The notes under the pieces are model-generated. The model saw nothing but the letters and a program-made list of their open reading frames with translations. It was not told the origin of the DNA and searched no databases. The translations under genes were made by a program, and so were the position numbers. A stretch of DNA of 53,303 nt. It comes from Bacteroidales bacterium. Its GTDB lineage: Bacteria; Bacteroidota; Bacteroidia; Bacteroidales; F082. Positions within the stretch are counted from its first letter, which is position 1. Each line of letters starts with the position of its first letter. Below are positions 1 to 53,303 of this stretch, piece after piece. The DNA lies in assembly GCA_017460915.1 (NCBI GenBank), contig JAFUAA010000018.1, positions 1-53,303 on the forward strand, read 5' to 3'.

Positions 1-105
1 AGGTTCATCAGTGGGTTTTTCTTGGCATTGGAAGAAAATCAAACACGTCAGGACAAGAAGAAAGCCGGCCATTGATGGTTGGTCGGCTCCCTGACCTGTC
101 GTCAT
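1..105 (-). CDS. Lipoprotein, 5' end only (runs off the window)
   Basis: The minus strand opens an ATG at 105 and stays open to the window edge, giving 35 residues. A second in-frame ATG at 72 begins a hydrophobic stretch, MAGFLLVLTCLIFFQC, that ends in a cysteine followed by QEKPTDEP. This is the pattern of a Bacteroidota lipoprotein signal with a polar linker. The shorter start at 72 gives the cleaner signal peptide but lacks N-terminal positive charges, so the start is uncertain. A TAnnTTTG box lies 67 bp upstream of the longer start. The mature protein is outside the window and its function cannot be told. Confidence 0.55.
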   Translation of the reverse strand, partial: MTTGQGADQPSMAGFLLVLTCLIFFQCQEKPTDEP

Positions 106-171
106 ATCTTCGCAGCCTATTCCTCACGGGGTTGCTCCCCAGCAGAGCCCCGCTATGCTTCAGCTACGGCG

Positions 172-179
172 CAAAGGTA
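172..179 (-). promoter_or_regulatory. Promoter -7 box for the left-edge lipoprotein
   Basis: On the minus strand this reads TACCTTTG, a match to the Bacteroidota -7 consensus TAnnTTTG. It lies upstream of the lipoprotein start at 105 or 72. Confidence 0.5.
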
Positions 180-198
180 ATCAAACATCAGACTTCCG

Positions 199-280
199 GG
201 TCGTTTGACCTCAATCTTTCAGCCTGCAATTTGACCCATTGAACAACAACACTCGTTTTTTAGCCTGCAATTTGACCCAT
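199..280. repeat. Two direct 19-bp repeats, possible IS21-type terminal repeats
   Basis: AGCCTGCAATTTGACCCAT occurs at 221-239 and again at 262-280, 41 bp apart. A related TTTGACC lies at 204-210 inside the palindrome GGTCGTTTGACC. Multiple short TTTGACCCA-like repeats near an end are a known feature of IS21-family elements, so this may be a leftover end. No istA or istB gene is in the window, so the assignment is tentative. Confidence 0.4.
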
Positions 281-296
281 ACGCCTTTATTTCTTG

Positions 297-426
297 CTTG
301 AGTTCAAAGGTTTCCACGCCCCACCGCCTAACAAATTATTCCACGCCATACCATGTACGGCATTTCATAACTAATTCTTGGCGGTAGTGCCCTCAAAGAG
401 GGCGTGTGGAAAATTTTGAACTCAAG
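297..426. repeat. 130-bp inverted-repeat element, MITE-like
   Basis: Positions 297-321 (CTTGAGTTCAAAGGTTTCC...) and 400-426 form terminal inverted repeats of about 25 bp that agree except for a GG/AT change and one inserted base. Further pairing lies inside: CACCGCC near 322 with GGCGGT near 380, and a perfect hairpin GCCCTC-AAA-GAGGGC at 389-403. There is no coding capacity. A non-autonomous transposon (MITE) or a large transcribed hairpin would fit. The rest of the gap from 427 to 550 holds only the leftward promoter box at 501-508. Confidence 0.5.
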
Positions 427-500
427 AAAAAGCTACAAACGCTATTTATTCTATGTCAATATGTTGTTTTGCTTACATGATTCGTGTGTTTTATTGGGTG

Positions 501-508
501 CAAAGATA
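501..508 (-). promoter_or_regulatory. Leftward -7 box without an obvious gene
   Basis: The minus strand reads TATCTTTG. Transcription would run left through the inverted-repeat element and the short direct repeats. No convincing open frame follows before the lipoprotein start at 105. Confidence 0.3.
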
Positions 509-550
509 TAAAACTTTGGGTTTCAAAATCCGATCAAGGATCGTTTATCA

Positions 551-1915
551 TCAAATCTTTCCCATCGCATACAGCGGCACAATGCGCACATGGCGGATTT
601 CTCCGTTGTCTTGTGGGTTGGAATAGTCGAATTCGCCAAAGTTCTCCAACGAACAGCGTACAGCCTCGTGCAAATGCTTTTCCCGCATGAAGGTCCAAAG
701 GCTTTTCATCCCGCCTTGTGTGCTGGCTTTTACCTCGATGGGGAGCACTTCCATGTCCTTGATTTGCAGGTAATCCACTTCAGCGGTGCTGTTGCCTGTT
801 TTCTCCCAATAATACATTTTGGGCCTTTGGATGGGGCTTTTGTGGCGCGCCATCTCAAGTCCGGCAAACATCTCCGTAATGGCTCCTTTGTTGACAAGGT
901 CGTGGGGCGAACCTAGCATGATGAGTTCCATCAGTTGGCGCGATTCTGCTTGGTCGAGTTGCAGCACTGAGAGCAACAGGCCTGGGTCAAGGAAAAGGTA
1001 CTTGACACGGTTGGATTTGGCTTCTGCATCTAATGGGATGCCATTGGCAGCAGAGGCAATCACGGGGATGATAATGCTTGCTTGGGTCAGTTGCCGTAGG
1101 GCTTCCCTGATAAGTTGACTCCTTACGTCTCTGGCAATTTTGGTTAAAGAGACAGGTTTGCCAACTTGGTGACATACGCTGCGCATGACGACACGGAGCA
1201 GGTCGGGATTGGCTTTTTTCTTGTATTTGTTGAAGTCGTCCTCGTAGGTGAGAATGATGTCGTTGTGGACTTTTTGGCAACGCAGGAAATCCTTGTCATT
1301 TACCCATGTGGCCACGGCTTCGGGCATACCGCCTACCATAAGGTAGATGCGGAACATTTCAACAAGTTTGTCGTGAAAAGGCAAGTCTAACGGATGTTGG
1401 CTATCGGCCATGTCGCGCATGTTGGCAAGGCCTTGGTTGCCCGTGGCAACAAGGAATTCGTCGAAGGTCATGGGATACATAAACAAGGAGTGGATTCTGC
1501 CCACACCGAAAGTGGATAGGCTTTCGAGGGCGAATTCAAGAAGCGAGCCGGCGGCAATGACATGCAAATCGGGATAGTCTTCCTTGAAAAAACGCAATGC
1601 CATAATCGCCTCCTGACATTCTTGGATTTCGTCCAAAAACAACAAGGTCTTGCCTGGCTCAATTGGTACATTGACGTAGTTTGAGATTTTGCCGGCAATC
1701 AGTTTCACGTCAAAGTCGCCAGAAAAGAAAGCCTTGGCCTCCCTTTGGCGTTCAAAGTTGATTTCGGCAAAATACTTGAATTGTTTTCCCAAATGCTTTG
1801 CAGCGGACGACTTTCCCACCTGACGCGCTCCTCGCAAAAGCAATGGTTTATGTGTGGAATCGTTCTTCCATTCGATGAGATAGTCGTCTATGATTCTGGT
1901 AAAGTATTCTTTCAT
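551..1915 (-). CDS. AAA-family ATPase with DUF4143 domain
   Basis: The protein has 454 residues and begins MKEYFTRIIDDYLIEW at the ATG at 1915. A longer open frame to 2200 exists, but it only reads through promoter and repeat DNA. The Walker A motif is GARQVGKSSA at about residues 29-38 and Walker B is TLLFLDEIQ at about 97-105, followed by a sensor-like AAGSLL. The C-terminal half matches the DUF4143 pattern, with a helical winged-helix-like part and a nuclease-fold-like end carrying AEVDYL and PIEVKA. Families of this AAA_14/DUF4143 type are numerous in Bacteroidales and their substrates are mostly unknown. Some resemble conflict or mobile-element ATPases. The gene is monocistronic as far as seen, with its own promoter at 1941-1948. 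Confidence 0.85.
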   Translation of the reverse strand: MKEYFTRIIDDYLIEWKNDSTHKPLLLRGARQVGKSSAAKHLGKQFKYFAEINFERQREAKAFFSGDFDVKLIAGKISNYVNVPIEPGKTLLFLDEIQECQEAIMALRFFKEDYPDLHVIAAGSLLEFALESLSTFGVGRIHSLFMYPMTFDEFLVATGNQGLANMRDMADSQHPLDLPFHDKLVEMFRIYLMVGGMPEAVATWVNDKDFLRCQKVHNDIILTYEDDFNKYKKKANPDLLRVVMRSVCHQVGKPVSLTKIARDVRSQLIREALRQLTQASIIIPVIASAANGIPLDAEAKSNRVKYLFLDPGLLLSVLQLDQAESRQLMELIMLGSPHDLVNKGAITEMFAGLEMARHKSPIQRPKMYYWEKTGNSTAEVDYLQIKDMEVLPIEVKASTQGGMKSLWTFMREKHLHEAVRCSLENFGEFDYSNPQDNGEIRHVRIVPLYAMGKI

Positions 1916-1940
1916 TGTATAAAATATTGATTTCGTGCTG

Positions 1941-1948
1941 CAAAAATA
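1941..1948 (-). promoter_or_regulatory. Promoter -7 box of the DUF4143 ATPase
   Basis: The minus strand reads TATTTTTG. Transcription would start near 1934, leaving a leader of about 20 nt. A TTGG about 20 bp upstream lies inside the first 33-bp repeat and could be the -33 region. This placement supports 1915 as the true start codon. Confidence 0.6.
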
Positions 1949-1956
1949 CAATATTC

Positions 1957-2046
1957 TGTCGAAATCCAAGAAATAATATATCAAAAATTTGTCGAAATCC
2001 AAGAAATAATATGCCAGTTTTTTGTCAAAATCCAATAAAAAAGTAG
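1957..2046. repeat. Three 33-bp tandem repeats upstream of the ATPase promoter
   Basis: TGTCGAAATCCAAGAAATAA begins at 1957 and 1990, and a diverged third copy, TGTCAAAATCCAATAAAA, begins at 2023. The period is exactly 33 bp. The copies abut the -33 region of the ATPase promoter, as regulatory iterons would. Because 33 is a multiple of three, they also read as an 11-residue repeat (YYFLDFDK...) in the ATPase frame, but this lies upstream of the inferred start. Confidence 0.75.
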
Positions 2047-2104
2047 AGACGGTGCATGCACCGTCTCTACAAATTTCGGCGTTTTCTGCGCATTCTGCGT
2101 GAAA
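2043..2104. repeat. 28-bp perfect palindrome plus dispersed-type repeat
   Basis: Positions 2043-2070 form a perfect palindrome: GTAGAGACGGTGCA followed by its exact reverse complement. Short palindromes of the GTAGAGACG...CGTCTCTAC kind are dispersed in many bacterial genomes. The following TTCTGCGCATTCTGCGTGAA (2084-2103) is another common intergenic repeat type. Between convergent-spaced minus genes it may act as a REP-like element or as a terminator for gcvP, although no T-run follows. Confidence 0.6.
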
Positions 2105-2111
2105 CAAATCC

Positions 2112-4976
2112 TTATTCCACGCTGAACTTGCAAACCAGATTCCTGTCGCCGTAGGCATCGTCGATGCGGGTGACGTGCGGGAAGTACTTGTCCTGCACAT
2201 CGCTCTTCATCGGGAAGCCGGCCTCTTCACGGGTGAAGGGGAAGCTCCACTCGTTGGCCATCAGCATCTCGGCGGTGTAAGGCGCGTGGTTGATGATGCT
2301 GTTGCCCTTCTCGGCCTTGCCGTCCTCGATGTCCTGGATTTCCTTGCGGATCTGGATCATTGCGTCGACGAAGCGGTCGAGTTCGGCCAGAGGCTCGCTC
2401 TCAGTGGGTTCCACCATCAGCGTCTCGTGCACGGGGAAGGCCACGGTAGGAGCGTGGAAGCCGAAGTCCATCAGGCGCTTGGCGATGTCGATGGCGGCAA
2501 CGCCCGTCGCCTTGTTGATGCCGTTGATGTCGAGGATCATCTCGTGGCCCACATGACCGTGGTTGCCGGTATACAGAATCGGGTAGTAGTCCTTCAGTCT
2601 GTCCTTCAGGTAGTTGGCGTTGAGGATGGCACCCAAGGTGGCTTTCTTCAGACCTTCGCCGCCCAACATCTTGAGGTAGCAATAGGTGATGGTCAGGATT
2701 TGTGCGCTACCAAACGGAGCAGCCGAAACGGCGCCTTCTTGCTTGTCGCCACCGCAGTGGAACAGGATGTGCGAAGGCAGATAGGGTTTCAGGTGCTCGG
2801 CCACGCCGATGGGACCCACGCCAGGACCGCCACCGCCGTGCGGGATGGCAAAGGTCTTGTGCAGGTTGAGGTGGCACACGTCGGCACCGATGAAGCCGGG
2901 GCTGGTGAGGCCGACTTGGGCGTTCATGTTGGCACCGTCCATATAGACTTGGCCGCCGTTGTCGTGAACGATCTTCACGAGGGTGCGGATGCCGTCTTCG
3001 TAGATGCCGTGTGTCGAAGGATAGGTGACCATAAAGGCGGCCAGATTGTCCTTGTATTGCTCGGCTTTGTCTTTGGCGTCGTCAAGGTTGATGTTGCCGT
3101 TTTCGTCGCAGGCGACGACTACCACTTGCATGCCGGCCATGGCAGCCGAAGCGGGGTTGGTGCCGTGGGCCGAAGCAGGAATCAGGCAGATGTTGCGGTG
3201 ACCTTGACCGTTGGCCTCTTGGTAACGGCGGATGGTGAGCAATCCGGCATATTCGCCGTTGGCGCCCGAGTTAGGCATAAAGCTCATGCCCTTGAAGCCT
3301 GTGATTTCGCAGAGGTCTTTCTCCATCTCGGCGATGAGTTCGAGGTAGCCTTCCACTTGGTCGGCGGAGACGAAAGGATGGATGTTGCCAAACTCAGGCC
3401 AGCTGAGGGCGTACATCGAGGTAGCGGGGTTCAACTTCATCGTGCAGCTTCCGAGTGGAATCATGCAGCGGTTGAGGCTGAGGTCGCGGTTCTCGAGTTT
3501 CTTCATGTAACGCATCATGTCGGTCTCGCTGCGGTACTTGAAGAACAGCGGGGCCTGCATGAACTTGCTGGTGCGGCGCATCTCAGGTTGGATGCCACAG
3601 AAATTCTTGCAGTTGGGGTCGCAGACCAACTCTTCGTGCTGCTTGCCGAGGGCTTCGGCGACAACAATGCCGATTTCGTTGAGGTCTTCCTTGGTCGTGG
3701 TCTCGTCGATGCTGATGCCGAAGTGTTGCTTGTCGATGATGCGGAAGTTCATGCCATGTTTCTCGGCGGCTTCCTTCACCTTGCAGGTGCAAACGTCGTC
3801 AGGCATTTCGAACAGCAGTGTGTCGAAGAAGTGTTGGTTGAGTTGCTTCACGCCGAGTTTGGCCAGCTCACCGCAAAGTTTGCCGGCGAGGCAATTAATA
3901 TGGTGTGCGATTTCAATCAGGCCATCGGGACCGTGATACACGGCATAGAAGCCCGACATGATGGCCAACAAAGCCTGCGCGGTGCAAATGTTGGACGTGG
4001 CTTTTTCGCGCTTGATGTGTTGCTCGCGGGTTTGCAAAGCCAGACGGAAAGCGGGATTGCCGAGGGCATCGACGCTGATACCGATGATGCGGCCAGGCAT
4101 CTCGCGCTTATAGGCCTCGGTGGTGGCGAAGTAACCGGCGTGAGGACCGCCGAATCCCATCGGCAGGCCGAAACGTTGGTTGGAACCGAGCACCACATCG
4201 GCACCCCATTCGCCAGGAGGCGTGATAAGGGTGAGGCTCAGCAAATCGGCGGCCACGGCCACTTGCATGCCTTTGGCCTTCCATTCGGCAACTTTGGCGC
4301 GGTTGTCGACGATTTCACCGAATTGGTTCGGGCACTGGATGAGTACACCGAAATATTCCTCGCTGCAATCGAACTTGTTGATGTCGTCCACCACGACTTC
4401 AATGCCTTGGAAGTGGGCGCGGGTCTTGATGACCTCGATGCTCTGCGGGAACACGTCGCAGGCCACGAAGAACTTCTTCACGCCGGCCCTCACTTGGGCG
4501 CGGCTGCGGGCGTGCCAGAACATCAGCATGGCTTCGGCGGCGGCGGTGCCTTCGTCGAGCAGGCTGGCGTTGGCCAACGGCAGCGCGGTAAGGTCGCTGA
4601 TAACGGTTTGGTAGTTCACGAGGGCTTCCAAACGGCCTTGCGAAATTTCAGCCTGATAGGGAGTGTAAGAGGTGTACCAGCCCGGATTTTCAAGGATGTT
4701 GCGCATGATGACGCCTGGGGTGATGGTGTTGTAGTAGCCCAAGCCGATGTAGGTGCGGAACTGCTTGTTCTTGGCGCCGATGGCTTTCAGGTGGCTGATG
4801 ACTTCGTATTCGCTCATGCCTTCAGGCAGGTCGAGGTCTTTGGGCAGACGAATCTCGGGAGCGATGATTTCGTCGACAAGTTGTTCTTGCGATGCCACGC
4901 CGATGACCTTGAGCATCTTCTCTGCATCGGATGCGGTGGGACCGTTGTGGCGTTTGATGAAGTTGTTTCTAATCAT
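2112..4976 (-). CDS. gcvP: Glycine dehydrogenase (decarboxylating), P-protein
   Basis: The protein has 954 residues, the usual length for a single-chain P-protein. It catalyses PLP-dependent decarboxylation of glycine, passing the aminomethyl group to lipoyl H-protein in the glycine cleavage system. Both homologous halves are present. The N-terminal half begins MIRNNFIKRHNGPT and contains TYIGLGYYNTITPGVI. The C-terminal half has CTMKLNPA, SAHGTNPASAAMAGM and HLNLHKTFAIPHGGGGPG, which holds the PLP-binding lysine. gcvT and gcvH are not next to it. The upstream gene on the same strand is 33 bp away, so co-transcription is possible. A long open frame on the opposite strand is only its shadow. 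Confidence 0.97.
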   Translation of the reverse strand: MIRNNFIKRHNGPTASDAEKMLKVIGVASQEQLVDEIIAPEIRLPKDLDLPEGMSEYEVISHLKAIGAKNKQFRTYIGLGYYNTITPGVIMRNILENPGWYTSYTPYQAEISQGRLEALVNYQTVISDLTALPLANASLLDEGTAAAEAMLMFWHARSRAQVRAGVKKFFVACDVFPQSIEVIKTRAHFQGIEVVVDDINKFDCSEEYFGVLIQCPNQFGEIVDNRAKVAEWKAKGMQVAVAADLLSLTLITPPGEWGADVVLGSNQRFGLPMGFGGPHAGYFATTEAYKREMPGRIIGISVDALGNPAFRLALQTREQHIKREKATSNICTAQALLAIMSGFYAVYHGPDGLIEIAHHINCLAGKLCGELAKLGVKQLNQHFFDTLLFEMPDDVCTCKVKEAAEKHGMNFRIIDKQHFGISIDETTTKEDLNEIGIVVAEALGKQHEELVCDPNCKNFCGIQPEMRRTSKFMQAPLFFKYRSETDMMRYMKKLENRDLSLNRCMIPLGSCTMKLNPATSMYALSWPEFGNIHPFVSADQVEGYLELIAEMEKDLCEITGFKGMSFMPNSGANGEYAGLLTIRRYQEANGQGHRNICLIPASAHGTNPASAAMAGMQVVVVACDENGNINLDDAKDKAEQYKDNLAAFMVTYPSTHGIYEDGIRTLVKIVHDNGGQVYMDGANMNAQVGLTSPGFIGADVCHLNLHKTFAIPHGGGGPGVGPIGVAEHLKPYLPSHILFHCGGDKQEGAVSAAPFGSAQILTITYCYLKMLGGEGLKKATLGAILNANYLKDRLKDYYPILYTGNHGHVGHEMILDINGINKATGVAAIDIAKRLMDFGFHAPTVAFPVHETLMVEPTESEPLAELDRFVDAMIQIRKEIQDIEDGKAEKGNSIINHAPYTAEMLMANEWSFPFTREEAGFPMKSDVQDKYFPHVTRIDDAYGDRNLVCKFSVE

Positions 4977-5009
4977 ATACGATTCGTTTTGAATTTGTTA
5001 TGTTGTTTC

Positions 5010-5765
5010 TTAATTGTATTCTTTGAGTTTCTTGACCAAGTCGTCAATAGTCTCGATTTTTTCGATTTCCGAGGCTGGAACCTTGCGCAACTTGCCCGAC
5101 CATTCCTTGAAGGCCGAAGTGTTTTGCAGTATGGTCAACCTCAGGTAGTCATATTCTTCGCCAGAGACTTGGCCTTTGTTGTTGAAGAACAGGTCGTGAT
5201 AAGAGTCCATCATAAGGGTACGCTGATGAATCAGGTTCCAGAATTCTTGCTTGAACTGGGCGCTCGGGTCGTTGGTGGGTTGAGGTGTCTCTGGGTTGGG
5301 TTGTTCGGCCTCGACGGTCTCTTGCACGGACTTTTCAACTGAAGCGTTCGTATTGTCAACGGAAATTTCTACGGGTTTTTCTGTCGTGTCGGAGGGTGAG
5401 GCCAAGACTTCGTTTTTTGGCTCGTTGGGGATGGGTTTGGCCGGTTGCGGTTCTTTGAAGACGTTGGCGGCCAATATCGCCACAACTGCGATGATGACGA
5501 TGATGCCAATAGCCAAAAGGAATTTCCATAGGTTCGATCTGAGGACCTCAATGAATGATTCCTTCTCGTATTCAGCGATGAGCTTGCCATCATATATCTG
5601 GTTGTTGGCCTCGGGGTCGAATTTGAAGCCGACGAAAACGTAGCCTTTCGGGGGGATGATGTAGTCTTCCACATCACGTCCGTCCTCGAAAGTCGAATAG
5701 GGACAACCGTCCATTTTCTTCCCCTTTCCGGGGTCGATGCTAAAATGCCTTTCCTTAAAATCCAT
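5010..5765 (-). CDS. Single-pass membrane protein of unknown function
   Basis: The protein has 251 residues. The N-terminal 90 residues are soluble and include CPYSTFEDGRDVEDYIIPPKGYVFVGFKFDP. One strong transmembrane segment, KFLLAIGIIVIIAVVAILAA, lies at about residues 82-101. It is followed by a Pro/Glu/Thr-rich linker at about 105-165 and a helical C-terminal domain. The layout suggests a cytosolic sensor-like head, a membrane anchor and a periplasmic domain. I do not recognise the family. It lies 20 bp downstream of a lipoprotein gene and 33 bp upstream of gcvP, so the three may form one transcript. Confidence 0.75.
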   Translation of the reverse strand: MDFKERHFSIDPGKGKKMDGCPYSTFEDGRDVEDYIIPPKGYVFVGFKFDPEANNQIYDGKLIAEYEKESFIEVLRSNLWKFLLAIGIIVIIAVVAILAANVFKEPQPAKPIPNEPKNEVLASPSDTTEKPVEISVDNTNASVEKSVQETVEAEQPNPETPQPTNDPSAQFKQEFWNLIHQRTLMMDSYHDLFFNNKGQVSGEEYDYLRLTILQNTSAFKEWSGKLRKVPASEIEKIETIDDLVKKLKEYN

Positions 5766-5785
5766 TTCCGTATGCTTTCGGGAGG

Positions 5786-6376
5786 TCAGTTCAACACTTT
5801 GTTCATTGTGATGAAATCGGGATAGGCGAGTTGCTGGTTGTTGATGCTGATGTAGGGCTTCACCTTCAGGCCCACGTTGACGGGGTCGCTGCTGGCGCCG
5901 GCAAGTTTGAAAGCCAAGTTGACGATGGCATCAGCCGACTCGCCGCTGAACAGTTGGAACAAGTCGGTGGTGATGGGAATGCTGACAATGTTGCTGGATT
6001 GGGCTGGCACGTTGATGCCTTGGTTCAAGGTAGTGCTGATCACTTGTTTCCCGTTGAGGCTCAGGATGTAATCCATCTTGGCCATCGAAGCGGCAATGGA
6101 GTTGGGATTGTCGACTTTCACGTTGGCGTTGAAGGTCACGGGCAGTTGCTTGTTCATGATGGCATTGGCCAAAGTGAGCAGCTGGGCAGCGTTGAGGTCG
6201 GTTTTCTGCATTCCTTTGCTCAGGTTGACGCCGAGCATCTGGATTTGGTTGACGCTGTCGAAATTAAAGGTGCAGTTGGCGAAATTGGCCATCTGCGCGA
6301 CTTGGTTCAGTACTTCGCATGATGAAAGTCCCAATGCGACAAAAAGGATGATAAGTGTTCTCTTGACTTTTGACAT
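5786..6376 (-). CDS. LEA type 2-like lipoprotein
   Basis: The protein has 196 residues and begins MSKVKRTLIILFVALGLSSC, a clear lipoprotein signal with the lipidated cysteine at about residue 20. The mature part has the pattern of a LEA14-like (water stress and hypersensitive response) beta-sandwich: NVKVDNPNSIAASMAKMDYILSLNGK, then an alternating polar/apolar stretch ending PYISINNQQLAYPDF. Proteins of this kind are common in Bacteroidota envelopes, and their role is unclear. It is followed closely by the single-pass membrane protein gene. No canonical promoter box was found in the 96 bp between its start and the typA terminator. Confidence 0.75.
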   Translation of the reverse strand: MSKVKRTLIILFVALGLSSCEVLNQVAQMANFANCTFNFDSVNQIQMLGVNLSKGMQKTDLNAAQLLTLANAIMNKQLPVTFNANVKVDNPNSIAASMAKMDYILSLNGKQVISTTLNQGINVPAQSSNIVSIPITTDLFQLFSGESADAIVNLAFKLAGASSDPVNVGLKVKPYISINNQQLAYPDFITMNKVLN

Positions 6377-6472
6377 AATATGATAACATTTTAATTTTTA
6401 ATCATTTAAATGAGCCAATAGGAATCCCGTAAAAGTGGAGCATCCTGCTCGTTTTCAAATTTGCAATAATAC

Positions 6473-6501
6473 GAAAAAAGTCAGACACGTAGCCCGACTT
6501 T
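6473..6501 (-). terminator. Rho-independent terminator of typA
   Basis: On the minus strand a stem AAGTC...GACTT, extended by wobble pairs (GGGC with GTCT), is followed directly by TTTTTT. It lies 18 bp downstream of the typA stop codon. Confidence 0.6.
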
Positions 6502-6518
6502 GTGGAAAATATTTCCGT

Positions 6519-8333
6519 TTATTCCTCGCCACGGCGCGAGGCGCGTTTGCGCTCCAGCTCGTCGAGGATGATTTTGCGCAGACGCAGGCTCTTGGGCGTT
6601 ACCTCAAGATATTCGTCGTCGCGGATGTATTCCATGTATTCCTCCAGCGAGAAACGTACAGGCGGGATGAGGCGAATGGCCTCGTCGCTGCCCGAGGCGC
6701 GCACGTTGGTGAGGTGCTTGGTCTTGCACACGTTGATGACGATGTCGTTCGAGCGCGTGTTCTCGCCGATGACCTCGCCAGCGTAAACGTCTTCGTTCGG
6801 GTTGACGAAGAAGGTGCCACGGTCTTGCAGCTTCCAGATGGCGTAAGGGATGGCTTGGCCCGTCTCCATCGAAATCAAGGCACCGACGTTGCGGCTCGGC
6901 ATTTCGCCCTTCCAAGGCTCGTAGTCCTTGAAGCGGTGCGAAACGATGGCTTCGCCTTCAGTGACGGTTAATAGTGTGTTTCTCAGTCCGATAAGTCCGC
7001 GCGACGGGATGTCGAAGTCGAGGCACATGCGGTCGCCCTTGGGCTCCATCTGTGTCATTTCGCCTTTGCGGGCGCTCACCTGTTCGATGACGCGACCGGC
7101 AAAATCCTCGGGCACGAGGACGGTCAAGGCTTCGATGGGTTCGCATTTCACGTCGTCGATGTACTTGACAATCACTTTGGGCTGTCCGAGTTGGAACTCG
7201 TAGCCCTCGCGGCGCATGGTTTCCACCAAAATGCTGAGGTGCAGGATGCCGCGACCGTAAACCATCAGCGCATCGGGCGAATCGGTGTCTTCCACCTTCA
7301 GGGCGAGGTTCTTCTCGGTTTCCTTGTAAAGACGCTCGCGCAGGTGGCGTGAGGTGACGTATTTGCCTTCCTTGCCGAAGAATGGTGAGTTGTTGATAGT
7401 GAACAACATACTCATCGTAGGCTCGTCCACATGGATGGGTGGCAGCGCCTCGGGATTCTCGTAGTCGGCCACGGTGTCGCCGATCTCGAAGTCGTCGATG
7501 CCCATCAGCGCGATGATGTCGCCTGCCTCGACGGGTTTCTTGGTACGTTCCTTGCCCAAGCCTTCAAAGGTATAGAGTTCCTTGATGGTCGATTTGGTCA
7601 CCGAGCCGTCGCGCTTCACGAGCGAAACATTTTGTCCGGCTTGCAACGTGCCGCGTTTCAGGCGACCCACGGCGATACGGCCCACATAGGAGCTGTAATC
7701 CAAAGAGGTAATCAGCATTTGTGGCGTGCCTTCCTCGAATTTGGCGGGCGGAATGGTGTCGATGATGACGTCCAAAAGGTAGGAGACGTTGTCGGTGACG
7801 TTCTCCCAGTGGTCCGACATCCAGCCTCGTTTCGAGGAACCGTAGACCGTCGGGAAGTCCAGTTGGTCTTCTGTCGCGCCGAGGTTGAACATCAGGTCGA
7901 AGACGGCCTCTTGCACCTCGTCGGGACGGCAGTTCGGCTTGTCCACCTTGTTGATGACCACGATGGGCTTCAAGCCTAGTTCGATGGCCTTTTGCAGCAC
8001 GAAGCGGGTCTGTGGCATGGGGCCTTCGAAGGCATCGACAAGCAGCAGCACGCCGTCGGCCATATTCAGCACGCGCTCCACCTCGCCGCCGAAGTCGGCG
8101 TGTCCAGGAGTGTCAATGATGTTGATTTTCACGTCTTTGTAGCGCACCGAGACATTCTTCGAAAGGATGGTGATGCCGCGTTCGCGTTCGAGGTCGTTGT
8201 TGTCCAAAATGAGTTGGCCAGGGGCCTCGTCCGATTCCTTGAAGAGTTGGGATTGGTAAAGGATACGGTCCACGAGGGTGGTTTTGCCGTGGTCAACGTG
8301 AGCGATAATCGCTATATTTCTGATATTCTGCAT
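6519..8333 (-). CDS. typA: Ribosome-associated GTPase TypA/BipA
   Basis: The protein has 604 residues, the usual family length. It is a translational GTPase of the EF-G/LepA class involved in ribosome assembly and stress or cold adaptation. The G motifs are all present: [10 protein letters not shown] (G1) near residue 10, RGITI (G2), [12 protein letters not shown] (G3) and NKVDK (G4). The TypA-specific C-terminal domain follows, including [12 protein letters not shown] and the loop near GDRMCLDF. The ATG at 8333 sits about 30 bp downstream of a good -7 box, and a terminator follows the stop codon, so it is probably a single-gene unit. Confidence 0.97.
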
Positions 8334-8364
8334 TTAGTATTAAATTACTTTTGAATTTAAGGCG

Positions 8365-8372
8365 CAAAAATA
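8365..8372 (-). promoter_or_regulatory. Promoter -7 box of typA
   Basis: The minus strand reads TATTTTTG, matching TAnnTTTG, 31 bp upstream of the typA ATG. Confidence 0.6.
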
Positions 8373-8446
8373 CAAAAAAGACGCGATAGAATTGAATTAG
8401 AAATAATAAAACTGATGAAAATCATGACGAGTAATGGAAAAAGTTT

Positions 8447-8454
8447 TACTTTTG
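8447..8454 (+). promoter_or_regulatory. Promoter -7 box of the regulator-NTase/phosphoesterase operon
   Basis: TACTTTTG matches the -7 consensus. Transcription would begin near 8461, immediately in front of the palindromic operator, so a bound protein could block initiation. Confidence 0.6.
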
Positions 8455-8463
8455 CATTCGAAT

Positions 8464-8491
8464 TGTTCGCAATTCGCGAACAGCGAACATT
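8464..8491. promoter_or_regulatory. Palindromic operator, probable autoregulation site
   Basis: TGTTCGCAATTCGCGAACA at 8464-8482 is an inverted repeat of TGTTCGC with a 5-bp spacer. A third half-site, GCGAACA, follows at 8484-8490. It overlaps the expected transcription start and lies 20 bp before the winged-helix regulator gene, the standard position for a self-repressing operator. Confidence 0.6.
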
Positions 8492-8510
8492 TAATTATAA
8501 ATAATTGAAT

Positions 8511-9026
8511 ATGAAATCACAAGATATTCTTATTTTGTTGAAAAAACTAACTTTAGAAGGGGAAAGCCTTTCTATTAGGGGCTTGGCAGAGTCGTTGGGA
8601 ATAAGTGCATCGAGTGTCAGCGAAAGTCTTGAACGATGTAAAAAAGCGCAGTTGGTTGACCGTCATAAGAAAAAGGTCAATGTATTGGCATTGCAGGAAT
8701 TCTTGGTTCATGGCATTGCATACGTTTTCCCGGTCGAGGCAGGGCGTTTGGGGCGTGGTATCCCTACTTATGTGAATGCTTCACCTATCCAAGAGCATTT
8801 GGCAGGAGGCTCGGAAAGCTATGTTTGGCACTATGCAAAGGGGACGAGTCGTGGACAACAAATAGAGCCGCTTTATCCGACTGTGCCTGAAGCCGCATTG
8901 CGTGATGAGGAACTTTACCAATTGCTGGTGATAGTGGACACTTTGCGCATGGGACGTGCTCGTGAAAAAGTGATTGCTATAGAAGAGCTTTCCAAAAGAC
9001 TGAACGCTTATGCCGAAAACCAATAA
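8511..9026 (+). CDS. Winged-helix (MarR-like) transcriptional regulator
   Basis: The protein has 171 residues from the ATG at 8511; an in-frame TTG at 8505 is less likely. Residues 1-60 form a winged helix-turn-helix: LLKKLTLEGESLSIRGLAESLGISASSVSESLERCKKAQLVDR. The remainder carries GRGIPTYVNASPIQEHLAGG and an acidic helical tail. The stop codon overlaps the next gene by 17 bp, so the two are translationally coupled. With the operator just upstream this looks like a repressor that controls its own operon, as antitoxin-type regulators paired with AbiEii-like nucleotidyltransferases do. The exact family is not certain. Confidence 0.75.
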   Translation: MKSQDILILLKKLTLEGESLSIRGLAESLGISASSVSESLERCKKAQLVDRHKKKVNVLALQEFLVHGIAYVFPVEAGRLGRGIPTYVNASPIQEHLAGGSESYVWHYAKGTSRGQQIEPLYPTVPEAALRDEELYQLLVIVDTLRMGRAREKVIAIEELSKRLNAYAENQ

Positions 9027-10488
9027 TGAACGCCTGCAAGAAATTGCGGATGCAATGCAAGACTTGAACGAAAGGATTGTCTATGTCGGCGGTGTAATGG
9101 CTGGATTGTATGCAACTGACCCAACTGCTACCGAACCTCGCACTACGATTGATGTGGTTTGTGTTGTCAATTCCACATCTTATGGAGAACATGCCGCCTT
9201 TGAGGAAGAACTTCGCGCGAGGCATTTCCAGAACGACCAATCGCCTGATGCTCCCCTTTGTCGATGGATATACAATGGCGAAAAAGTGGATGTGATGTCG
9301 ATGGATGAGAATGTGCTCTCTTTTGGCAATCCATGGTACCGTCCAGGGTTTGTCAATCGTGAACCATTTAGTCTACCTTCTTGGAAAATCATTTATCGAC
9401 TTTCAGCCACCTATTACATAGCCACTAAAATTGATGCGCTTCTTTCGCGTGGCGGTGGTGATTGGCGTGGCGCGAAGGATTTCGAGGACATCATTTATGT
9501 GCTCAATTATTGTTCAGATTTTATGGAGAAGTTCAAGACAGAGGGTGTAAAAGTGCAATCGGATGTTTCCGAACAGTTTGCCAATATGTTGAATCGCCCT
9601 AACATTTCTGAAGAAATAGAATGTGCTATTGCCTCTGATGAAATTGAACGCACGGATATGGTTTTGGAACTTATGAAAACTATAGCCGAATATCATCCAA
9701 CGACGATGAAAATACAGTTTGTCAGCGATTTGCATCTTGAGTTTCCACAAAACAGGGCATGGCTTGCCAAACATCAGTTTGAGGTGACGGGTGACATTCT
9801 TCTCATTGCGGGTGACGCAGCCTATCTTGACTTGCCTGATTCTGGACAGGACAACTATTCAGGTTATGAGTTTTGGGATTGGGCATCAGAGCATTATGAT
9901 CAAGTGATTGTATGTTTTGGTAATCACGAATTTTACGGTTATTATGACCTATCCACTATGACTGATGGTTATAGTAAGCAAATTCGTCATAATGTCCACG
10001 CCTATTACAACAGCGTAGTGCATCTTGGGGATACGGATATTATTGTTTCTACATTGTGGTCACACATTGAACCGTACAATGCTTATATAACGGAACATGG
10101 CGTGAGCGATTTCTATCGGATAAAATACAACGGATACCGCCTCTCAAGCGATCATTTCAATAGTGAACATGAGCGATGTCTGCGATTTGTGAAACAGGCG
10201 GTTGCAGAGAGTAAGGCCAAAACCAAAATAGTGCTTACACACCATGTGCCGACCCAACTTTGCACAGCGGAGGAGTTTCGAGACAGCAATATAAATGGAG
10301 CGTTTACAGTAGAGTTGGGCGATTATATTGCCGATTCAGGCATTGATTATTGGATTTATGGCCATTCTCACCGGAATATTGATGCACAAATTGGCAAAAC
10401 CCGCATCATTTCTAATCAGTTAGGTTACATTTTGCACGGCGAGTATTTGACTAATGGGTATGATGCTGGCAGGTTCATTCAAATATAG
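9010..10488 (+). CDS. Nucleotidyltransferase-metallophosphoesterase fusion
   Basis: The protein has 492 residues in two domains. Residues 1-230 resemble an AbiEii/MNT-like nucleotidyltransferase: RIVYVGGVMAGLY (G27-G28), then TTIDVV around D48, KVDVM at D94, and AKDFEDIIYVLNYC, the typical helical motif behind the active site. The second aspartate of the usual DxD is valine at position 50, so nucleotidyl transfer may be impaired or the fold diverged. Residues 235-492 form a calcineurin-like phosphoesterase with all five metal motifs: FVSDLHLE, LLIAGDAAY, CFGNHEFYG, LTHHVP and YGHSH. It overlaps the regulator gene. A toxin-like nucleotidyltransferase joined to a phosphoesterase is unusual; one domain could make and the other remove a modification, but that is inference. 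Confidence 0.8.
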   Translation: MPKTNNERLQEIADAMQDLNERIVYVGGVMAGLYATDPTATEPRTTIDVVCVVNSTSYGEHAAFEEELRARHFQNDQSPDAPLCRWIYNGEKVDVMSMDENVLSFGNPWYRPGFVNREPFSLPSWKIIYRLSATYYIATKIDALLSRGGGDWRGAKDFEDIIYVLNYCSDFMEKFKTEGVKVQSDVSEQFANMLNRPNISEEIECAIASDEIERTDMVLELMKTIAEYHPTTMKIQFVSDLHLEFPQNRAWLAKHQFEVTGDILLIAGDAAYLDLPDSGQDNYSGYEFWDWASEHYDQVIVCFGNHEFYGYYDLSTMTDGYSKQIRHNVHAYYNSVVHLGDTDIIVSTLWSHIEPYNAYITEHGVSDFYRIKYNGYRLSSDHFNSEHERCLRFVKQAVAESKAKTKIVLTHHVPTQLCTAEEFRDSNINGAFTVELGDYIADSGIDYWIYGHSHRNIDAQIGKTRIISNQLGYILHGEYLTNGYDAGRFIQI

Positions 10489-10517
10489 AAATAGGTGTTA
10501 TTCAAACAAAAGAGAAT

Positions 10518-11130
10518 ATGCGAGTTGAGGTCATAAAACGCTATTTTTGGTTGCTCGACACGATTTATCGGGCGGGTGATGAAGGCGTCACTTTTGAGGA
10601 AATCAATGAGAAATGGGAACGAAATGATTTGCTTTCGGAAGGGAGAAACTATCCGAAAAGGACTTTTGAGTGCCACAAGCAGAACATCGAGGAAATCTTC
10701 AACATCCTAATTGATTGTGACAGAAGAACTAACCGATACATTATCAGCGATAGGGACGAATTGGAAAATCGAAACCATATCTTGCAATGGTTGGTGGAAA
10801 CTTTCAATTTGAATGACATCGTTGGCCAAAGCAAAAACCTCAAAGACCGAATCGGGCTTGAAGAAATACCAGCAGGGCAGGAACATCTGATAGAAATCCT
10901 CGATGCGATGAATAACGGCAATACGATAGATTTTGAATATCAGAAGTTTACTGCTGATGAAAAGAAATCCCACAAAGGCATGGAACCTGTTTTCCTATTA
11001 CATTCGCCCGACATTCGATTTCAAACAGAAAATCCTTTCGTATCTGGGAAATGTCGAGGTCATAGAGCCACTTTGGTTCAGGAATGAGATTAAGGCGGAG
11101 ATTGAAAGGATGAGGAAACTTTACGAATAG
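10518..11130 (+). pseudogene. WYL-domain regulator, internally deleted and frameshifted
   Basis: The first frame (10518-11087) gives an N-terminal winged helix: IKRYFWLLDTIYRAGDEGVT and RTFECHKQNIEEIFNILIDC. It continues to the start of a WYL domain at GNTIDFEYQKF. From about 10975 the sense shifts to another frame that reads LFSYYIRPTFDFKQKILSYL and NVEVIEPLWFRNEIKAEIER, ending at 11130. This is the characteristic C-terminus of Bacteroidales WYL proteins. The two parts are joined with roughly 100 residues of WYL core missing, against a usual length of about 300. It is 29 bp downstream of the phosphoesterase fusion. A functional ligand-binding regulator is unlikely. Confidence 0.75.
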
Positions 11131-11180
11131 TTTTTGCTTCCACATCGGTTTTGCATAAGCATATTCTGCTTTTGCCACAT
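11128..11180 (+). repeat. Shared intergenic motif, copy 1
   Basis: From the stop codon of the WYL remnant, the sequence TAGTTTTTGCTTCCACATC continues with GGTTTTGCATAAGC and then GCTTTTGCCACAT. It closely resembles 13287-13342. Both copies start at a stop codon and end shortly before the next ATG. They bracket the leucine-rich repeat and glycosylase-like genes as direct repeats. Confidence 0.5.
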
Positions 11181-11201
11181 GATAAACTAATATTTAATAC
11201 C

Positions 11202-12323
11202 ATGACAAAGAAAGAACAGGTCAAAATCGAAGCGGGAAATTTATTTCAGAATAGTTCTCGGAAAAGCATGTCGACAAAATGTGATGTGGGTTTTAGTTTT
11301 TTAGAAGAACAAAATTTAAGGTTGTGTAATGATTGGGTGGAAAGTGTAGATGGGGTTTTGAAAATCACCTATTTTGACGATTTTATTGTTCCAGAAACCA
11401 TACCAATCAACGGAGAAAACTATAGAGTTACAGAAATAGGCGAATGCACTTTCATCAAAAGTATGGAATCAATCTATATTTCGGAATCGATTGCCAAAAT
11501 CGACGATTATGCTTTTACTTGTACTCCTAATTCTCCTACAACGAGAGTCCAAGTGTCAGAAAACAACAAATACTATGATAGTAGGGACGATTGTAATGCA
11601 ATCATTGAAACAAAAACCAACAAACTGATTTGTGCATGCAATAATAGTGTCATTACCGATTCTATAAATGTAATAGGAGCAAACTCATTTGAAGGATGCG
11701 CGATGGAGAACATCGTTATACCTAATGCTGTAGTTGAAATTGAGGGTGATGCGTTTCGCTTGTGCAAATGCTTAAAAAACATAACGATACCCGCATCAGT
11801 AGAAAGAATCGGGATTAATCCGTTTGCTTTTTGCCCAAGTTTGTCTTCAATAACAGTTTCGAAGGATAACATGCATTTCGATAGTAGAAACGATTGTAAC
11901 GCTATAATTGAAACCCGATCAAACACTTTGTTGGTGTCATGTGTTAATACGATTATTCCAAATACGGTTGAAGAAATAGGCGAAGGGGCTTTCGAGGGCA
12001 ATAAAAAGGAATCAATAATTATTCCATCAAATGTGAGAAGAATTGGTGAGAATGCCTTTCGTGGTTCGTGGATAAAAACTATAATGATGGAAGAATCCGT
12101 GAGTCAGATTAAATCATGCGCCTTTATCGATTGTGGTATGCTGGAAAAAGTCATACTATCGAGAAAATTGGAACGCATAGAGTCTCAAGCTTTTGAGTTG
12201 TGTGTGCGCTTAAGGATAATAGACTTTCCTGATTCATTGCAGTATATTGGTTTTCGCGCTTTTGCCTCGTGTAAGTCTTTTGAAATCAGTCTTTATCAAA
12301 AACAAAAAGGCTCAAGTGCATAA
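11202..12323 (+). CDS. Leucine-rich repeat protein (BspA type), C-terminal frameshift
   Basis: The protein has 373 residues from the ATG at 11202. It lacks a signal peptide, so it appears cytosolic, unlike the surface BspA proteins. It is built of LRR_5-type units of about 23 residues: YRVTEIGECTFIKSMESIYI, ENIVIPNAVVEIEGDAFRLC and ESIIIPSNVRRIGENAFRG. A second repeated module, YYDSRDDCNAIIETKTNKL, recurs as FDSRNDCNAIIETRSNTL. The reading frame ends at 12323, but another frame carries on without a stop from about 12289 to 12417 as VHKKAFDDDVIINGKPLSFW, which fits the family C-terminus. A one-base indel near the A-rich run at 12297-12308 has probably removed about 35 residues. Confidence 0.75.
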   Translation: MTKKEQVKIEAGNLFQNSSRKSMSTKCDVGFSFLEEQNLRLCNDWVESVDGVLKITYFDDFIVPETIPINGENYRVTEIGECTFIKSMESIYISESIAKIDDYAFTCTPNSPTTRVQVSENNKYYDSRDDCNAIIETKTNKLICACNNSVITDSINVIGANSFEGCAMENIVIPNAVVEIEGDAFRLCKCLKNITIPASVERIGINPFAFCPSLSSITVSKDNMHFDSRNDCNAIIETRSNTLLVSCVNTIIPNTVEEIGEGAFEGNKKESIIIPSNVRRIGENAFRGSWIKTIMMEESVSQIKSCAFIDCGMLEKVILSRKLERIESQAFELCVRLRIIDFPDSLQYIGFRAFASCKSFEISLYQKQKGSSA

Positions 12324-12428
12324 AAAAGCATTTGATGACGATGTGATTATTAATGGGAAGCCATTAAGTTTTTGGCTGCCAGTTGAAGGAGATTGTTTAG
12401 ATTTGCAGAAAAAATAAACATTGATGAA

Positions 12429-13289
12429 ATGGAAAACTATAGCAATTATTCAGAGGATTTTATTGAACTCGTTAAAAAGGTAAACAATTCAGCGAGTAAA
12501 TATGGCCAATATATCGGAGTCGGCAATCCTAATGCGAAAATACTGATTATTGGGAAGGAATCAGCAATTGATACAAAAACAGAGGATGGAGAACTTCAAT
12601 ATGAGATAGAACATTTGAGAAATGCTACAAATTGGTTGCATAATATCAAAGATAATGTAGCGCTTTTGGACGCGGACAAGGATGAACATTGGAAGAAAGA
12701 CGGTAATGCTTCTATAAATCCGATGTATCCTTATAGAGGACAGCGGTTTGCAGTATATAGAAAGAAGAAGAATGGGACTGAAATTGGATGTGGAGGAACA
12801 AGTTCCACTTGGTATGATTATCAAAAAATTATCAACAATATGGATTCAATTTCGTTGAATGGAGAAAGGAAAAGAACCATTTGTTTTCATGAATACTGCT
12901 TTTCAACAGAATTGAGTTTTGTTTCTGCAAAATACAGTAAAGAAGCAGATCCTATACAGAGAAAAGAATCTATTAGGGTAAGAACTACAGAATTATTGAA
13001 TTTGCCGTTTTATCAGCAATTCCCAATCGTAATAGTAGCCGCAGGTCATTATCCAAAGGAACTTGGAATTGATTTGGAAAAACTATTTGGTGTACAGTGG
13101 GATGGGAAAACCATCGACAGGAAAGAAAATGAAAAACTCAAAAGGAATTGGTATAATGTTCACAAAGGAAAACAGCCTAAATTATTGATACACACAAACC
13201 AATTGTCGATGAATATAACGGATGAATTGTTGCGTTTGATTGCAGAGGTATGTGATACATTTGTAGAAATCAATGATATCAAATTATAG
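12429..13289 (+). CDS. Uncharacterised protein, possible uracil-DNA-glycosylase-like fold
   Basis: The protein has 286 residues from the ATG at 12429; an upstream TTG at 12393 would overlap the shifted leucine-rich repeat frame. Near the N-terminus, VGNPNAKILIIGKESA recalls the glycine-rich motif I of uracil-DNA-glycosylase-like proteins (GNPxADIhhIGE). Near the C-terminus, PKLLIHTNQLSMNITDELLRLI sits where such proteins carry their H-x-S motif, and PIVIVAAGHYPKEL resembles a core strand. The middle is rich in charged residues with no clear motif. The resemblance is suggestive only, and a nucleic-acid or nucleotide function is not proven. No signal peptide or membrane segment is visible. Confidence 0.55.
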   Translation: MENYSNYSEDFIELVKKVNNSASKYGQYIGVGNPNAKILIIGKESAIDTKTEDGELQYEIEHLRNATNWLHNIKDNVALLDADKDEHWKKDGNASINPMYPYRGQRFAVYRKKKNGTEIGCGGTSSTWYDYQKIINNMDSISLNGERKRTICFHEYCFSTELSFVSAKYSKEADPIQRKESIRVRTTELLNLPFYQQFPIVIVAAGHYPKELGIDLEKLFGVQWDGKTIDRKENEKLKRNWYNVHKGKQPKLLIHTNQLSMNITDELLRLIAEVCDTFVEINDIKL

Positions 13290-13342
13290 TTTTTATCTTC
13301 CACATCCTTTTTGCGGAAGCCTGTTTTGGTTTTGCGTCATCA
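13287..13342 (+). repeat. Shared intergenic motif, copy 2
   Basis: TAGTTTTTATCTTCCACATC is followed by CTTTTTGCGGAAGCC and GGTTTTGCGTCAT. The ten bases CTTCCACATC, the two TTTTGC blocks and AAGC match copy 1 at 11128-11180 in order and spacing. The motif lies between the glycosylase-like gene and the next one. Confidence 0.5.
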
Positions 13343-13354
13343 AAACAAGACAAG

Positions 13355-14353
13355 ATGGAACTCGCAAAATACCTAATTGAAAATGTTGAAACCAGTTACG
13401 ATGTGTTGAAACATGTAATCCATTCATTGTCAATGGAGGAATTGGCAAATGTTCACGATGAATTATGCCGTGCGGATACACAATCCTTGCAGAAGGAAAG
13501 ACTGTCGTTTCTGATTGATAGCAGACTTGAACCCAAAGAGGCTATCAAAAAGCCAAAGAAACCGAACCTGCCAATTCAAGTGTTGCTTGATGATTTCAGC
13601 GATAACAAAAGCGGAAAAGTTGGTCAATCACGATTGGAATTGCAAAAAAGATTTGATTACCAATCGTTTGAAATTCAAGCAAGGATTATCGAGGCGTTTA
13701 TGAGAAAAGGGACAAAAAAGGATGTCATTTGGTGTTCGAAGTATTTCGTGGATGAATATTGGGGCAAATCGTTTTGGAAAGAGGAATACTTATGTGTTGT
13801 GAAGTCCTATTGGGAAAGTGATACGGAAAACTACAAATTGTTGAAAGTCATTGAGAGGTATGCCTCAAAGGATTATCTGAATGAGAAAAAGGAATTCTTT
13901 GAGAATGAAACTGTTGACTGGATAGAAAGTGTTGCGTATGTCAGGTTGCTCGTGGGATTGGGGAAGGCCGACAAAGTTGACAAAAGCAGGTTGAATCCTT
14001 CAAACTATGCTTATGTTTGTGAGAAAACGGGACGAAAAATCACGACAGAAGATGCCTTTTTTGCAATTCTTTGGGCAGTTGTAAATGAAATCCAAAAAGG
14101 CTGGAATGGTTGTTTTGCTCTCGGATTTTCCCGAAATCTTCAAGGAAAGTTGGTTTTTAAGGTAACGGGTGAATTGGGGCTATCTTTATGGTCGGTAGCG
14201 GAATTAAGCCATACCGATGTTGTCATTCGGTTTAATGAATGGATTAAAATGGTGACCAACGAATTGGAAGCCTTGAGAAAATTTGATTATGAGTCAATTA
14301 ACAGGACAATATCAACGCGAATTAAGGATTTTAAGAGAGCCTTAGATGTATAA
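13355..14353 (+). CDS. Uncharacterised cytosolic protein
   Basis: The protein has 332 residues, without signal peptide or membrane segments. Residues 1-60 are helical (MELAKYLIENVETSYDVLKHVIHSLSMEELANVHDEL); a basic linker (EAIKKPKKPNLP) follows. The remainder is rich in W, F, Y and K, for example KRFDYQSFEIQARIIEAFMRKGTKKDVIWCSKYF, suggesting a helical-repeat scaffold. The C-terminal part, DAFFAILWAVVNEIQKGWNGCFALGFSRNLQGKLVFKV, is distinctive but I do not recognise it. It ends 23 bp inside the convergent PH-domain gene. It is preceded by copy 2 of the shared intergenic motif, which probably holds its regulation. Confidence 0.65.
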   Translation: MELAKYLIENVETSYDVLKHVIHSLSMEELANVHDELCRADTQSLQKERLSFLIDSRLEPKEAIKKPKKPNLPIQVLLDDFSDNKSGKVGQSRLELQKRFDYQSFEIQARIIEAFMRKGTKKDVIWCSKYFVDEYWGKSFWKEEYLCVVKSYWESDTENYKLLKVIERYASKDYLNEKKEFFENETVDWIESVAYVRLLVGLGKADKVDKSRLNPSNYAYVCEKTGRKITTEDAFFAILWAVVNEIQKGWNGCFALGFSRNLQGKLVFKVTGELGLSLWSVAELSHTDVVIRFNEWIKMVTNELEALRKFDYESINRTISTRIKDFKRALDV

Positions 14354-14831
14354 ACTCCACAATCTCCTCCCGTTTCGGCGAACTAACAACAAAATTCTTC
14401 CCATCTTTCGTCTTGATGAGAAAACATTGGTCGGTGTGGGTGACGAACATCCGTATTTTGCCTAAAGTATCGTGACGAAAACGCCCGAGGAAGCCATACG
14501 CGCCGCCGCTGCCGAAAGTGCGAATGGTTTTGTCGAAGATACTGCGGCTGTCCTCAATTACGCTGCATGTTTCGATGTCTGCAATTTGGATTTCAACCTT
14601 TCCGATGGGTCGCCAGATTCTAAGACTTTTCTCGCTGACTATCAAGCGCAAAGGAATAAAAAGTGCTGGTACAATCAGAAATGTCAATGAAAGGATTTCC
14701 AGCACTAATATGTCAGACCGAAAAGCGCTAATGACCATGGACAAAATCAGGAAATTAAAGAGTGTTGTGATGATGATTATCATCGCACTCATCGGGAAAG
14801 AGGAAGTGATTCTTGTCGAGTTGTCCTTCAT
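14331..14831 (-). CDS. Two-TM membrane protein with bacterial PH-like domain
   Basis: The protein has 166 residues. Two transmembrane segments, at about 15-36 (AMIIIITTLFNFLILSMVIS) and 42-62 (LVLEILSLTFLIVPALFIPL), are followed by a cytosolic beta-rich domain. Its pattern of VSEKSLRIWRP, KVEIQIADIETCSV and FVTHTDQCFLIKTKDGKNFVVSSP is that of bacterial PH-like (DUF304-type) domains. Function unknown. Its 3' end overlaps the convergent gene by 23 bp, and the start lies 4 bp before the stop of the ABC transporter ATPase gene, so it may be the last gene of that operon. Confidence 0.75.
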   Translation of the reverse strand: MKDNSTRITSSFPMSAMIIIITTLFNFLILSMVISAFRSDILVLEILSLTFLIVPALFIPLRLIVSEKSLRIWRPIGKVEIQIADIETCSVIEDSRSIFDKTIRTFGSGGAYGFLGRFRHDTLGKIRMFVTHTDQCFLIKTKDGKNFVVSSPKREEIVEFIHLRLS

Positions 14832-14834
14832 AAT

Positions 14835-15587
14835 TTACTGTATCCAAAAGAATTCTTCCTTGGCGACAATCGGCTTGAAATATTCATCGATAATCCCTTG
14901 CTCAACAAGTTCTTTCGGCGTGCCTTGGCGCAAAGGCTGCTGCGGTGCCATCACCCACATACGGTCGGCGTGGCGGAGCAAAAGGTCGAGGTCGTGGCTG
15001 CTGAAGAGGATGGTCTTTCGTTTCTCTCGCGACAGTTTGTGCATGATGTTCACCAGCTCGATTTTGCTGGGATAGTCGAGGAAGGCGGCAGGCTCGTCCA
15101 TGAAGATGAGCGGCGTGTCTTGCACCAAGGCCTTGGCAATCATCACTTTCTGCTGCTCGCCGTCGCTGAGCGAGACGAAATTGCGGTCGGCCAAATGGCT
15201 GATGCCCGCGGTTTCGAGGCTTTCCGCAATGAGGCTCTCGTCTTCGGGCTTCAGTTTGGCCAAAAGTCCGAGGTGGGGATAGCGCCCTGCCGAGACGATG
15301 TCGAAGACTTTCAGGAATAAGTCATCGGGTTTCTCGGTCAGCACAAGGCTGAACAGCGAGGATCGCTCGTTAGGCGAGTAGTCTCGTAGGCTTTTCCCGA
15401 ACAACGAAATCTCTCCACCGATGGGCTTGATGTTGGCTGAAAGGGTCTTGAATAAGGTCGTCTTGCCCGAGCCGTTGGGACCGGCCAGCGCCACGATGTC
15501 GCCTTCATTGAGGCTGACATTGATTTCGGGCAGCAACGCTTTCTTGTAGCCGATGAGCAGCTGATTGGCATGGAGAACTTCTTTCAT
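14835..15587 (-). CDS. FecE/BtuD-type ABC transporter ATPase (iron siderophore, heme or cobalamin)
   Basis: The protein has 250 residues from the ATG at 15587. The longer open frame upstream is only a shadow of the permease gene. Walker A is GPNGSGKTT near residues 35-43, the signature is LSDGEQQK (a variant of LSGGQ), Walker B is PLIFMDEPAAFLD, and the switch histidine is in SSHDLD. The family energises uptake of ferric siderophores, heme or vitamin B12 across the inner membrane. It overlaps the permease gene by 4 bp. No substrate-binding protein or TonB-dependent receptor gene is adjacent, so the substrate cannot be fixed. Confidence 0.92.
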   Translation of the reverse strand: MKEVLHANQLLIGYKKALLPEINVSLNEGDIVALAGPNGSGKTTLFKTLSANIKPIGGEISLFGKSLRDYSPNERSSLFSLVLTEKPDDLFLKVFDIVSAGRYPHLGLLAKLKPEDESLIAESLETAGISHLADRNFVSLSDGEQQKVMIAKALVQDTPLIFMDEPAAFLDYPSKIELVNIMHKLSREKRKTILFSSHDLDLLLRHADRMWVMAPQQPLRQGTPKELVEQGIIDEYFKPIVAKEEFFWIQ

Positions 15588-16639
15588 TTCAGGACTTTTT
15601 GGCGGTGGAAGATGACCCAAAGCACAATAGGCGCACCAATCAGCGCCGTGACCGAGTTGATGGGCAGGTTGCCGTCGAACGAGGGCAGGCGCGAGATAAG
15701 GTTGCAGAACAGCGCCAAATCCATGCCGAGGAAGGCCGTGGCAGGGATGAGCAGCTTGTGGTCGCTGGTTTGGAACAGGAACCGTGCGATGTGTGGCACG
15801 GCCAAACCCAAGAAGGCAATCGGGCCGCAAAACGCCGTGATGATGGCGGTGAGGAAGCCCGAGACCAAGATAATGAGCATGCTGCTCCGCTTGATGTTGA
15901 CACCGAGGTTTTCGGCATAACGCTCGCCTAAAAGCAAGAGGTTCAGCGTCTTGAAAAGCAGGAATGAGGCAATGATACCCACCGCTACCGCGAGGGCGAA
16001 GAAAGGCATTTGCGTCATGCCCACGTTGGAGAAACTGCCCATGCCCCAGATGACGAACGAATGAAGACCTTCCTTTTGGCTGAAAAACTTCAAAATATCC
16101 GTGACCGAGCCAGCGATGTAAGCAATCATGATGCCGACCAAAACCAGACTTACCATGCTTTTCAGCCGCGAGCTGAGTGCGAGGATCAGCAAAAGCACTG
16201 CAAAAGCACCCACAAACGCGGCCAGGGTGATGCCAAAGGTCGACCACAGCGAGATTGTGTTGAATGTAATGCCGCCAATGCCACCCGCCACCAGCACCAC
16301 AAAAGCCACACCGAGGCTTGAGCCGCTGCTGATGCCCAGTAGGGAAGGGTCGGCGAGGGGATTGCGGAACAAGGTCTGCATCAGTAGTCCCGACACGGAA
16401 AGCCCGATGCCGGCCAAAAGTGCTGTAGTTGCTTGCGGAAGGCGGTAGTCAAGGATGATGGCGCGATAGGTTGAAGTGCTGTCGCCGAAAAGCGCCTCCC
16501 AGAAATCAGCCCAAGGGACGGACACTGAGCCATAGCGAAGGTTCATGGCGAAGAGCACGACGCCTACAGCCAAAATCGCGAGGGAAATGGGCATGACAGG
16601 TGGTCGATGATGGGTGGTGTTGGTTATTGGAGCGGCCAT
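15584..16639 (-). CDS. FecCD-type ABC transporter permease
   Basis: The protein has 351 residues with the usual set of about ten hydrophobic segments. FecCD hallmarks are RLPQATTALLAGIGLSVSGL, the family motif at the second helix, followed by FRNPLADPSLLGISSGSSLG, and later CGPIAFLGLAVPHIARFL near the cytosolic coupling region. It forms the membrane channel with the ATPase whose start overlaps its stop. The ATG at 16639 lies only about 10 bp beyond the terminator that follows tRNA-Glu, leaving no room for a promoter in between. Transcription must therefore read through, or begin inside the tRNA/terminator region. Confidence 0.92.
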   Translation of the reverse strand: MAAPITNTTHHRPPVMPISLAILAVGVVLFAMNLRYGSVSVPWADFWEALFGDSTSTYRAIILDYRLPQATTALLAGIGLSVSGLLMQTLFRNPLADPSLLGISSGSSLGVAFVVLVAGGIGGITFNTISLWSTFGITLAAFVGAFAVLLLILALSSRLKSMVSLVLVGIMIAYIAGSVTDILKFFSQKEGLHSFVIWGMGSFSNVGMTQMPFFALAVAVGIIASFLLFKTLNLLLLGERYAENLGVNIKRSSMLIILVSGFLTAIITAFCGPIAFLGLAVPHIARFLFQTSDHKLLIPATAFLGMDLALFCNLISRLPSFDGNLPINSVTALIGAPIVLWVIFHRQKVLK

Positions 16640-16648
16640 ACTTGCAAT

Positions 16649-16683
16649 AAAAAACCCTAACCGAAAGGTCTCGATTAGGGGTT
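16649..16683 (-). terminator. Terminator after tRNA-Glu
   Basis: On the minus strand AACCCCTAA pairs with TTAGGGTT (one bulged C) across a short inner loop and runs into TTTTTT. It lies 8 bp downstream of tRNA-Glu and 10 bp before the permease start codon. Confidence 0.7.
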
Positions 16684-16690
16684 GATTTTG

Positions 16691-16762
16691 TAGCCCATAG
16701 CGGAATCGAACCGCTGTTTTAAGTGTGAGAAACTTACGACCTAACCGCTAGTCGAATGGGCC
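16691..16762 (-). tRNA. tRNA-Glu (CTC anticodon)
   Basis: The minus strand folds as a cloverleaf. Acceptor GGCCCAT pairs with ATGGGCT, the D-arm is GACTAGCGGTTAGGTC, the anticodon arm is TAAGT-TTCTCAC-ACTTA with anticodon CTC, and the T-arm is GCGG-TTCGATT-CCGC. The CUC anticodon decodes GAG. CCA is not encoded: the discriminator A is followed by CAAAATC. It lies directly downstream of tRNA-Arg. Confidence 0.92.
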
Positions 16763-16790
16763 AAAAAAATAGGTTCTTTTTGCGGAACCT
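16763..16790 (-). terminator. Terminator-like hairpin between the two tRNAs
   Basis: On the minus strand AGGTTC-CGCAAAAA-GAACCT is followed by ATTTTTTT. It fills the whole 28-bp gap between tRNA-Arg and tRNA-Glu. It could end the tRNA-Arg transcript or act as a processing hairpin, since tRNA-Glu has no separate promoter in view. Confidence 0.55.
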
Positions 16791-16867
16791 TGGTGAACTA
16801 GGCGGGAGTCGAACCCACAACCGCCTGATCCGTAGTCAGGGACTCTATCCAATTGAGCTACTAGTCC
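16791..16867 (-). tRNA. tRNA-Arg (ACG anticodon)
   Basis: Acceptor GGACTAG pairs with CTAGTTC. The D-arm is GCTCAATTGGATAGAGT. The anticodon arm is CCTGA-CTACGGA-TCAGG with anticodon ACG, normally deaminated to ICG. The T-arm is GTGGG-TTCGACT-CCCGC, and a 3' ACCA is encoded. It is transcribed from the -7 box at 16885-16892. Confidence 0.95.
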
Positions 16868-16884
16868 AATCGTTTTTGACACTG

Positions 16885-16892
16885 CAAAAGTA
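16885..16892 (-). promoter_or_regulatory. Promoter -7 box of the tRNA unit
   Basis: The minus strand reads TACTTTTG, 18 bp upstream of the 5' end of tRNA-Arg. Confidence 0.65.
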
Positions 16893-17040
16893 CAGCTTTT
16901 TTCATTCTTGGCAATGAAAAAATGATATTTTTTTTCTTTTATGTTTCAATTTGTTGATTTATAAATGAATATATTTCCATTGAAAGGTGTTTCCACGGCG
17001 TCTTTTTTTTGCCTTTGCAGCTTTGCATCCGTTTTTTCTT

Positions 17041-17048
17041 TATTTTTG
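17041..17048 (+). promoter_or_regulatory. Promoter -7 box of pepE
   Basis: TATTTTTG matches TAnnTTTG and lies 29 bp before the ATG at 17077, which argues against the longer open frame starting at 16987. Confidence 0.65.
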
Positions 17049-17076
17049 CCCATCATTAAATCAAACATTTTTCGTC

Positions 17077-17850
17077 ATGAGACTATTACTTATCAGCAAT
17101 TCGACCAATTTCGGTGAGAATTATTTGGCCTGGGCTTCCACCCAGATAGAGCTTTTCTGCTTGCAGAACCATATTAATAAGGAGAGCCGTATTGTGTTCG
17201 TGCCTTTTGCAGGCGTCAACATCGGCGGGATGGTGTATCCCGAGAGCTATGATGCCTACGAGGCCAAGGTGAAGAACGTGTTCCGCACCAAGTTCGGCTT
17301 GGAAAACTTCGCCTCTGTGCATCATTTCGACGACAAGGTGAAGGCCGTCAACGAGGCGGACTGCATCGTGGTGGGTGGCGGCAACACGTTCCACTTGGTG
17401 GCTGAGATGCATCGCTACGGCCTGATGGAAGCCATCCGCAACCGCGCCTTGGCCGACGTGCCTTACATGGGCTGGAGCGCGGGCTCCAATGTGGCATGCC
17501 CGACGCTGTGCACCACCAACGACATGCCTATCGTGGAGCCGGCTTCGTTCAAGTGCCTCAATTTGTTGCCTTTCCAAATCAACCCACATTATCTCGACCC
17601 GCACCCTGAAATCGACAAGATGATCAAACACGGCGGTGAGACGCGACAAGACCGCATCAACGAGTATCTTGCTGTGAATCAAGACATGAAAGTGGTTGGA
17701 TTGCGTGAGGCCACGGCACTTTGGGTGACCGACAACAAGATGTGGCTCAAGGGTGGAAAGAAGATGGTCGTGATGCGCTACGGCAAGGAACCAGTCGAAA
17801 TCGAGCCCAATTCAGATGTGACATTCCTGCTGGAAGGGCAGTTGGCTTAA
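17077..17850 (+). CDS. pepE: Peptidase E (alpha-aspartyl dipeptidase, family S51)
   Basis: The protein has 257 residues from MRLLLISNSTNFGENYL at 17077. Peptidase E cleaves dipeptides with an N-terminal aspartate. The serine nucleophile lies in GWSAGSNVACPT. The strand-turn IVVGGGNTFHLVAEMHRYGL, the INPHYLDPHPE stretch and the following GETRQDRINEYL are conserved parts of the S51 glutamine-amidotransferase-like fold. It is slightly longer than the classic enterobacterial enzyme (about 229 residues). No signal peptide, so cytosolic. The stop codon overlaps the 3' end of the convergent TerB-like gene by 4 bp. Confidence 0.92.
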   Translation: MRLLLISNSTNFGENYLAWASTQIELFCLQNHINKESRIVFVPFAGVNIGGMVYPESYDAYEAKVKNVFRTKFGLENFASVHHFDDKVKAVNEADCIVVGGGNTFHLVAEMHRYGLMEAIRNRALADVPYMGWSAGSNVACPTLCTTNDMPIVEPASFKCLNLLPFQINPHYLDPHPEIDKMIKHGGETRQDRINEYLAVNQDMKVVGLREATALWVTDNKMWLKGGKKMVVMRYGKEPVEIEPNSDVTFLLEGQLA

Positions 17851-19223
17851 TTTTCAAACGCCTTAGCGTCTTCAAAGACGACAAGGCTACGGTCAAGGTG
17901 GATGATTTTTCGTCCACCTTTTTCGCCTTTGATGAGGTAGATGGCGGCCTCGTCGCCGATGAGGTCGCGGAAGGCCTTGCGGATGCGCGAAAGGTTGACG
18001 TTCATCGTCGCCCCGACGAAGTCGGTGAGGTTGTCGATGGCCTTGCGAAGCTGGTCGTCGTCGCTGTAGACCGAAATCTGACGGTAGATTTTGAAAAGCT
18101 CCGCCTTGTGGTCGTTGAGATGGCTGAGCAGCACGCCGTCGGGATGGAGGAGGAAAAAAACATACAACACCTTGCAGAGCGCGGGCATTTTCACTTCGGT
18201 GTTGTTGCGGTCGATGAGGAAAACCTCGCCTTTCTTGGTGATGTAAAGGCGACTCAGTTCGCGGTTGGCGTTGTATTTCAATAAGGTGTCGAGGATTATT
18301 TTGTGAAGACCTGTGTAGTTGAGTTCGTCTTTGGGCCTTTTGTCCGTTTTCAAGGCCATTTTTCTTACGAGTTGCTTTTCCTTGGCATCGGTGAGCACGG
18401 GATGGATTTTCAAGATGTTCGTGTAGAGCCTTGAGATGCGCCTTAAGGTTTTCAGAGGGTCGTTTGTGGTCTCCACGATGAGAAAATCTTGGCTTGGTCC
18501 CGACTTCAGGTTGCCTATTTTCATCAAAAAAGAAGGTTTTTCGATTTTCAGTACGTTGGCATTCAGATAGTTGAGAAAAATCTCTTTGGAAAGGAAGACG
18601 CTACTGAGTTCGGAGAGGTTATGGTCGATATGGTCGAGTTGGGGCTCGGTGAGGCTGGGCTCAATGTAGCTGAGGGTGTTGCGGAAGGTCTGTTTCTTGC
18701 TTTCGAGGTCGCGGATGACATGGGGCAGGTAGAAAAACTCGCGATGTGATTTGCGCAATTGCTTGCATAGGGCTTCGTAATCGCGTTCGATACGGGCGTT
18801 GACTTCGGCGTCGTAGTCGGCTTCCACGTAAAGGACGGCATTGCGGGTCTCGAAGTCGAGGGTGGCGATGGAGACCAGTTTGGCGTTGATGCCTTGGGTT
18901 TGCGGGAGCTCGATGCCGATGGCGAGGAGCAGGGCGGTCAGGAGGAGTTTCTCGGTGGCGTCCAGCGAGTCGTCGGAAACGGAAATGCGTTGGAACACCC
19001 AAAGGATGGCCGATTTTTCGTGCTGACCGAGGGTGTGCAAGGCCGCCACTGCGTCGGAGAGGCTGAGACGCATGGCTTTCTGGCGACTGGTCAGGGTGAT
19101 GCCGAACACTTCATAAGCCCTTTGCAGATAGTCTATTTCGCCTTGGTTGACGATGCCGTCACACTGTACCAAATCGGATAAGACTTTTGCCAATGCAATT
19201 TTGTGTTTTTCGTTGAATTTCAT
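17847..19223 (-). CDS. TerB-like domain protein of unknown function
   Basis: The protein has 458 residues from MKFNEKHKIALAKVLSDL at 19223. The open frame further upstream runs through the promoter region. Residues 5-90 look like a TerB-type helical domain, with the acidic motif CDGIVNQGEIDYLQRAYEVFGI. A middle helical region follows. The C-terminal third has LYITKKGEVFLIDRNNTEVKMPALCKVLYVFFLLHPDGVLL and RIRKAFRDLIG, with a winged-helix flavour. The N-terminal domain suggests a stress or envelope-related role, but I cannot assign one. It is transcribed divergently from the Ca2+ ATPase gene across a shared 120-bp region. Confidence 0.7.
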   Translation of the reverse strand: MKFNEKHKIALAKVLSDLVQCDGIVNQGEIDYLQRAYEVFGITLTSRQKAMRLSLSDAVAALHTLGQHEKSAILWVFQRISVSDDSLDATEKLLLTALLLAIGIELPQTQGINAKLVSIATLDFETRNAVLYVEADYDAEVNARIERDYEALCKQLRKSHREFFYLPHVIRDLESKKQTFRNTLSYIEPSLTEPQLDHIDHNLSELSSVFLSKEIFLNYLNANVLKIEKPSFLMKIGNLKSGPSQDFLIVETTNDPLKTLRRISRLYTNILKIHPVLTDAKEKQLVRKMALKTDKRPKDELNYTGLHKIILDTLLKYNANRELSRLYITKKGEVFLIDRNNTEVKMPALCKVLYVFFLLHPDGVLLSHLNDHKAELFKIYRQISVYSDDDQLRKAIDNLTDFVGATMNVNLSRIRKAFRDLIGDEAAIYLIKGEKGGRKIIHLDRSLVVFEDAKAFEN

Positions 19224-19286
19224 TGTTTTATCTATTGAATTTTGGGTTGTAACCTTGCAACTTGTTCCCAATTTGTGCGGAGGTTG

Positions 19287-19294
19287 TATTTTTG
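19287..19294 (+). promoter_or_regulatory. Promoter -7 box of the Ca2+ ATPase
   Basis: TATTTTTG lies 50 bp upstream of the ATG at 19345. It supports that start over the longer open frame from 19147. Confidence 0.6.
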
Positions 19295-19312
19295 CCGTGT
19301 TTTTTTCAATCG

Positions 19313-19320
19313 CAAAATTA
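19313..19320 (-). promoter_or_regulatory. Promoter -7 box of the TerB-like gene
   Basis: The minus strand reads TAATTTTG. The two divergent -7 boxes are 18 bp apart and their transcripts overlap, so the promoters probably compete. Confidence 0.55.
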
Positions 19321-19344
19321 CCATTTAATTCAATACCAGCAAAA

Positions 19345-22116
19345 ATGGCGAAAGATAATAAAAGAGGATTAAGCGCCAAACAGGTCGAGGAAAGCCGACA
19401 GAAACATGGCTGCAATGTGCTGACACTGCCCGAGAAAGCGCCGCTGTGGAAACAGTTTTTGGAGAAATTTGAAGACCCGATTATCCGTATTCTATTGATT
19501 GCCTTGTTGTTGTCGATAGGCGTGTCAGTATATCAATTGATTGTGGGAACTGCCACTTGGGCGGTCTTGTTCGAGCCTTTTGGTATCCTTTTGGCGGTGC
19601 TGTTGGCCACGACGGTGGGTTTCGTTTTCGAACTCAACGCGAACAAGAAGTTTGAGATCCTGAATCAGACTGAGGACGAGCAGATGGTGACCGTTTTTCG
19701 CAATGGCTTGGTGCAGCGCATCGAGCGGAAAGACGTGGTGGTGGGCGACGTGGTGGTGCTCTCAACAGGCGATGAAGTGCCCGCCGACGGCACGCTGATA
19801 GAGGCCATCTCGATGCGGGTGAACGAATCCGACCTGACGGGCGAGCCTTCATGCAGCAAGACTACGGTGAAGTCCGAGTTCAAGCCCGACGCGACTTATC
19901 CTTCCAATTATGTTTGCCGTGGCAGCACGGTGATGGAAGGTCATGGCATTTTCATTGTCGAAAAGGTGGGCGATGCCACGGAATGGGGCAAGGTGTACAG
20001 CGGCGCTCAGATTGACAATAAGGTGAAAACGCCGCTAAATGAACAACTTGACCGTCTTGGCCACGGCATTACGATGGCGAGCTATGTCATTGCCGGCCTG
20101 ATTTTGGTGCTACGGGTCTTGATGTATTTCATCTATGCCGGCGATGCCCCAATCGATTGGATGGATTTTGTTCGCTATATCCTTAACACACTGATGATTG
20201 CGGTCACGCTGATTGTGGTGGCCGTGCCCGAAGGCTTGCCGATGAGCGTCACGCTGAGTTTGGCGATGAGTATGCGCAGGATGTTGGAAACCAATAATTT
20301 GGTGCGCAAAATGCATGCTTGCGAAACGATGGGTGCCGCCACGGTGATTTGCACCGACAAGACGGGAACGCTGACCAAAAACCGCATGAGCCTTGGCGAA
20401 AGCTTGTTCTTTGGTTTGCGAGGCGGGAAGTTGGACGATGGCGAGGTCTCGCATTTGCTGCAAGAGAACATAGCCGTGAACTCGACCGCGTTCCTCGATT
20501 ACAGCGACCAGCAGAAGGTGAAAGTGGTGGGTAATCCAACGGAAGGAGCCTTGCTGCTTTGGCTTTTCGACAACAACATCGACTTTGTGAGGATTCGCGA
20601 CAATGGTCAGATTGTCAAACAGTTGCCGTTTACAACGAAGTATAAGTATATGGCCACGATTGTGAAGACACCTTTCGAGGGAGAGTATGTGCTTTATGTG
20701 AAAGGAGCGCCCGAAATCATGTTGAAACGCTGTGCGACGGTGAAACTGGCTGACCGTGAGGCGGGCATCCAATGGGCGAAGGACGAGGTGGAACGCAAGC
20801 TCATAGAATACCAAAGCAAGGCCATGCGCACCTTGGGCTTTGCCTACAAATACCTCACCGAGGAAGAGGTGAAGACCGTGTTCGAAAACGGCAAGTTGAC
20901 GGTTGAAAACTTGTGTTTCCTGGGCATCGTCGGCATCATCGACCCGATTCGCGACGATGCATCGGATGCAGTGCAAAACTGCCTCAACGCCGGCATCGGC
21001 ATCAAGATCGTGACGGGCGACACGCCAGGGACGGCACGCGAAATCGGTCGGCAGGTGGGACTGTGGACCGAAGAAGACGACCCTGAGCGACAAATGATTA
21101 CGGGCAAGGAATTTAACCTGTTGACTGACGAACAACTCAAGGAACGCATTGGCGACTTGAAGATTATGTCGAGGGCGCGGCCTTCCGACAAGGAACGCCT
21201 TGTGCGCCTGCTTCAAGAGCAAGGCGAAGTGGTGGCCGTTACGGGCGACGGCACCAACGACGCGCCTGCCTTGAACAAGGCCCAAATCGGCCTCTCGATG
21301 GGCGACGGCACCACGGTGGCCAAGGAGGCCAGCGACATCACCATCCTCGACAACTCGTTCCGCAGCATCGTCCGTGCTGTGATGTGGGGCCGTTCGCTTT
21401 ATCTCAATATCCAGCGGTTCATCCTTTTCCAGATGACGGTCAACGTGGTTGCTTGCCTCATCGTGCTGATTGGTGCGATGGTGGGCACGAGCTTGCCGCT
21501 TTCCGTGACGCAAATGCTTTGGATTAATCTGATTATGGACACCTTTGCTGCCATGGCTTTGGCCTCGTTGCCCCCCGACGCGGCGGTGCTGAACGACAAG
21601 CCTCGTTCGCGCGAGGCCTACATTATCACAAAGGACATGGCGCGCCGCATCTTTGGCGTGGGACTGCTGTTTGTCGCGGTGCTGTTTGGCTTCATCCAAT
21701 ACTTCATGCACTTTGACGTGGATTCCCTGGCCGAGTTTTCGTTGCGTGATTTTTGCGCCAGTTATTTCACTTTCAACCATTTGGTAGGCAAATTCACGCC
21801 AAAGGAAGTCTCGTTGCTCTTCACTATCTTTGTGTTTATGCAGTTTTGGAACATCTTCAACGCCAAGGCCTATCACACAGGGCAATCCGCCTTGAAAGGT
21901 TTCCTGGACAAGGACGTGCGTCGTGGTTTTGGCCTTACCTTATTAATAATAATGGTTGGTCAAATCCTGATTGTCACTTTCGGCGGCGAAATGTTCAGCG
22001 TGGTGCCTTTGCCTTTCGGCGACTGGTTGCGCATCATCGGTTTCACTTCGCTGATTCTGTGGTTCGGGGAAATGGGCCGATGGCTGAAAAAGTTGAAAAC
22101 AGCCAAAAAGAGTTGA
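19345..22116 (+). CDS. Calcium-translocating P-type ATPase (PMCA/SERCA type)
   Basis: The protein has 923 residues. It pumps Ca2+ across the inner membrane at the cost of ATP. It has the actuator motif DLTGEPSCSKT, the ion-site helix M4 with VVAVPEGLPMSVTLSLAMSM, and the phosphorylation site CTDKTGTLT. It also has the nucleotide-binding region with KGAPEIM and the hinge VTGDGTNDAPALNKA. C-terminal helices follow, with LWINLIMDTFAAMALA carrying the M6 N/D pair of type II pumps. The PEGL motif and this M6 sequence favour calcium over heavy metals. No accessory gene is in the unit; a small lipoprotein gene with its own promoter follows 63 bp later. Confidence 0.93.
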   Translation: MAKDNKRGLSAKQVEESRQKHGCNVLTLPEKAPLWKQFLEKFEDPIIRILLIALLLSIGVSVYQLIVGTATWAVLFEPFGILLAVLLATTVGFVFELNANKKFEILNQTEDEQMVTVFRNGLVQRIERKDVVVGDVVVLSTGDEVPADGTLIEAISMRVNESDLTGEPSCSKTTVKSEFKPDATYPSNYVCRGSTVMEGHGIFIVEKVGDATEWGKVYSGAQIDNKVKTPLNEQLDRLGHGITMASYVIAGLILVLRVLMYFIYAGDAPIDWMDFVRYILNTLMIAVTLIVVAVPEGLPMSVTLSLAMSMRRMLETNNLVRKMHACETMGAATVICTDKTGTLTKNRMSLGESLFFGLRGGKLDDGEVSHLLQENIAVNSTAFLDYSDQQKVKVVGNPTEGALLLWLFDNNIDFVRIRDNGQIVKQLPFTTKYKYMATIVKTPFEGEYVLYVKGAPEIMLKRCATVKLADREAGIQWAKDEVERKLIEYQSKAMRTLGFAYKYLTEEEVKTVFENGKLTVENLCFLGIVGIIDPIRDDASDAVQNCLNAGIGIKIVTGDTPGTAREIGRQVGLWTEEDDPERQMITGKEFNLLTDEQLKERIGDLKIMSRARPSDKERLVRLLQEQGEVVAVTGDGTNDAPALNKAQIGLSMGDGTTVAKEASDITILDNSFRSIVRAVMWGRSLYLNIQRFILFQMTVNVVACLIVLIGAMVGTSLPLSVTQMLWINLIMDTFAAMALASLPPDAAVLNDKPRSREAYIITKDMARRIFGVGLLFVAVLFGFIQYFMHFDVDSLAEFSLRDFCASYFTFNHLVGKFTPKEVSLLFTIFVFMQFWNIFNAKAYHTGQSALKGFLDKDVRRGFGLTLLIIMVGQILIVTFGGEMFSVVPLPFGDWLRIIGFTSLILWFGEMGRWLKKLKTAKKS

Positions 22117-22145
22117 CCGTCTTGCTTTTGTGAAAGAAAAGTTCG

Positions 22146-22153
22146 TATCTTTG
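22146..22153 (+). promoter_or_regulatory. Promoter -7 box of the lipocalin-like gene
   Basis: TATCTTTG, 27 bp upstream of the ATG at 22180. Confidence 0.65.
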
Positions 22154-22179
22154 CCGCTCCAAAATGAAAGGGTAAAGAA

Positions 22180-22527
22180 ATGAGTAAACATTTGATTACT
22201 ATCGTTTTAGTGTCGCTTATGGGGCTTGTCATGGCCTCATGCGGCAACAATTCGTTGGTGGGAACTTGGGTTGAACCCGCCGCTGAAGGAAGCTATTTGG
22301 GCGAGGTGGGCTTCACATTGCTCGAAAATGGCGAGGTGAAATCCATCAACACGGGCTTCAGGGAGTATACGCGCTGGGAACAAAAAGGCAAGAGGCTGAT
22401 TATCAGCGGTGTGATTAATTCCTCGGTACCCTCTGAGTTTGCCGACACTTTGGACATCATTTCCATCGACAAGGAAAAGCTCATCGTTGGCTCAGATGGC
22501 TATTCGGTGACGTATCAGAAAAAATAA
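22180..22527 (+). CDS. Small lipocalin-like lipoprotein
   Basis: The protein has 115 residues. MSKHLITIVLVSLMGLVMASC is a clear lipoprotein signal with the cysteine at residue 21. The mature part opens with GNNSLVGTWVEP, the G-x-W motif typical of lipocalin-like domains in Bacteroidales. Strand-like segments follow: LGEVGFTLLENGEVKSI, YTRWEQKGKRLIISG and LDIISIDKEKLIV. The ligand is unknown. It has its own promoter and precedes the carbamate kinase gene by 31 bp, so read-through into it is likely. Confidence 0.8.
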   Translation: MSKHLITIVLVSLMGLVMASCGNNSLVGTWVEPAAEGSYLGEVGFTLLENGEVKSINTGFREYTRWEQKGKRLIISGVINSSVPSEFADTLDIISIDKEKLIVGSDGYSVTYQKK

Positions 22528-22558
22528 TTAATTATATAATATTGTAAATCAATTATTT

Positions 22559-23500
22559 ATGAAGAAATTGGCTGTAATCGCCTTTGGCGGAAACGCACTG
22601 TTGAGAGGCGGACAGAAAGGAACTTATAAGGAACAGATGGAAAACGTCACGGAGACGTGCCAATCACTGCTTCCGTTTTTGAAGAATGACTATAACCTGG
22701 TGATTGGTCACGGCAACGGCCCTCAAGTGGGCAATGTGATGCTGCAACACGAGGCTGGCCACCATCAGTTTGGCGTGCCGGGTATGCCTATTGACTTCTG
22801 CGTGGCTGAAACCCAAGGACTTATCGGTTTCATGATTGAAATGGGATTGGGTAAGACTTTTGCCAAGGAAGGCATCAAGCGCAACGTAGTCACTTTGGTG
22901 ACGCAGGTCGTGGTCGACAAGAACGACCCCATGTTCCAAAACCCGACCAAGCCTGTTGGCCCTTATTACACCAAGGAAGAAGCCGAGAAATATGCCGCTG
23001 AGACGGGCTCCGTCTACAAGGAGGACCCGAAAGGTCGCGGCTGGCGCAAGGTGGTGGCTTCGCCGAAGCCCATCGCCATCCAGAACGTTGAACTAGTGAA
23101 GCAGTTAGCCGAACAGGGCAACATCGTCATCACCGTGGGCGGTGGCGGCATCCCTGTCATTGAGAAGGCCGACGGTAGCTTGGGTGGTGTTGAGGCCGTC
23201 ATCGACAAGGACTTGGCCTCGGCCATGACCGCCATCAACATCAAGGCTGACGAGTTTTACATCCTCACCGACGTGCCGAAGGTCTACATCAACTTCCGCA
23301 AGGAAAACGAGCAGGCTTTGGACACCATCACCGTGGCTGAAGCCAAGAAGCACCTGGCCGACGGTCAGTTCACCGAGGGCAGTATGGCTCCCAAGGTGCG
23401 TGCCGCCATCCTGTTTGTGGAAGCCACGGGCCACGAGGCCATCATCACCGAGGCCACACGTTTGGGCGACCCGACTTGCGGCACGAGAATTATCGCGTAA
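22559..23500 (+). CDS. arcC: Carbamate kinase
   Basis: The protein has 313 residues, the standard length. It makes ATP and carbamate from carbamoyl phosphate and ADP, or the reverse. The amino-acid kinase fold is clear: IAFGGNALLRGGQKGTYKEQ at the start, VIGHGNGPQVGNVMLQ, KPVGPYYTKEEAEKYA, GRGWRKVVASPKP, ITVGGGGIPV, the aspartate-bearing VIDKDLASA, and FTEGSMAPKVRAA near the end. No arcA (arginine deiminase) or ornithine transcarbamylase gene is adjacent, so its carbamoyl phosphate source is elsewhere. A strong terminator follows. Confidence 0.95.
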   Translation: MKKLAVIAFGGNALLRGGQKGTYKEQMENVTETCQSLLPFLKNDYNLVIGHGNGPQVGNVMLQHEAGHHQFGVPGMPIDFCVAETQGLIGFMIEMGLGKTFAKEGIKRNVVTLVTQVVVDKNDPMFQNPTKPVGPYYTKEEAEKYAAETGSVYKEDPKGRGWRKVVASPKPIAIQNVELVKQLAEQGNIVITVGGGGIPVIEKADGSLGGVEAVIDKDLASAMTAINIKADEFYILTDVPKVYINFRKENEQALDTITVAEAKKHLADGQFTEGSMAPKVRAAILFVEATGHEAIITEATRLGDPTCGTRIIA

Positions 23501-23509
23501 AGTGTAGAA

Positions 23510-24082
23510 TTACACAATTTCGGAAAACGCTATGCTGAACGCATAGCGTTTTTCTCTATTAATATGCGTCTCCAGACGGTAGCCTTCGCCGTCCAACACA
23601 CGGTGCAGGTTGTCGGAGAGACCCGTGCCGCGCAGTTTCACCACGGCTTCCTTTTTGGTCCAATATTGGGTGAAAGTCTCGATGAGGTCGGGCGAAGTGC
23701 GAATCCATTCGGCTTCGGCGGGGTTCATCGTCCGGCGGATGAGGGCGAGGCTGCCCTGCCTGAAGCTCTCGATGTCGATGCCGATAGGGGAGAAGTCGAC
23801 CGCCACAGCAATGCCGTTTTTGCAATGGCTGAGGTTGAAATGCACCTGTGGATGGTGTACCAAGAAAGGCTTGCCGTGCTCGTTACGCCCCATTTCCAAG
23901 TCGATGATGTCAAGCGGCCTCAGCAACTCCTGCAGCATCAGCCACGACTTCAGGCAGGCAAACCGCCCAAAGAGATGCTTGTATCGCAAAGCCTCATTGC
24001 GGCGTTGCCCGTTGACAAGGGGCAGCATCCGTTGCACCTCGGCCTCGCTGACTTGGGTCATATCGTCGAAAAGGGTTACCAT
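23510..24082 (-). CDS. 4'-phosphopantetheinyl transferase (Sfp type)
   Basis: The protein has 190 residues from the ATG at 24082 (MVTLFDDMTQVSE). An upstream in-frame TTG at 24103 lies inside the -7 box and cannot be the start. It transfers phosphopantetheine from CoA to carrier proteins. Signatures are FNLSHCKNGIAVAVDFSPIG, the metal-binding GIDIE, and FTQYWTKKEAVVKLRGTG, matching the W-x-x-KEA motif. The length is short but complete for the class. Carrier proteins and synthases are not near. The 3' end carries the terminator of the convergent arcC gene. Confidence 0.9.
   Translation of the reverse strand: MVTLFDDMTQVSEAEVQRMLPLVNGQRRNEALRYKHLFGRFACLKSWLMLQELLRPLDIIDLEMGRNEHGKPFLVHHPQVHFNLSHCKNGIAVAVDFSPIGIDIESFRQGSLALIRRTMNPAEAEWIRTSPDLIETFTQYWTKKEAVVKLRGTGLSDNLHRVLDGEGYRLETHINREKRYAFSIAFSEIV
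23526..23553 (+). terminator. Terminator of arcC inside the convergent gene
   Basis: AACGCTATGC and GCATAGCGTT form a perfect 10-bp stem around TGAAC, followed by TTT. It lies 26 bp after the arcC stop and within the last codons of the convergent phosphopantetheinyl transferase gene. Confidence 0.75.
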
Positions 24083-24100
24083 AACGGATTGAATCGGATG

Positions 24101-24108
24101 CAAAGGTA
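24101..24108 (-). promoter_or_regulatory. Promoter -7 box of the phosphopantetheinyl transferase
   Basis: The minus strand reads TACCTTTG, 19 bp before the ATG at 24082. Confidence 0.6.
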
Positions 24109-24225
24109 ATCATTCTTTGAGAAACCAATCCATGTAGCTTCTTTTTTCATTGAGAAAATATAGCATTTTGTTTTCAAAAATTGGCATTCGTTTGGATAAT
24201 TGTTTGAATTAATTGAAATAAAACG

Positions 24226-24233
24226 TATTTTCG
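24226..24233 (+). promoter_or_regulatory. Probable -7 box of the acyl-CoA synthetase gene
   Basis: TATTTTCG is one base off TAnnTTTG and lies 20 bp before the ATG at 24253. Confidence 0.4.
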
Positions 24234-24252
24234 CAGCAGTTTTTCAGTGGAT

Positions 24253-26076
24253 ATGGAAAAGAATAGTTTCAAAACGGGTTCGGTGAAGCCTTATCCGGAT
24301 ATTCCGCCCCGCACTTTCGACCTTTTGCCGAGGTTCGTTGAGAAATTCGGCAAGAAAAAGGTGATGTTTGCCTGCAAGGCGGACGGGGATTGGAAGAAAT
24401 ACAACGGTCGCGACTTCTTGAAGATGACGGATACCATCAGCCAAGGATTGATGGGCTTCGGCGTTGGGAAGGGCGATCGTGTGGCGGTGGTTTCCAACAA
24501 CTGTCCGCAATGGAATATGGTGGACTTTGCCGTGCAGCAGATTGGCGCTATCTTGGTGCCGATTTATCCTACTGTGCGCCAAAGCGATTTCGAGCATATA
24601 TTGGACCATGCCGAACCTAAGGTGATTTTTGTGGAAGGCTCGTTGCTTCACAAGAAGCTCGACGGCATCTTTAAGGCCATGCCGAATCCGCCCAAGGAGT
24701 TTGTTTTCAATCCCGTGGAGGGCTTGATGACGCTCCGTGGCTTGATGGTTTCGGTGAAGGTCGACAAGAAGAGCCTTGCCGCCTTGCAGGCGCACAAGGA
24801 TGCTGTTGCCCCCGAGGATGTGGCCACCATCATCTACACTTCAGGCACGCTGGGCACTCCCAAAGGCGTGATGCTGACCCACCATAACCTGATGAGCTGC
24901 ATTGCTTATTACGGACCGCATTACCCTGTGGCGAGTTCGCATAAGGTGGTGAGTTTCTTGCCTTTGTCGCATATCTATGAGCGTTCCGTGCTGTATACCC
25001 ACTTGTATCTTGGCAACTCGACCTATTATGTGGAGAACTTCGGCACCATCATGCGCGACATCGTTGATGTGAAACCAGAGCATTTTACCACGGTGCCTCG
25101 CGTTGTTGAAAAGGTGTATAACGGCATCATGCGCAAAGGCGACAAGTTGAAAGGCGTGAAGAAACGCATCTTCCATTGGGCATTCCAGTTGGCTGAACGC
25201 TACGATGAGACGGGACGCCACAACGGTAGGGCTTATCGTTTCAAGTTGCATATCGCCAACAGGTTGGTGTTCAGGGATGTGCGCAAGGCTTTTGGCGGGC
25301 GTTTGGAGTTCATCATCTCAGGCGGTGCCAGCTTGCAACCGCGTTTGGTGCGCCTTTTCGCCGCCATGAACATCCCCATCATCGAAGGTTATGGCCTGAC
25401 GGAGACCTCGCCTGTGATTTGCACCAATAGTCTGGCCATGAATGTGGTGAAGGCAGGATCCGTTGGCGTGCCTTGCGATAGTGTCCACATCAAGATTGAC
25501 CCGGAGACGGGCGAGATTCTGGTGGAAGGCTCTCCCGTGATGAAAGGCTATTACAAGGACGAGGAGCAGACTAAGATTGCCATTGACGAGGACGGATATT
25601 TCCACACGGGCGACATTGGCGAGTTTGACGAGGATGGCTTGCTGAAAATCACTGGCCGTATGAAGGAAATCTTCAAGGACTCGATGGGCAAATATATTTC
25701 TCCCGCCTTGATTGAGAACCGCTTTGCCGAGTCGCCGCTCATCAACAGCATCATGGTGGTGGGCGAAAACCAGAAGTTTGCCGCGGCATTGATTGTACCT
25801 AACTTCGAGAATTTGAAGACTTGGTGCGAAGAAAACCATATCGCCTACACCACCAATGCCGAAATCATCAAGGAGAAGAAGGTGAATGACCGCTACCGCA
25901 GGGAGGTGGATAGTTACAACAAGTACTTCGGCGATTTCGAGAAGGTGAAGCGCTTCGAGCTGGTCGACCGCGAGTGGACCATCGAGGAGGGCGAGATCAC
26001 CCCGAGCCTGAAGATCCGCCGCAAGGTCATCGCCGAGCATTTCAGCGATTTGATTGAAGGGATGTTTGCGGAGTGA
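24253..26076 (+). CDS. Long-chain fatty acid-CoA ligase
   Basis: The protein has 607 residues from the ATG at 24253; a GTG two codons earlier is possible. It activates long-chain fatty acids to acyl-CoA via acyl-AMP. The P-loop-like motif is TIIYTSGTLGTPKGVMLTHH near residues 193-212. It is followed by the linker motif FLPLSHIYERS and the A5 region IIEGYGLTETSPVIC. YFHTGDIGEFDEDGLLKITG and KEIFKDSMGKYISPALIENR form the C-terminal hinge. The class is the bacterial FadD/long-chain type without membrane helices. It marks the left border of the accessory region that follows. Confidence 0.93.
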   Translation: MEKNSFKTGSVKPYPDIPPRTFDLLPRFVEKFGKKKVMFACKADGDWKKYNGRDFLKMTDTISQGLMGFGVGKGDRVAVVSNNCPQWNMVDFAVQQIGAILVPIYPTVRQSDFEHILDHAEPKVIFVEGSLLHKKLDGIFKAMPNPPKEFVFNPVEGLMTLRGLMVSVKVDKKSLAALQAHKDAVAPEDVATIIYTSGTLGTPKGVMLTHHNLMSCIAYYGPHYPVASSHKVVSFLPLSHIYERSVLYTHLYLGNSTYYVENFGTIMRDIVDVKPEHFTTVPRVVEKVYNGIMRKGDKLKGVKKRIFHWAFQLAERYDETGRHNGRAYRFKLHIANRLVFRDVRKAFGGRLEFIISGGASLQPRLVRLFAAMNIPIIEGYGLTETSPVICTNSLAMNVVKAGSVGVPCDSVHIKIDPETGEILVEGSPVMKGYYKDEEQTKIAIDEDGYFHTGDIGEFDEDGLLKITGRMKEIFKDSMGKYISPALIENRFAESPLINSIMVVGENQKFAAALIVPNFENLKTWCEENHIAYTTNAEIIKEKKVNDRYRREVDSYNKYFGDFEKVKRFELVDREWTIEEGEITPSLKIRRKVIAEHFSDLIEGMFAE

Positions 26077-26197
26077 TGGGCGCATTACTTTGGTGTTTGG
26101 AAAGTGACCCTGAAACATCGCAAAAGTTATCTCCAAAATGTGTTTTTTAAAAAAGAGTTCTATATTGTTGTTTTTCTTATATTTGCATTGTTTTTTA

Positions 26198-26219
26198 AAT
26201 CCAATTTGGATTGTTTTTT
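26198..26219 (+). terminator. Weak terminator after the acyl-CoA ligase
   Basis: AATCC-AATTT-GGATT is followed by G and six T. The stem is only 5 bp and A/T-rich, so efficiency is doubtful. A TATATTTG box at 26178-26185 lies just before it and could be an extra upstream promoter. Confidence 0.35.
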
Positions 26220-26238
26220 GAACTTTTTTATCGTTTTT

Positions 26239-26269
26239 TTTGTTTTGGAATGAAATTGTCGTATATTTG
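26239..26269 (+). promoter_or_regulatory. Promoter of the long-hairpin RNA and possibly the eight-gene operon
   Basis: TTTG at 26239-26242 and TATATTTG at 26262-26269 are separated by 19 bp, a textbook Bacteroidota -33/-7 arrangement. Transcription would begin near 26276. Confidence 0.65.
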
Positions 26270-26275
26270 CAACCT

Positions 26276-26514
26276 GAATTAACGGATTGTATCACTAAAA
26301 ACAAATAAAAGTAAGAAGATTTACACCTTATTAAATAGGCAAGCATAGAGACGAATTTCATCTGTTCTAAAATTTGGCGATTTTAATGGAGAGTAATCTT
26401 TGAGATTTAGTTCAATATGCTCACGCAAGGCGTGAGCTGGACTATTTCATCGAGATTACGGGTTACGCCAAATACCTAGAACAGCGGGAAACAGTCGAGT
26501 TTCACGCTTTTTTT
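26276..26514 (+). ncRNA. Candidate structured RNA: one long interrupted hairpin, 6S-like or operon leader
   Basis: Four nested stems make a 123-nt rod. CTGTTCTA (26362-26369) with ATTTGGCG (26372-26379) pairs with CGCCAAAT (26466-26473) and TAGAACAG (26477-26484). GTAATCT (26393-26399) pairs with AGATTAC (26453-26459). TAGTTCA (26408-26414) pairs with TGGACTA (26438-26444). The tip is GCTCACGC-AAG-GCGTGAGC (26419-26437). A promoter lies upstream and a terminator directly downstream, giving a discrete RNA of about 240 nt. The rod shape, its terminator and a TAATCTTTG stretch resembling a promoter -7 box in the stem recall 6S RNA. The alternative is a regulatory leader of the operon that starts 43 bp later. 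I cannot match it to a named family. Confidence 0.6.
26484..26514 (+). terminator. Terminator of the long-hairpin RNA
   Basis: GCG and GAAAC pair with GTTTC and CGC around AGTCGA, followed by seven T at 26508-26514. The first gene of the operon starts 43 bp later with no clear promoter between, so the operon probably depends on read-through. Confidence 0.65.
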
Positions 26515-26556
26515 GTACAATTGGATGATATGGTATAACAGATAAAACAAGTAGAA

Positions 26557-27876
26557 ATGAGAGATTTTTTGTTGCTAATTATCGTATGTTTGATGTTGAA
26601 TGGCTGCAATGCCAAGGACAACAGAAGAATTGAGAGTCAACAACAACGTAACGGAGTCCCCGAAATGCCAATGAAAGCACCCGGTATGAGCTATAATGGA
26701 AATGCCGATGAAACAAGCTATGCTACGAGCCAAACTTCAACTTCCTTCCAAGTCAATGTGTATTTGGAAAACTCTGGAAGTATGAATGGATATGTCGATG
26801 CTGGCAAAACAGATTTCCAGCACAATGTATTCAACTATCTTGATGATGTCGAACAGTGGCTTGGTTCGCAGCTTAATTTGTTTTTTATCAATAGCAAAAT
26901 CATTCCTAAAGGGAGCAATCTCAATGATTACATCAGCAAATTGACTCCGAATGATTTCAAGAGTTCGGGCGGAAATACATTGACAACAGATATAGCCGAT
27001 TTGTTCAGGCAGGTATTGGAGCAAGGAAATGATAGTGTCGTCTCCATTTTGATATCTGACTTTATCTTCTCTCCTGGAACGCAGAACAATCCAGAGGCTT
27101 ATTTGGGCGAACAGCAGGTGAAAATCAAGAGGGCTTTTGAGAATTACTTGAATCAAAATCCCAATCTTGCCGTTATAGTGTATCAGTTGTATTCAAATTT
27201 CAAGGGAACCTATTACGATTATTTGAATACACCCCACAAGGATTACGAAGGACGGAGACCTTATTATATATGGGTAATTGGACATCCGTTAAAAGTAGCC
27301 GAAATGAGAGTTGCCATTCCCGAAAACAAGTTTCTGCACAAAGTGGAGAACTTTTGGAGTATCACATCGCTTTCGCCAAATATTGAGAACTATGCCATAT
27401 TGCCAAACCCAAAGAAAGGTAGCTTTAACAAGTTGGGCAAAGATAGAATGAATAAAATGAAAAAAGACACTCAAGGGGAGTTCATGTTTACCATTGGAGC
27501 AGACTTTGGTGTGTTGGATTCGATTTTGGGAAACAACTATCTGCTTGACACGAATCATTATGCAAGGATTATCAACAAACATACAGCAGACGACTGGTAT
27601 ATTACCGTTTCGCCAAATACTATCCCGACATCTCCGGCAACGCATAATATCAGCCTATTTACAAAAGGAAATCTACCAAAAGGCGATTTTGAATTGGCCA
27701 TTTGCAGAAATAAACCGAAATGGGCAGATGAGTATTCCGACATGGACGACCGCGTATTAAGCGAGTCCAACCAAATGAAAACCTACGGGTTGCACATTAT
27801 CTTCGACGGTATTGTGCGAGCCTATTCAGCCAAGTGTGGCGACTACTATTCGAGTATGAATTTCAAAATGAATTGA
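26557..27876 (+). CDS. Operon gene 1: lipoprotein with VWA-like domain
   Basis: The protein has 439 residues. MRDFLLLIIVCLMLNGC is a lipoprotein signal with the cysteine at residue 17, followed by a polar linker. From about residue 62 the pattern is von Willebrand factor A-like. NVYLENSGSMNGYV at 67-80 sits where the DxSxS metal site belongs, with Glu in place of the first Asp. SSGGNTLTTDIADLF and VVSILISDFIFSPG supply the later threonine and aspartate positions. The C-terminal half from about 250 is of unknown fold. It should sit in the envelope, possibly as a metal-dependent adhesion or sensor subunit. It starts an eight-gene run with spacings of -4 to +7 bp. Confidence 0.75.
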   Translation: MRDFLLLIIVCLMLNGCNAKDNRRIESQQQRNGVPEMPMKAPGMSYNGNADETSYATSQTSTSFQVNVYLENSGSMNGYVDAGKTDFQHNVFNYLDDVEQWLGSQLNLFFINSKIIPKGSNLNDYISKLTPNDFKSSGGNTLTTDIADLFRQVLEQGNDSVVSILISDFIFSPGTQNNPEAYLGEQQVKIKRAFENYLNQNPNLAVIVYQLYSNFKGTYYDYLNTPHKDYEGRRPYYIWVIGHPLKVAEMRVAIPENKFLHKVENFWSITSLSPNIENYAILPNPKKGSFNKLGKDRMNKMKKDTQGEFMFTIGADFGVLDSILGNNYLLDTNHYARIINKHTADDWYITVSPNTIPTSPATHNISLFTKGNLPKGDFELAICRNKPKWADEYSDMDDRVLSESNQMKTYGLHIIFDGIVRAYSAKCGDYYSSMNFKMN

Positions 27877-27880
27877 CAAT

Positions 27881-28360
27881 ATGGACTTTTTTGACTTTTT
27901 CTACAGATGGAAATCCTTCTATGGTGCTCAATTGTTTGAACACATGAGAGGTTATGATGATGCACTTATGGATTACAATCCTGACCTCAATCAATTTCCT
28001 TCGCTATTCTTATGGACGATAGGAATTGTAGTGATTGTGTTCGTGTTGTATTATTACATCATCAACTCGCCAAGGCTTGCTAAATGGTGGCATTGGCTGA
28101 TTTCGTTGGCTATTGTTGCAGGCCTGACCTGTTGGGTCGGATTCAGAACCGTTAATGTTGAGGTAAGAAATCAGATTATTACGCCCAGCTTGCAACCATA
28201 CATTGGTCACAATAGCGCTTTGATGTTTGGTATTTACAATATGATGCTGGCGGTGCTATTCTACTTTATGTTCACTTTGCTTTTCAGAAGGTGGAGCAGG
28301 AACTGCAAGCACTCGCCGTGGGTATTATTGAAAACTAAATTAAACAATAAGAAGAAATGA
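27881..28360 (+). CDS. Operon gene 2: three-TM membrane protein
   Basis: The protein has 159 residues. The N-terminal 40 residues are soluble and aromatic-rich (MDFFDFFYRWKSFYGAQLFE). Three hydrophobic segments follow at about 43-62 (LFLWTIGIVVIVFVLYYYII), 70-88 (WHWLISLAIVAGLTCWVG) and 115-137 (FGIYNMMLAVLFYFMFTLLF), then a basic tail. I do not recognise the family. It lies 4 bp after the VWA-like lipoprotein gene, and its TGA overlaps the ATG of the tubulin-like gene, so all three are surely co-translated. A membrane anchor or coupling subunit is a reasonable guess. Confidence 0.7.
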   Translation: MDFFDFFYRWKSFYGAQLFEHMRGYDDALMDYNPDLNQFPSLFLWTIGIVVIVFVLYYYIINSPRLAKWWHWLISLAIVAGLTCWVGFRTVNVEVRNQIITPSLQPYIGHNSALMFGIYNMMLAVLFYFMFTLLFRRWSRNCKHSPWVLLKTKLNNKKK

Positions 28361-29790
28361 GCAAATTGTATGTTTTTGGCATAGGTGGAACCGGATCGCG
28401 AGTCCTGAAATCGTTGGTATTGCTGCTTGCTTCAGGTGTTGAATGCAAGATGGACATCGTTCCTGTCATCATCGACCCTGATGATTCTGCCGCAGACATG
28501 ACTCGTACAGTCGAACTGATGAAGAAATACAAGGCTATCCGCGACAACAAATACCTTGAGTTTGCCGATGCCAACAAAAACAGGTTCTTCAAGACAGAAT
28601 TGCAATCCGTCGATGGTATGCAGGATTTCATCTTTAGTTTAGAAAACACGCATGACGGTAAGTTCAAGGACTTTATAAAGATGGATCAGCTTGACCCTTC
28701 GTCGAAGGCACTTGTGAAGATGCTTTTTTCAGAAAAGAACTTGGAATCCGACATGAAGGTTGGCTTCAAAGGCAATCCTAACATTGGTAGCGTCGTGCTC
28801 AACCAGTTCGCGGATTCACAGGAATACAAGAACTTTGCCAATGGATTCGCAGATGATGGGAAAGACAGGATTTTTATCATCAGTTCAATTTTCGGCGGAA
28901 CAGGTGCAAGCGGTTTCCCATTACTGTTGAAAACGATTAGAAACGACAAGAACTCCCCAAAGTGGAAGGCTATCAGTGAATGCAAGATAGGGGCAGTAAC
29001 AGTGATGCCGTATTTTGGAGTGACCCAAGATGACAACAGTGAAGTTGATTCCTCAACTTTCATATCAAAGACAAAATCGGCATTAGCGTATTATGAGAAA
29101 AATATCAGCGGTAACAATTCGTTGGATGCGCTATATTACATTGGCGATTTGGTTACAGCGTCGTATGAGAATCGTGAAGGCGGTTCGGGACAAAGGAACG
29201 ATGCTCATTTCATCGAATTGTGTTCTGCCCTTGCCGTGTTGGATTTTGCCAATACGCCAAACGAAGCCTTTGATGGCGGCACAAAGCATTATGAGTATGG
29301 ACTGAAAGATGATAATAATGGAAACGAATTGACATTCAAGAATTTGTGTGAGAAAACCAAAAAAACCATCATGGTCCCATTGACGCAGTTCGTATTGATG
29401 AACAGGTATCTGAACTATGGTTTCGAGAAAGGTGGCAAATCCCAACCTTGGGCCATAGACAACCAATTGGACGACAACTTCTTCTCAGGTTACTTCTTCG
29501 AGCAGGTGCAGTCATTCCATCAGGATTTCCATCAATGGCTGGAAGAGATGGCAAGAAACAAGCGTGCATTCATGCCTTTTGATGCGGACAAGGTCAACCC
29601 TCTGTTTGAAATAGTCAATGGCTATAAGCCCAAGTCGAGTTTCCTCGGCAAAAAGAACTACGATTTGTTTGATGCTACACTTAATTCCAATTGGAAGGGC
29701 TGGAACAGTGCCGCTTCACGAGAGCAGAAATTCATGGAACTTTTCTATAGGGCAACAGAAAAATTGGTAAATGAAAAATACAACATGTAA
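28357..29790 (+). CDS. Operon gene 3: tubulin-like protein
   Basis: The protein has 477 residues. MSKLYVFGIGGTGSRVLKSL at the start is the nucleotide-binding loop of the tubulin_2-like families. DIVPVIIDPDDSAADMTRT follows as the next strand and loop. FIISSIFGGTGASGFPLLLK near residues 172-191 is the tubulin/FtsZ signature G-G-T-G-[ST]-G with one change (GGTGASG). The C-terminal 200 residues are specific to this protein, for example WAIDNQLDDNFFSGYFFEQV. It should bind and perhaps hydrolyse GTP and may polymerise. It is cytosolic, overlaps gene 2 by 4 bp and precedes the Hsp70/actin-like gene by 3 bp. Confidence 0.8.
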   Translation: MSKLYVFGIGGTGSRVLKSLVLLLASGVECKMDIVPVIIDPDDSAADMTRTVELMKKYKAIRDNKYLEFADANKNRFFKTELQSVDGMQDFIFSLENTHDGKFKDFIKMDQLDPSSKALVKMLFSEKNLESDMKVGFKGNPNIGSVVLNQFADSQEYKNFANGFADDGKDRIFIISSIFGGTGASGFPLLLKTIRNDKNSPKWKAISECKIGAVTVMPYFGVTQDDNSEVDSSTFISKTKSALAYYEKNISGNNSLDALYYIGDLVTASYENREGGSGQRNDAHFIELCSALAVLDFANTPNEAFDGGTKHYEYGLKDDNNGNELTFKNLCEKTKKTIMVPLTQFVLMNRYLNYGFEKGGKSQPWAIDNQLDDNFFSGYFFEQVQSFHQDFHQWLEEMARNKRAFMPFDADKVNPLFEIVNGYKPKSSFLGKKNYDLFDATLNSNWKGWNSAASREQKFMELFYRATEKLVNEKYNM

Positions 29791-29793
29791 ACT

Positions 29794-32700
29794 ATGAGCA
29801 AGATATTGAGAATATACGAGGAAGGTGGAGAGACTTCCGACGATTGGGGCAAGGCAAAGAAATATGGCTCCGATGTCATAAAGAAAATCCAAGACCCAGC
29901 AGGACTCACTGCAAAAAAGGAAATAACATCCATTCCATCTCCGTTTGCAAGAATCGACTTGGCCAAGACCGCTTTCAAGTATGTGGTGGATTCGGGTAAT
30001 CTTGACGGCAATACCATATATCATAAAATCGTTTCCGACTGCTTTGATGTTGGTGAGATTTTCTTCAACTTTGACAAGCTTACCTATGAAGATTCCGTGA
30101 CGCACAAAAACAAGCCGATGTTTGAGATTGTAGTGTGGGATAGGCAAAACGAAATTGAAATCCTGAAAAAGAGCAAACTGAAAGAGCATCGTATTCTTGG
30201 CGAGACATTGGATATGTATCTCAATCAAGATGCCAAGACATATAATTTCGATGCCTTGAAGAGATTATATCTGTTGAAATATATTGGTCCAGGACACAAA
30301 CCGATCGATATTGTTGGTGCCACATCACCAGTGACCATTTTCTTCAGCACTGCCAATGACTTGAGTCGGCTGTCGCAGCTTATCAGTTTTGGCGGAAACT
30401 ACCGCCCCTTTGACAATGTATTTGCAGCGTTGCACAAGAGAGATTTCAAGTTTCAACGATACTTGTATGCGTTGCGAGAATCTTTCCCGCAATTCCCTTC
30501 GCTGTTCCCTGAAATCCACGCATACCTTGAAAAGAATCATGAGTATCTCTCCGATGCAGAAAAAGAGGAAGTCCGTTCGTTGGATGCCAATTCCATAGAA
30601 GAGTTAGATGAGCTGTCTTTGATTGGCAATGTGGTGAACGTAAACGATATGCCACTTAGGAAATCTCCAGTAAATCAAGGTGGCATCGAGAGTGATTTTG
30701 CCATAAGTTCAAAGGTGTATGTTGGGAAGAAGCCTCTCGTGCTTCCCGTTGAAGCAGGCGACAAGTATGTGAGCCTGAAATATGTCAATGACAACTGGAA
30801 TAAGAACTATCATGCCCCATATTTCGATACAAGGTCGTTAGAGGATAGGGTATTACCAGAGACGAGCGAGAAACACCCGTATCTGACTATCGGTGATTTC
30901 CTGAGTCCTTCGATAGTTTCCATGCCATACCAATTGAATGTTGACTCGTTTTTTGACGGGAATAGCAACGATGACAACCAAACATTCTTGTTGCCTTTGA
31001 CGGAGAGGTTCTTCGAGTATTTCAATGTAGAAGATTTGATGGGAACGGTGAAAGATGGTCATCAATCAAGAAAGATGGTGGAACTGAAGCCTGTTGGCGA
31101 TGGCGCGGTTTTGGTTGTTCTTAGGATACCCATCCAAAAGTCTCGTGTGATTGAATACGAGAGAATGTATTACAAGAGCGCGGTCGATGATGGCAAATCA
31201 GGAGTGGTTGTCGAGAGACGTTTTGGTTTGGGCGTATTCCCATTGGTCGATTTTGGTAGCATGGGACAAACGGCACCATATTACCGTATCGCGTTTTTCG
31301 GCAAAACAAAAGGTGATGTATTGAGATTTGTAAGCGGAAAGAATGTGGCTGATTATAAGGCACACGTTGTCAGGCGTGATGCCGACAGGGTATGTAGCAT
31401 TGAGTCATACGTTGTCGAAAAGACGTTTGACCACATCGAGTTTCTGTTTGATGACATCAGCAATGTGATAGTTCCTCGTTTCTATAAGCCTGGTGGCGGT
31501 TCACGGTTCGTCTTCGCCATTGATTTTGGCACGACAAACACTCACATCGAATACACAAAAGACGACCAAGGTAGGACTATGCCTTTCACAATAGGTAAAG
31601 AAGACCAGCAAATGAAACGAATGCACAAAAGCTATTCTGCCGCTGGCGATCGCGATATAGAATATGCCTTTGACGATGCATTCGTTCCTGATACCATCGG
31701 CAACGCAGACCAATATGCTTTCCCGATGAGGACGGTGTTTGCCGAAAACAAGAAAATCAACTATAGCACTCCGACATACACCTTGGCCGATGGAAACATA
31801 CCTTTCAGATACGGCAAGTCGCAAGACCCCATTTACAACAACAAGCCAGTGACCGATCTGAAATGGTCGAACGACAAGGACAATGCCAAGCGCGTCGAAA
31901 TGTATCTCGAGAACATCTTCTTGCTTATTAGGAACAAGGTGTTACTCAATGATGGTGACTTGCAGGCCACGCGAATTGTTTGGTTCTACCCAGCCAGCAT
32001 GACTCGGGCGCGGTGCAATGAGTTTAAGTCTATTTGGAAGAGACTCTACGACCGTTATTTTGGCGGTGCGGGGTTGGAGATGATGTCGGAGTCCATCGCT
32101 CCTTATTACTATTACAAGCAGAAGAAAGGTGCTATGTCGAATGTGGTGACCATCGACATTGGAGGCGGCACTACTGATGTGTTTATCGTTGAAGATGGGA
32201 TGCAAGGTTCAAAAAGAATGCTTTCGTCTTTCCGCTTTGCAGCCAATGCGATTTTCGGAGACGGGTATAATTTTCCGTCAAACGAGAATGGGTTTGTCAA
32301 CGCTTTCAAGAGTGAGGCGGAGAAGGTTTTTGAGAATAACCAGGATAAAGATGGCATTCCTGATTTACAAAATGCGTATAAAGCGATTCTCGAGTCAGAG
32401 AAGTCGACCGATGTCGTCAACTTCTTCTTCTCTTTAGCAGGCAACAGGGTTATTAGTGACAATCAGATTCCCTATAACTACTTGGAAACCTTGTCGCGCG
32501 ATGAGGACTTCAAGTATGTTTTCATCGTGTTCTATGGCGCCATCTTGTATTATGTGGCCACTATGATGAAATCTAAGGGTTACAAAATGCCGCAAACACT
32601 TGCTTTCAGCGGGAATGGCTCGCGAACCTTGTTCGCCCTTTCTGATGACGACAAGAGCATAGCATGTTTCGCTTCCAAGATTTTCGAGAAAGTGTATGGA

Positions 32701-33192
32701 GAGCAATACAGTAGCTCTTCCTTGAAAGTTGTTTTTGACAAAAATCCGAAACTCGCTACCTGTAAAGGAGGCATTATTCCGAAAGAATCCATTGAGTTTG
32801 ATACCATAGACGAAATGAAAACTTCGCTACTTGGAACGGATGCCGATACTTTTGCCTCAGAAATCAAGTACAATGCACTTGATGAGAGCCACCTGAAGGA
32901 AGTCGCCAAAATGGTATCAACCTTTGTTGACGAATTGTTTGAAATCGGCAATGAGAAGAGCTTCTTTGCAAATACCTTCAACGCAAGTAGGAAGTTTAGC
33001 GCCGAGGCAAAGGAATGTTGCAAGAAGGACCTCCAAGAATATACAAAGCAGGGCTTGGAAGCCAAGCAGAAAGACCTTGACGCATGGGGGGCTGGCAGAG
33101 ATGTGGAGATAGAGGAGACTTTGTTCTTCTATCCGCTTGTCGCTGTTCTCAATAGATTGGCCTTGGAAATCTATAACCTTAAAAACCAATAA
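29794..33192 (+). CDS. Operon gene 4: large protein with C-terminal Hsp70/actin-type ATPase
   Basis: The protein has 1132 residues. The first 560 have no motif I recognise and are probably beta-rich; they include LSRLSQLISFGGNYRPFDNVF and LPETSEKHPYLTIGDFLSPS. From about 570 the actin/Hsp70/sugar-kinase fold is clear. FVFAIDFGTTNTHIEY at about 572-587 is phosphate motif 1, NVVTIDIGGGTTDVFIVEDG at about 782-801 is phosphate motif 2, and LAFSGNGSRTLFAL at about 935-948 is the adenosine motif. A large insertion separates motifs 1 and 2. There are no membrane segments, so it is cytosolic. It lies between the tubulin-like and membrane coiled-coil genes with 3-bp gaps, which argues for one complex. 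Confidence 0.8.
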   Translation: MSKILRIYEEGGETSDDWGKAKKYGSDVIKKIQDPAGLTAKKEITSIPSPFARIDLAKTAFKYVVDSGNLDGNTIYHKIVSDCFDVGEIFFNFDKLTYEDSVTHKNKPMFEIVVWDRQNEIEILKKSKLKEHRILGETLDMYLNQDAKTYNFDALKRLYLLKYIGPGHKPIDIVGATSPVTIFFSTANDLSRLSQLISFGGNYRPFDNVFAALHKRDFKFQRYLYALRESFPQFPSLFPEIHAYLEKNHEYLSDAEKEEVRSLDANSIEELDELSLIGNVVNVNDMPLRKSPVNQGGIESDFAISSKVYVGKKPLVLPVEAGDKYVSLKYVNDNWNKNYHAPYFDTRSLEDRVLPETSEKHPYLTIGDFLSPSIVSMPYQLNVDSFFDGNSNDDNQTFLLPLTERFFEYFNVEDLMGTVKDGHQSRKMVELKPVGDGAVLVVLRIPIQKSRVIEYERMYYKSAVDDGKSGVVVERRFGLGVFPLVDFGSMGQTAPYYRIAFFGKTKGDVLRFVSGKNVADYKAHVVRRDADRVCSIESYVVEKTFDHIEFLFDDISNVIVPRFYKPGGGSRFVFAIDFGTTNTHIEYTKDDQGRTMPFTIGKEDQQMKRMHKSYSAAGDRDIEYAFDDAFVPDTIGNADQYAFPMRTVFAENKKINYSTPTYTLADGNIPFRYGKSQDPIYNNKPVTDLKWSNDKDNAKRVEMYLENIFLLIRNKVLLNDGDLQATRIVWFYPASMTRARCNEFKSIWKRLYDRYFGGAGLEMMSESIAPYYYYKQKKGAMSNVVTIDIGGGTTDVFIVEDGMQGSKRMLSSFRFAANAIFGDGYNFPSNENGFVNAFKSEAEKVFENNQDKDGIPDLQNAYKAILESEKSTDVVNFFFSLAGNRVISDNQIPYNYLETLSRDEDFKYVFIVFYGAILYYVATMMKSKGYKMPQTLAFSGNGSRTLFALSDDDKSIACFASKIFEKVYGEQYSSSSLKVVFDKNPKLATCKGGIIPKESIEFDTIDEMKTSLLGTDADTFASEIKYNALDESHLKEVAKMVSTFVDELFEIGNEKSFFANTFNASRKFSAEAKECCKKDLQEYTKQGLEAKQKDLDAWGAGRDVEIEETLFFYPLVAVLNRLALEIYNLKNQ

Positions 33193-33195
33193 GCC

Positions 33196-33825
33196 ATGAT
33201 GACATACTTGCCTTTGATTTTGAGTGCCATAGCAATAATCCTTTCTGTTCTTGTTCCTATTTTGCATAACCACAATAAAGACCATTGGGATGAAAAAGAA
33301 ATCAGGGATAAGGTGGTAAAGGTAGTGAACGAAAGTGTAAGGGTTGAAAAAATCATTTCTGACAAAGTGCAGAGTAGGCTAACAAACAAAGAACAGCCAA
33401 AGAAGACTATGGTCTCAAAGGATGAAGTTGTTGAGGAAGTGCTTGAACGATTAAAGCCAGAGATTAATAAGATGGTAAGCGAGGCTTTGCATCAAGTGTC
33501 TCGGCAAACAGAAAATGTTGGCGCAAAAGAGGAATCAAAACCGAATCGAAAAAGGTATGGTTTCTATGGAAAGGATTCGTTTGTGCTGACCGAAACGCCA
33601 ACCGATACCACGGTTTATTGCTTTACGACAGACCCGAAGAATGAGCAAAAAGTTTGGTTCGATGTGCATGATGTGCAAAAGGTTATACAGGACAAGAACC
33701 TCCTTCTAGACTGCTGTACCATTGAAGGCGGTGGCAGCGGGTTGCTGACATTGGAAAAAGGCCTCGCTGTTTGCAAGGATGGAAAGTGGATGTTGGAAAA
33801 GAAATTGAAACTTAAATTCAGTTGA
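33196..33825 (+). CDS. Operon gene 5: N-terminally anchored coiled-coil protein
   Basis: The protein has 209 residues; a second ATG directly follows the first. One transmembrane segment lies at about 4-24 (YLPLILSAIAIILSVLVPIL). A charged coiled-coil-prone region follows at about 30-110 (DEKEIRDKVVKVVNESVRVE, VEEVLERLKPEINKMVSEAL). The C-terminal domain of about 85 residues contains KRYGFYGKDSFVLTETPTD, VWFDVHDVQKVI and GLAVCKDGKWMLEKKLKLKF. It probably faces the cytosol as a linker between the membrane and the NTPases. The family is unknown to me. Spacing is 3 bp on the left and 7 bp on the right. Confidence 0.65.
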   Translation: MMTYLPLILSAIAIILSVLVPILHNHNKDHWDEKEIRDKVVKVVNESVRVEKIISDKVQSRLTNKEQPKKTMVSKDEVVEEVLERLKPEINKMVSEALHQVSRQTENVGAKEESKPNRKRYGFYGKDSFVLTETPTDTTVYCFTTDPKNEQKVWFDVHDVQKVIQDKNLLLDCCTIEGGGSGLLTLEKGLAVCKDGKWMLEKKLKLKFS

Positions 33826-33832
33826 TAATTAT

Positions 33833-35503
33833 ATGTGGAAGTTGTTGATTTTCGTTGGCATTTGCATTGTGTTTCAAGGACTTGCATTTGCCGACACGCT
33901 TAAGAAAAGAATTCAGTTAAGGAAGATTTTTCCAAAACGATCTGATCAGGCAATGTCCCTTGTTGACAGTGGGGATGACGGCAAACAGATTTTGGTTAGA
34001 AAAAACGTTCATTCCAGCAAGGTGTTTGATGAAATCATCAAGACAATAAACCGTTACTTGAGCCATAACAAAGGTTCGGCTGACTATGCCATTTTGAAAG
34101 ACATTACTGACCGTAATTGTGATGCAGTAGAGGCACAGATTGAGGCAACCGCTTCCATACCGGTTTATATTGGTTTGTGCGGTACGCTTATAGGCATTGT
34201 GCTTGGAGTTGCTGTCTTAGGCTTTAGAGGAGGAATTGATGCACTATTTGATACGACACCAGTTGTTTTGGTTGAGTCACTTTCCGAAGCAAACACCGAG
34301 TTGCGGACAGAAGGTTCGAAAGTAAAAACGAATGACGGTAATGTTTATGAGTTTTCCAGCGGCCAATGGAATCTTTATAAAAATCCAGGAGAAGAAGGAA
34401 TTAAGAACCTACTGCAAGGCGTTGGTATAGCGATGCTCACCACCTTGTTTGGTGTTTTATTTACCATCGTTGGAGCATGGTCTTCAAAAAGGTCGTCAAG
34501 GGTAAATGAAGAAAAGAAGAACGGTTTCTTAAGTTGGTTGCAGGCGGAGTTGTTGCCTCAAATGAGCAACGACCTGGGTCAGGTTATCTTCCAAATGCAA
34601 CGCAACCTAACTAAGTTCAATAACACATTTGCGGCCAACACGAGCCAGCTTGATAGCGTATTAAAGGGCATAAACACGACTTATGAGGATCAGACGCGAT
34701 TGTTAAAAGCTGTTGAAAAACTCAAGATTGATGAGATAGCAACCGCAAATATCAGAGTTCTTCAGGAGTTAAAAGAATGTACAGATGAGATAGAGGAACT
34801 TGGGTTACTCGTTTCCAATTCCACAGAATACATTACCAAAGTAGATAACTTGAACGGTTTGCTTTCGAGCCATTTGGACAGGACACGACTCATTGAGAAC
34901 ATGGGGCAATTCTTCAGGGAAGAAGTGACGCAAATTGAACAGCGGAAACAGGCCATTGCCAACTCGACGGCCGATATTGACGCAAATATGCAACGCGCCT
35001 TTGGACAGTTGCGCGATCATACCGACAGAGAATATCAGCAGCTTGGCGATGCTTTGGCCAATAAACACGCCGAATTCCTTAGAGCAATTGAAGCGCAACA
35101 GGAAGCCTTGAACAGGAAGTTGGAGGAAACCTCACAACTGGTTCAGGAACTCAAAAACCTTACCGCCGTCAAAGAGAGCATGGAGCAACTTGCCCTAGCT
35201 GAGCAAAGTCAAAACGCCAAGATTGAAACACTTGTAAATGCTTCGGCGGAACAAAACGAAAAAATCAAAGCTCTTGTGGAGTGCGTCAACAAAATTGCAG
35301 CTACGGCTACAAATCAAAACACCAGATTGGACCAACTGCAAGCGGCGGTTGTCAAGTCAAGTGAGAAAACCGTCGAAGTGAATGTCAAATCACCAGTGGT
35401 CAAGACCAAAGTCCCGTTGTGGAAAGCAGTCGTAGAGGTAATCATTTGCTTGGCTGCTATGGGCTTTTTAGGACTGCAGGTTTATACATTGTTCTTCAAA
35501 TGA
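33833..35503 (+). CDS. Operon gene 6: MotA/TolQ/ExbB-like channel with long coiled coil (ZorA-like)
   Basis: The protein has 556 residues. An N-terminal membrane segment (LLIFVGICIVFQGLAF) is followed by a soluble part. Then comes SIPVYIGLCGTLIGIVLGVAVLG at about 108-130 and LLQGVGIAMLTTLFGVLFTIVGAW at about 193-216. These two helices with GLxGTxxGI and GIxxAMxTTxxG patterns are the hallmark of the MotA/TolQ/ExbB proton-channel fold. About 60 residues separate them. From about 270 to 500 lies a long heptad-like coiled coil. A final hydrophobic segment at 531-553 (VVEVIICLAAMGFLGLQVYT) ends the chain, unlike Zorya ZorA, whose tail ends in the cytosol. Its stop overlaps the MotB-like gene by 4 bp. 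Confidence 0.78.
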   Translation: MWKLLIFVGICIVFQGLAFADTLKKRIQLRKIFPKRSDQAMSLVDSGDDGKQILVRKNVHSSKVFDEIIKTINRYLSHNKGSADYAILKDITDRNCDAVEAQIEATASIPVYIGLCGTLIGIVLGVAVLGFRGGIDALFDTTPVVLVESLSEANTELRTEGSKVKTNDGNVYEFSSGQWNLYKNPGEEGIKNLLQGVGIAMLTTLFGVLFTIVGAWSSKRSSRVNEEKKNGFLSWLQAELLPQMSNDLGQVIFQMQRNLTKFNNTFAANTSQLDSVLKGINTTYEDQTRLLKAVEKLKIDEIATANIRVLQELKECTDEIEELGLLVSNSTEYITKVDNLNGLLSSHLDRTRLIENMGQFFREEVTQIEQRKQAIANSTADIDANMQRAFGQLRDHTDREYQQLGDALANKHAEFLRAIEAQQEALNRKLEETSQLVQELKNLTAVKESMEQLALAEQSQNAKIETLVNASAEQNEKIKALVECVNKIAATATNQNTRLDQLQAAVVKSSEKTVEVNVKSPVVKTKVPLWKAVVEVIICLAAMGFLGLQVYTLFFK

Positions 35504-36162
35504 GCAAGAAGAAAGAATCATATTTTTGGACGAGTTATTCCGACTTGATGACGAACCTATTTTTCGTCATGCTGATGCTGTTTGTGCTCACAATTGCCAT
35601 TTTGCGTAGGCAAATGGTTAGGATTGAAGAAGAAAGACGCGCCACCCAAGCACAGTTGGACAAAATCAAGGAATTGGAAGAGTCGATAAAGAACATTGAC
35701 ACAACCTATTTCGTTTATAATGCTGAGTATAAGACGCATATCTTACGAACCCAAGTGAAATTCGAGAGAGGGAAGGCAGATATGGCCGTATTGTCTGAAG
35801 GAACCAAGCATGAGTTGTTTGCTGTTAGGGATATGCTTAGAGATTCTTTGGCTTCCTTTTGCCAGAAAACGCCAAACGCAACCTACCTTTTGATAATTGA
35901 AGGCCAAGCTTCGACGGATAATTATAGATATAATAATGAGTTGAGTTACAACAGGGCCTTGTCGTTATTCAGGTTTTGGTTTGATAACGAGGAAAATCCC
36001 AACCTGCGTTTTTTCGATTTGCCATGTGAAGTGATTATTGCGGGTGCAGGATGCATGGATGGTAAGCCACGAGCATACGAAAACGAGGACAACCAACGTT
36101 TTCTTATCAGAATTCTTCCCAAACCGGGAATGATTGGAAATGTAAAAGCAACAATGAATTAG
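35500..36162 (+). CDS. Operon gene 7: MotB/OmpA-like stator partner (ZorB-like)
   Basis: The protein has 220 residues from the ATG at 35500; the longer open frame from 35419 only shadows the end of gene 6. YFWTSYSDLMTNLFFVMLML at 8-27 is a MotB-type N-terminus, with Asp15 at the position of the proton-carrying aspartate at the foot of the single membrane helix. A short coiled coil follows, then an OmpA/MotB-like peptidoglycan-binding domain. TYLLIIEGQASTDNYRYNN and LSYNRALSLFRFWF correspond to the I-x-GHTD...N...LS..RA...L pattern, with GHTD changed to GQAS. Paired with gene 6 it should form an ion-driven, wall-anchored motor or stator unit. Confidence 0.8.
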   Translation: MSKKKESYFWTSYSDLMTNLFFVMLMLFVLTIAILRRQMVRIEEERRATQAQLDKIKELEESIKNIDTTYFVYNAEYKTHILRTQVKFERGKADMAVLSEGTKHELFAVRDMLRDSLASFCQKTPNATYLLIIEGQASTDNYRYNNELSYNRALSLFRFWFDNEENPNLRFFDLPCEVIIAGAGCMDGKPRAYENEDNQRFLIRILPKPGMIGNVKATMN

Positions 36163-36166
36163 AGCG

Positions 36167-36979
36167 ATGAAGGTAATTAAGTGTTTCGGAGTGTTGGAAA
36201 TGGCAATATTTTTTTTGGCAATGTTGTCATGCATCCCGCATCGTCCTTCTGCGTCAGTTGATGTTTTAGAACAAACGTTTGAGCAATCCTATTGTTCTAT
36301 AGAGTTACCTCATGAATCATCATCTGAAATTCTTGTTTTCCACACCGCTTACACTGTCTCCTTCAATTCCCAAACCCTTATCGCTAACTGGGTTGCCTAC
36401 GAACTCACTGCTGAAGAAACCAACGGCCCATGGTCGCGAAAGGGGCTTCGGTTTGTGGCTGACCCAGATTGCAAAAGCAAACAGGCCGACAACGATGACT
36501 ATCGCAACTCTGGTTATACGCGTGGCCATCTTGCCCCGGCTGGCGATATGAAATGGGACAGCATGGCGATGGTGGAGAGTTTTTATTTTACCAATTGTTT
36601 TCCTCAGGATAAGGAACTCAATAATGGACGATGGAACCAGTTGGAAATGAAGACTCGAGATTTGGCTCGGGATTATGGACGAGTTTATGTCGTTTGTGGC
36701 CCTATATTCACCAATGAAGATACTCTGCACATTGGCCATAACGGCGTGGCTGTGCCAGATGCCTGTTTTAAGGCTCTGCTTATTTCGACAGACAAAGGCT
36801 ATTCGGCAATTGCGTTCTTGATGCGCAATGGGGGTGAAAACCGTTCGGTTAAGGAGTGTGCCATTACGGTGGATGAATTGGAAACGATACTTGATATAGA
36901 TTTGTTCTGCAACTTACCTGATGAAGAAGAAGAAAAGGTGGAAAGTCAGGTGATGTGGAATGATTGGAGGCTGAAGTAA
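36167..36979 (+). CDS. Operon gene 8: exported DNA/RNA non-specific endonuclease
   Basis: The protein has 270 residues. MKVIKCFGVLEMAIFFLAML followed by SC at residues 21-22 is a secretion signal, probably of the lipoprotein kind, although the lipobox is not ideal. The body is of the NUC/EndoG beta-beta-alpha-metal family. NSGYTRGHLAPAGDM near residues 112-126 carries the catalytic histidine; the usual DRGH reads TRGH. TNCFPQDKELNNGRWNQLE supplies the metal-binding asparagine. VYVVCGPIF and IAFLMRN are core strands. It starts 4 bp after the MotB-like gene, so it belongs to the operon and should act outside the cytosol, possibly on incoming DNA. That role is inferred from context. Confidence 0.85.
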   Translation: MKVIKCFGVLEMAIFFLAMLSCIPHRPSASVDVLEQTFEQSYCSIELPHESSSEILVFHTAYTVSFNSQTLIANWVAYELTAEETNGPWSRKGLRFVADPDCKSKQADNDDYRNSGYTRGHLAPAGDMKWDSMAMVESFYFTNCFPQDKELNNGRWNQLEMKTRDLARDYGRVYVVCGPIFTNEDTLHIGHNGVAVPDACFKALLISTDKGYSAIAFLMRNGGENRSVKECAITVDELETILDIDLFCNLPDEEEEKVESQVMWNDWRLK

Positions 36980-37230
36980 TGGTTCTACCATGAATTCAAT
37001 AAATCTCACCTAAAATCCTAAATTTTCCCTGTCTTTGCGCCAAAATCAAGAACATCATGGTTGCATAACATCAATATTGGCAATGCTGGATTCCAGAGAT
37101 TGCTTCTGACCCCTATTTCGAATGCTGCATTGAGAGGTGTGAGTGACATTTCTCGTTGACAAACTCTCAAGGTCGTCATTAATTCCTCCGCATTTGGTTG
37201 AAAACTTTTGGTTTTTTCCTGCTTTTTAGC

Positions 37231-37238
37231 TAGTTTTG
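37231..37238 (+). promoter_or_regulatory. Promoter -7 box of the antiporter pseudogene
   Basis: TAGTTTTG matches TAnnTTTG 20 bp before the ATG at 37259. The 279-bp region from 36980 to 37258 otherwise shows nothing recognisable. Confidence 0.5.
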
Positions 37239-37258
37239 CACCGCAAAATACAAAAACC

Positions 37259-38191
37259 ATGTCAGAACTCCCCGCATTATTTTCCGATCTCGCCCTGATT
37301 CTCGTCACGGCAGGCGTCACTACCGTATTGTTCAAGAGGTTGAAGCAACCTTTGGTCTTGGGGTGAGTACGGCTATGGATGGAAAGGAATTGATGTTCAG
37401 TGTGTTGCGGCTCGTCTTTTTCCTTTTGGTTTGGTACATTGGCGGTGTTTTCCTTATCCCGACCATCCTGAAATGGTCGCGCAAATTCATGTCGGAGGAG
37501 ACGCTCACCGTCTTTGCCGTGGGCTTGTGCTTCCTGATGGTTTGGCTGGCCAACAAAGCGGGTTTCTCGTCGGCTTTGGGCGCGTTCATTATGGGTTCTA
37601 TCTTGGCCGAAACGCTTGAGGCTGAGCTGATTCACAAACTCACCATGCCGATTAAGAACCTGTTTGGGGCCGTGTTTTTCGTCTCGGTCGGTATGATGGT
37701 CAATCCGGCCATCTTGGTACAATATTGGTGGCAGATTTTGGTAATTACCTTAGTTGTGGTGACGCTCAAATCGTTGAGTTCGGGCGTGGGCATGCTACTC
37801 TCGGGCGACAGCCTTCACAACGCCGTGCGTGCGGGAATGTGCTTCGGGCAAATCGGCGAGTTTTCGTTCATCATCGCCACGGTGGGTATGAGTTTCGGCG
37901 TCATCGACGACTTTTTGTATCCCATCATCGTCTCGGTGTCTATCATCACGACTTTCCTCACTCCTTATTTGATTAAAGGCGGTGAGCCGTTGTTCCATTC
38001 GATTGATGGGAAGGTGCCCGCAAGTTGGACTTCGTTCTTCGGAAACAAGGAAAAGAGCCTGAAAGAGAAGAGCGACAATCGGGTGACAATGAAGGCGTTC
38101 GTCCTCAGTCAGGTGCAACACATGGTGCTGTATGCGGCCATTTTGCTGGCCTTGACGCTGGTGAGTTTCTCCCTACTTGAGCCTGTGATGG
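37259..38191 (+). pseudogene. CPA2 cation:proton antiporter remnant, internal deletion and lost 3' half
   Basis: The gene opens MSELPALFSDLALILVTAG and runs to KRLKQPLVLG, then a TGA at about 37365. From there another frame reads MDGKELMFSVLRLVFFLLVW and goes on through SEETLTVFAVGLCFLMVWLA and GQIGEFSFIIATVGMSFGVI to about 38190. Compared with the intact paralogue at 39092, about 145 residues are missing between residue 35 and residue 180, with a frame change. Everything after about residue 420 of 776 is also gone. The similarity breaks off where the truncated abiEii gene begins on the other strand. A product with all transport helices is impossible. Confidence 0.85.
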
Positions 38192-38314
38192 GTATAGCAG
38201 GCGCTCGTTGAAGTAACGAGCCAACAGATACATATATTTGTAGCCTGATGTGTTCATCAGATTGAGTAACTTGGTCTTGACCGACTTGCCGTAGTTCTTG
38301 ATAGGTTTTGTCAT
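38192..38314 (-). pseudogene. AbiEii toxin, N-terminal fragment
   Basis: From the ATG at 38314 the minus strand reads MTKPIKNYGKSVKTKLLNLM and continues to YMYLLARYFNERLLY. This is the conserved N-terminus of AbiEii-type nucleotidyltransferase toxins. After 41 residues it runs into DNA complementary to the antiporter remnant, so the catalytic core is missing. Its ATG overlaps the TGA of the abiEi-type gene by 3 bp, the normal operon arrangement. Confidence 0.75.
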
Positions 38315-38892
38315 TCTATTGCAATTTCAAGGTAGTTATTCATCACTTTTGTAAGGCGCAGCTTTTGGGCGTATTCGGAGAGACGGCTGAGATTGCGCTC
38401 CTTCAGGCGGGCGTAGCTTCTAATCACTTCGGCGCACACATCCAGTCCCACTTTATTGCGGTATTTCACGGCATCGCATACGCTACGCTCCAAATCAGTC
38501 ATACACACCTGAAAACCAGAAATCTCTTTCTGCTCGATGCCGAATTCCATGTTTTCCTTCTTCCAGTAATAGAGGTTGATGGGCAATTTTTCGGGAAGCA
38601 CCACTTTTCGTTTGGCTTCGATGGCGATGCAAAAGGCGGGTGGAATGGTGGTGCAAAGCTGATGGTGCATCCATGCGGTGTAAAGGCAGACGATGCCACC
38701 GGGCACGATGCGCTCCACATCGATCATGGTGTTGAGCATGGCCGTCGGCTCGGCATACACGCCATGACGCAGACGCACTATGTTACCATTACTAACCGCT
38801 CTGCGCAGCCGCTCATACTCAGCCCTCCCCTCCAAATCCTTTGTGGAGATGACGCCTCCTTTAGTCGCTATTTGTTCAGAGACCGTTTCCAT
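38311..38892 (-). CDS. AbiEi-type antitoxin / transcriptional regulator (orphaned)
   Basis: The protein has 193 residues from METVSEQIATKGGVISTKDL at 38892; the longer open frame is not needed because a -7 box lies 20 bp upstream. The N-terminal winged helix is SEQIATKGGVISTKDLEGRA and YERLRRAVSNGNIVRLRHGVYA, the signature of AbiEi family antitoxins. The C-terminal domain contains GGIVCLYTAWMHHQLCTTIP and MTDLERSVCDAVKYRNKVGLDV. In type IV systems the antitoxin represses the operon and counters the nucleotidyltransferase. Here the toxin gene is reduced to 41 codons, so only the regulator could still function. Confidence 0.85.
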   Translation of the reverse strand: METVSEQIATKGGVISTKDLEGRAEYERLRRAVSNGNIVRLRHGVYAEPTAMLNTMIDVERIVPGGIVCLYTAWMHHQLCTTIPPAFCIAIEAKRKVVLPEKLPINLYYWKKENMEFGIEQKEISGFQVCMTDLERSVCDAVKYRNKVGLDVCAEVIRSYARLKERNLSRLSEYAQKLRLTKVMNNYLEIAIE

Positions 38893-38912
38893 ATATAACC
38901 TTTTTTCAGTTG

Positions 38913-38920
38913 CAAAAGTA
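38913..38920 (-). promoter_or_regulatory. Promoter -7 box of the abiEi-like gene
   Basis: The minus strand reads TACTTTTG, 20 bp upstream of the ATG at 38892. Confidence 0.6.
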
Positions 38921-39041
38921 GTCAAATTTCTTTGATTCGTTACTTTTCTACGGAGAATTTTTATAATCTCCGTAAGAAATACACATTTTTCACAGAAAAA
39001 GTGATTGCGGAATTTCCATTTGAAGCCAATCAAATAACTCA

Positions 39042-39073
39042 TTTGTCGAGTTCCGATTTGTTTTGTACTTTTG
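39042..39073 (+). promoter_or_regulatory. Promoter of the intact antiporter
   Basis: TTTG at 39042-39045 and TACTTTTG at 39066-39073 are 20 bp apart. The ATG at 39092 lies 18 bp downstream. Confidence 0.65.
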
Positions 39074-39091
39074 CACGCTAAATTCATCCTT

Positions 39092-41422
39092 ATGGAAAAC
39101 CTACCTGCGTTATTCTCCGACCTCGCTCTGATTTTGGTCACGGCGGGTCTTACTACGGTCATTTTCAAGTGGTTGAAACAGCCCGTTGTGTTGGGCTATA
39201 TCATCGCTGGCTTCCTCATCGGTCCCAATTTTGAGTGGTTTCCGGTCATCAAGGACCACACGAGCGTGGAGACTTGGAGCGAAATCGGTATGGTGTTCAT
39301 GCTGTTTGGCATCGGCTTGGAGTTCAGTTTCAAGAAGTTGAAGAAAGTGGGTGGGACGGTCGGCGTGACTGCGCTTACCGAGTTGGTCACCATGTGCATG
39401 ATGGGCTTCATGCTCGGAAAGGCCTTGGGCTGGTCGCAGATGGACTGCATCTTCCTCGGCGCAATGCTTTCCATTTCTTCGACGACGATCATAGCTAAAG
39501 CCTTCGACGACATGAAGTTGCATCGTGAGAAGTTCAGTGGCAATGTCATCGGCGAATTGGTGGTGGAGGATTTGGAAGCGGTGTTGCTTTTGGTCATTCT
39601 TTCCACTTTGGCAGTCAGCCAATCGTTCAATGGTATGGAACTGGTTACCAGTATGTTGAAGTTAGTTTTCTTCCTGCTGGTTTGGTTCTTTGGCGGTATT
39701 TTCCTGGTGCCTACGGTATTGCGCTGGTCGCGCAAATTCATGTCGGAGGAGACGCTGACGGTTTTTGCGGTCGGCTTGTGCTTCTTGATGGTCGTTTTGG
39801 CCAACATCGCGGGCTATTCCTCGGCTTTGGGCGCGTTCATTATGGGCTCCATCTTGGCGGAAACGCTTGAGGCAGAGGCGATTCATAAGGTCACCACACC
39901 GATTAAGAACCTGTTCGGTGCCGTGTTTTTCGTCTCGGTCGGTATGATGGTCGACCCGCATATTTTGGTCGGTTATTGGTGGCAAATCCTGGTCATTACG
40001 CTGGCGCTGCTGTTCTTCAAGCCTTTGAGCAACATCGTTGGGCGTTTGCTGGCTGGCCTCGACCTGAAACAAGCCATGCAAGGTGGCATGTGCTTCAGCC
40101 AAATCGGCGAGTTTTCGTTCATCATCGCCACTTTGGGACTGAGTTACGGCGTCATCGACGAGTTCTTGTATCCCATCATCGTGTCGGTGTCCATCATCAC
40201 GACTTTCCTCACGCCGTATTCCATCAAATCAGCCATTCCTGGCTATAATCTGATTGTGAAACGTATCCCGCAGCGGTGGAAGGAAAAACTGACCAACAAG
40301 GACTCGGGCCTCAAGGTTAGGAGCGGCAAGAAGGTCAATATGGGCAGTTTCCTTTCGAGGCAGTTCAAGAATATCGTCATTTATCTGGCCATCATCATTG
40401 CCGTGGTGCTCATCAGTTTCTTCATCTGCTCGTTTATCATGGAATATGTGTCGCGTCCCTGGAGTTCGGCCATCAGCACGGCGTTGAGCCTCATGCTGGT
40501 TTCGCCTTTCCTTTGGGCGATGGGCTTCAAGCATACTTTGGCCCATACCACGCGCAAGTTGATGGAAGTCAGTAAGTTCAATAAGACTCTGATCCTGTTG
40601 GTTTTTATTCTGCGCTTTGTGATTGTGACGGCCATCGCCTACAGCGTGATTCAGCACTTCCTGAACGGATTGTTCTGGTCGAGGCTGAGTGTCGGGTCGC
40701 CTTGGTACCATTGGATTAACATCGCTTTTGCGCTGATTTACACGTTTATGCTGCGTGCGATGAGCCCTGCGATGAAGTTCTACAAACGCATTGAGGAGCG
40801 TTTTATGGACAACCTCAACAAACGCCAGTCGATGCAGGTGTTCACCGTTCCTGAGATTTTGCAGGAGAACTGCCATTTGCAGAAGATGACGTTGAGTCCC
40901 GACAGTGTGTATTCGGGTCAACTGGTTAAGGAAACTGATTTCCGCGACAACTACAACGTGAGCGTGGTGAGTGTGGAGCGCGGCAAGCAAATTATTGAAC
41001 TGCCTAAGGCTGATTTTCAGCTGTTTCCGTTCGATAAAATCACTTTTGTTGGGCATGAGGACCATTTGCGCCTGATGTTGCCGAAGGTGGAAGTCTTTGA
41101 CGACCAGCTGATTCCCGACCGCGAGGAGAGCGAAGTGGATATATATAAGGTGGAGGTGGAGTCGGACAGCCCACTGATTGATGTCGCCCTGATGGATTCC
41201 GGTTTTGCCGACAAATACGACGCGATGGTGATTGCCATCGAGCGTGGCAGACATTTCATCCTCAATCCTTCGGCGCGAATTACTTTCCAACCCGCTGATT
41301 TAGTGTGGTTTGTGGCGCAGAAGGACAAAGCCGAAATCCTAATGCGGATGCGTGCCGCCGATGTACGACCGGACAGGAAGGCCGCTCAACTGAACAACTG
41401 CCAACTGCCAACTGCCAACTGA
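39092..41422 (+). CDS. CPA2 family cation:proton antiporter with C-terminal RCK_C domains
   Basis: The protein has 776 residues from MENLPALFSDLALILVTAGL at 39092. The first 380 residues are a Kef-type exchanger with about 12 helices: KQPVVLGYIIAGFLIGPNFE, the ion-site stretch SISSTTIIAKAFDDMK and ELVVEDLEAVLLLVILSTLA, and the regulatory-loop-like SQIGEFSFIIATLGLSYGVI. A second hydrophobic block at about 430-560 follows. Two TrkA-C/RCK_C-like domains then occur at about 600-665 (SGQLVKETDFRDNYNVSVVS) and 695-755 (DSPLIDVALMDSGFADKYDA). It exchanges K+ or Na+ for H+. The last residues, LNNCQLPTAN, are encoded by the tandem repeat that runs on into the next leader. Confidence 0.92.
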   Translation: MENLPALFSDLALILVTAGLTTVIFKWLKQPVVLGYIIAGFLIGPNFEWFPVIKDHTSVETWSEIGMVFMLFGIGLEFSFKKLKKVGGTVGVTALTELVTMCMMGFMLGKALGWSQMDCIFLGAMLSISSTTIIAKAFDDMKLHREKFSGNVIGELVVEDLEAVLLLVILSTLAVSQSFNGMELVTSMLKLVFFLLVWFFGGIFLVPTVLRWSRKFMSEETLTVFAVGLCFLMVVLANIAGYSSALGAFIMGSILAETLEAEAIHKVTTPIKNLFGAVFFVSVGMMVDPHILVGYWWQILVITLALLFFKPLSNIVGRLLAGLDLKQAMQGGMCFSQIGEFSFIIATLGLSYGVIDEFLYPIIVSVSIITTFLTPYSIKSAIPGYNLIVKRIPQRWKEKLTNKDSGLKVRSGKKVNMGSFLSRQFKNIVIYLAIIIAVVLISFFICSFIMEYVSRPWSSAISTALSLMLVSPFLWAMGFKHTLAHTTRKLMEVSKFNKTLILLVFILRFVIVTAIAYSVIQHFLNGLFWSRLSVGSPWYHWINIAFALIYTFMLRAMSPAMKFYKRIEERFMDNLNKRQSMQVFTVPEILQENCHLQKMTLSPDSVYSGQLVKETDFRDNYNVSVVSVERGKQIIELPKADFQLFPFDKITFVGHEDHLRLMLPKVEVFDDQLIPDREESEVDIYKVEVESDSPLIDVALMDSGFADKYDAMVIAIERGRHFILNPSARITFQPADLVWFVAQKDKAEILMRMRAADVRPDRKAAQLNNCQLPTAN

Positions 41423-41453
41423 ACAACTGCCAACTGAACAACTGCCAACTGAA
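41387..41453. repeat. CAACTGC/CAACTGAA tandem repeat across a gene end and the topB leader
   Basis: Units CAACTGC and CAACTGAA alternate about eight times, for example CAACTGCCAACTGAACAACT. The array covers the last 12 codons and the stop of the antiporter gene and reaches to 2 bp before the topB ATG at 41455. A Shine-Dalgarno-like site for topB is therefore replaced by repeat sequence. Repeats of this kind are seen between genes in various Bacteroidota. Confidence 0.75.
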
Positions 41454-41454
41454 A

Positions 41455-43533
41455 ATGATTGTCTGTATCGCCGAAAAACCAAGCGTCGCCCGCGACATCG
41501 CCAAAGTCCTTGGCGCCAATACTTCCCATGAAGGTTACATGGAAGGCAATGGCTATCAAGTGACTTGGACTTTCGGCCATCTCTGCACCTTGAAGGAGCC
41601 GCACGACTACACCGACCAATGGAAGGCTTGGGCGTTGAGCCGCCTGCCGATGATTCCGCAACGCTTTGGCATTAAGTTGATTCCGAACAATCCGACCTAC
41701 GAAAAGCAATTCAAAGTCATCGAATCCTTGTTCCAGAAAGCCGACAGCATCGTCAACTGCGGCGATGCGGGGCAGGAGGGCGAGCTCATCCAGCGTTGGG
41801 TGATGCAGAAGGCAGCCGTGCATTGTCCCGTGCAGCGCCTCTGGATTTCCTCCTTGACGGAAGAGGCTATCCGTGAGGGTTTCAAGTCGCTGAAAGACCA
41901 GTCGGAATACCAATCGCTCTACGAGGCGGGCCTGTCGCGCGCCATCGGCGACTGGCTGCTCGGCATGAACGCCACAAGGCTCTACACCTTGAAATACGGA
42001 CAAAACCGTCAGGTGTTGTCCATCGGTCGGGTGCAGACGCCCACTTTGGCGCTGATTGTCAATCGTTACCACGAAATCGCCAACTTCAAGCCGGAAGCCT
42101 ATTGGGTACTTTCGACTGTTTACCGCGACACGACTTTCACTGCCACCAAAGGCAGATACGGTTCCGTCGAGGAAGGCCAAAAGGATTTGCAAAGCGTAGA
42201 GGGAAAAGAGTTTACCGTGACCGATGTCAGCAAGAAGGAAGGCAAGGAAACTCCGCCGCGCCTTTACGACTTGACCTCTTTGCAGGTGGAGTGCAACAAG
42301 AAATACGGCTTCTCCGCCGACCAAACCTTGCAGACCATCCAAAGCCTCTACGAGAAGAAATACACCACTTATCCGCGTGTGGATACCACCTACTTGAGCG
42401 ATGACATCTATCCGAAATGCCCTGACATTCTGCATCGTCTGACGAATTATGCCGAACTCACTTCGCCATTGGCGGGCAAAAAATTGCCCAAGAGCAAGAA
42501 GGTGTTCGACAACAGCAAGGTCACCGACCACCACGCCATCATCCCGACGGGTGTGGTGCCGCAGGGCTTGTCGTTTGCCGAGGAAAAGGTCTATGACGAG
42601 GTCTGTCGCCATTTCATAGCCGTGTTCTATCCTGATTGTCAGTTTGCTACGACAACGGTGTTGGGCAAGGTGGAGGAAGTGGAGTTCAAGACTTCGGGCA
42701 AGCAGATTTTGGTTCCGGGGTGGCGCGAGGTCATCAAACCCGCAAAAGAGGTAGGAGGTATGAAGGATGAGGTAGGAAGTTGGAAGGAGGAGGGGGAGAG
42801 TGAAAAAGAGGACGAGGAGCGGACTTTGCCTGTCTTCGTGAAAGGCGAACACGGGCCGCACCAGCCGCAGTTGGCCGAGAAGTGGACCACACCGCCAAAA
42901 CCTTACACCGAGGCCACTTTGCTCCGCGCGATGGAAACGGCGGGCAAACTCGTTGATGACGAGTCGCTGCGCGAGGTGATGAAGGAGAACGGCATCGGGC
43001 GACCCTCCACCCGGGCGGCTATCATCGAGACTTTGTTTAAGCGCAACTATATCAAGAAGGTGCGCAAGAGCCTCGAACCCACGCCCACGGGCATCGAACT
43101 CATTGGTCTCATCCGCGAGGACCTGCTGAAAAGCGCCGAGCTGACGGGCATCTGGGAAAAGAAACTCCGTGAAATCGAGCAACATAAATACGAAGCCCGA
43201 CAATTCCTTGACGAACTGAAGCAGATGGTGAGGGAAATCGTTACCACGGTGATGTTAGACAATATCAATCGCCGCGTGACCGCGGCAGTGGAGGAGAAGC
43301 CAAAGAAATCCGCGCCAAAAAAAGCGGCTACAAAGAAAAGCATTTCTAAGAAAGCTTCGGAAGGCATAGAATCCAGCCAACGCACAGCCTCACGCGGGAA
43401 AGACAAGCCTTCCGGTAATGCCATTATCGGCCAGACTTGTCCACTTTGCGGCAAGGGGCATATTATTAAAGGAAAAACCGCTTACGGCTGCTCTGAGTGG
43501 CGGAGTGGGTGCGGGTGGCGAAAAGCGTTTTGA
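41455..43533 (+). CDS. topB: DNA topoisomerase III
   Basis: The protein has 692 residues from MIVCIAEKPSVARDIAKVLG, the TOPRIM start. It is a type IA topoisomerase that decatenates and relaxes DNA through a transient tyrosine-phosphate link. The TOPRIM acidic residues appear in NCGDAGQEGELIQRWV. The core SRAIGDWLLGMNATRLYTLKYG and GRVQTPTLALIV match the family. The active-site tyrosine lies in EKKYTTYPRVDTTYLS. A charged insertion (VGGMKDEVGSWKEEGESEKE) and a Lys/Ala-rich stretch (KKSAPKKAATKKSISKKA) precede a C-terminal zinc-ribbon-like CPLCGKGHIIKGKTAYGCSE. The upstream repeat array leaves no ordinary ribosome-binding site. Confidence 0.94.
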   Translation: MIVCIAEKPSVARDIAKVLGANTSHEGYMEGNGYQVTWTFGHLCTLKEPHDYTDQWKAWALSRLPMIPQRFGIKLIPNNPTYEKQFKVIESLFQKADSIVNCGDAGQEGELIQRWVMQKAAVHCPVQRLWISSLTEEAIREGFKSLKDQSEYQSLYEAGLSRAIGDWLLGMNATRLYTLKYGQNRQVLSIGRVQTPTLALIVNRYHEIANFKPEAYWVLSTVYRDTTFTATKGRYGSVEEGQKDLQSVEGKEFTVTDVSKKEGKETPPRLYDLTSLQVECNKKYGFSADQTLQTIQSLYEKKYTTYPRVDTTYLSDDIYPKCPDILHRLTNYAELTSPLAGKKLPKSKKVFDNSKVTDHHAIIPTGVVPQGLSFAEEKVYDEVCRHFIAVFYPDCQFATTTVLGKVEEVEFKTSGKQILVPGWREVIKPAKEVGGMKDEVGSWKEEGESEKEDEERTLPVFVKGEHGPHQPQLAEKWTTPPKPYTEATLLRAMETAGKLVDDESLREVMKENGIGRPSTRAAIIETLFKRNYIKKVRKSLEPTPTGIELIGLIREDLLKSAELTGIWEKKLREIEQHKYEARQFLDELKQMVREIVTTVMLDNINRRVTAAVEEKPKKSAPKKAATKKSISKKASEGIESSQRTASRGKDKPSGNAIIGQTCPLCGKGHIIKGKTAYGCSEWRSGCGWRKAF

Positions 43534-43584
43534 GCTTTTTTTGCGTTTTTTCTGTCTTTTTCTCCAAACGAATCATTATTTCGT

Positions 43585-43592
43585 TACCTTTG
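43585..43592 (+). promoter_or_regulatory. Promoter -7 box of the two-gene secreted-protein operon
   Basis: TACCTTTG, 23 bp before the ATG at 43616; it rules out the longer open frame from 43418. Confidence 0.65.
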
Positions 43593-43615
43593 CGCCGACA
43601 AATCCATGGGTTAAG

Positions 43616-44617
43616 ATGAAACGCCTGCCGTTTTTTGTTTGTGCGCTTGTTGCCGTTGTGCTTTCGACTTGCTCGCCTCAGCGCACTCACGACGTGGATT
43701 TCTATTATTGGAAGTCGAGGTGTGAGATAGGGGAGATCGAGCGCGAGTATTTCGGTCAATTGGAAAGCAAACGTTTGTTTGTCAGACTTTTCGATGTGGA
43801 TGTGGAAGGTGGCGTGGCTGTCCCAGTGGGGCAGATACAAGGTTTCGGCAAGGAACAATTGCCTTCCTGCGACGTCGAGGTCGTTCCCGTGGTGTTCATC
43901 ACCAATGAGACATTCCTTGCCAATGCGGATAATGAGGCCATCACCAGGCTGGCTACCAACGTCATCAATGGAGTGGCTCATTTTATGGGCGACGCTGGCT
44001 TGGATTTTGGTGAGATTCAAATCGACTGCGATTGGACCGAACGCACACGCTCGGCCTATTTCCGTTTCCTTACCAATTTGGCCGAGTTGTCGCAGCGAAG
44101 CGTCAGTTGCACGTTGCGTCTGCACCAGATTCACGACCGCGAACGCACGGGGGTGCCACCAGTCAAAAGGGGAAGCTTGATGTGTTATGCCACCTCCAAT
44201 CCCCAGAAAGGCATGACGCGCAATTCCATCCTTGACATGGAGCTGCTGAAGGCTTATACCACCAACATCAACGACTATCCCTTGGATTTCGATGTCATCC
44301 TGCCTATTTATTCGTGGGGCATCGTCACCAATCATTTCGGCCAGGTGAAACTCGTCAACGGACTGACCGCTGCCGACCTTGAGACGCCCATGTTCGAGAA
44401 ACAGGACGACAACCTGTATTTGGTGAAGGAGGAAGGCTTCCTGCAAGGTTTGTACGTCAACGCTGGCTTCACGGTGAAGATTGAGACCATCACGCCCGAG
44501 CTCCTTGCCGAGGCCAAACAATACCTTGACCGTCAGATTGACCGCGATTTTTGCTGGGTGTATTTCCATCTGAGCCGGGGCTTCCTTAGCCGATTTGCTA
44601 TTGACGAACTTAAATGA
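43616..44617 (+). CDS. Lipoprotein, DUF3142-like / TIM-barrel-like, function unknown
   Basis: The protein has 333 residues. MKRLPFFVCALVAVVLSTCS is a lipoprotein signal with the cysteine at residue 19. The body has a barrel-like order of strands: VDFYYWKSR, KRLFVRLFDVDVEGG, VEVVPVVFITNETF, FGEIQIDCDWTERTRSAYFR, SVSCTLRLHQI, GSLMCYATS and FDVILPIYSWGIV. The IQIDCDWTxxTRxxYFxFL stretch is like the substrate-cleft strand of DUF3142 and related glycosidase-like proteins. No catalytic claim is made. Its stop overlaps the next gene by 4 bp, so the two work together. Confidence 0.7.
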   Translation: MKRLPFFVCALVAVVLSTCSPQRTHDVDFYYWKSRCEIGEIEREYFGQLESKRLFVRLFDVDVEGGVAVPVGQIQGFGKEQLPSCDVEVVPVVFITNETFLANADNEAITRLATNVINGVAHFMGDAGLDFGEIQIDCDWTERTRSAYFRFLTNLAELSQRSVSCTLRLHQIHDRERTGVPPVKRGSLMCYATSNPQKGMTRNSILDMELLKAYTTNINDYPLDFDVILPIYSWGIVTNHFGQVKLVNGLTAADLETPMFEKQDDNLYLVKEEGFLQGLYVNAGFTVKIETITPELLAEAKQYLDRQIDRDFCWVYFHLSRGFLSRFAIDELK

Positions 44618-46875
44618 AACAAATTGTTATGCATATGCGAAAGAAACTCTTACTTGTGGCCGTCGTGCTGACGGTGTTTTGTGGCAAGTCCATCGCTTGC
44701 GGTGGCTGGGACGACTTCGATGGAGGCTATCACAACCTCTTTGCCCAAGAAATCATGCAAGATGCGCGTTACCGTCCGTTCCTGCTGACCTACGCCAGTA
44801 AGTATTACCCTGGCGATACGTTGCGCAACGGTAACATCGAAGAATGGCAGAAGTATTTGGGCTTGAGCTATGACGACACCAAATACTTGGTGTTCAGCTC
44901 GTCGCGCAGCGACCTCCAAAACCTCACCAAGGGCAAGACCGCTTCCGACAAGAACCTGGCCTTTGTCACACCCGAGTTTGCGCTGAGACACAAACAGGCG
45001 TTGCTTTATTTGGCATATGCCAAATACCTTGAGCCTTACATGCGCATCATTCCTGGCGAAAATGCCGACTTTTATTGGGACCTCCCGGAATACGAGTATA
45101 ATGCCGGCGACTTGGACTATGAGAAGGTGAAAACCGTGCTTACTAAGAGTTGGAACGCCGAGAGCGATGCCGAGCTGAAGTTGCGCTATGGCTATCAGTT
45201 GGTGCGTTTGGCACACTACACGCGCCGTTATCAGGAAGCCGTGCAACTCTTCGACCAATATGTGGAGCCGTTGAAGCTGCGTACAGAGATGTATTACTAC
45301 GCACTGAGCCAAAAAGCGGGTGCTTTGCGCGGCATGGGCGAGACCGAACGCGCCAACCGCGAGTTCATTCACGTGTTTTCCAACTCCGTCGACCTGAAGA
45401 CCGTGGCTTACAGTTCGTTGACCTTGGGTTGGGACCCCGAAATCAACTTTGCCGACTTTGTGGCCGGTGCCGCCGACATCAACGAACGCAACGACATCTA
45501 TTTCATGATGGGCTATGGCGACTTCAACAACCCCGTCAACGAAATCGAGAAAATCGTGGCTAACAATCCAGATGCCATTCAAGCCAAGGTGCTGATGGTG
45601 CGTGCCATCAACATGATGGAACACCGTTTGCTCAATGTCTATTACGCTTGGGGAGAAGGACAACGGTATCCTTCATGGTCGCCCGACGCTACTGACGACA
45701 AGGCATTCTTCCGTCAAGCTCTCAAGGTCAGCGATGCACAATGCGACAAGGCCTCCGACAAGAACTTCTGGAACCTCGCCTCGTCATATCTGCATTTCAT
45801 GAACCACGACTTCGAGCTGTCGAGCAACTATTTGGGCAAGGTGAAGTCGGACGACGACCTCTACATGACCATGGTGCGCAACCTGACCGCCTATATCGAT
45901 ATCTGCCGCCAGCCAGCCATCAATGCTGATGTCGAACGCGGCATTTTCGCCAAATATGCCGATTTGGTTAAGGGGAACGAAACGTATAGCTTCAATTCCG
46001 CCTATCCTAACTTTATCGATTTGGTGCTGGCCAACCGCTACGAGTTGCAAGGCGAGAAAGCCAAGTCGTTTTTGGCGCTCAACCACCTGAGCGAAATCGA
46101 GAATACCCCCAACGAGGCTCTTTTGGATGAAATCGAACGTTTCCTCAACAAGAAAAAGAAAACCCCGCTGGAAGAATATATTGCCGACGTTCGCACCAGT
46201 GACATGGCCAATCCCAACAACTATATCGCCTACGTGAAAGGTGTGCTGCGCCTTACCGACGGCGACTTCAAAGAGGCAAATAAACTGTTTGCAAAACAGA
46301 CGCGTCTTTCAGTCTCACGACGCATCTTTGGACACAACATCAATGTGTGGTTTAGCGGCGCTGAACGTGTCATCATGCACGACGACTACATCGAAGAGTT
46401 CTCTTTTATCCACGACAACATGAACGAACTTGAAGTGACCGATGCCTTGATGCAGCTCCAGAAAATAGGCGAAAAGAAAGGCGACGAGGCTGCAAAGGCC
46501 AACTACCTGATTGCCAATTTCTTCTATAATGTAAGCAGAACTGGCCATTTCCGCCAATACCTCCGTTTCGACAACAATAATGGCTTCAGCGACTATAAAT
46601 TCGGCAGCGATGCTGTCTATAAGAGTACCTTGGAACTGTCGGAGGCCTATCTGGAGAAGGCCGAGAAGACCGCCACTGACCGTGAGTTGAAGGCGCATAT
46701 CGTCTTCGCCCATGCCAAGAACGTCCAGCAAGTGATGGAAGGAAACGTCTCGTCATGGGATTACACAAAGGTGCTTCCTCTTGAGCAGTACCATGAGTTT
46801 GACCTGTATGCAGGAACCCAATACCACAAGGAAGTATTGTCCAACTGCTTGTATTACGACAAATACTATAATTAA
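44614..46875 (+). CDS. Secreted helical-repeat-like protein of unknown function
   Basis: The protein has 753 residues. It starts MKQIVMHMRKKLLLVAVVLT; the methionines at 6 and 8 are also possible starts. A signal peptide ends near GKSIACGGWDDFDGGYHNLF, and the cysteine there could be lipidated. The rest is strongly helical with recurring pairs such as RYGYQLVRLAHYTRRYQEAVQLFDQY and YYYALSQKAGALRGMGETER, suggesting TPR-like units. No enzymatic motif was seen. It overlaps the preceding lipoprotein gene by 4 bp and ends with a strong terminator, so the two form a complete envelope operon. Confidence 0.75.
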   Translation: MKQIVMHMRKKLLLVAVVLTVFCGKSIACGGWDDFDGGYHNLFAQEIMQDARYRPFLLTYASKYYPGDTLRNGNIEEWQKYLGLSYDDTKYLVFSSSRSDLQNLTKGKTASDKNLAFVTPEFALRHKQALLYLAYAKYLEPYMRIIPGENADFYWDLPEYEYNAGDLDYEKVKTVLTKSWNAESDAELKLRYGYQLVRLAHYTRRYQEAVQLFDQYVEPLKLRTEMYYYALSQKAGALRGMGETERANREFIHVFSNSVDLKTVAYSSLTLGWDPEINFADFVAGAADINERNDIYFMMGYGDFNNPVNEIEKIVANNPDAIQAKVLMVRAINMMEHRLLNVYYAWGEGQRYPSWSPDATDDKAFFRQALKVSDAQCDKASDKNFWNLASSYLHFMNHDFELSSNYLGKVKSDDDLYMTMVRNLTAYIDICRQPAINADVERGIFAKYADLVKGNETYSFNSAYPNFIDLVLANRYELQGEKAKSFLALNHLSEIENTPNEALLDEIERFLNKKKKTPLEEYIADVRTSDMANPNNYIAYVKGVLRLTDGDFKEANKLFAKQTRLSVSRRIFGHNINVWFSGAERVIMHDDYIEEFSFIHDNMNELEVTDALMQLQKIGEKKGDEAAKANYLIANFFYNVSRTGHFRQYLRFDNNNGFSDYKFGSDAVYKSTLELSEAYLEKAEKTATDRELKAHIVFAHAKNVQQVMEGNVSSWDYTKVLPLEQYHEFDLYAGTQYHKEVLSNCLYYDKYYN

Positions 46876-46895
46876 GGTCGGTCAGGACTTACGAA

Positions 46896-46932
46896 AAAAC
46901 AGGCTGCGGGATAGTCTCGCAGCCTGTTTTTC
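46896..46932. terminator. Bidirectional terminator
   Basis: AACAGGCTGCG and CGCAGCCTGTT form a perfect 11-bp stem around a 9-nt loop, flanked by A-run and T-run. It serves the secreted-protein operon on plus and pncB on minus. Confidence 0.85.
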
Positions 46933-46955
46933 TCTCAATTCTATCCCCTTAACGT

Positions 46956-48149
46956 TCACTCGATTTCCAGCGTCTTCTTGCAAATCTCAATCTCTTCGGG
47001 GTCGCCGGTGTATTTGCCGAGGTCGTCGCTGAGCTTGACCACTTTCTTCCAGTTGCGTTTTTCGGTGATTTTGGCTGCCGTGAGTTTCACCACGATGTTC
47101 ATGGCTTTCACGTTGTCCACGTCGCAAGTGAGGTGGGTGCCGATGCCGAACGAGTCTTGCATCCGGCCGTTGACGGCTTCGTGGATGGCGAGGGCTTCAT
47201 CGACATTCAGGCCGTTGCTGAAGATGATGGACTTCTGCGCCGGGTCAATGCCGAGTTCCTTGTATTTGGCGATGATTTCCTCCAAAGCCTCGTAGTTGTC
47301 GCCGCTGTCCACGCGCAGACCGTCGAACAATTTGGCGTGTAAAGTGGTGAAATTCTGGAAGAAAGCCTTCCGCGTGTAGGTGTCGTAGAGGAACACGCCG
47401 AGGCTGCCGGCATACACGTCCTGCCAATAGTCCATGGCAAGGTAGTTGGCCTCGTTGTAGCCGTAGAGCGAGCAAGTCTCGATGAACTGGTGGCTCATCG
47501 TGCCGATGGGGATGAGGTCGTATTTCATGGCCAACAGCACGTTGGACGTGCCCACAAAACAGGTCTTCGTGAACTGTTTTTGCGCCTCGATGAAACTGCG
47601 AATCACCAGGTCCTGATGCTCGAAGGAGAAACGACGGCGTGTACCGAAGTCGCTGAATTTCACTCCGTTGCCAATCAAACGTATGGCTTTGTCGTAGGAC
47701 TTCTTGTATTCCTTTTCGGCATCGTAATGCTCAAATTCACCTTTCAGTTCGTGCATCATTTCCGAAATGGTGGCTAAGATGGGCATTTCCCAAAACACGG
47801 TACGCCACAACAGTCCCGTCACGGTAATATGGAGGTGACCTTCAGCGTCTTGGCTCACTTCCACCTCGGAGGGTTTCATGCGGAAGCCTTTCAGGAAGGT
47901 GAAGAACCACAGCGGGAAGTAGTAGCATTTCCGTTTCATGAAACGTGCCTCCTCGTCGGTGATGTGGAGGTTGGCATAGCTGTCGAATTGTTCGCGGAGC
48001 TTCTCGGCGAAGCTTTCGGGATAGACCGTGTTGTTGCGGTCAACGAAAGTGTATTGTCCGATGGCGCGCGGGAACTTCTGGAGGTAGGCATAGCACACAC
48101 TAAAGGTGTAGAGGTCGTTGTCTAATAGGCTGTTGATGATTTGTCGCAT
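46956..48149 (-). CDS. pncB: Nicotinate phosphoribosyltransferase
   Basis: The protein has 397 residues, the usual length. It makes nicotinate mononucleotide from nicotinate and PRPP, with ATP hydrolysis, in the NAD salvage route. It begins MRQIINSLLDNDLYTFSVCY with the conserved LxNDLYxFSM-like opening. GTRRRFSFEHQDLVIRSF and VGTSNVLLAMKYDLIPIGTM follow, with the histidine in SHQFIETCSLYG corresponding to the phosphorylated histidine region. GLRVDSGDNYEALEEI, SNGLNVDEALAIHE and GIGTHLTCDVDN complete the site. It stands alone between a shared terminator and a REP-like repeat. Confidence 0.94.
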   Translation of the reverse strand: MRQIINSLLDNDLYTFSVCYAYLQKFPRAIGQYTFVDRNNTVYPESFAEKLREQFDSYANLHITDEEARFMKRKCYYFPLWFFTFLKGFRMKPSEVEVSQDAEGHLHITVTGLLWRTVFWEMPILATISEMMHELKGEFEHYDAEKEYKKSYDKAIRLIGNGVKFSDFGTRRRFSFEHQDLVIRSFIEAQKQFTKTCFVGTSNVLLAMKYDLIPIGTMSHQFIETCSLYGYNEANYLAMDYWQDVYAGSLGVFLYDTYTRKAFFQNFTTLHAKLFDGLRVDSGDNYEALEEIIAKYKELGIDPAQKSIIFSNGLNVDEALAIHEAVNGRMQDSFGIGTHLTCDVDNVKAMNIVVKLTAAKITEKRNWKKVVKLSDDLGKYTGDPEEIEICKKTLEIE

Positions 48150-48173
48150 GATTTTATTGTTTTGGGCGGTCTC

Positions 48174-48216
48174 TTCGACAAGCTCAGGGACTCTGGCGGT
48201 CGTTGAGCCTGTCGAA
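48174..48216. repeat. REP-like inverted repeat
   Basis: TTCGACAAGCTCAGGGA at 48174-48190 is nearly complementary to CGTTGAGCCTGTCGAA at 48201-48216. The TTCGACAxGCTCA type is a widespread dispersed repeat. It lies between the pncB start and the end of the phosphate operon. Confidence 0.65.
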
Positions 48217-48226
48217 ACGCCGCATA

Positions 48227-48880
48227 TTATAGTTTGCTAATTATACTCCTAACTTTATCCGATATATACTTCACTGAATTGGTCGTATTTTCAAGCACTT
48301 GCACCAAGTCCTTGCGTTTGATGATTTCGGTGAGGCTGTAGTCGTTGGTGAACAGTTTGCTGATGTAACTGGCATAAAGCTCGTCGTTATCGTGCTCCAA
48401 AGTCTTGATTTCGTGGCACAAACGGCTGATTTCCTTGGCTTTGCTTTTGTTGTTCAGGTATTCCAAATCGCGGATGATGGTGCCTAAGCTTTCGGCGGCG
48501 AACATGATGTTGTCCGTCATCGTGGCGAGGTCTTCGTCCACGTCGGTGAAACGGCGGGTGAGGATGATGTTGGCCGAGTCGTCGATGTGGTCGAGGAAAG
48601 TGTCCATCATCTCGGCCAGCTCGTGGACGTCTTCGCGCTCGAAAGGGGTGAGCACGGTGGCAAAGAGCTGGCTGTAGAAGTCGCGCAGCACTTCGTCGCC
48701 TTGGGTCTCGCAAGCCTTAATCTCCTTTTTCAAGCTCTCAAGTTGGTGAAGGTCGGTCTCGGTAATCATCTGCCGCAACAACTTGGCAGCTTTGCTGATG
48801 TAGTCGGCCTGATGGATGTAGAGCGGGTAGAACTTCTTTTCCTTGGGGACGAAAAATTGGAAGAAACTGTTGAGACTCAT
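48227..48880 (-). CDS. DUF47/PhoU-like protein, copy 1
   Basis: The protein has 217 residues and begins MSLNSFFQFFVPKEKKFYPL. The DUF47 (UPF0111) pattern is seen throughout. KAAKLLRQMITETD is followed by the metal-site-type E-x-x-x-D helices KKEIKACETQGDEVLRDFYS and FEREDVHELAEMMDTFLDHI. KTLEHDNDELYASYISKLF lies near the end. Such PhoU-like all-helical proteins are encoded next to PiT phosphate permeases and probably modulate them. It lies 4 bp after the permease gene. Confidence 0.9.
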   Translation of the reverse strand: MSLNSFFQFFVPKEKKFYPLYIHQADYISKAAKLLRQMITETDLHQLESLKKEIKACETQGDEVLRDFYSQLFATVLTPFEREDVHELAEMMDTFLDHIDDSANIILTRRFTDVDEDLATMTDNIMFAAESLGTIIRDLEYLNNKSKAKEISRLCHEIKTLEHDNDELYASYISKLFTNDYSLTEIIKRKDLVQVLENTTNSVKYISDKVRSIISKL

Positions 48881-48884
48881 GGCT

Positions 48885-49949
48885 TTACTTGATTAAGTGA
48901 AACAACAGGTTCAAGATGCCGCTGATGACGAGCGGCACGGGGATGGTGAGGATCCACGACAGGACGATGCGCCGTGCCGTGACCCATTTCACTGACTTCA
49001 CGCCGTCGGTGAGGCCCACGCCGATGACGCCGCCCGTGATGGTGTGCGTCGTGCTCACGGGAATGCCGAGGAATGAGGTGGCAATCAAGGTGGTAGCACC
49101 AGCGAATTCGGCTGAAAAGCCTCTCACAGGCGTGATTTTTGCCAAGCCACCGCCCATCGTCTTGATGACGTTCTTGCCGCCAATCAGGATGCCGAGCGAC
49201 ATGATGATGTAGCAGATAACGGCCAGAGTGTCAGGGATATGGAAGGCTTGACTGCTGTCGTAGAAGTTGGCGATGAACTCTTTCATTTCGAAGCTGACGC
49301 CCTGCGTGGTGAACACGCTGGCCATCAGCACGGCGATGATACCCATCGTCTTGGGCGCGTCGTTCGAGCCGTGGCCGATGCAGAAGGCCGCCGTCGAGAA
49401 ATGCTGCAACACCTTGAAAATCTTATCTACACGCTTGCGCGGTTGGTTTTTGAAGATTTTCAGGAAGATACACTCCAAAAAGAAACCCAAGAACAGCCCG
49501 ATGAGTGGCGATAAGACGATGAACGCCAAGGTGATAAGGATAGGCTTCATGTGTAGGACCGAACTGCCGTTGACGAACCATGCCGCCCCAATGATGCCGC
49601 CGATGAGGGCGTGCGAGGTGGAAATGGGCATGCCGTTTTTGGTGCAAACGGCCACCCAAATGGCCGCCCCGACGAGGGCCGAAAGGATAAGGTAAGGGTC
49701 GATGACGTGCTGGTCGGCGAAGTTGGCCATGGTGTTGCCCACGGCGAACTGCTGGTTGAGCACCAAACGGATGATAATGAATGCCGTAAATTCCCAAAAC
49801 GATGCCCAAATGATGGCTTGGATAGGCGTCATGACCTTGGTGGCGATGATGGTCGAGATGGAGTTGGCCGCGTCGTTCATGCCGTTGAGGAAGGTGAAAA
49901 CGAAGGCCAACAGGATGGACAAAATGATGGCTATGGTCAGGAGGTTCAT
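48885..49949 (-). CDS. PiT-family inorganic phosphate transporter
   Basis: The protein has 354 residues from the ATG at 49949; a GTG one codon earlier is possible. It is a low-affinity phosphate (metal-phosphate) symporter of the inner membrane. The duplicated PiT signature is present: FLNGMNDAANSISTIIATKV near the N-terminus and CIGHGSNDAPKTMGIIAVL in the second half, each with the G-x-NDxA/P core. It also has ISTSHALIGGIIGAAW and VSTTHTITGGVIGVGL. Its ATG overlaps the stop of DUF47 copy 2 (TGATG), so translation is coupled. Two DUF47 genes flank it. Confidence 0.93.
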   Translation of the reverse strand: MNLLTIAIILSILLAFVFTFLNGMNDAANSISTIIATKVMTPIQAIIWASFWEFTAFIIIRLVLNQQFAVGNTMANFADQHVIDPYLILSALVGAAIWVAVCTKNGMPISTSHALIGGIIGAAWFVNGSSVLHMKPILITLAFIVLSPLIGLFLGFFLECIFLKIFKNQPRKRVDKIFKVLQHFSTAAFCIGHGSNDAPKTMGIIAVLMASVFTTQGVSFEMKEFIANFYDSSQAFHIPDTLAVICYIIMSLGILIGGKNVIKTMGGGLAKITPVRGFSAEFAGATTLIATSFLGIPVSTTHTITGGVIGVGLTDGVKSVKWVTARRIVLSWILTIPVPLVISGILNLLFHLIK

Positions 49950-50599
49950 CACGATTGCTTTATGATAATGGTTTTCACGGTGTCGGTGACGTTCTTGGCG
50001 TGGTCGGTGGTGTCCTCGATGGCTTGGGCTATCTCCTTGTATTTCAGCAGCTCGATTTCGTCCTGCTCGTTGCTGAAGAGGTAGGAGATGTAGTCGCCAT
50101 AGATGTCGTCGACGGTATGCTCGATGTTGGTGACCTTCAGGCAGAGGTCGTCCAGCTCCTGGTGGTTCTTCCCGATGTCGTCCATGAGGCTGAAAATCTG
50201 CATCATCAGGTTGGCGTCTTCGTGGATGTTGTCGATGATTTCCTTGATTTGCTTGTCGATTTTCTTGGGGTTGTACATCAGGATGGTCTTGGCGGAGAAG
50301 TTGATGAAGTCGATGAACTTGTCGAGGTCCATGGCGAGGGCGTTCATGTCCTCGCGGTCGAAGGGCGTGACGAAAGCCTCGTTGAGCTCGATGTAGAACT
50401 CGCGCAGCAGCTCGTCGCCGGTGGTTTCCTGTTTCTTGATCATGCGGGAGAGCAGCTTACGCTCGTTTTGGTCGTCGCTTTTGACCAGTTCCTTGAGGTA
50501 TTTGGCTGCCACTTGTGCGGCCTCCGCCTGCTGCAAATAGGTGGGGAAGAAGTGCTTTTCGCGGTTTCCGCCCCGAGTGAAAAGGTTGTTCAGTGCCAT
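49949..50599 (-). CDS. DUF47/PhoU-like protein, copy 2
   Basis: The protein has 216 residues from MALNNLFTRGGNREKHFFPT at 50599; the TTG two codons earlier is not needed. It has the same fold pattern as copy 1: AQVAAKYLKELVKSDD, KKQETTGDELLREFYIELNE, FDREDMNALAMDLDKFIDFI and VTNIEHTVDDIYGDYISYLF. The acidic helix motifs match, but the sequences are clearly diverged, so this is an old duplication or two subfamilies. It is the first gene of the DUF47-PiT-DUF47 operon, with its own promoter 26 bp upstream. Confidence 0.9.
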   Translation of the reverse strand: MALNNLFTRGGNREKHFFPTYLQQAEAAQVAAKYLKELVKSDDQNERKLLSRMIKKQETTGDELLREFYIELNEAFVTPFDREDMNALAMDLDKFIDFINFSAKTILMYNPKKIDKQIKEIIDNIHEDANLMMQIFSLMDDIGKNHQELDDLCLKVTNIEHTVDDIYGDYISYLFSNEQDEIELLKYKEIAQAIEDTTDHAKNVTDTVKTIIIKQS

Positions 50600-50624
50600 T
50601 GGCAAATGAAGGTTGATTTGGGCG

Positions 50625-50632
50625 CAAAGGTA
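50625..50632 (-). promoter_or_regulatory. Promoter -7 box of the DUF47-PiT operon
   Basis: The minus strand reads TACCTTTG, 26 bp upstream of the ATG at 50599. It separates this operon from the Na/Pi cotransporter gene upstream. Confidence 0.6.
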
Positions 50633-50668
50633 CGAAACAATATTTTATCTTGAAAAAGAAATTTGGAA

Positions 50669-52393
50669 TTACCCTTCTTTCTCCTCCAAAATCGCCTCCG
50701 ACACATTAATGATAAAGTCGCCCATGCGCTCCAGTTCGGCCACGATGTCCATGTAATAGACGCCCGTCTGGTAGTTGTATTCAGGGTTCTCGATGTTGTT
50801 GATGTGCTCGTCGCGCAGCTGGTCGCGGTAGAGGTTGATGCGGGTCTCGGCGTTTTTGGCGTTGTTGATTTCCTTCAGTTGGTGATAGGGGTAGCTGAGG
50901 TTCTCTTTCATGGCCAAGTAGGCTTCGCCGACCTTGTCCATCATCATGTTGAGCCGCTCGATCATGTCCTTGTCGAAATGCCGGTTGTGGGCGTTGGCCC
51001 GTTTCAGGATGCGGCTGATGGACTCGCCTGAGTCGCCAAGGCTTTCCATCTCGCCGATGATCTTGTACATTGCCTTGATGCGCTTGGCGGAGTTGCTCGA
51101 AATCTCGCCTTTCGAAACCTCGTTGAGGTAATAGGCGATTTCGTATTCTATCTTGTCGGTAATCTCTTCATATTTAACGAGTTTTGCCAAACGGTCGGCA
51201 AACTTTTCGGGTTGGGTCTCGTTGACTGCCGCACGGATATGGCCAAAGCCTTTGTAGCACACGTCGCAGAAGTTGGAGATTTCTTGTTTGGCCTCGTCAA
51301 GCGAAAGCTCGGCGGTGGAAAGCGGGCCTCCGCTGATGTAGAGCAGACGGTATTCCTCTTCCTCGTTCTTCGGAGGGAAGATCTTGCAGAGCAGGTTCGC
51401 GAATTGTGGCACGAACCACACGAAAATCAAGGTGATCACCACATTAAATAAAGTGTGCATCACGCAAACGCTATATAATAAGGAGGTCTGCACGGCGGCG
51501 GTGTTGAGGTTGGCGGCCAAATCGACGGTGTTGGGGTCGGGGAGGCCGAAAAGCTCCACCATCCAGCCGATGAGTTGCAGGAACCAAGGATAGATGATGA
51601 GCACGAAAATCACGCCGACGGTGTTCATGATGGTGTGCGAGAGTGCCGTGCGCTTGGCGGCGGTGTTGCCCACCGAGGCGGCAATGTTGGCCGCGATGGT
51701 GGCTCCGATGTTGCCACCCATGATGATGGCCGTGGCCAGACGGAAGTCAACCACGCCGGTCGTGATGAGAATCATGGTGATGGCCATGGTGGCCGCCGAC
51801 GACTGGAAACAGGCCGTCAGCACGATGCCGATAATCATGAAGACGAGGATGGACCACCAGCCCAAATTGGACCACGAGGCCAGGAACCCCAGCTGTTCGG
51901 GCGTGATGAGCTGTTGCGCCGTGGAACGCAAGGCGGCAAAGCCGATGAAAAACAGGGCAAAACCGATGATGATTTCTCCCGTGTTGCGCCGCTTTTGGCT
52001 TTTTTTCATCTGTAGCAATATGTAACCCAACAACAGCAGCGGATAGGCAAAATCGGCCATGTTGAACGAGAAACCGAACACGGCCATAATCCACGCGGTG
52101 ATGGTGGTTCCGATGTTGGCGCCCATGATGACGCCGATGGCTTGTCCCAGTTCCAGCAGACCCGCATTCACGAAGCCGACCACCATGATGGTGGTGGCCG
52201 TCGAGCTTTGGATGAGCGCGGTGACGCCGATGCCGGTCAGGATTTGCTTGAATGGGTTGGAGGTCATGGCGGCCAGGATGCGGCGCATACCATCGCCAGC
52301 CACTTTTTGGAGGCCGTTGCTGAGCATGCTGAGGCCAAAAAGGAAGAGCGTTACGGCTCCTAACAAGGTCAAAATCTGAAGGATAGTGCTCAC
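50669..52393 (-). CDS. Na+/Pi-cotransporter with C-terminal PhoU-like domain
   Basis: The protein has 574 residues. The start is a GTG at 52393; the next methionine is too far in. The NptA/PNaS fold shows its inverted QSS repeats: ALIQSSTATTIMVVGFVNAG and ACFQSSAATMAITMILITTG. GLSMLSNGLQKVAGDGMRRI lies near the start and GGNIGATIAANIAASVGNTA in the second half. From about residue 350 the chain is cytosolic and helical, with PhoU-like repeats (EMESLGDSGESISRILKRAN, ELERMGDFIINVSEAILE). It takes up phosphate with sodium. Together with the PiT operon downstream this forms a phosphate-transport cluster. Confidence 0.92.
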   Translation of the reverse strand: MSTILQILTLLGAVTLFLFGLSMLSNGLQKVAGDGMRRILAAMTSNPFKQILTGIGVTALIQSSTATTIMVVGFVNAGLLELGQAIGVIMGANIGTTITAWIMAVFGFSFNMADFAYPLLLLGYILLQMKKSQKRRNTGEIIIGFALFFIGFAALRSTAQQLITPEQLGFLASWSNLGWWSILVFMIIGIVLTACFQSSAATMAITMILITTGVVDFRLATAIIMGGNIGATIAANIAASVGNTAAKRTALSHTIMNTVGVIFVLIIYPWFLQLIGWMVELFGLPDPNTVDLAANLNTAAVQTSLLYSVCVMHTLFNVVITLIFVWFVPQFANLLCKIFPPKNEEEEYRLLYISGGPLSTAELSLDEAKQEISNFCDVCYKGFGHIRAAVNETQPEKFADRLAKLVKYEEITDKIEYEIAYYLNEVSKGEISSNSAKRIKAMYKIIGEMESLGDSGESISRILKRANAHNRHFDKDMIERLNMMMDKVGEAYLAMKENLSYPYHQLKEINNAKNAETRINLYRDQLRDEHINNIENPEYNYQTGVYYMDIVAELERMGDFIINVSEAILEEKEG

Positions 52394-52414
52394 AATTGTT
52401 TGATTTTAGGTTTG

Positions 52415-52444
52415 CAAAGATAATGATTTTTTATTTGGACCAAA
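52415..52444 (-). promoter_or_regulatory. Promoter of the Na/Pi cotransporter
   Basis: On the minus strand TTTG (52441-52444) and TATCTTTG (52415-52422) are 18 bp apart. The GTG start lies 21 bp downstream, which supports it. Confidence 0.6.
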
Positions 52445-52516
52445 AAAAACTATTATGGAATGCAAAACTCGTTAAATCAAATGATAAGTAGATGTGCAGA
52501 ATTAGTTTACCATTAA

Positions 52517-52575
52517 GACGCGAGACTTCGAGACGCGAGACATTGTCCCCGTCTCGTGTCTCGTAGTCTCGTGTC
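52517..52575. repeat. 59-bp inverted repeat with internal direct repeats
   Basis: GACGCGAGACTTCGAGACGC... at 52517-52541 is about 84% complementary to 52551-52575 (GTCTCGTGTCTCGTAGTCTC...). Each arm itself holds GACGCGAGAC or GTCTCGTGTC twice. It is a REP-like hairpin in the 340-bp gap between the divergent cotransporter and lipoprotein genes. The rest of the gap holds only their promoters. Confidence 0.65.
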
Positions 52576-52699
52576 AATTGATTACGTACCATTTCATACC
52601 GACATAGTTTTGGTCTCAAACAAGTAGCCTAAGCGTTGGATTGATTGCAAGTATTTCGTTGTTTTTGATTCTATTTGATAGAACTAACCGGATTTTAAC

Positions 52700-52707
52700 T
52701 ACTTTTG
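52700..52707 (+). promoter_or_regulatory. Promoter -7 box of the right-edge lipoprotein
   Basis: TACTTTTG, 26 bp upstream of the ATG at 52734. Confidence 0.6.
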
Positions 52708-52733
52708 CAGAAGTGTTGAAAATTGAACTTGGA

Positions 52734-53099
52734 ATGAGAAAACTTATACATTTCACCAAGATTTGGGTGGCGGTGGTGTTGCTGGCAGTGATAATGGCTT
52801 GCAACCCTTCTGAAGAGAAGGCTGTGGAGCCGATGGGAAAGCCGATTCCTGAATTGGCTGCCATCGACAGCCTCATGTGGCGGCAGCCGGATAGCGCCTT
52901 TGCGATGCTGCAGGAGTTTGTGGTTAGCCCAGAGGCCAAGGACCTCGATGAGTTTAATGGGCAATACTGCCAGTTGCTGATTTCGGAACTGCTGTATAAA
53001 AACGACTATGAGCAGACCAACCGAAAAGACCAGCTGCAGGCGGTGTAGTATTTTGACAGCCTAACCTTCACCTTAAACGACAAACCTCACTCCTTTTGG
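52734..53099 (+). pseudogene. Lipoprotein gene broken by a stop codon and truncated
   Basis: MRKLIHFTKIWVAVVLLAVI followed by MAC gives a lipoprotein signal. The mature part, IDSLMWRQPDSAFAMLQEF and QYCQLLISELLYKNDYEQTN, is the opening of a lipoprotein type common in Bacteroidales (helical, TPR-like, several hundred residues). The frame stops at a TAG at 53046-53048 after 104 residues. The same frame then continues sensibly as YFDSLTFTLNDKPHSFW to about 53099. After that the sequence changes to a REP-like palindrome and an insertion-sequence gene. The gene is therefore both nonsense-mutated and cut short. Confidence 0.7.
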
Positions 53100-53135
53100 A
53101 ATCAATGCGGACTTGATCCGCAATCTCCCGAACAT
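53100..53135. repeat. REP-like palindrome
   Basis: TGCGGA-CTTGA-TCCGCA at 53106-53122 is followed by ATCTCCCG. This ATTGCGGAxTTGATCCGCAATCTC type is a common dispersed bacterial repeat. It marks the point where the lipoprotein homology ends. Confidence 0.55.
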
Positions 53136-53177
53136 AACGATAACAGGTATTGTTAATCTAACATAGGAAATAATATG

Positions 53178-53185
53178 TATCTTTG
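53178..53185 (+). promoter_or_regulatory. Promoter -7 box of the transposase gene
   Basis: TATCTTTG, 26 bp before the ATG at 53212. Confidence 0.6.
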
Positions 53186-53211
53186 CGGCTTGAACCAATA
53201 TTGTAAATACC

Positions 53212-53303
53212 ATGGATTGTCCAAAGTGCAAAAGTGCCCGCTACACGAAGAACGGTGTGGTTGTCGGAAGGCAAAGATACAAGTGCAAGGAATGCGGCTT
53301 CAA
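53212..53303 (+). CDS. IS1-type transposase, N-terminal fragment (runs off the window)
   Basis: Only about 30 codons are visible. MDCPKCKSARYTKNGVVVGR continues with QRYKCKECGF. This is the InsA-type zinc-binding start of IS1-family transposases, with two CxxC pairs and the G-x-QRYxCKxCG motif. The left end of the element should lie between about 53100 and 53175, but the terminal repeat cannot be fixed without the right end. It is the likely cause of the loss of the lipoprotein gene's 3' part. Confidence 0.7.
   Translation, partial: MDCPKCKSARYTKNGVVVGRQRYKCKECGF

What the first reader, a model, noticed from the sequence alone, without database searches (positions are those of the whole stretch)
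26557..36979. Eight-gene operon joining a MotA/MotB-like motor, tubulin-like and Hsp70/actin-like NTPases, a VWA lipoprotein and an exported nuclease
Seen: eight same-strand genes with gaps of 7 bp or less or 4-bp overlaps. Motifs identify a tubulin-like protein (GGTGASG), an Hsp70/actin fold (DFGTTN, DIGGGTTD), a TolQ/MotA-like channel, a MotB/OmpA-like partner with Asp15, a VWA-like lipoprotein and a NUC-type endonuclease. Known: Zorya defence systems couple a MotAB-like ZorAB motor to the cytosolic effectors ZorC and ZorD. Inference: this is a different, perhaps undescribed system, in which cytosolic filament-type NTPases act through an ion-driven envelope complex on a periplasmic or surface nuclease. 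It sits in a locus full of broken toxin-antitoxin and antiporter genes, as defence genes often do.
Basis: partly seen in the sequence, partly recalled or inferred. Interest (0 to 1): 0.92.

Follow-up and report, generated by a model that had tools for sequence, protein, structure and literature searches.

The report
Bacterial envelope motor with swappable enzymes
A set of linked bacterial genes joins two cell-skeleton-like proteins to a probable ion-driven motor in the cell envelope and often ends in an interchangeable exported DNA- or protein-cutting enzyme; the set recurs across many Bacteroidota and may be an unstudied way of fending off viruses or foreign DNA, though this has not been tested.

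Summary
The eight-gene operon is real and not a one-off. In 80 loci fetched by similarity to the tubulin-like gene alone, the order lipoprotein, 3-TM protein, FtsZ-like, 1,130-aa actin-fold ATPase, anchored protein, ExbB/MotA-like, ZorB-like recurs: 48 of 60 loci assessable at both ends hold genes 1-4, 6 and 7 in order. Behind the core lies an exchangeable slot: 45 of 64 loci hold exported hydrolases of five unrelated kinds (trypsin-like, retropepsin-like, NUC, SNase, DNase I-like), against none in 502 kb upstream and none in 150 kb of control stretches. The window's nuclease is closest to those of congener operons whose tubulin is only 32-34% identical. The operon sits in a hotspot that is empty in seven congeners and holds known or candidate defence genes in two others. 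It is not Zorya: no ZorC/D/E/F match, ZorB cut-off not met. Best reading: a Bacteroidota variant of the predicted FtsZl1/vWA systems, in which FtsZ/FtsA-like NTPases gate a ZorAB-like motor that deploys envelope enzymes, probably against invaders.

The parts
26557..27876 (+). g1: putative VWA-like lipoprotein, 439 aa (ExSxSM motif, lipobox Cys17)
   Evidence: VWA fold not statistically supported
27881..28360 (+). g2: small membrane protein, 159 aa, three hydrophobic segments (43-61, 73-91, 113-131)
   Evidence: homologue in 69 of 70 assessable loci
28357..29790 (+). g3: FtsZ/tubulin-superfamily protein of the Tubulin_2 (FtsZl1) type, 477 aa
29794..33192 (+). g4: 1132-aa protein; C-terminal half an actin/FtsA-like ATPase with intact motifs, N-terminal half unknown
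33196..33825 (+). g5: membrane-anchored protein, 209 aa, variable N-terminal part and conserved C-terminal stretch
33833..35503 (+). g6: MotA/TolQ/ExbB/ZorA-like subunit, 556 aa, with long coiled-coil tail and an extra C-terminal hydrophobic segment (532-550)
35500..36162 (+). g7: ZorB/MotB-like subunit, 220 aa, one TM with Asp15 and an OmpA-like C-terminal domain
36167..36979 (+). g8: exported (lipobox-like) NUC-family DNA/RNA non-specific endonuclease, 270 aa; occupant of the exchangeable effector slot
24247..26076 (+). left edge of the hotspot: ligase-like gene (name by eye); homologue in 36 of 36 genus genomes, 82-96% identical in 11 congeners and 69-70% in two more
37259..38202 (+). remnant of the first of two tandem antiporter-like genes (right edge of the hotspot)
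38192..38883 (-). AbiEi-like stretch and AbiEii fragment, related to the complete AbiE pair of the congener G018 hotspot
39092..41422 (+). second antiporter-like gene, open throughout

Best explanation
A modular trans-envelope machine, most likely an anti-invader (phage or incoming DNA) system. Shown from sequence: a conserved core of a Tubulin_2-type protein, an FtsA-like ATPase, a three-TM protein, an anchored protein, an ExbB/MotA-like and a ZorB-like pair and a lipoprotein, often followed by an exchangeable exported hydrolase. Inferred: g6 and g7 form an ion-driven 5:2 complex in the inner membrane; the g6 coiled-coil tail meets the cytosolic g3/g4 NTPases, which assemble or disassemble on a signal and so gate the motor; the motor acts through the peptidoglycan-binding g7 domain and the g1 lipoprotein to release or position the lipoprotein nuclease and/or protease, which destroys incoming DNA and protein in the periplasm or at the surface. 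In the window the weapon is the NUC nuclease g8.
For: Genes 1-4, 6 and 7 in order in 48 of 60 loci assessable at both ends, most gaps 30 bp or less. g7 profile matches solved type I ZorB (8VVN) at 2e-14 and 8QYD at 7e-8; PADLOC ZorB1 2e-14. g6 N-terminal profile aligns to 19 ExbB/TolQ proteins at 82% (full length 73%), against 0.3% or less for three other families. g4 ATPase half aligns to FtsA at 95.6% and MreB at 85.8%. Effector slot: 45 of 64 loci; trypsin-like and retropepsin-like never in one locus (24 and 16 loci); no hit in 502 kb upstream or 150 kb of control stretches; 48 of 50 motif-bearing effectors lipobox-like. At least 11 changes of effector type among 42 loci on the g4 tree, and a nuclease/core mismatch in the window's genus. 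Patchy presence: 7 of 36 genus genomes, 13 of 395 across the phylum with g3. Hotspot: 7 empty sites and 4 occupied ones with different cargo; in two of these, GmrSD_N genes, Schlafen AlbA_2, an SNF2 helicase near DpdE/ZorD, and AbiE.
Against: No functional data of any kind. PADLOC has no match at E 1 for five of the eight proteins and only weak ones for g5 and g6. Almost no sign of carriage by mobile elements: g3 in 0 of 50,697 phage records, g4 in 1 of 72,556 plasmid records (a 1.77-Mb replicon), 3 loci in IMG/VR. The g4 tree keeps families largely together (30 changes against 47.3 shuffled, minimum 25). 19 of 64 loci have no such hydrolase, and the effector profiles were built from the very genes found there. 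The hotspot genes scanned were 10 of about 37 inserted ORFs, chosen by eye, and several of the ten have no PADLOC match. Defence-gene enrichment around the 80 loci was not tested; the hotspot evidence is from one genus, many of whose genomes are incomplete. In the PDB search g6 matches lactose permease as well as it matches ZorA.
Confidence: 0.45

Rival explanations
1. Membrane-remodelling or vesicle machine, as proposed for FtsZl1 operons: the FtsZ/FtsA-like pair shapes the inner membrane, the ion-driven pair links it to peptidoglycan and outer membrane, and the exported hydrolases are cargo or trim the envelope.
For: g3 is of the Tubulin_2 type and g1 may be a vWA protein, the two hallmarks of FtsZl1 operons, some of which also hold OmpA-like genes; FtsA-like partner.
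Against: Exchange between unrelated nucleases and proteases and defence genes at the same hotspot fit conflict better; nucleases have no obvious use in shaping membranes (inference).
Confidence: 0.22
2. Weapon or secretion device against competing bacteria or grazers: the motor energises release of surface lipoprotein proteases and nucleases.
For: Exported, interchangeable hydrolases; many locus titles name gut and rumen Bacteroidales.
Against: No immunity genes or secretion-system parts were recognised among the up to three downstream genes per locus that were looked at; lipoprotein leaders suggest tethering rather than shedding (inference).
Confidence: 0.12
3. Envelope quality control or stress response: an alternative Tol-like apparatus whose proteases clear damaged periplasmic proteins, with nucleases as passengers.
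For: TolQ/ExbB-like and OmpA/MotB-like pair; the trypsin-like proteases resemble HtrA-type enzymes (by eye).
Against: Patchy presence within one genus (7 of 36) and alternation with nucleases are unlike housekeeping.
Confidence: 0.12
4. DNA uptake or nutrient scavenging: surface nuclease plus energised envelope complex.
For: NUC, SNase and DNase I-like enzymes with export leaders.
Against: No competence protein was recognised in the operon; of 45 loci with a hydrolase, 24 have a protease and no nuclease (17 trypsin-like, 7 retropepsin-like).
Confidence: 0.05

Closest known systems
FtsZl1 (Tubulin_2, PF13809) / vWA / OmpA predicted membrane-remodelling operons (Makarova and Koonin 2010, PMC2875224)
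   Same: Tubulin_2-type protein as centre, possible vWA protein, OmpA-like protein, several TM proteins; function unknown in both.
   Different: Here no P-loop GTPase or protein kinase match; instead a 1,130-aa FtsA-like ATPase, an ExbB/MotA-like subunit with coiled-coil tail, and exchangeable exported proteases/nucleases. The words Hsp70, MotA and Bacteroidetes do not occur in its main text; its supplements were not open to me.
Zorya anti-phage systems (types I-III)
   Same: ZorB-like subunit with conserved Asp and OmpA-like domain; ExbB/MotA-like subunit with long tail.
   Different: No ZorC, ZorD, ZorE or ZorF match in the operon; ZorB equivalog score 33.5 against a cut-off of 400; the effectors here carry export leaders, whereas Zorya's are cytosolic (recalled).
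GTPase-centric conflict systems with tubulin, HSP70 and vWA components (Kaur et al. 2020, PMC7159879)
   Same: Tubulin, actin/Hsp70-fold and vWA genes named as parts of predicted conflict systems with variable effectors.
   Different: No DO-GTPase seen here; motor pair and exported hydrolase slot. Its main text has no MotA, flagellar, proton channel or Zorya.
TolQR / ExbBD / MotAB ion-driven motors
   Same: g6-g7 pair architecture and conserved TM residues.
   Different: No TolA/TonB-like or flagellar partner recognised; tied to FtsZ/FtsA-like NTPases.

Membership tests
FtsZl1 / Tubulin_2 (PF13809) system | central protein matches Tubulin_2 | tested here: inconclusive
   25.4 bits against a 27-bit cut-off, E 1.1e-5; 10 of 13 aligned sequences match at E 0.1 or better, best 3.2e-9
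FtsZl1 / Tubulin_2 (PF13809) system | vWA-domain gene in the operon | tested here: inconclusive
   ExSxSM...SD pattern in the right register but hhalign probability 1.7-2.7%; 1 of 38 sequences hits VWA_CoxE at 0.0016; no PDB hit at E 10
FtsZl1 / Tubulin_2 (PF13809) system | OmpA-like protein (several operons) | tested here: met
   g7: Pfam OmpA only 0.018 alone, but the profile matches ZorB/MotB and OmpA-domain chains
FtsZl1 / Tubulin_2 (PF13809) system | diverged P-loop GTPase or protein kinase partner (frequent, not universal) | tested here: not met
   no such Pfam match among the eight proteins at E 1
Zorya | ZorB at the family's curated cut-off | tested here: not met
   33.5 bits against 400
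Zorya | ZorC/ZorD or ZorE or ZorF effector genes | tested here: not met
   no PADLOC match to them in g1-g8 at E 1
Zorya | 5:2 ion-conducting complex | not testable with these tools
   structure prediction switched off
MotA/TolQ/ExbB superfamily (g6) | conserved TM hairpin | tested here: inconclusive
   hhalign to 19 ExbB/TolQ proteins 82%; Pfam MotA_ExbB in 11 of 41 sequences at E 0.01, best 3.1e-5; PDB ZorA 0.0043 but lactose permease 0.0038
MotB/ZorB (g7) | TM Asp plus OmpA-like domain | tested here: met
   Asp15 invariant 9 of 9; 8VVN ZorB 2e-14 over profile positions 5-211 of 221
GTPase-centric tubulin/HSP70 conflict systems | DO-GTPase with GAP1 | tested here: inconclusive
   no P-loop GTPase Pfam match; neither DO-GTPase nor GAP1 was searched with a model of its own
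DNA/RNA non-specific endonuclease (PF01223) | score over Pfam cut-off and RGH motif | tested here: met
   174.1 bits against 23; TRGHLAP present; activity not tested

The most novel reading that the evidence does not exclude
A new kind of envelope immunity widespread in Bacteroidota: an FtsZ/FtsA-like cytoskeletal switch in the cytosol gates a ZorAB-like ion motor that arms envelope lipoprotein proteases and nucleases, so that invading DNA and injection proteins are destroyed before they reach the cytosol; the enzymes are swapped in a two-slot cassette (one protease type, one nuclease type).
Probability: 0.35. Interest if true: 0.93.

Novelty: new variant of a known kind. Interest (0 to 1): 0.8.

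Why it matters
The paper searches made here (open-licence PMC only, capped listings) listed no study of it. If it defends, it would be an immune layer acting outside the cytosol, with clear handles for test: one Asp, two NTPase sites, and enzyme active sites. If it does not, it still gives the FtsZl1 systems predicted in 2010 a partner set that makes their function testable.

Tried and rejected
Zorya proper: rejected, see membership test. Duplicate copy in this genome: rejected, the second copy is a redundant contig. Carriage by phages or plasmids: looked for with g3 or g4, almost nothing. Hsp70 as the closest kin of g4: Pfam lists eight families for 13 sequences at E 0.1 and HSP70 is not among them; FtsA (7 of 13), Ppx-GppA (4), EutA (4), SrfB (3) and four single hits are. 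VWA for g1: PDB, Pfam and hhalign failed to prove it; kept as a motif-level guess. The first hhalign run used badly cut reference proteins and was replaced. The g4 profile's 178 of 395 'hits' in the phylum are mostly short matches in frames of FtsA or MreB length and were not counted as the system; 9 of 395 have E below 1e-70. A test of defence-gene enrichment around all loci was planned (control stretches) but not run with PADLOC, because an alignment scan gives no per-protein counts; the stretches served as the control instead; they were placed at round-number positions of my choosing. The single-sequence genome scan confirmed no relative. Rows dropped: one 1,097-aa second downstream gene of L069 was left out of the 84-protein set; of the empty-site stretches fetched only G021 was read gene by gene, the other six rest on match coordinates; L242 was fetched but not read. 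Literature: eight searches; for those with more papers than listed only the listed 20 titles and abstract starts were seen. Papers seen as passages: PMC2875224 (with outline and section 6), PMC7159879, PMC11890865 (with part 1 of section 6), PMC12505986, PMC9871819.
Full report
What is there. The window holds eight tightly packed + strand genes at 26557-36979 as described. Gene 7 most likely starts at ATG 35500, overlapping gene 6 by 4 bp. The second copy found in the genome (contig C50) is a fully contained duplicate contig with one mismatch, so there is one operon.

Gene identities. g8 is a NUC-type endonuclease well over the Pfam cut-off (174 against 23 bits). g3 belongs to the FtsZ/tubulin superfamily and is nearest the Tubulin_2 type; alone it is just below cut-off, but of 13 aligned sequences 12 hit Tubulin (best 4.8e-6) and 10 hit Tubulin_2 (best 3.2e-9). 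g4 has the actin-fold ATPase motifs, with key residues invariant in 41 of 41 sequences; its C-terminal half is closest to FtsA (95.6% probability, 10 FtsA proteins), then MreB (85.8%), with under 1% for ExbB and VWA_2 proteins. Hsp70 was not compared by hhalign; Pfam listed no HSP70 hit. g7 matches type I ZorB of PDB 8VVN at 2e-14 over nearly its length and 8QYD at 7e-8; that 8VVN and 8VVI are Shewanella type I and Sulfuricurvum type II ZorAB was read in PMC11890865 (passages; part 1 of section 6). g6 is ExbB/TolQ-like at 82% hhalign probability for its N-terminal part and 73% full length, with weak Pfam support (11 of 41 sequences at E 0.01); ZorA is among its PDB hits at 0.0043, but lactose permease scores alike (0.0038), so the fold is likely and not proven. 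g1 has an ExSxSM...SD pattern and a lipobox; the VWA fold is a guess. g5 has one hydrophobic segment and a conserved C-terminal stretch. g2 has three hydrophobic segments.

Recurrence. Profiles grown from the window proteins and first relatives were then run over their + strand ORFs. With enough sequence to judge, g1 lies upstream of g3 in 70 of 70, g2 in 69 of 70; downstream, g4 in 75 of 75, g5 in 54 of 63, g6 in 58 of 63, g7 in 51 of 63, g8 in only 7 of 63; 48 of 60 loci assessable at both ends hold g1-g4, g6 and g7 in order, some with duplicated genes. Five of 63 lack g6 (L085, L118, L122, L124, L125). So the machine is g1-g7 and the nuclease is an accessory. Distribution is patchy: 7 of 36 genomes of the window's genus, itself included (within 10 of 60 relatives; many are incomplete), and 13 of 395 genomes drawn across the phylum with g3; g4 with E below 1e-70 in 9 of 395. 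A few records carry titles outside Bacteroidota (L062, L065, L094, L097, L105); some may be mis-binned and this was not tested.

The effector slot. The gene after the core is the surprise. Of 80 loci, 50 have a same-strand gene within 120 bp of the last core gene, and 40 of those 50 first genes carry trypsin-like (20), retropepsin-like (15), NUC (4) or SNase (1) motifs. In the 84 proteins scanned by Pfam (80 of 81 first and second downstream genes, the window's g8 and three others), 21 match Trypsin_2, 15 gag-asp_proteas, 8 Endonuclease_NS, 7 SNase, 3 Exo_endo_phos. A profile scan found such hydrolases within 3 kb on the same strand in 45 of 64 loci with at least 1 kb after the core: 24 trypsin-like, 16 retropepsin-like, 9 SNase, 8 NUC and 7 DNase I-like ORFs; the two protease types never share a locus (24 and 16 loci), while a nuclease often follows a protease; 66 hits in 178 kb downstream of all 80 cores, 0 in 502 kb upstream, 0 in 150 kb of control stretches from genomes that hold the operon. 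The profiles were built from these genes, so the test shows that they are not common background, not that the list of families is complete; 19 of 64 loci have none. Of 50 motif-bearing effectors, 48 have a lipobox-like leader and all 50 an N-terminal hydrophobic stretch.

Swapping. On a g4 tree (quick method, with warnings about long branches) the first effector type needs at least 11 changes among 42 labelled loci with four types, minimum 3. In the window the exchange is visible directly: its nuclease is 60-63% identical to those of three congener operons (L030, L031, L033; grouped with 99/98 support) whose g3 is only 32-34% identical to the window's, whereas operons with the closest g3 (58-63%; L049, L050, L051, L059) carry nucleases at 40-48%. 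Five other congener rows are themselves split on the g4 tree (3 changes, all forced by starred branches). Overall, families are still clustered on that tree (30 changes, shuffled mean 47.3, minimum 25), so inheritance is mixed.

Hotspot. In the genus the ligase-like gene left of the operon and two tandem antiporter-like genes to its right are neighbours. In seven congeners (G021, G031, G024, G007 with both antiporters; G029, G030, G019 with one) the matches lie about 60-120 bp apart, an empty site (G021 read gene by gene); G024 and G019 carry an operon elsewhere. Four genomes are occupied: the window; G022 with another version of the operon between the antiporters; G033 with a canonical Tubulin_2 gene (6e-52) and, between the antiporters, two GmrSD_N genes and a Schlafen AlbA_2 gene; G018 with an SNF2 helicase near DpdE/ZorD (2e-153, 1e-119), an AbiEi/AbiEii pair, and a kinase-VWA-PP2C set with its own exported-looking NUC nuclease (2e-50). 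Only 10 proteins per library, chosen by eye out of about 37 inserted ORFs of G018 and G033, were scanned; the tubulin, nuclease, VWA and PP2C proteins have no PADLOC match. In the remaining genus genomes the genes lie on different contigs or the matches are too diverged to judge. Beyond this genus, context was not tested.

Comparison with the known. Makarova and Koonin (PMC2875224; outline, section 6 and passages read) predicted membrane-remodelling operons of FtsZl1 with vWA, GTPases, kinases and OmpA-like proteins. Kaur et al. (PMC7159879; passages read) predicted GTPase-centric conflict systems with tubulin, HSP70 and vWA genes. Neither main text contains the word MotA; the supplements were not open to me, so this operon may be listed there. 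A 2023 study (PMC9871819; passages) calls the Tubulin_2 group FtsZ-like, sparse and divergent. The 2025 survey of MotAB kin (PMC12505986; passages) mentions Zorya and phage defence but has no 'tubulin'. The eight searches listed no paper describing this set, as far as titles and abstract starts tell. I therefore file it as a new variant of the FtsZl1 kind that probably works like Zorya at its motor, and not as a member of Zorya.

How it probably works, and how sure. Shown: architecture, conservation, effector exchange, hotspot. Inferred: ion-driven motor, filaments, gating, attack on invaders in the envelope. The strongest arguments for conflict are the exchange of unrelated exported hydrolases on one conserved core and the shared hotspot; the strongest against are the near absence from mobile-element collections, the family-wise clustering, the loci without any hydrolase, and the lack of any experiment. 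Structure prediction, which could have tested g1 and g6, was switched off.

Noticed in passing
L208 (G018:C10:28500-44000), 7745-13667 minus strand: In a congener's hotspot, an ion-channel-like gene (by eye), a NUC nuclease with export-like leader, a protein kinase, a VWA protein, a PP2C phosphatase and a repeat-like protein lie in one tight run; the nuclease family is thus shared by two different operon types at one site.
   Followed up: partly
L211 (G033:C25:46001-62000), 8079-13287 minus strand: A canonical 1030-aa Tubulin_2 protein (6e-52) lies with a lipoprotein-like and a zinc-ribbon-like protein (by eye) at the same hotspot in the genome with the closest ligase (96%).
   Followed up: partly
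L209 238-2806 minus strand and the gene across L208/L209 (G018): Genes that by eye look like a radical-SAM His-Xaa-Ser-type peptide system lie in the same hotspot insert.
   Followed up: no
G000 contig C50, 1-7870 (L003): Redundant contig contained in the window (23520-31389, one mismatch): assembly duplicate, not a second operon.
   Followed up: yes
window 33833-35503 (g6), residues 532-550: The coiled-coil tail of g6 ends in an extra hydrophobic segment; in the 10-row alignment only L028 shares it, by eye.
   Followed up: no
L046 about 7877-8455 and L047 (reverse orientation) about 11938-15014: More distant tubulin loci are followed by proteins that by eye are TerD-like, and a P-type ATPase-like gene lies near the tubulin genes of L033 and L047: a possible link to Ter stress systems.
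   Followed up: no
L117:18301-19392: A single downstream protein appears by eye to fuse an SNase-like and a trypsin-like domain, joining the two effector slots.
   Followed up: no
L240 (IMG/VR contig), 815-8116: A shortened operon (g1-g4 plus one gene) lies beside opposite-strand genes on a contig classed as viral; L241 carries the longer version with a g8-type nuclease; L242 was not read.
   Followed up: partly
window about 26430-26540: A short stretch upstream of g1 reads by eye as a protein remnant, perhaps the scar of an earlier insertion.
   Followed up: no
L042 5250-6488 and 6490-8067: One relative has its tubulin gene in two frames, and no g4 between it and shortened g6- and g7-like ORFs.
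   Followed up: no
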